Shown: positions 1 to 17,908, counted from the stretch's first letter. The stretch is 17,908 bases of DNA from Deltaproteobacteria bacterium (GCA_016183065.1 JACPFF010000010.1:1-17908); one strand, 5' to 3'. Made by a program: numbers and translations. The notes: generated from the letters alone by a model not told the origin.

Positions 1-87
1 ATCCGGCTTGAGAGGTCACAGGGTGCACCGGCAAGAGCAGCCTGTTGACAACCTGTTAGGGGACACTCTGTCGCAGCGCTAAGAGGC
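1..87. other. Short 3' flank of the kinase gene, no gene seen
   Basis: This is the stretch between the window edge and the stop codon (TAA on the minus strand, 88-90) of the first histidine kinase. I see no start codon with a convincing ribosome binding site and no clear hairpin followed by a T-run, so I assign neither a gene nor a terminator. Confidence 0.4.
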
Positions 88-1947
88 TTATGCGCCCCTG
101 ACCTGAGAGCGCTGCGCAGCGGCGTCGAGGTGGGCGGCACTGTCGGTGGACGCGATGGTCTCCGCTGGGCAATCCGCCACGACATTCGTACTGATGGGCG
201 TTGTCGTCATCCACTCCACCACCACACGCGGGACTGGCTTGGGGCACAGCGTCACGCCCAAGTCGCGCACAGCCTCGTGTAGTGATGGCTTCCAATACTC
301 CGCTGTGCACAGCACGAGGTACGGCACGCCGTGGGCCCGTAAGCGGCGGACGATGGTCACACCATCCACTGCACTGTTGTCGAAGTGGTAATCGACGATC
401 ACCGTGCTGGGCGGATGCGTGGTGTCCTTGGCCGCGGGGGAGTCCGCATATTCCTCCCAACATGTGAATCGCTCGCACATCACGTCCCGCTCCCACAACA
501 GCATCCGCCATTGTTCTCGCATCCCCGGATCGTCATCGAGCACGAGCACCAGGCTCCCTTCTTCCACCGGAATCGTGACGACGGTCGATTCCAGCAATGT
601 CGCCGGGACGGTGAGCGTGAATGTCGTGCCCTGACCGACGACCGATGCGACTGCGAGCGTTCCCCCATGGGCCGTGACCATCTCCCGCACGACCGTCATC
701 CCAATCCCATGCCCGTCCGCTTTTCCCTCTGTGTGGCCACCCTGAAGGATCTTCGCCATCGTGGCTTCGGTCATCCCGGGGCCGGTGTCGGCCACACGCA
801 CCAGCACGCGATCCTGTTCCACGGCCGTCCCAATCGTCAGCTGCTTGTCCCGGTGCGCCGCGCCATTCTGCATCGCCTCCAACGCGTTCTTCATCAGGTT
901 CCCCAAAGCCCGCGTCCACCCCGACCGATCCCCACGCCACACCAACGCCTCGGTGTAATATGCCTTCACAAAGGTCACGCCGTTCCCCAACGCCTGCGCC
1001 TGAAATTCTCCCACCAACTCATCACACATCTTGTGCACCGCAAACGGCGAGTGGACCGGCGCAACCGCGAGCGCTTGCTCGCCCACCGGCGCCGAGGCTC
1101 GTGTGTGCAACAGATCATTCGCAATCTCCCACAGCCGCTGACACCCGAGCTGCAACAAATTCACTGCCTGCCCGCAACGCCCCTCCCGCCCTACCTCTTC
1201 CCCCAAAATCCGCCCCGCCACCTGAATCGACGACAACGGTGACCGGAGATCATGGGCGACTTGCGTGGCGAGCCTGGTGCACTCGAGCTTTTCTGCTAAT
1301 TGTCGTTTTTCCGCCTCGGCGGCCCTCAACCTGAGCAATATGTCATCAAAAGTCTCTTGAATAATGCTGAACTCTGCAACACGGTTCTCTGTCACACGAT
1401 CTTTGGGGCTTGGAGAGTCCGATGCACATTGTTGAAAGTGCCGCAGCAGGCCATGCACGTCATGACAAATGTACTTCCGATAGTAAAAGAGCAGTGCGGC
1501 GAGGTTGGCGAGAAACGCGGCGATGAGCAGCAGCCCAATGCGCCACAGCCAGGTGAAGTGTTCGCGTGTGTGCGGGACTTGCACGGCCGCTATTTCCTTC
1601 ACCAGATACCCATACAGCGCGTCATCATGCCCGATGGGGACCATGCCGACGACCGTTCCATCTGTTTTTTGGCAGCTCGTTGCAGTACGTGCGTCCACAG
1701 GAGGACACGGTTGGCTCCATAGCACATTCGCCACATATGCGGAGATTGCTTCTTTCCCCAAAAAGACGATTGATTGCAGATTTTCCAAATGGAGCAACTT
1801 GAAGAGCAAGAGATCTCGGGCTTCCTGATCCCCGAGTAGTGATTGCAGAATAAGCTCTTCATGGGTTTTCTGATCAATGGATCGCGCGCGCTGGACAATT
1901 TCGGAGCGCAATTCTCGGGTATTCCTTCGTTGTTCAATGAGGAACAC
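88..1947 (-). CDS. Hybrid histidine kinase, cytoplasmic and C-terminal part of a binding-protein sensor kinase (5' end in another frame)
   Basis: Transmembrane sensor kinase with a fused receiver. From the GTG at 1947, residues 1-130 form an extracytoplasmic region and a second membrane helix lies at about 135-157. A dimerisation/phosphoacceptor domain follows with the H-box VAHDLRSPLSS (His232), then an ATPase domain with N350/N354 in NLMKNALEA, the G1 box ADTGPGM and the G2 box GHGIGM. The receiver runs from about 465 to 580 with DDD 471-473, phosphoacceptor Asp519, Thr548 and Lys570, all expected positions. No DNA-binding output domain is present. The GTG is probably not the true start. 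The same frame continues upstream to about 1990 and encodes a first membrane helix (ISILLAVQLVLLACVFLI), and no ATG, GTG or TTG precedes it. The gene upstream is an exported binding protein in the other frame, so the two are most simply one protein of about 1008 residues split by a missing base. Confidence 0.9.
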   Translation of the reverse strand: MFLIEQRRNTRELRSEIVQRARSIDQKTHEELILQSLLGDQEARDLLLFKLLHLENLQSIVFLGKEAISAYVANVLWSQPCPPVDARTATSCQKTDGTVVGMVPIGHDDALYGYLVKEIAAVQVPHTREHFTWLWRIGLLLIAAFLANLAALLFYYRKYICHDVHGLLRHFQQCASDSPSPKDRVTENRVAEFSIIQETFDDILLRLRAAEAEKRQLAEKLECTRLATQVAHDLRSPLSSIQVAGRILGEEVGREGRCGQAVNLLQLGCQRLWEIANDLLHTRASAPVGEQALAVAPVHSPFAVHKMCDELVGEFQAQALGNGVTFVKAYYTEALVWRGDRSGWTRALGNLMKNALEAMQNGAAHRDKQLTIGTAVEQDRVLVRVADTGPGMTEATMAKILQGGHTEGKADGHGIGMTVVREMVTAHGGTLAVASVVGQGTTFTLTVPATLLESTVVTIPVEEGSLVLVLDDDPGMREQWRMLLWERDVMCERFTCWEEYADSPAAKDTTHPPSTVIVDYHFDNSAVDGVTIVRRLRAHGVPYLVLCTAEYWKPSLHEAVRDLGVTLCPKPVPRVVVEWMTTTPISTNVVADCPAETIASTDSAAHLDAAAQRSQVRGA

Positions 1948-3113
1948 GCAGGCGAGCAGTACCAGTTGTACGGCGAGTAAGATGGATATTGGCCGTACTC
2001 GTCGATAAAGATGATAAATGACTTGGTATGGCGGGGACGGAACGCGCGGTTGAACTCGACACCGGTAATCCCAGAGAATTGAACGTCCTGCACTGCTGCC
2101 AGCAACTCAGTCCCGGTAACGGCCACGATTTGGCCCGTGCGCGTATCGATGTGCGATGCGAGTTCCAATACATAACGGACCGCATCATAGGCCAGGGCGG
2201 AAATCGCCATTGGCTCCACATGGTATTTCATACGATATTCTGCTGCGAAGGCCACAAATCGTGGATCAGGGTCGTCCGAGGTCTCCATGCGGGAAAAGTA
2301 CGCGGTCAGCGGGCGATGATCGAGCAACTCACTGAAAGCCGGATGCGCCGCCGTTCCGAAGTAGAGCGTGCCGAAAAAGATGGGGAGGTTTTCGCCGTGG
2401 TGATAGTCGTACAGCGCAGCGGCCGCCGCCGCAGCGATAGGTGACCGAGTGAGTATGAAAATTGAATCGTAGGGCGGTGTATATTGGGCCAAGAGTGCGG
2501 CGGCGGAGAATCCGCTTTCCAAGAGGCTGATCTGCGCGACTCGAGCGCCTAACGCGGTAAGTGCAGAAGCATACGCATCTCGATATGCCAACAGATCCGC
2601 ACTATCCACGCTGGTAATAAGAAGGCTATTGTTAAACTGATGACCTTTGTCGTGTGTCATGAAGTGCATCAGTGTGTTGACGAACGACACGACCGGTGGT
2701 TGCAAACTCGTCAGCAGTGGCGCTGCTGCGAGCGTTTCATTCAGGCGTCCATACAGAGACACAATCAGCGGATGTGACTTGTCGGCCAGTGATTTGACCG
2801 CCATGAGGTCATTGGTCGTATCGAAACCGACGATGACCCCACACAGATCTTGCATCATCTCTTTGAACGCGGTGATCGGCGCGAGCGGCATAGGATCATA
2901 ATAATGTTGGCGCAGATCCACGGTAATGGTCTGGTTGGAGCGCGATTCTAAGCCGAGCTGTGCGCCCTGGTAGAATGCTTCCCCATAAAGTTTTTTGACC
3001 TTCACGTTGCCGCCGGTAAGGCAGATACGGAGCTGGGCAGTTGCTGTGGCAACGGGCGGAGCGAGGAGAAGCAACCCCAACAAGAACAGCAGGGTGGCGC
3101 GTCGGGGCGTCAT
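1599..3113 (-). CDS. Periplasmic binding protein-like (type 1) sensor domain, N-terminal part of the frameshifted kinase
   Basis: The open frame starts with ATG at 3113. It has a clear signal peptide (MTPRR, a Leu-rich core, likely cleavage after VATATA near residue 26). Residues 27-376 read as an ABC-type leucine/amide-binding-protein fold: an N-terminal lobe with a nearby (Y)GEAFYQGAQLGLE helix, a GVIVGF strand, and later ALAYDAVRYVLELA and QFSGITGVEFNRAF, which is typical near the end of Peripla_BP_6-like domains. Beyond Tyr376 (about 1986) the frame only reads through shadow sequence to 1599. The end of the domain joins naturally to a membrane helix in the kinase frame, so this is the ligand sensor of that kinase. 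The ATG overlaps the stop of the hydrolase gene (ATGA, 3110-3113), implying translational coupling. The ligand is unknown; small amino-acid or peptide-like compounds are the usual ligands of this fold. Confidence 0.75.
   Translation of the reverse strand: MTPRRATLLFLLGLLLLAPPVATATAQLRICLTGGNVKVKKLYGEAFYQGAQLGLESRSNQTITVDLRQHYYDPMPLAPITAFKEMMQDLCGVIVGFDTTNDLMAVKSLADKSHPLIVSLYGRLNETLAAAPLLTSLQPPVVSFVNTLMHFMTHDKGHQFNNSLLITSVDSADLLAYRDAYASALTALGARVAQISLLESGFSAAALLAQYTPPYDSIFILTRSPIAAAAAAALYDYHHGENLPIFFGTLYFGTAAHPAFSELLDHRPLTAYFSRMETSDDPDPRFVAFAAEYRMKYHVEPMAISALAYDAVRYVLELASHIDTRTGQIVAVTGTELLAAVQDVQFSGITGVEFNRAFRPRHTKSFIIFIDEYGQYPSYSPYNWYCSPACSSLNNEGIPENCAPKLSSARDPLIRKPMKSLFCNHYSGIRKPEISCSSSCSIWKICNQSSFWGKKQSPHMWRMCYGANRVLLWTHVLQRAAKKQMERSSAWSPSGMMTRCMGIW
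1980..2040 (-). other. Frameshift site joining binding-protein and kinase frames
   Basis: On the minus strand the binding-protein frame is convincing up to IFIDEYGQY (codons ending about 1986). The kinase frame (offset -1) is convincing from RPISILLAVQLV onward. Adding one base restores a single frame from 3113 to 88 (3026 bases plus 1 = 1009 codons). No X-XXY-YYZ slippery heptamer lies in the right frame, so programmed frameshifting is unlikely. A one-base deletion in the genome or the assembly is the better explanation. Confidence 0.7.
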
Positions 3114-4015
3114 GGCTGCTCCTCGAGAAACTTCACGAGGAGATCGACAAAGCGGTCCGGCTCTTCGAAATGGGGATAGTGGCCTGAACCGGGCAATATG
3201 GCATAGGGCACGCCGGCCGATATTGGGGGAGTTTCGCCGCCCATCAGGAAATCATGAAAGCCATTCACGAGAAGTACGGATGTCGGCAGCGCGCGAAAGT
3301 CAAATTCCCCGAGTGGCCCCGTCATTTGATATAAGCTGTCGGCAACCGCCCGCATGACAGTGTCATTTTCTTTGACTGCGCTCTGCTGTTTCACACCTTC
3401 GTACCACTGCATGGCCTCGAGGTTTCCCCAATAGAAGCGGTTTCTTTTCTCTCGGAACCGCATCCGCGCGATGATCTCCCTGTGTGCCGCGAGGAATGGA
3501 TTGGTCTCTGTGCCAACGGTCGGTCTGATCTGTGCGTAATCATCCGGTTGGTCGAGTTTCAGCAGCAGCAAATCCATGAGGAGTGAGCGGACCCTGGAGA
3601 GTCGTTGATCAAGCGCCCGCCCGACAAACACGGCCTTTCTCACCAACTCCGGATGTTGTCGCAACGTGTCGTAAAGGAGCCAAGAGCCGTAACTGTGCCC
3701 CAGGAGTGCAATCGGTGCGGTATCGTCGGTGGCTCCGAGTGTCCGCACAAGGGCTGCGAGGTCGTCAATATTCCCCTGATGGCTCACAGACGCGGAGGGA
3801 CCGCTGCGGCCACAGCCGCGCTGATCGTAACACACCCAGCCATACGGCATTCGCTCGTGGTACGCGGGAAAGGTCGTGAGGGCCGCTTCAAAGTAGGCAC
3901 TGTGGCTGCCTGGGCCACCGTGGACGAACAGGATATGTCCTTTCGAGCCACACTCCGGTGTGTAGGTCGTCATGTACAGTCCGTGCATTGTTCTGTATGC
4001 AACGCGCAATGCCAT
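3110..4015 (-). CDS. Alpha/beta hydrolase, prolyl aminopeptidase-like (S33 type)
   Basis: A 301-residue alpha/beta hydrolase. The oxyanion-hole motif HGGPG is at 32-36, the DQRGCGRS signature of proline iminopeptidases at 64-71, and the nucleophile elbow GHSYG at 106-110 (Ser108). The likely catalytic Asp255 lies in NGFHDFL and His279 in GSGHYPHFEEP. Length and motif order match the family, which removes N-terminal proline from peptides or hydrolyses amides and esters; the substrate cannot be told from sequence. No signal peptide is visible, so it should be cytoplasmic. The start is supported by GGAGGA (4020-4025) six bases upstream. Its stop overlaps the start of the binding-protein kinase by ATGA, so the enzyme and the sensor are co-translated. 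It may process, release or degrade the compound the sensor detects. Confidence 0.88.
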   Translation of the reverse strand: MALRVAYRTMHGLYMTTYTPECGSKGHILFVHGGPGSHSAYFEAALTTFPAYHERMPYGWVCYDQRGCGRSGPSASVSHQGNIDDLAALVRTLGATDDTAPIALLGHSYGSWLLYDTLRQHPELVRKAVFVGRALDQRLSRVRSLLMDLLLLKLDQPDDYAQIRPTVGTETNPFLAAHREIIARMRFREKRNRFYWGNLEAMQWYEGVKQQSAVKENDTVMRAVADSLYQMTGPLGEFDFRALPTSVLLVNGFHDFLMGGETPPISAGVPYAILPGSGHYPHFEEPDRFVDLLVKFLEEQP

Positions 4016-4550
4016 ACCGATCCTCCGCTGTGGTGGACGCTCTGAGCATCAAGCGGCACCGCTTCGAATGGCACACGCATGCCGTGTTCCCTGTGGTCGT
4101 CGCGGGCTGTTCACGTTGGAAAGGGAAATCACCATAAGTTTATTCACACATGCCATCGGGATGATGGGCCCACGTGGCGGGGCCGTCGGCGAAGTAGGGG
4201 CCGATCTGGGTGGGAGCGGTGGTGAGAGTGAAGCGGGCGACGCCTTTGTGCACAGACGGGGCGTGTGCCGCACGGGAGCTGTCTACGAGGCCATGATGCA
4301 CAGTGATGCTCCGTAGTCCGATGCAATGCACGCGTCAAGTGCGATCGCCGCGGGTCATAAGGGTGCAGAGACCCACCATGAATCATCAAATTGAATCAAA
4401 TCGCCCAAGTGTGCCACTTTCCGGAATGCAGTGCACCGAAAACAGGTTTTCATTTCGTCGTGTAATATTTTGTGCAAAAAAATCCGCGGAAATCAATCGC
4501 ATTGCGGTAACCCCAATTTGGCACAAAGCTTGCTTAGCTCAAGACGCGTG
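4016..4550. other. 535-base divergent intergenic region
   Basis: This separates the leftward hydrolase-kinase operon from the rightward secreted-protein operon. Frames within it are short, low in complexity or lack ribosome binding sites, and I call no gene. It holds a -24/-12 promoter match at its right end and three small palindromes upstream of it: TTCCGGAA (4419-4426), GAAAAC-AG-GTTTTC (4438-4451) and TCCGCGGA (4483-4490). They lie about 30-100 bases upstream of the promoter and could be activator sites. No clear promoter was found for the hydrolase. Confidence 0.5.
4519..4535 (+). promoter_or_regulatory. Sigma-54 (-24/-12) promoter of the secreted-protein operon
   Basis: TTGGCACAAAGCTTGCTT contains TGGCAC, five bases, then TTGCTT. 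The GG at 4520-4521 and GC at 4532-4533 are exactly 10 bases apart, as sigma-54 promoters require. The predicted transcript start is near 4545, only about six bases before the ATG at 4551, so the message would be nearly leaderless. No activator of the NtrC type is encoded in the window. Confidence 0.6.
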
Positions 4551-5795
4551 ATGCCACGCGTTGCTTCCTTCATCGTCCACCTCCTCCTCACCACGATCAC
4601 CACGATCGCGATCAGTGGTGGAAACATTCGTACGGCGTCTGCGTATCCCGACGCGAAAATCACCTCCGTCGCACCAACGGCACTCGACGGGCCCGCGCAT
4701 CACGGACTGCTGGTGCATCTGGCGCCGATCTCCGACGCCAACCTGACGCGCTATCAGATCCAGATCAAGCCGGATTCCGATCTCCTCTATCCCCCGTGGA
4801 TGTTTTACAACGCGCAGGTCCCCCCGTTTGGACAGGTCCTCGCCATTCCCTATCGCAATGCGAAGCTCGCGCTCACGACCGACACGAAGTACTGCGTGAA
4901 AGTCCGCGCCATCTTTGGCCCCACCGCCACGGCATGGGACACGGCCTGCGGACTGGCCCTGGTGCTGCCGGCCATCACGGCCGGCGACACGGACGGGGAC
5001 GGGCTCACCGACAAAAAAGAGTACGCCCTCGGTCTTGACCCGAACAATCCCGATAGTGACGGCGACGGGATTCCCGACGGCACCGAGGTCGACGGACAGA
5101 CCGATCCTACCAAGCCGCTCTTCCCGCTCCTCATGGTCGCAGCGACCGAGCTCGACTTTGGCGTGGGGAATGCCTTCGGGCTCTATCCGCACCAACATCA
5201 GGTGATTGAAGTCATCAACAATGGCGATGATACCGCGTGGATCGACGACGTTGTCGTGGGAGAGGGTTCGCCGCCCGACGCCGCGGCCGCCTTTCAGCTG
5301 GGGCCCTTTCCGAACTTTCTCTCCCATATTCCGCCGTATCACATCGCCCGTATTCCGATCTCGTTTTTGCCGAAACAATCGGGGCCACTCTCGGCAGTCG
5401 TCATGATTACGTCGTCGAATCTCGAACCGTTGCCGCCCATCACCGTCACAGGCATTGGCGCGGAGATGCCGCACTGCACGGTGACCCCGACGACGCTCGA
5501 TTTTGGGACCGTGCAGGCCGATGACCAGGGAGTCTTCACGAAGACGATCACCATCACCAATGCCCCGGCAGATCCGGCGTTGCCGTACTCGGAGGTGCCG
5601 TTTGGCTTTACGATCACCACCACGCATGTCGGCATGGCCCCGGGACTGCGCGGGACGCGGCTGGCGCCGGGCGAGAGCATCCAGGTGCCGGTCCTCTTCC
5701 AGCATAGCACGCCGGGCACCTACGACAGTTACTTGTACGTCCGTTCGTTCCATTGTGGCGAGCAGACCGTGCGACTCTACGGAAAGGCGTTGTAA
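4551..5795 (+). CDS. Secreted or surface protein with TSP3 repeat and two ASH-type domains
   Basis: A 414-residue exported protein. A signal peptide (MPR, hydrophobic core to about residue 22, likely cleavage after TASA near 31) fixes the start at 4551; an upstream in-frame extension to 4431 would bury it. Residues 35-140 resemble a fibronectin-III-like fold. Residues 145-185 hold a thrombospondin type-3 calcium-binding repeat (DTDGDGLTD, DSDGDGIPDG). Two beta-sandwich domains of the ASPM-SPD2-Hydin type follow at about 196-303 and 306-414, each opening with an LDFG motif (TELDFGVG, TTLDFGTV). No ribosome binding site is seen, which fits the short leader predicted from the promoter; GTG at 4548 is an alternative start. 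It is first in a three-gene operon whose other members are also envelope or secreted proteins. Its role is probably structural or adhesive; no catalytic motif is seen. Confidence 0.85.
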   Translation: MPRVASFIVHLLLTTITTIAISGGNIRTASAYPDAKITSVAPTALDGPAHHGLLVHLAPISDANLTRYQIQIKPDSDLLYPPWMFYNAQVPPFGQVLAIPYRNAKLALTTDTKYCVKVRAIFGPTATAWDTACGLALVLPAITAGDTDGDGLTDKKEYALGLDPNNPDSDGDGIPDGTEVDGQTDPTKPLFPLLMVAATELDFGVGNAFGLYPHQHQVIEVINNGDDTAWIDDVVVGEGSPPDAAAAFQLGPFPNFLSHIPPYHIARIPISFLPKQSGPLSAVVMITSSNLEPLPPITVTGIGAEMPHCTVTPTTLDFGTVQADDQGVFTKTITITNAPADPALPYSEVPFGFTITTTHVGMAPGLRGTRLAPGESIQVPVLFQHSTPGTYDSYLYVRSFHCGEQTVRLYGKAL

Positions 5796-5797
5796 CG

Positions 5798-7150
5798 ATG
5801 GTGGATCCTGCCGTGTCATTGTCGGGAAGTGCTGGCTGGTCGTGGCTGCGCCGTCTCGAGGAACTCGCCCCGTACGAGACCGACTACGCCATGACCGAGC
5901 TCACCCTCGGGATGGAGTGGGCCGAGGCCATCGGGGAAGAGGTCGTTGTGGGACCGGTAGTGGAAGTCAGCTACGGGTTTCTCGGCGGCACGGACGAGAA
6001 TCGCGGCTCCCATCGGCATCACCTCATGGCCCGCGGCGGCGGACGGCTGCGACTGTTCGATCTCCTCTTTCTCGATCTGAAGGCCGGGGCCGGTGGCGCA
6101 ATGAATGCCCTCGACTTCGGGAAGGGCTTTCCCCTCCCCACGGAATACACCGTCAACGTGCAGGGACAAGTCAGCGTCGGCGGGATGATCTGTCTCGGTT
6201 CGGGGCTCTGTCTCACGCCCCTGGTCCAGTACACGCAGGACATGGCCGTGACCGACCCCCTCTACACGGTGGGCGCCGTGCAGTGCGGGTTCCACCTCGG
6301 CGGGCACACGAGTGGTGAGACGGATCACGCGGCGGCGGAAACGCCACTGCCGGGCACGGTCGCACCCCATGTGGAGTTGGTTGAGCGCGTCGTGCCAATG
6401 GGCTCCCGTCTCCGGACGCCAGAACCAGAGAGCACGCCGTACATCCGATTCCCACCGACGTTCCCGCCATCGTCCGCGGCCCCACTCTTTCCCGGCCCCC
6501 CGATCCTCTTTGCCAACGACAATCCTGACATCGACCTGCGCCCCGCGTGGTATGAGGCCCATGGCCAGGAGATGTCCGAGTGTCTTGCGAGTCCCACATT
6601 GGACGACTATGCGTGGCGGATCGACCGCTGCCTGGCGGCGCTGCACACATCGCATCGCGACGTACGCCTGACGCTCCGGGTACAGGGCTATGCCAACGAT
6701 TATGGGAGTCCCGAACATAATGCGAGGCTCCCCTGGGCCCGCGCACAAAATGTCATCGACTATTGGACCCGGCGCGGTCCGATCAGTCGCCTCAAGGAGA
6801 TCGTTCCGGAAGACTATGCCACCCGCCGCCAACAAATACAGGACCGCATGGGGATCGATATCGAGACACTGACCCGGAATGACACCTGCGGGACACACGA
6901 TCGGACGGGGCGGAAATATTTCCTTCTGACGTCGCACCTCAACAGCGGTCGTCTCACGATCATCAACGATACGCCCGAAATAATCGCCGATGTCGGAACC
7001 CTCGTCCGTCGAGACTTTGGCGCCCATGTCGATGCGGGCCGACCAGAATTTCGCCGCGTGGAAGTGCGCGTGGAAGTAACGATCGACGGACAACCGCTCT
7101 CACCGACCAAGACCGGGGCGTTGCTCACCCACTGTGGAGGTCCGTCATGA
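5798..7150 (+). CDS. OmpA-like protein, beta-rich N-terminus plus OmpA C-terminal domain
   Basis: A 450-residue protein. Residues 30-170 alternate like outer-membrane beta strands (VVGPVVEVSYGFLGG, LDLKAGAGGAMNAL, VQGQVSVGGMI). A Pro-rich linker follows at about 180-235. Residues 238-430 look like an OmpA/MotB peptidoglycan-binding domain: LTLRVQGYAND, then GSPEHNARLPWARAQNVIDYW, ending in FRRVEVRVEV. About 70 residues are inserted between the helix and the last strand, so the domain is larger than usual. The start at 5798 lies two bases after the preceding stop, with GGAAAGG at 5781-5787. A start at 5753 would overlap the upstream gene. No signal peptide is visible in this frame, which is odd for a porin-like protein. 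The gene overlaps the next by ATGA at 7147-7150. It probably anchors the outer envelope to peptidoglycan. Confidence 0.75.
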   Translation: MVDPAVSLSGSAGWSWLRRLEELAPYETDYAMTELTLGMEWAEAIGEEVVVGPVVEVSYGFLGGTDENRGSHRHHLMARGGGRLRLFDLLFLDLKAGAGGAMNALDFGKGFPLPTEYTVNVQGQVSVGGMICLGSGLCLTPLVQYTQDMAVTDPLYTVGAVQCGFHLGGHTSGETDHAAAETPLPGTVAPHVELVERVVPMGSRLRTPEPESTPYIRFPPTFPPSSAAPLFPGPPILFANDNPDIDLRPAWYEAHGQEMSECLASPTLDDYAWRIDRCLAALHTSHRDVRLTLRVQGYANDYGSPEHNARLPWARAQNVIDYWTRRGPISRLKEIVPEDYATRRQQIQDRMGIDIETLTRNDTCGTHDRTGRKYFLLTSHLNSGRLTIINDTPEIIADVGTLVRRDFGAHVDAGRPEFRRVEVRVEVTIDGQPLSPTKTGALLTHCGGPS

Positions 7151-8964
7151 CACGCATGGTGCGTCTGCTCCTGTTGTTGCTACTGCTCTGTGCGCACTCC
7201 GCCATGGCCGCCACCACTCTGCTCGTCACATCCGTCTCTGACGTCCAGGGAGAAGGGACGCTCCGTACGATCCTCCACTATGCCTGCGATGAACCTGGCA
7301 ATGAACTGATCCAATTCGACAAGACCCGACTCAGTGAACTGCGGGTCATGCTCACCGGACCCTTGGTGATCCCCGAAGATTGTCAGGGAACGGTGACACT
7401 CGATGGCGCCAACGCCGTCGAGGCCATCCTCGATGCCTCCAACTTTGAACCGACGGGGGAACGACCAGGTGATCTCTGCACGCTGAACATCTACTCCACG
7501 GAGCATGTCGTGCGAAACTGGACCTTTGTGGGGAACAGCACGGGCGCCGGCGTCTGTCTGTTTGGGCGTGCCAACACCGTCGAAACCAATTGGTTCGGCC
7601 AGGAGTGGTCTGGCACCATCAACGCCAATCGGTATGGCATCATTATTCATAATGCCTTTGCCGGACATAGCAGTGTCATGACGGCCGCCAACAACACCAT
7701 CCAGGTCAACCGCATTGTCCGTTCGGATGGGGTGGGGCTCATCGATCTGGGGACGAAGAATGTCCTCTATCACAACGAGATCCGCGGGAGTGCCGAGCAT
7801 GGCGTCTGGTTGCAGGGAGTCGGGACCCAACTCACGCGCAATACCATCGTGGCCAACGGTGGCTGTCCACCGGCATCGCAGGCGCTCCCGTCGCAATCGG
7901 CCGGCTGTCATCCGGGGGGCACCGGCACGGGGAGCGGGATCTATGTCGCCAAGGGGGCCAAAAAAATCACCGTGGGCGGCCAGAATGAGGAGAGCCACAA
8001 GAACACGCTCCAATATAATATGGCCGGTGGCATCGTGTTGGAGGATTCCGCGACCATTGGCAGCATCATGATCACACACAATCGCATCTCCAACAACTAC
8101 GGCAATGATGGATCGGGGATCGACCTCGGGGACGACGGCATCACGATGAATGATTTTGACGATCTCGACAGCGGACCAAACCGACGTTTCAATTATGCAG
8201 AACATCTCCAGGCCTTCCCCCTGGTGAACGGGCCCGGCAAGACGGAGCGCTACTGGACCTGGGGCTGGGCTCCGGGGGCCGACCGCGTCGAGCTCTACCA
8301 TCTCTCTGCGGACGATCAATCCCGCGAGCTGACCCATGGCGGTGGGCACCTGTGGCTCACCGATCGCGAGATGTCGCCGCAGGGGTTCTCGCTCCATCCA
8401 CTCGTCTTTACCTTGAACAGTGGCGATGTGCTGGCGCATCTGGCCTTCGACAGTGACAAAAACAGCTCGGAGTTCGGCTGGAACCTGCACGTCGGCGCCG
8501 ATGCCGATCTGGATGGCATCCTCGACGACGACGAGACCGGAAAGGGGTCCGCCAGTACACAGAGCAGCTCACCGCAACAGGTCGATACCGATGACGACTT
8601 GCTTCCCGACAGCGTGGAAGATTTCTCGCGCAATGGCGTGTGGGACGCGGATCTTGGCGAAACCGCGGCGTATCTCGCCGACTCGGATGGTGATGGGCTC
8701 AACGATTGGGCCGAAACCCATGGCGATGGCGGGTACGATTCCCCGTTTGACACGAACCCGCTTGCGCCGGACACCGACGGTGATGGCCTCCTGGACGGCG
8801 AAGAAGATGCGAACAACAACGGCATCTGGGACGCCCATCTCGGCGAGAGCAATCCGCGCACACCCGACTCCGACCTCGACAGCTACCTCGATGGCGAAGA
8901 CACCTGCCCCGCCCTCTACAACCCCGGGCAGGAAACGTGGTATTGTGACGCGGGGGGATGGTAA
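7147..8964 (+). CDS. Secreted right-handed beta-helix protein with C-terminal TSP3 repeats
   Basis: A 605-residue exported protein. A strong signal peptide (MTRMVR, poly-Leu core, cleavage after HSAMA near residue 22) follows GGAGG at 7136-7140. Residues about 90-350 are parallel beta-helix repeats (PbH1/NosD type), with recurrent short strands such as HNEIRGSAEHGVWLQG, TRNTIVANGG and THNRISNNYGNDGSGIDLG. The C-terminus (about 485-600) carries several calcium-binding TSP3 motifs (DADLDGILDDDE, DSDGDGLNDWAE, DTDGDGLLDGEE, DSDLDSYLDGED). Such proteins are often carbohydrate-active or surface scaffolds; no catalytic residues can be assigned. It is the last gene of the operon starting at the -24/-12 promoter. 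All three proteins are exported or envelope-type and two share TSP3 repeats, so they may act together at the cell surface. Confidence 0.85.
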   Translation: MTRMVRLLLLLLLLCAHSAMAATTLLVTSVSDVQGEGTLRTILHYACDEPGNELIQFDKTRLSELRVMLTGPLVIPEDCQGTVTLDGANAVEAILDASNFEPTGERPGDLCTLNIYSTEHVVRNWTFVGNSTGAGVCLFGRANTVETNWFGQEWSGTINANRYGIIIHNAFAGHSSVMTAANNTIQVNRIVRSDGVGLIDLGTKNVLYHNEIRGSAEHGVWLQGVGTQLTRNTIVANGGCPPASQALPSQSAGCHPGGTGTGSGIYVAKGAKKITVGGQNEESHKNTLQYNMAGGIVLEDSATIGSIMITHNRISNNYGNDGSGIDLGDDGITMNDFDDLDSGPNRRFNYAEHLQAFPLVNGPGKTERYWTWGWAPGADRVELYHLSADDQSRELTHGGGHLWLTDREMSPQGFSLHPLVFTLNSGDVLAHLAFDSDKNSSEFGWNLHVGADADLDGILDDDETGKGSASTQSSSPQQVDTDDDLLPDSVEDFSRNGVWDADLGETAAYLADSDGDGLNDWAETHGDGGYDSPFDTNPLAPDTDGDGLLDGEEDANNNGIWDAHLGESNPRTPDSDLDSYLDGEDTCPALYNPGQETWYCDAGGW

Positions 8965-8967
8965 GGG

Positions 8968-8996
8968 TTGTATGTTTCATTTAATTATATTATAAT
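8968..8996 (+). promoter_or_regulatory. Housekeeping-type promoter for the AbiE pair
   Basis: TTGTAT (8968-8973), a 17-base spacer and a consensus TATAAT (8991-8996). The transcript would start near 9003, just before the ATG at 9005, giving a leaderless or nearly leaderless message. The -10 box sits at the centre of the palindrome, so a protein bound there would block transcription. The -35 match is weak (three of six). Confidence 0.5.
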
Positions 8997-9011
8997 ATAA
9001 TTAAATGAAAC
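8974..9011. repeat. 38-base perfect palindrome over the AbiE promoter and start codon
   Basis: The left arm GTTTCATTTAATTATATTA (8974-8992) is exactly complementary to 8993-9011. It is entirely AT-rich apart from the outer GTTTC/GAAAC ends. It contains TATAAT (8991-8996) at the centre and the ATG of the antitoxin gene (9005-9007) in the right arm. AbiEi antitoxins repress their own promoter by binding inverted repeats, so this is the likely operator. A terminator role for the upstream operon is less likely: the stem has almost no GC and no T-tail follows. Confidence 0.75.
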
Positions 9012-9598
9012 TTCGAGATTTCCGAAAACAGATGAAATTATCAATATTTACTAACGATGAGGCCGCTCGCGTAGCCTGGAAAACATCACCGGCCACACTC
9101 GCATTGCAGCTCCACCAGTGGGAAAAACACGGGGATCTGGTCCGTGTGCGCCGTGGTGTATACGCCTTTCCGGAGTCCATGACGGACTGCTCAGCCATTG
9201 CCCGCATTCTCTATCCCCCTGCCTATATCAGCCTCGAAAGTGCGTTGCATCACTATGGACTGATGCCCGACGTCGTTTTTGCCGTAACGCTCATGACGCC
9301 CCGTGGCACGCGACGTTTCCGCACACCCTTCGGGCCTTTTATCTACCACCATTGCAAAAAATCCCTCTTTTGGGGATACGATCCCGATACGCTCATGGCA
9401 CACCGGGAAAAAGCGCTGGTCGATTATTGTTATTTGTATCGCCATCGCCTGCAACCACACATCGCCTGTTGGGAAGCACTCCGTTGGCAACATTTGGAGA
9501 GCGTCAATTTTCGCCTGGCCAGAGCGTACAGTAAAAAAACAGGGATCGACACAGTGCGTGAGCTCGTGAAGTCATTGGCACAATATGGAACGACTTAA
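9005..9598 (+). CDS. abiEi: AbiEi-type antitoxin (type IV toxin-antitoxin), autoregulatory
   Basis: A 197-residue protein of the AbiEi antitoxin family. An N-terminal winged-helix domain reads SIFTNDEAARVAWKTSPATL then LHQWEKHGDLVRVRRGVYAF. An antitoxin domain follows with AYISLESALHHYGLMPD, VTLMTPRGTRRFRTPFGPF and AHREKALVDYCYL, which are typical of the family. In type IV systems the antitoxin does not bind the toxin; it represses the operon and opposes the toxin's effect. The gene overlaps the toxin gene by 14 bases. No ribosome binding site precedes the ATG at 9005, which lies inside the palindrome. The in-frame ATG at 9032 (MKLSIFT) is an alternative start and would leave a short leader. 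Its base composition looks more AT-rich than the neighbouring operons, which suits acquisition by transfer. Confidence 0.85.
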   Translation: MKLRDFRKQMKLSIFTNDEAARVAWKTSPATLALQLHQWEKHGDLVRVRRGVYAFPESMTDCSAIARILYPPAYISLESALHHYGLMPDVVFAVTLMTPRGTRRFRTPFGPFIYHHCKKSLFWGYDPDTLMAHREKALVDYCYLYRHRLQPHIACWEALRWQHLESVNFRLARAYSKKTGIDTVRELVKSLAQYGTT

Positions 9599-10409
9599 AC
9601 AGCTGATTCAGGCAGAGCGATCGGGAAAAGCGCGCACGACCGACGTGCACCTGCTGAATCTCGTGCGGGAATACCTGCAGGTGCTGGTCCTCAAGATCAT
9701 GTTTCAACACAAGGCGGGTGCCGCGCTCTCCTTCATGGGTGGGACATGCCTCCGTATCTGCTATGATTTCAAACGATATTCAGAGGATCTGGATTTTTCT
9801 CTCGATGCGCCACAACGGCCGTACGATTTTGCCCGCCTGATGCAACAAGTCCAAACGACACTTGAGCACCGGGGATTTACTGTTGACCTCACGCATCATG
9901 ACGAGAAAATTGTCCAGAAGGCCTTTTTCCGATTTCAGGAATTTCAGCAGATGTTGCATTTGCGCCAGTTCCGTACAGAACAAAAATTACACATCAAGAT
10001 CGAGGTCGATGTGCAGCCTCCACCCGTGGACGAAGACGACCGTGAAAGTTTTTTTGTCACACGCTTCCAAGAAATCTTTCCGATCCTGAAACACACACTC
10101 TCGACCTTGTTTGCTGGGAAACTGCTGGCGATATTTGATCGCCCCTACGCCCGCGGTCGCGATTATTACGATCTCATGTGGTACTTGAGTCAAAAAACCC
10201 CGATCAACCTTCCCTATCTGAACCGGGCAGTAAAGCGGCAGCCCTTTGTTTCTGAGACCGATGTTTTCGCGGCGCTGACGGAAAAGATTCGCGCGGTCAA
10301 CCCAGCACTCATTCTGAAAGATATCGATCGCTTTTTAGAAGATCCTTCAGAGGTCACCTGGATTCGACACTATGAGCAACTTTTCTCGCAACTCGTTGCG
10401 GGACGGTGA
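9585..10409 (+). CDS. abiEii: AbiEii-type nucleotidyltransferase toxin
   Basis: A 274-residue protein of the AbiEii/AbiGii toxin family (DNA polymerase beta-like nucleotidyltransferase). The diagnostic block is SFMGGTCLRICYDFKRYSED followed directly by LDFSL at about residues 49-73, with the paired acidic residues of the active site in EDLDFSL. IKIEVDVQPP supplies a further catalytic acidic position. A later LFAGKLLAIFDRPYARGRDYYDLMWYL is the conserved KL..AxxxR.xxRDxYDL segment of the family. Known members add nucleotides to RNA targets such as tRNA or inhibit growth in related ways; the target here is unknown. The ATG lies inside the antitoxin gene, so expression is coupled. It ends at 10409, 36 bases from the convergent ATP-grasp gene. 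Confidence 0.88.
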   Translation: MERLKQLIQAERSGKARTTDVHLLNLVREYLQVLVLKIMFQHKAGAALSFMGGTCLRICYDFKRYSEDLDFSLDAPQRPYDFARLMQQVQTTLEHRGFTVDLTHHDEKIVQKAFFRFQEFQQMLHLRQFRTEQKLHIKIEVDVQPPPVDEDDRESFFVTRFQEIFPILKHTLSTLFAGKLLAIFDRPYARGRDYYDLMWYLSQKTPINLPYLNRAVKRQPFVSETDVFAALTEKIRAVNPALILKDIDRFLEDPSEVTWIRHYEQLFSQLVAGR

Positions 10410-10445
10410 CCCCGTGCCACGTAAAGTCGTGGGCGGCCTTGTGTG
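10410..10445. terminator. Small hairpin between convergent genes
   Basis: CCACG (10417-10421), a six-base loop and CGTGG (10428-10432) form a short stem between the convergent toxin and ATP-grasp genes. There is no T-run on either side. It could be a weak bidirectional terminator; support is only positional. Confidence 0.25.
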
Positions 10446-11627
10446 CTACGCGTCCATCTCCACCGTCATGAGGTTCGGCGCCATCACCGCATGCTCCCGC
10501 AACTCCTCGGGCGAACGGGCGGCGTAGACGACGACACCGCTCATCGCGACCGACGAGTCCTCATGGGCAATCTCATCGCCCGCCGCAACGAACACCTTGG
10601 ATTCGATAATCCATGGGTGATCAAAATCAGTCGTCACACGGGTTACACGCCCGGTCTTTTTGGGATAGAGATAATAGCCGCAATAGCGATCTGCCAGTTC
10701 CAACGGGACCCGCGGCGCGTCTTCTGTGGCAATCAGCATCCGCAAGTAGAGGTCCATGATACTTTCACCTGCCATATGGGATTCCGTGGGGATCTGATAG
10801 CCGCCGGGCAATCGGCATCCGATCTCCCCGAACGTCCATCCCTCGGTCGTATGAAAAAATTCGCAATGGCAAAAACCGTCCCGAATGCCTGCCGACGCGA
10901 TAAATTGCCGCGCCATCTCTTTCATGACCGCACGCTCCGACTCGGGAAGAAATCCCGGAAAGTTGACCCCATACCCTGCGTGCTTCTGGTTGGATTCCAG
11001 ACAGGACACCGTATATTCGCCAGGGAATTGTGCGAACACACGGCCGTCACTCACGAGCGTATCGCAACAATATTCGCGCATCCGCGGCAGATAGGCCTCG
11101 GCATAATAGTCCTCGACATGCGGCGTCTCTCCCCTCCAGCGTGCAAATGTCGCCTCATTGTCGATGAGCGTGATATGGCGCGCCAGCATCCCTTTGCGTG
11201 GTTTCACAAGAAATGGTGCGGCGCACCTGTCAGCAATCGCCCCCCAGGACGCCTGGCGATCGAGACGCGTAAAGCGGGTCGTCGCGATCCCTACACGCTG
11301 CAAGTGCTGCTTCAGCAACACTTTGTCCCGCACGAGCGCCGCCTGCTCCCGACGCAATCCCGGCAACTGCGGTGCATAGGCCTCCCGCACGGCCGCGGCA
11401 AAGCTCACGTAGTATTCGCTGCAATTCACCAGTCCCACGATCTGCGAAAAATCGAGGGCTTTCAACAATCCCGTGTCGGCCTGTTCTGCTCCCTCTTCTT
11501 CAACACAGATCCACTGCCGGCACCCCTCAGGACAGCGTCCATGCACGACAACCGGTTCGTAACCCATCGCCCGCACATGGTGCACGACATTCCATTTGTT
11601 GCCGAAGATCACCACGTGGCGTTTCAT
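10446..11627 (-). CDS. ATP-grasp ligase (carboxylate-amine ligase type)
   Basis: A 393-residue ATP-grasp enzyme, complete. The N-terminal preATP-grasp fold (HVVIFGNKWNVVHHVRAMGYEPVVV) is followed by the entry helix RRE-QAALVRDKVLLKQHLQRVGI. The ATP-binding strand is FLVKPRKG (Lys142), the central strand includes DYYAEAYLPRMREYCCD, and the metal/ATP residues lie in FCHCEFFHT and FGEIGCRLPGG (Glu268, Arg272). This order is that of enzymes that activate a carboxylate as acyl phosphate and join it to an amine or other nucleophile. The closest functional analogy is with dipeptide or modified-peptide ligases; substrates cannot be read from sequence. Its ATG overlaps the kinase stop (ATGA, 11624-11627) and GAGGTGG precedes it. 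It is the last gene of the leftward operon that begins at the radical SAM gene. Confidence 0.82.
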   Translation of the reverse strand: MKRHVVIFGNKWNVVHHVRAMGYEPVVVHGRCPEGCRQWICVEEEGAEQADTGLLKALDFSQIVGLVNCSEYYVSFAAAVREAYAPQLPGLRREQAALVRDKVLLKQHLQRVGIATTRFTRLDRQASWGAIADRCAAPFLVKPRKGMLARHITLIDNEATFARWRGETPHVEDYYAEAYLPRMREYCCDTLVSDGRVFAQFPGEYTVSCLESNQKHAGYGVNFPGFLPESERAVMKEMARQFIASAGIRDGFCHCEFFHTTEGWTFGEIGCRLPGGYQIPTESHMAGESIMDLYLRMLIATEDAPRVPLELADRYCGYYLYPKKTGRVTRVTTDFDHPWIIESKVFVAAGDEIAHEDSSVAMSGVVVYAARSPEELREHAVMAPNLMTVEMDA

Positions 11628-13495
11628 ATGACCACCTCGAGCGATCCCATGAATTCTTTTCCAATCATGGGAATCGCATGCTGTTGCGCAAACTGTTGTA
11701 CGGCCGGCGCTGACCAGTCGTTCGTCACCAAATGACTTCTCCGATCCGTCCGTGTCGAAATATATTGCGCCCCGAGTCCATATTCACGACCAAAATTATT
11801 ATCGATCAGCAACAACTCGCGTTCCGCAGAATGATCGGGAATTTCAGACGGATGCCCATATTCGACAATTGGCAGCAAATACGGTGCCAGCTTTGTCCTC
11901 CACTCGGTACGGCATGCCGATTCATCATCGACGAGCACGATGCGCGATATGGCTCCCAGATGGAGCTGTTCCACTCCCCATCGCGGTGCCTTGCAACGCG
12001 GAATCTGCATCGTCACCTGCGTCCCACGACCCGGCCGCGACGTGAGCGCAATCGTCCCGCCAAACGACTCGACGGTCGTCTTGGCCTGAAAGAGTCCAAA
12101 ACCGGTCCCTCCCTGCTTCCCAAGGGAGACGCCGCGATCAAAGACCTTTGCGACATATTCTGGCGGAATGCCTATGCCGGTATCCGACACCGTGATTGTC
12201 ACGAACTCTCCCGCAGATTGCACCGCGATGACGACAGGCTGCCCTGTCGGCGATGCCTCGATGGCATTGTTGACGACATTGGAGAATGCCCGAAGTAGTG
12301 AGGAGTAGGAGCCCATGATCCAGCATGATTGCAATGGTGAGGCCCCAGTAAGCATGCGACCGGGATGCTCTCGCTCTTTTTCGAGCAGGAACAATCGCAA
12401 TGCACAATGTAACGGAATATAAATCTGTTCTGCCGGAAAAGCCGCGGCCCCACTCCGTGAAAGATCTTCAACGATCATTTGCATCCGCTTGGTGACATGA
12501 CCCAAGAGCACACGACCCTGTGGAGAGGATTCCTGCTGCATGAACGCCCTGATCGTCGCCAGTGGGCTCTGAATATCGTGCCGGATCCCGCGGATAACTT
12601 CCTGCATCCGCACATATTGCTCCACCTGGCATTGCAGCGCATCCCGTTCGGCTTTCGCGGCCATCATTTTCTTCGCCACACTGAAGGCGCACCAAAATAA
12701 TGCCCCTTCAACCAGCAGGAATCCGATCAGCAAGGAGACCATTCGCGTGCAGAGCGCGGCAGCAGGAAAAGAGATCTGCAACGCGACCCCCTTTCCCAGG
12801 GGCATTTCATGGTGCAGCAACGCAGCGTTTTTTTTGAATTGCGGATAGGATCGCTCCCCAAGCTTCACTGCAAGCTGAATCCGGGGAAAGAAAAAAGTCC
12901 CTTCATCAGAGGATGGCGAGACAGTCTGCACATGTTCAACAGGGAATGCAAACCCCATATAGGCACGCCGATCGGGCGAGACAAACTGCCGTGCATGGGG
13001 GACATCGATCAGACAGAGCCATGGGGCTTCCGCAATGGTGCAATGGTGTAATGAGGTTCCCGTCGCATACGCTACGCCGTGCATCATGCCGGGGACCCTG
13101 AGGTCGCCGAAATCGCGAAGCACCTGACCATGATAGAGGGCCAGTGGCGTTGCACCCGTATTACTCCGCAGGAAAAAGTAGCTCCGCTGCGCACCAAAGA
13201 CGACGTGCAGCATATGATCTGTGATCAGCATATGATCTGTTAAGAGTGCCATGACTGCCCCACTCACATGGTTCTTGCGTCCCAGTTCATGCTCATATCG
13301 TCCCACGACCCATCGCGCACTGTGCAGGCGATGGACAAAGGGTTCCAATGATTGAAAAAAATCCACACGACGTTCTTCGAGTTGGCCTGCCAGATATCGC
13401 GATGCGAATGCGAAATACCCTGCAATAAAGAGTACCATCGAGGAAAGCGCAATCATACAGAGACGACATCGCCATACCTTGGCATATGTCACCAT
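11624..13495 (-). CDS. Membrane histidine kinase with C-terminal receiver
   Basis: A 623-residue hybrid kinase. Membrane helices at about 10-32 and 251-272 enclose a sensor domain of roughly 215 residues. The cytoplasmic part has the H-box IRHDIQSPLATIR (His306), an N-box NVVNNAIEA (N406-N410), DTGIGI at 438-443, a GTGFGL G2 box and GRGTQVTMQIP. A compact receiver at about 517-620 keeps Asp523/Asp524, Asp565 (LLLIDNN), Thr591 and Lys613; it is somewhat short and divergent. The start at 13495 is chosen because GAGGAG precedes it at suitable spacing; an extension to 13549 would run back into the upstream gene. It begins five bases after the predicted lipoprotein ends. The layout (two membrane helices, kinase, receiver, no DNA-binding domain) parallels the kinase at 88-1947. 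It probably senses a signal presented by the lipoprotein. Confidence 0.88.
   Translation of the reverse strand: MVTYAKVWRCRLCMIALSSMVLFIAGYFAFASRYLAGQLEERRVDFFQSLEPFVHRLHSARWVVGRYEHELGRKNHVSGAVMALLTDHMLITDHMLHVVFGAQRSYFFLRSNTGATPLALYHGQVLRDFGDLRVPGMMHGVAYATGTSLHHCTIAEAPWLCLIDVPHARQFVSPDRRAYMGFAFPVEHVQTVSPSSDEGTFFFPRIQLAVKLGERSYPQFKKNAALLHHEMPLGKGVALQISFPAAALCTRMVSLLIGFLLVEGALFWCAFSVAKKMMAAKAERDALQCQVEQYVRMQEVIRGIRHDIQSPLATIRAFMQQESSPQGRVLLGHVTKRMQMIVEDLSRSGAAAFPAEQIYIPLHCALRLFLLEKEREHPGRMLTGASPLQSCWIMGSYSSLLRAFSNVVNNAIEASPTGQPVVIAVQSAGEFVTITVSDTGIGIPPEYVAKVFDRGVSLGKQGGTGFGLFQAKTTVESFGGTIALTSRPGRGTQVTMQIPRCKAPRWGVEQLHLGAISRIVLVDDESACRTEWRTKLAPYLLPIVEYGHPSEIPDHSAERELLLIDNNFGREYGLGAQYISTRTDRRSHLVTNDWSAPAVQQFAQQHAIPMIGKEFMGSLEVVI
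13208..13243 (-). repeat. In-frame 18-base tandem duplication in the kinase sensor domain
   Basis: Two adjacent 18-base units (13208-13225 and 13226-13243) share the first 15 bases, CAGCATATGATCTGT on the plus strand. In the protein this gives TDHMLITDHML at about residues 86-96 of the sensor domain. It keeps the frame and looks like a recent slippage duplication. Confidence 0.7.
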
Positions 13496-13500
13496 GTTGT

Positions 13501-14460
13501 TCACTCCTCTCGACAGAGGGCCATATAGGCAGGCCACTGCGTCAGACATCCCATGGTACAGACATACTGCGCTCGCGTCATTGTCAACCGGCCCTGCACA
13601 ACATCACGGCAGTCCGTACCAAGCGATGATTCGAGCGCAGCAAGCTGCGTCATATCGACCAAGTCGCCCATTGCTTCCCACGAAGCGTCTTGTGCAACAC
13701 GTTTCGGCATGTCAAGCGACTGTTGTTGGTACAAGAGCTCCCGCGCACTTTCCGAGCGATAATAGGCAAACAACACGGCCTTTTTCCCGCCGATCATCTT
13801 TTCGAATTGCACGAATTGACTCCGATGGCGATCCGAAATGCCGTCCAGCCGGAGATCCATGGCCACGACGAGATAATCGCGACAGTGCGCACATTTCAGC
13901 GCCTTCGAATAGATCACGATTTTTCCCGTGCCATTGATATCGTCCCGAATGCCAGACCAAACGCCATGCGGCAGCTGCGCGACAGCCCCGTGATAAAAAT
14001 AAAACGACTCAAAGGCCATGTCCGGACCGAAGAGTGCATACGTATTCGTTTGAGGATAAAGGCGCGTGGCCTTTGTGGCATTGTCATAGACGTACATCCA
14101 GCTGATGTAGTGGGTCCGCTCATATAACGCCTTCCATTCCTCATCGAATTGCGCGGTCACCTCGGCCAAACAATTCAGCGCAGTGCCGCGCACTGCAGAC
14201 TTCGGGACATAGAAGCTGCTCTGTGATATCACATGATCATACGATGCGCAGTGCGCCTGCGGGTCATACCGTTCCAGCAGCAATGCCGTCTCGCGGTCGA
14301 CCACCGTCTGAATGGTGAGGAGGGCCTTGTGAAAGTCCTCTAACAGGGACTGATGGGTGCGACGCTGCGCATTGTCCACGGCCGCATGATTTGCGCACGC
14401 CATAACGCAGAGGGAGAGCAGGAAACCGGTCCACACGACTGTATGCCTACTCCACTTCAT
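13501..14460 (-). CDS. Cys-rich predicted lipoprotein, possibly a solo Cache-like sensor
   Basis: A 319-residue predicted lipoprotein. The signal (MKWSRH, hydrophobic core) ends in VMAC, so Cys22 would carry the lipid; Met at -2 is not ideal. A long helix at about 30-65 and then WMYVYDNATKATRLYPQTNTYALF resemble Cache/PAS-like periplasmic sensor domains, which often start with a helix and a strand describing a Y-x-Y-D turn. The mature part has nine Cys: 22, 71, 97, 190, 193, 284, 301, 305 and 316. CAHC at 190-193 and CTMGC at 301-305 suggest disulfides or a metal or cofactor site. No kinase or enzyme motif is present. It sits between the MFS gene (14-base overlap) and the kinase (five bases), so I infer a ligand receptor or co-sensor for that kinase. 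The fold assignment is tentative. Confidence 0.6.
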   Translation of the reverse strand: MKWSRHTVVWTGFLLSLCVMACANHAAVDNAQRRTHQSLLEDFHKALLTIQTVVDRETALLLERYDPQAHCASYDHVISQSSFYVPKSAVRGTALNCLAEVTAQFDEEWKALYERTHYISWMYVYDNATKATRLYPQTNTYALFGPDMAFESFYFYHGAVAQLPHGVWSGIRDDINGTGKIVIYSKALKCAHCRDYLVVAMDLRLDGISDRHRSQFVQFEKMIGGKKAVLFAYYRSESARELLYQQQSLDMPKRVAQDASWEAMGDLVDMTQLAALESSLGTDCRDVVQGRLTMTRAQYVCTMGCLTQWPAYMALCREE

Positions 14461-15634
14461 AGCGTACCCGCCTTTTCAGTGCCACCAGCGCAAGACAGGA
14501 AACGGTGGCCGCCAAGCCGAGCAAAACACTATTCACCAAGGCATTGGTGGTCACCAATGAATACCGCTTCAAGAGAAAGAGGGGCATCAATGCCCCAAGA
14601 AAGATGGCCAACCGATAGAGAATCCGATATTGGAGATTGTACAAGGGATACTGTTGCTGCGCGGTCCGTCGCATCAGATGGTAATTCGAGAGCGTTTCCA
14701 AAATCACCATCACAAACGCGACCAGGCCAATCTGCACACTCATCAGCAGTAATCCCGTGCCGAATGCCCCGACACTCCCGAAGGCGACAATGAGGATCGC
14801 ACTCGACAGGATGATGGCACTCATGAGTACAGAGAGGTGTAGCAGTCGCGCGACCACTTTGCGAGCCAGCAATGTCCCGAGGACATGCCCGATATAGATC
14901 ACCCAGATCAGCGTAGGAGAGATGCCCAGGCCCGTGGTCAACAAGGGATACTCGATCCCCATGAACGCCCCCACGCCCAGTGCCGAGACCATCACCCAGA
15001 ACCACGACAGGAGCCCAAACGTGTGGACCATCCTGGTCATCTGCGCACCCTGCAGCTGGGGACCTGTTTCGGTTGGCACGCACACGGCTGCCCCATTGGA
15101 CTGCAACAGATAAAACGTCACGGCAGCAATCAGATAGGTCGCGGCATCGATCAGAAACACCAGGTCGAAACGCCCGACTCCACCGAGATAGGCCCCCAAT
15201 GATCCGCCAAAGACCATGATGAAAAATCGAATCGCGACCACATCGGCGACAATCTTTTTTGCAGTCTCCGACGGGTAGCGCTGCTTCACATGCACGTTCA
15301 CCAGGATCTGCACAGACTCCTTAATGCACGCCAGTACCAGCGCCACCACCAACACATGCGGATACACCGTGGCCTTCAGTAGCGACAACACCGCACACAT
15401 CCCGACGACACTCAATCCCACCAGCTGCCGTGCCGGATACCGCTGACGCGCCACCCAGTAACGGGAGAACACAAACATCAGGAGTGGCGGAATACAGTAG
15501 GCGACGTAGACTGCCACGACTTTCCCATTCGACCCGAACCGTTTGGCAAATTCGTAGAGCCCGATGAGACTGCAATAATCACCAAAATAGGTGACAAACA
15601 GCGCGCTGCGGAGCATGGTTTCCAAGCGTCGCAT
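14447..15634 (-). CDS. MFS transporter, likely exporter
   Basis: A 395-residue major facilitator protein with about 11-12 hydrophobic helices, from ALFVTYFGDYCSLIGLYEFA to the final LGLAATVSCLALVAL and a basic tail. The start at 15634 (MRRLETMLRSALF) follows the radical SAM stop by 13 bases and has an excellent ribosome binding site (GGGGAGGGG about six bases upstream). In the assembly this frame runs in from the upstream gene without a stop, giving a false 802-residue fusion. The length, start signal and topology all support a separate protein. The general pattern resembles the drug/siderophore efflux branch of MFS. Encoded between a modifying enzyme and sensor genes, it probably exports the product of the pathway. 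Confidence 0.85.
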   Translation of the reverse strand: MRRLETMLRSALFVTYFGDYCSLIGLYEFAKRFGSNGKVVAVYVAYCIPPLLMFVFSRYWVARQRYPARQLVGLSVVGMCAVLSLLKATVYPHVLVVALVLACIKESVQILVNVHVKQRYPSETAKKIVADVVAIRFFIMVFGGSLGAYLGGVGRFDLVFLIDAATYLIAAVTFYLLQSNGAAVCVPTETGPQLQGAQMTRMVHTFGLLSWFWVMVSALGVGAFMGIEYPLLTTGLGISPTLIWVIYIGHVLGTLLARKVVARLLHLSVLMSAIILSSAILIVAFGSVGAFGTGLLLMSVQIGLVAFVMVILETLSNYHLMRRTAQQQYPLYNLQYRILYRLAIFLGALMPLFLLKRYSLVTTNALVNSVLLGLAATVSCLALVALKRRVRYEVE

Positions 15635-15647
15635 CCGTCCCCTCCCC

Positions 15648-16780
15648 TTACACCGGTGTCTGCTGTCGCGCCACACACTTTTCCTGCCATCGTTGCCGGC
15701 AGAGAGACCCCTGCAGGCACTTTCCCGACGCATCTGACGAAAATAGGCATTAAAATATCGCGCACCAGGAGAGACGAGGGTCTGCGTCGGTCCCAGAAGA
15801 GTGTCTTCGGCCCTCGGTTCAATGGCAATCCCTGGCGACAGCCGGTCACCAATGAGGATCATCTCGCCAAATTGTCGCGAGGCACAGCGCCATTCTCCGG
15901 AGGCAAAGAGGTGCCGGAAGGCCTCAGCGTCCGTGGGGGAGAGAAGTTCCGCCATGGCAACGGGATTGTTATGAGCATTCCCGCTCAGCAAGAGGGGTTC
16001 GGCAAAGAGGGCAAACCGTTGATCAAGACACGTCGGAAGGATGTTGTCGCGAAATTCTGCAATATTGCGTTTGGTCACCAGACATTGCAACCCGGCATGG
16101 TGTGCCACCGTCTCGTGCAAGATGGCAAAGGCCTGCGGCACCTGCATGCCCCCGTAGCGGGCATACGGATAGTGATTGCTGCTGGAGACACCCACCATCG
16201 CACTCGCCTTGGCCGCATCGCTCGACCAGCATTTGACATACCAATAATGCGGCATCTGTCCAACACGCGAGAGCAACTCACCGCACGACATGTGCAGGAT
16301 GCGCTGGCAGAGACGTTCATCGACAAATATTGATCCATTCGTAAAAACGACGGCTGGAAGACCGAGATGCGTCTGATAGTCCATGAGCGTCCAAAAATCT
16401 TTCAGGAGCGTGACTTCGCCAAGTCCCACAATGTAACTGTATCGAATCCCGCGCTGCACGGCCCAATCTGTCACCTCCTGCAACAATGGTAACGCCAACG
16501 GACGCGCTTGCATCCCCTTGGTATAACAATAATTCGGACAACGAAAGTTGCAGCGATAGGGACCGAGTAGGAGTGTGAGGCGTTCCAGAAGTGGACCACA
16601 TGTCAGTCGATCAATTTCGGCCATCGTGACGTCACCGCATTCCAGCTGTGCGTCGATCGCCGCGATGCGCTCGCGCATGGTAGTCCGCTCGCGCGACGAC
16701 ATGACCTGCACCGGAAAAATCAGCTCGTCCGCTGTGGGGTATTCAATGGTTTTCGATTCCTGTTTCTTGGGCATGGGCAT
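15648..16780 (-). CDS. Radical SAM enzyme with probable auxiliary Fe-S cluster (frameshifted near 15721)
   Basis: About 377 residues if one missing base is restored. The cluster motif is PYRCNFRCPNYCYTKG, Cys77/81/85, which is C-x3-C-x3-C instead of the usual C-x3-C-x2-C. VGLGEVTLL at about 118-126 matches the GGE segment. After RQMRRE the correct frame continues as KCLQGSLCRQRWQEKCVA and ends at 15648 (TAA). Cys355, 361 and 369, with Cys299 in GEWRCASRQFG, would supply a second cluster, as in SPASM or twitch proteins that modify peptides. No activator or substrate peptide gene was found. The start is ATG at 16780 or 16774. A longer in-frame TTG start at 16855 would cross the -24/-12 promoter. 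It is the first gene of the operon with the exporter, sensor lipoprotein, kinase and ligase. Confidence 0.8.
15720..15727 (-). other. Frameshift site in the radical SAM gene
   Basis: On the minus strand the coding frame runs to CGT CGG GAA and then needs one extra A in the GGGAAA run (as GAA AAG TGC). The restored frame gives a Cys-rich tail with C-x5-C-x7-C and a stop at 15648, and leaves the MFS gene with its own ribosome binding site. Without the added base the frame reads a Ser/Arg-rich segment of no known type into the MFS gene. Confidence 0.8.
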
Positions 16781-16795
16781 AGGTATGTTCGGATT

Positions 16796-16815
16796 TAAGC
16801 AAAATATAGGCCAAT
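16796..16815 (-). promoter_or_regulatory. Sigma-54-like (-24/-12) promoter of the radical SAM operon
   Basis: On the minus strand TTGGCCTATATTTTGCTT. The GG (16811-16812) and GC (16799-16800) are exactly 10 bases apart, with TTGC at -12 and TTGGC at -24. The -24 side is less perfect (TGGCCT). The start of transcription is predicted near 16788, which leaves 8-14 bases before the ATG at 16780 or 16774. This short spacing is the same as at the other -24/-12 promoter. Confidence 0.5.
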
Positions 16816-16872
16816 ATTGAAGATAAGATAAGTTGTTGATATCACTTATTTGCAAAAGAGATCACTTTGAAT

Positions 16873-16921
16873 ACTGTTCAACATTCAGAACACTGACTGT
16901 TCTAAATCCCGAATTTAGAAC
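16873..16921. promoter_or_regulatory. Cluster of inverted repeats, candidate activator binding sites
   Basis: A 9-base perfect inverted repeat GTTCTAAAT (16899-16907) / ATTTAGAAC (16913-16921) with a 5-base spacer. Next to it, GTTC (16876-16879) pairs with GAAC (16888-16891). ACTGTTC occurs twice as a direct repeat at 16873 and 16896, 23 bases apart. The position 65-110 bases upstream of the -24/-12 promoter suits upstream activator sites. Reading it as a terminator of the ATP-grasp gene is possible but there is no T-tail. Confidence 0.5.
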
Positions 16922-16958
16922 ATGTCGGGGAATGCGCTTTTGCCCCCAATCCCGCGGA

Positions 16959-17908
16959 CTAATGCAGACCGGTCGCATGCGCCAACGCATCAACCAACTG
17001 GTCTGCGAGCAGACATGCCGCCTCCGGCGTATCGGCCCGCGCAATCAGATGGCCGAAATAGTCGTGGTTCGATTGCAGGGCGGGAAGGCATTCACCTGCA
17101 TCGCGATACACGACACATTCGGCGAGACCGTCGCCCCGTGCACGCTGCCAGGCGCCGAGATCGAAATGCGGCATAACCGACGGGACCGCACACCCGAGGA
17201 ACCGCGAGGTCACGGCCGTATGCCACGCTGGAGGCGACGCCGGCGGTTGGCCCAGAAAGATCGCAATCAAGAGTTCATAAATGTTGATACCACAGCCATG
17301 CCACAACATCCGTGGACCCGTTCCCCCGATCAGCCGCGGATTTGCCTCAATCAATCGCGGCCCATCCTTCGTCAGCATGATCTCGATATGAAAGATTCCA
17401 CGATCGAGCCCCAGGGCCTGCACCACGCGCACGGCATAGTCGCAGGTTGCCCGCGCTTCCGCCGCACTGATTGGGGCTGGCATCGTGGTTCCGAGTTCAA
17501 GCGCCTCGCATTTCTGATCCCGTTTCCGCTCGCCGATACCATAACAAACGTATCGCCCATCAGCAACGCCGAGTTCGACCGACAACATCCGCCCGACCAG
17601 ATATGTTTCAGCAAAATTCCGTGCGCCATCACCGTGCGATATGCTGCATCGAGCAGACCGAGACCGTCTCTGAACCGTTGATAGGCCGCATCGAGGTCCG
17701 CGTCGTGCCGAAGGACTTCCGCAAAAAAACTGGCCGTCCCTCCCTGTGGCTTGAACATCAAGGGATAGGAGAGCGCCCGTGCGTGCTCGCGCAACTCCCG
17801 CAGTGTCTCTCCGCAGCGAAATTGGACCGAAGGGACGTGAGACTCCTGCAGACGCGCACGGCATGCGGCCTTATCCCGTGCCAGCGCCACGGCCATGGGA
17901 TCCGTACA
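16959..17908 (-). CDS. ATP-grasp ligase (L-amino-acid ligase type), 5' end outside the window, frameshifted near 17615
   Basis: The 3' part of an ATP-grasp enzyme. The frame runs in from the window edge; the Met at 17896 is internal, since it sits in an entry helix (MAVALARDKAACRARLQES). The ATP strand is YPLMFKPQGGTASFF. After AHG near 17620 the frame shifts, and the rest reads NFAETYLVGRMLSVELGV, ALELGTTMPAPI, then FHIEIMLTKDGPRLIEANPR with the Glu and Asn ligands for Mg-ATP, ending in LADQLVDALAHATGLH. HIEIML...GPRLIEANPRLIGG resembles dipeptide-forming L-amino-acid ligases and carboxylate-amine ligases. It is a different protein from the ligase at 10446-11627. It lies upstream of the radical SAM operon on the same strand, so it may belong to the same pathway, but the sigma-54-like promoter separates them. 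Confidence 0.8.
17611..17620 (-). other. Frameshift site in the ATP-grasp gene
   Basis: On the minus strand the frame is GCG CAC GGA ATT TTG before the site and GCA CGG AAT TTT GCT after. One extra base in the GGAATTTT run joins MAHG to NFAETYLVG in one frame. Both halves keep strong ATP-grasp similarity, so this looks like a one-base deletion, not decay. Confidence 0.75.

Follow-up and report, generated by a model that had tools for sequence, protein, structure and literature searches.

We describe a run of six genes on one strand, transcribed from right to left in the order A2, rSAM-like gene, MFS, lipoprotein, hybrid kinase and A1, which we suggest makes and exports a small amide-type product and senses this product through its lipoprotein–kinase pair (a reading to which we give a probability of roughly 45%). 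The best explanation of the run is, in our opinion, that it forms a self-contained small-molecule signalling operon or a self-monitored secondary-metabolite operon. This explanation builds on the gene content and packing of the run, on the families to which its ligases and kinase belong, on the recurrence of the kinase with a receptor, and on the recurrence of ligase, radical SAM (rSAM) enzyme and exporter beside related kinases.

The window, meaning here the whole stretch of 17,908 bases that was analysed, is an entire contig (G000:C20) of the source genome G000, a 1.97 Mb MAG in 30 contigs that is 89% complete. A1 and the kinase gene overlap by 4 bases, the kinase and lipoprotein genes are separated by 5, and the lipoprotein and MFS genes overlap by 14. 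For these three junctions the tight packing described in the earlier note stands, but its 13-base gap between the rSAM-like and MFS genes is absent in the frame given. The frames of A1, kinase, lipoprotein and MFS are unbroken and have normal codon usage, and no DNA-binding output gene was found within the run. As the contig ends inside A2, the run may extend further upstream. Features are collected in Table 1.

Table 1. Positions of the operon genes, the Cys motif and the second kinase module in the window.
Feature	Position	Strand	Remarks
A1, ATP-grasp, L-amino-acid-ligase type, 393 aa	10446-11627	-	Last gene of the run; LAL_C2 E 9.5e-8
Hybrid histidine kinase, one C-terminal receiver, 623 aa	11624-13495	-	HATPase_c E 2e-23
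Predicted lipoprotein, lipobox VMAC	13501-14460	-	Receptor slot directly upstream of kinase; tentatively Cache-type
MFS transporter, putative exporter, 395 aa	14447-15634	-	MFS_1 E 1.6e-7, just under cut-off
Radical-SAM-like gene	15635-16780, possible stop 15648-15650	-	41% relative in G041
rSAM-like Cys motif CNFRCPNYC (CX3CX3C)	16526-16552	-	Alignment with G041 relative and DNA reading
A2, ATP-grasp, N-terminus past contig end	16959-17908	-	ATP-grasp_4 E 1e-6; LAL_C2 E 6e-7
Second kinase module	88-4015	-	Pfam matches and frame analysis

The second kinase module, on the left-hand side of the window, consists of an alpha/beta hydrolase (3110-4015), a Peripla_BP_6 receptor (about 1980-3113) and a hybrid kinase (88 to about 1990), and the receptor/kinase pair at 88-3113 appears to be joined or overlapping via an apparent one-base frame change near 1988. 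On the plus strand, three genes (4551-8964) encode large predicted surface proteins with DxDxDG repeats of the calcium-binding type and weak matches to CglD, choice-of-anchor D and OmpA-like proteins. An AbiEi/AbiEii-type toxin–antitoxin pair (9005-10409, plus strand) is located between these genes and the operon.

LAL_C2 is above the Pfam cut-off in both A1 and A2, and the two enzymes are predicted to join amino acids, possibly into dipeptides. With a profile of A1 and its relative, solved L-amino acid ligases rank first (4wd3, E 2e-11, and also BL00235), and A2 matches the dapdiamide synthase DdaF type (E 7e-11). Ligases of the A1 type are very rare: the one close relative, in G044, is 44% identical over the full length, a search of 385 genomes added one distant genome only (G371, E 3e-28), and ATP-grasp searches of plasmids gave only distant matches of about 24%. 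A match to housekeeping enzymes had been named as an outcome that would speak against the proposal; both enzymes fall with the L-amino acid ligases in their matches, and the A1 type is so rare that we do not regard them as housekeeping enzymes. The second ATP-grasp gene noted upstream is indeed present, but it is frameshifted (one base, near 17.55-17.61 kb, where the codon frame switches) and cut by the contig end. A partial copy of A2, 269 bases long and 94.8% identical, is found at the edge of another contig of G000 (C27:1-269), and this repeat may account for both contigs ending there.

For the rSAM-like enzyme a single relative was found across all collections searched, on a G041 contig that is public as JAHJDR010000139.1 (a marine MAG); a contig scan with an rSAM profile returned this contig only, plasmids gave no match and 385 genomes added none. 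The relative has a CX3CX2C motif, compared with CX3CX3C in the window copy, and because the CX3CX2C motif of the radical SAM superfamily is absent from the window copy we call the enzyme rSAM-like. Pfam Radical_SAM matches are weak (E 0.048 for the window enzyme and 0.009 for the relative), and these, together with matches to the mycofactocin maturase (E 3e-4), a viperin model (E 3e-6) and SkfB (E 0.09), all lie below the curated cut-offs where such cut-offs exist. An AlphaFold2 model from a two-row alignment had a mean pLDDT of 34. Six Cys are common to the enzyme and its G041 relative, of which three lie beyond the motif, and the auxiliary cluster that had been assigned to the enzyme was not demonstrated. 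We rejected a viperin reading, for which the PADLOC match was only partial (residues 101-182), NCBIfam gave no viperin match and the viperin-family cut-off was not reached. An anti-phage reading of the operon was also considered and found to be unsupported.

The rSAM-like and MFS genes form one open frame of 777 aa (14447-16780) with no stop between them. Codon scores fall in this shared frame at about 15.72-15.66 kb and climb in the neighbouring frame, which stops at the TAA at 15648-15650 and is followed by a GGGGAGGGG ribosome site and then by the MFS ATG at 15634. The codon scores, and the ribosome site preceding the MFS gene, lead us to consider a frameshift likelier than a true rSAM–MFS fusion, for which the EamA–rSAM-like fusion on contig C6 of G000 was weighed as a precedent. 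The frameshift was not called by a Viterbi analysis that must pay for two shifts. If the frame does change near 15.7 kb, the ancestral gene probably had the 13-base gap. Three apparent frame changes lie on this one contig (near 15.7 kb, at 17.55-17.61 kb and at 1988), and as all three share one sense, they could be consensus errors, and likewise decay.

The kinase has the phospho-acceptor His (H-box GIRHDIQSPL), the ATPase domain and the receiver Asp (receiver residues DD, D, T and K, read by eye) that define a hybrid histidine kinase, and it aligns with receiver-bearing paralogues. Its core is 34-38% identical to kinase-receiver-receiver proteins in G000. The sensor is a two-TM extracytoplasmic domain of its own, not matched to a family, and the N-terminal 280 aa have no convincing relative among the 46 genomes of the phylum.

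We read the lipoprotein as the receptor of this kinase because kinases of the family usually have a gene for a receptor or a transporter directly upstream. The only relative of the lipoprotein (C27:6600-7532, E 1e-8 in a local search) is encoded in the same genome, where its gene again immediately precedes that of a hybrid kinase. This paralogue matches Pfam VWA_N with E 9e-6 (26.7 bits versus a cut-off of 34.7) and aligns weakly with the Cache region of CaV alpha2delta; the window lipoprotein has no Pfam Cache or VWA_N match, and its AlphaFold2 model from a two-row alignment had a mean pLDDT of 32. Tentatively, we take a Cache-type domain as a lead, which comes from the sub-threshold VWA_N match of the paralogue, the weak alpha2delta alignment and the amino-acid preference of dCache_1 domains, for which amino acids are the commonest known ligand class (PMC4822843). 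The description of the lipoprotein as Cys-rich fits the C-terminal tail of the window protein, but this tail is absent from the sole paralogue. The occurrence of the lipoprotein and kinase mostly without the ligases had been given in the earlier note as grounds for abandoning the proposal, and this is half the case: the C27 pair is found without an intact ligase, and a ligase fragment is present 4 kb away.

The phylum was covered by 46 genomes, all from a single class, and genes in the neighbourhoods were called from codon usage by a simple caller. Co-occurrence of all six genes elsewhere, which had been proposed as a check and the lack of which had been named as a refutation, was not borne out: none of the other genomes searched has the set, and the lipoprotein turned up twice, both times in G000. 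The set is thus not conserved, since the rSAM-like enzyme and A1 each have a single relative, the lipoprotein is confined to G000 and the kinase sensor is without a convincing relative. The relatives of A1 and of the rSAM-like enzyme are in separate genomes (G044 and G041, of one family but different genera), each without the other. On one strand in G041, a kinase 3′ end is followed by a methyltransferase, a MATE protein and the rSAM gene; the contig opens with 134 bases that encode the last residues of a family kinase (ELAKEYFEQGFENIYLATGYSVEDFPNMPWIKGVVGKEPPFLVG, stop), the MATE gene stands where the operon has MFS, and there is no lipoprotein at this locus. The A1 relative in G044 has a 354-aa gene upstream and then, 1.6 kb away, a 28-residue C-terminal kinase remnant, with three further kinase remnants and several methyltransferases within 15 kb. 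Because both relatives adjoin kinase remnants or 3′ ends, we conclude that the A1 and rSAM types of enzyme have moved alongside the kinase family, which lends support to the idea behind the earlier note. The remnants on the G044 contig (C11) lie at 2870-2953, 11161-11412, 11585-11827 and 14833-14913, and two of the four comprise only 27-28 residues and share more than 92% identity with the end of an intact kinase, a pattern that recombination at the kinase 3′ end could produce. Another kinase remnant is found at G000:C15.

Hybrid kinases related to the query, the C12 kinase, occur in 11 of the 46 phylum genomes, with eight matches in G000, nine in G044 and five in G034, counts in which a few genes score twice because they are split in two. 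Two receivers are present in most of these kinases. Their cores are alike at the DNA level while the sensors are unrelated (86.8% identity over 1,480 bases for the C5 and C6 kinases of G000), and two G034 copies share 89.8% DNA identity over 1,031 bases, extending past the stop. The upstream gene is visible for 23 long kinases, and for 20 of them it is co-directional with the kinase and either overlaps it or lies within 50 bases of it. It encodes Peripla_BP_6, SBP_bac_5, NMT1 or MFS proteins or, in two cases, lipoproteins, and in some others a methyltransferase or a protein of no recognized kind. MFS genes are directly upstream of six kinases in the f5 genomes and two in G000 (C11 and C15), mostly with a 4-base overlap; the MFS of the operon shows no BLASTP relation to this MFS family. 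Small proteins of 66-83 aa resembling a lone HisKA helix pair are found near kinases (L033 11301-11504; L093 3425-3625; L094 8202-8453; L092 7766-7984); two adjoin NtrC-type regulators, and they are possible phosphotransfer partners.

The combination of ligase, rSAM enzyme and exporter beside a kinase of the family recurs, with non-orthologous genes, at two loci. One strand of G034:C86 carries, with small gaps, an MFS gene, the kinase, a KamA-type (lysine-2,3-aminomutase-like) rSAM gene, a LAL-type ATP-grasp gene and another MFS gene. On G000:C6 the kinase is followed by an AAA-type gene, a LAL-type ATP-grasp gene, a GNAT gene, an EamA gene fused to an rSAM-like domain, Peripla_BP_6 and, with a 4-base overlap where the contig stops, the start of a membrane-protein gene. 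The EamA–rSAM-like fusion (14615-16135), which adjoins ligase and Peripla_BP_6, has a degenerate motif, CNMRVGGC, with one Cys lost. Further combinations include a SPASM-type rSAM gene, MFS and kinase in this order on G000:C11, and on G000:C5 (3812-11226) a kinase followed by a Cys/Asp-repeat peptide (about 8564-9091), a SPASM rSAM gene, a fused peptidase and an S41 peptidase. Across these loci (C86, C6, C11 and C5), equivalent roles are taken by distinct protein families. The C5 SPASM enzyme is closest to maturases of Cys-rich peptides, and because of this module we conclude that RiPP chemistry occurs with kinases of the family. On G000:C9 (9183-12085) a LAL-type ATP-grasp gene lies downstream of another kinase, in the same orientation.

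Among 78 genes packed against the kinases, Pfam counts were nine for MFS_1 and four each for Peripla_BP_6, SBP_bac_5, Radical_SAM and LAL_C2, and none of these families reached two among 74 random control genes of the fetched loci. When the control was read in the way that favours enrichment least, one-sided Fisher tests gave modest values of 0.01 for MFS, 0.02 for binding proteins and 0.06 for rSAM plus ligase. We use this enrichment as supporting evidence only, because the tests were designed after the loci had been seen and because paralogues are not independent. Enzymes of catabolic or housekeeping appearance are also found near other kinases, namely a nucleoside hydrolase, a D-Ala-D-Ala dipeptidase and the menaquinone enzyme MqnE.

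In the mechanism that we propose, A1 and A2 would form ATP-dependent amide bonds between amino acids or amino-acid-like acids, the rSAM-like enzyme would modify a building block or the product, and the MFS protein would export the product. The lipoprotein, anchored in the periplasm where other kinases of the family have binding proteins, would capture the ligand and present it to the hybrid kinase, and the kinase would transfer phosphate from its His to the receiver that it carries, and from this receiver to a regulator encoded at a distance. From the gene families and their arrangement we infer the chemistry, the outward direction of transport, the partnership of lipoprotein and kinase, the identity of ligand and product, and the feedback. 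The unusual rSAM motif and the frameshift in A2 mean that part of the pathway may be missing or in decay.

Alternatively, the lipoprotein and kinase could respond to an outside cue, such as an amino acid, and induce the cell to make an antibiotic or metallophore-like amide that is secreted but not itself sensed. The lipoprotein seems closer to Cache sensors than to a receptor dedicated to an autoinducer, receptors of the family are also found beside apparently catabolic enzymes (e.g., the nucleoside hydrolase with an NMT1 binding protein), and the C27 lipoprotein–kinase pair exists without intact ligases, all of which is in keeping with control by a cue. The repeated pairing of synthesis genes and exporters, drawn from different protein families, with the kinase family is nevertheless easier to understand as a product-specific link, and the candidate cue remains hypothetical. 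We therefore regard such an arrangement as doubtful, though it deserves serious attention, and favor an operon that senses its own product.

Two other explanations concern the integrity of the run and the nature of the product. The locus might be a mosaic island, in which the kinase is a recently shuffled repeat element with changing and partly broken neighbours and no single function, and in which the operon is decaying. This would fit the 85-90% DNA identity of kinase cores between paralogues with unrelated sensors, the broken frames of A2, the left-hand kinase module and probably the rSAM-like gene, and the C-terminal kinase remnants across G044:C11 and at G000:C15. However, four of the genes (A1, kinase, lipoprotein and MFS) retain intact frames with normal codon usage, the short and overlapping junctions suggest that the operon is still used, and the three frame changes of one sense could be sequencing or assembly errors; we find a mosaic without function unlikely. 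The product could also be a ribosomal peptide, graspetide-like or rSAM-modified, the precursor gene of which lies past the contig end or was missed. The contig does end within A2, and the C5 module shows a kinase of the family together with a Cys/Asp-repeat peptide and a SPASM rSAM enzyme. Yet A1 and A2 are of the L-amino-acid-ligase type and not graspetide ligases, the run, of which 14.4-17.9 kb was also read directly, holds no small precursor-like ORF, and the rSAM-like enzyme has no SPASM match, making this the least probable of the explanations and one in which we place very little weight. The view of the earlier note, that the absence of a precursor points to a ligase-made rather than a ribosomal product, fits the lack of such an ORF in the run and the branch to which the ligases belong.

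A wider reading, which we put forward tentatively as possible, is that, in a lineage of an uncultured phylum, the hybrid-kinase core is a chassis for swapped receptor and synthesis cassettes, such that several private make-export-sense channels exist per genome. The operon would be one of these channels, its signal being made by the ligases, modified by the rSAM-like enzyme and received by a Cache lipoprotein. If this is true, a small genome could maintain numerous channels for chemicals of its own making, in which recombination joins the constant kinase core to exchangeable receptors, exporters and enzymes. A kinase core with packed enzymes would then serve as a search rule for undescribed signals of uncultured bacteria, and, with every module pointing to the synthesis genes together with the probable receptor, ligand discovery would become directly testable. 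Provided that the molecule made is the molecule sensed, the modules would amount to a swappable chemical-signalling kit.

Several known systems share parts of this arrangement. UhpB and UhpC represent the type in which a kinase and an MFS protein form a sensing pair. The other kinases of the family with MFS directly upstream are similar to this, whereas the MFS of the operon is unrelated by BLASTP to that MFS family and the lipoprotein lies between MFS and kinase. In the case of LuxPQ, LuxS is encoded elsewhere. The operon is like LuxPQ in having a separate periplasmic protein and a hybrid kinase, and several kinases of the family have Peripla_BP_6 directly upstream; it differs in that the partner is tentatively a Cache-type lipoprotein and the synthesis genes are in the same run. 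A1 and A2 are like RizA, BL00235, BacD and DdaF in their profile matches, including LAL_C2, at low identity, and we know of no rSAM gene or adjacent hybrid kinase in the clusters of these four enzymes. Graspetide clusters bring together ATP-grasp, rSAM and transport genes and are sometimes linked to kinase-like genes (PMC8939145); unlike them, the operon has no precursor peptide and its ligases are of another ATP-grasp branch.

In CqsA/CqsS and LqsA/LqsS an alpha-hydroxyketone synthase is encoded beside its cognate sensor kinase, and the cluster, in which CqsS is a hybrid kinase that carries a receiver, seems to move among bacteria (PMC3376566). As in these systems, synthesis genes and a sensor kinase adjoin in one cluster; a response of the kinase to the product would be a further parallel. 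The Cqs/Lqs systems have one enzyme and a diffusible lipid-like signal with no exporter and no separate receptor, whereas the operon, no protein of which is a relative of CqsA or LqsA, has two amino-acid ligases, an rSAM-like enzyme, MFS and a lipoprotein. Of the cross-genome conservation expected for a set of this type, what is shared is the pairwise association with the kinase family, the six genes being together only in G000. A short literature search, which is weak evidence of absence, gave no paper that joins ATP-grasp, rSAM and a sensor kinase as a signalling set. In conclusion, clusters of an enzyme with its cognate kinase and pairs of a receptor with a hybrid kinase are known already, and what we consider new, no precedent having been found in this short search, is one kinase core that is combined repeatedly, in sets of ligase, rSAM enzyme and exporter among others, with different receptors and synthesis genes.
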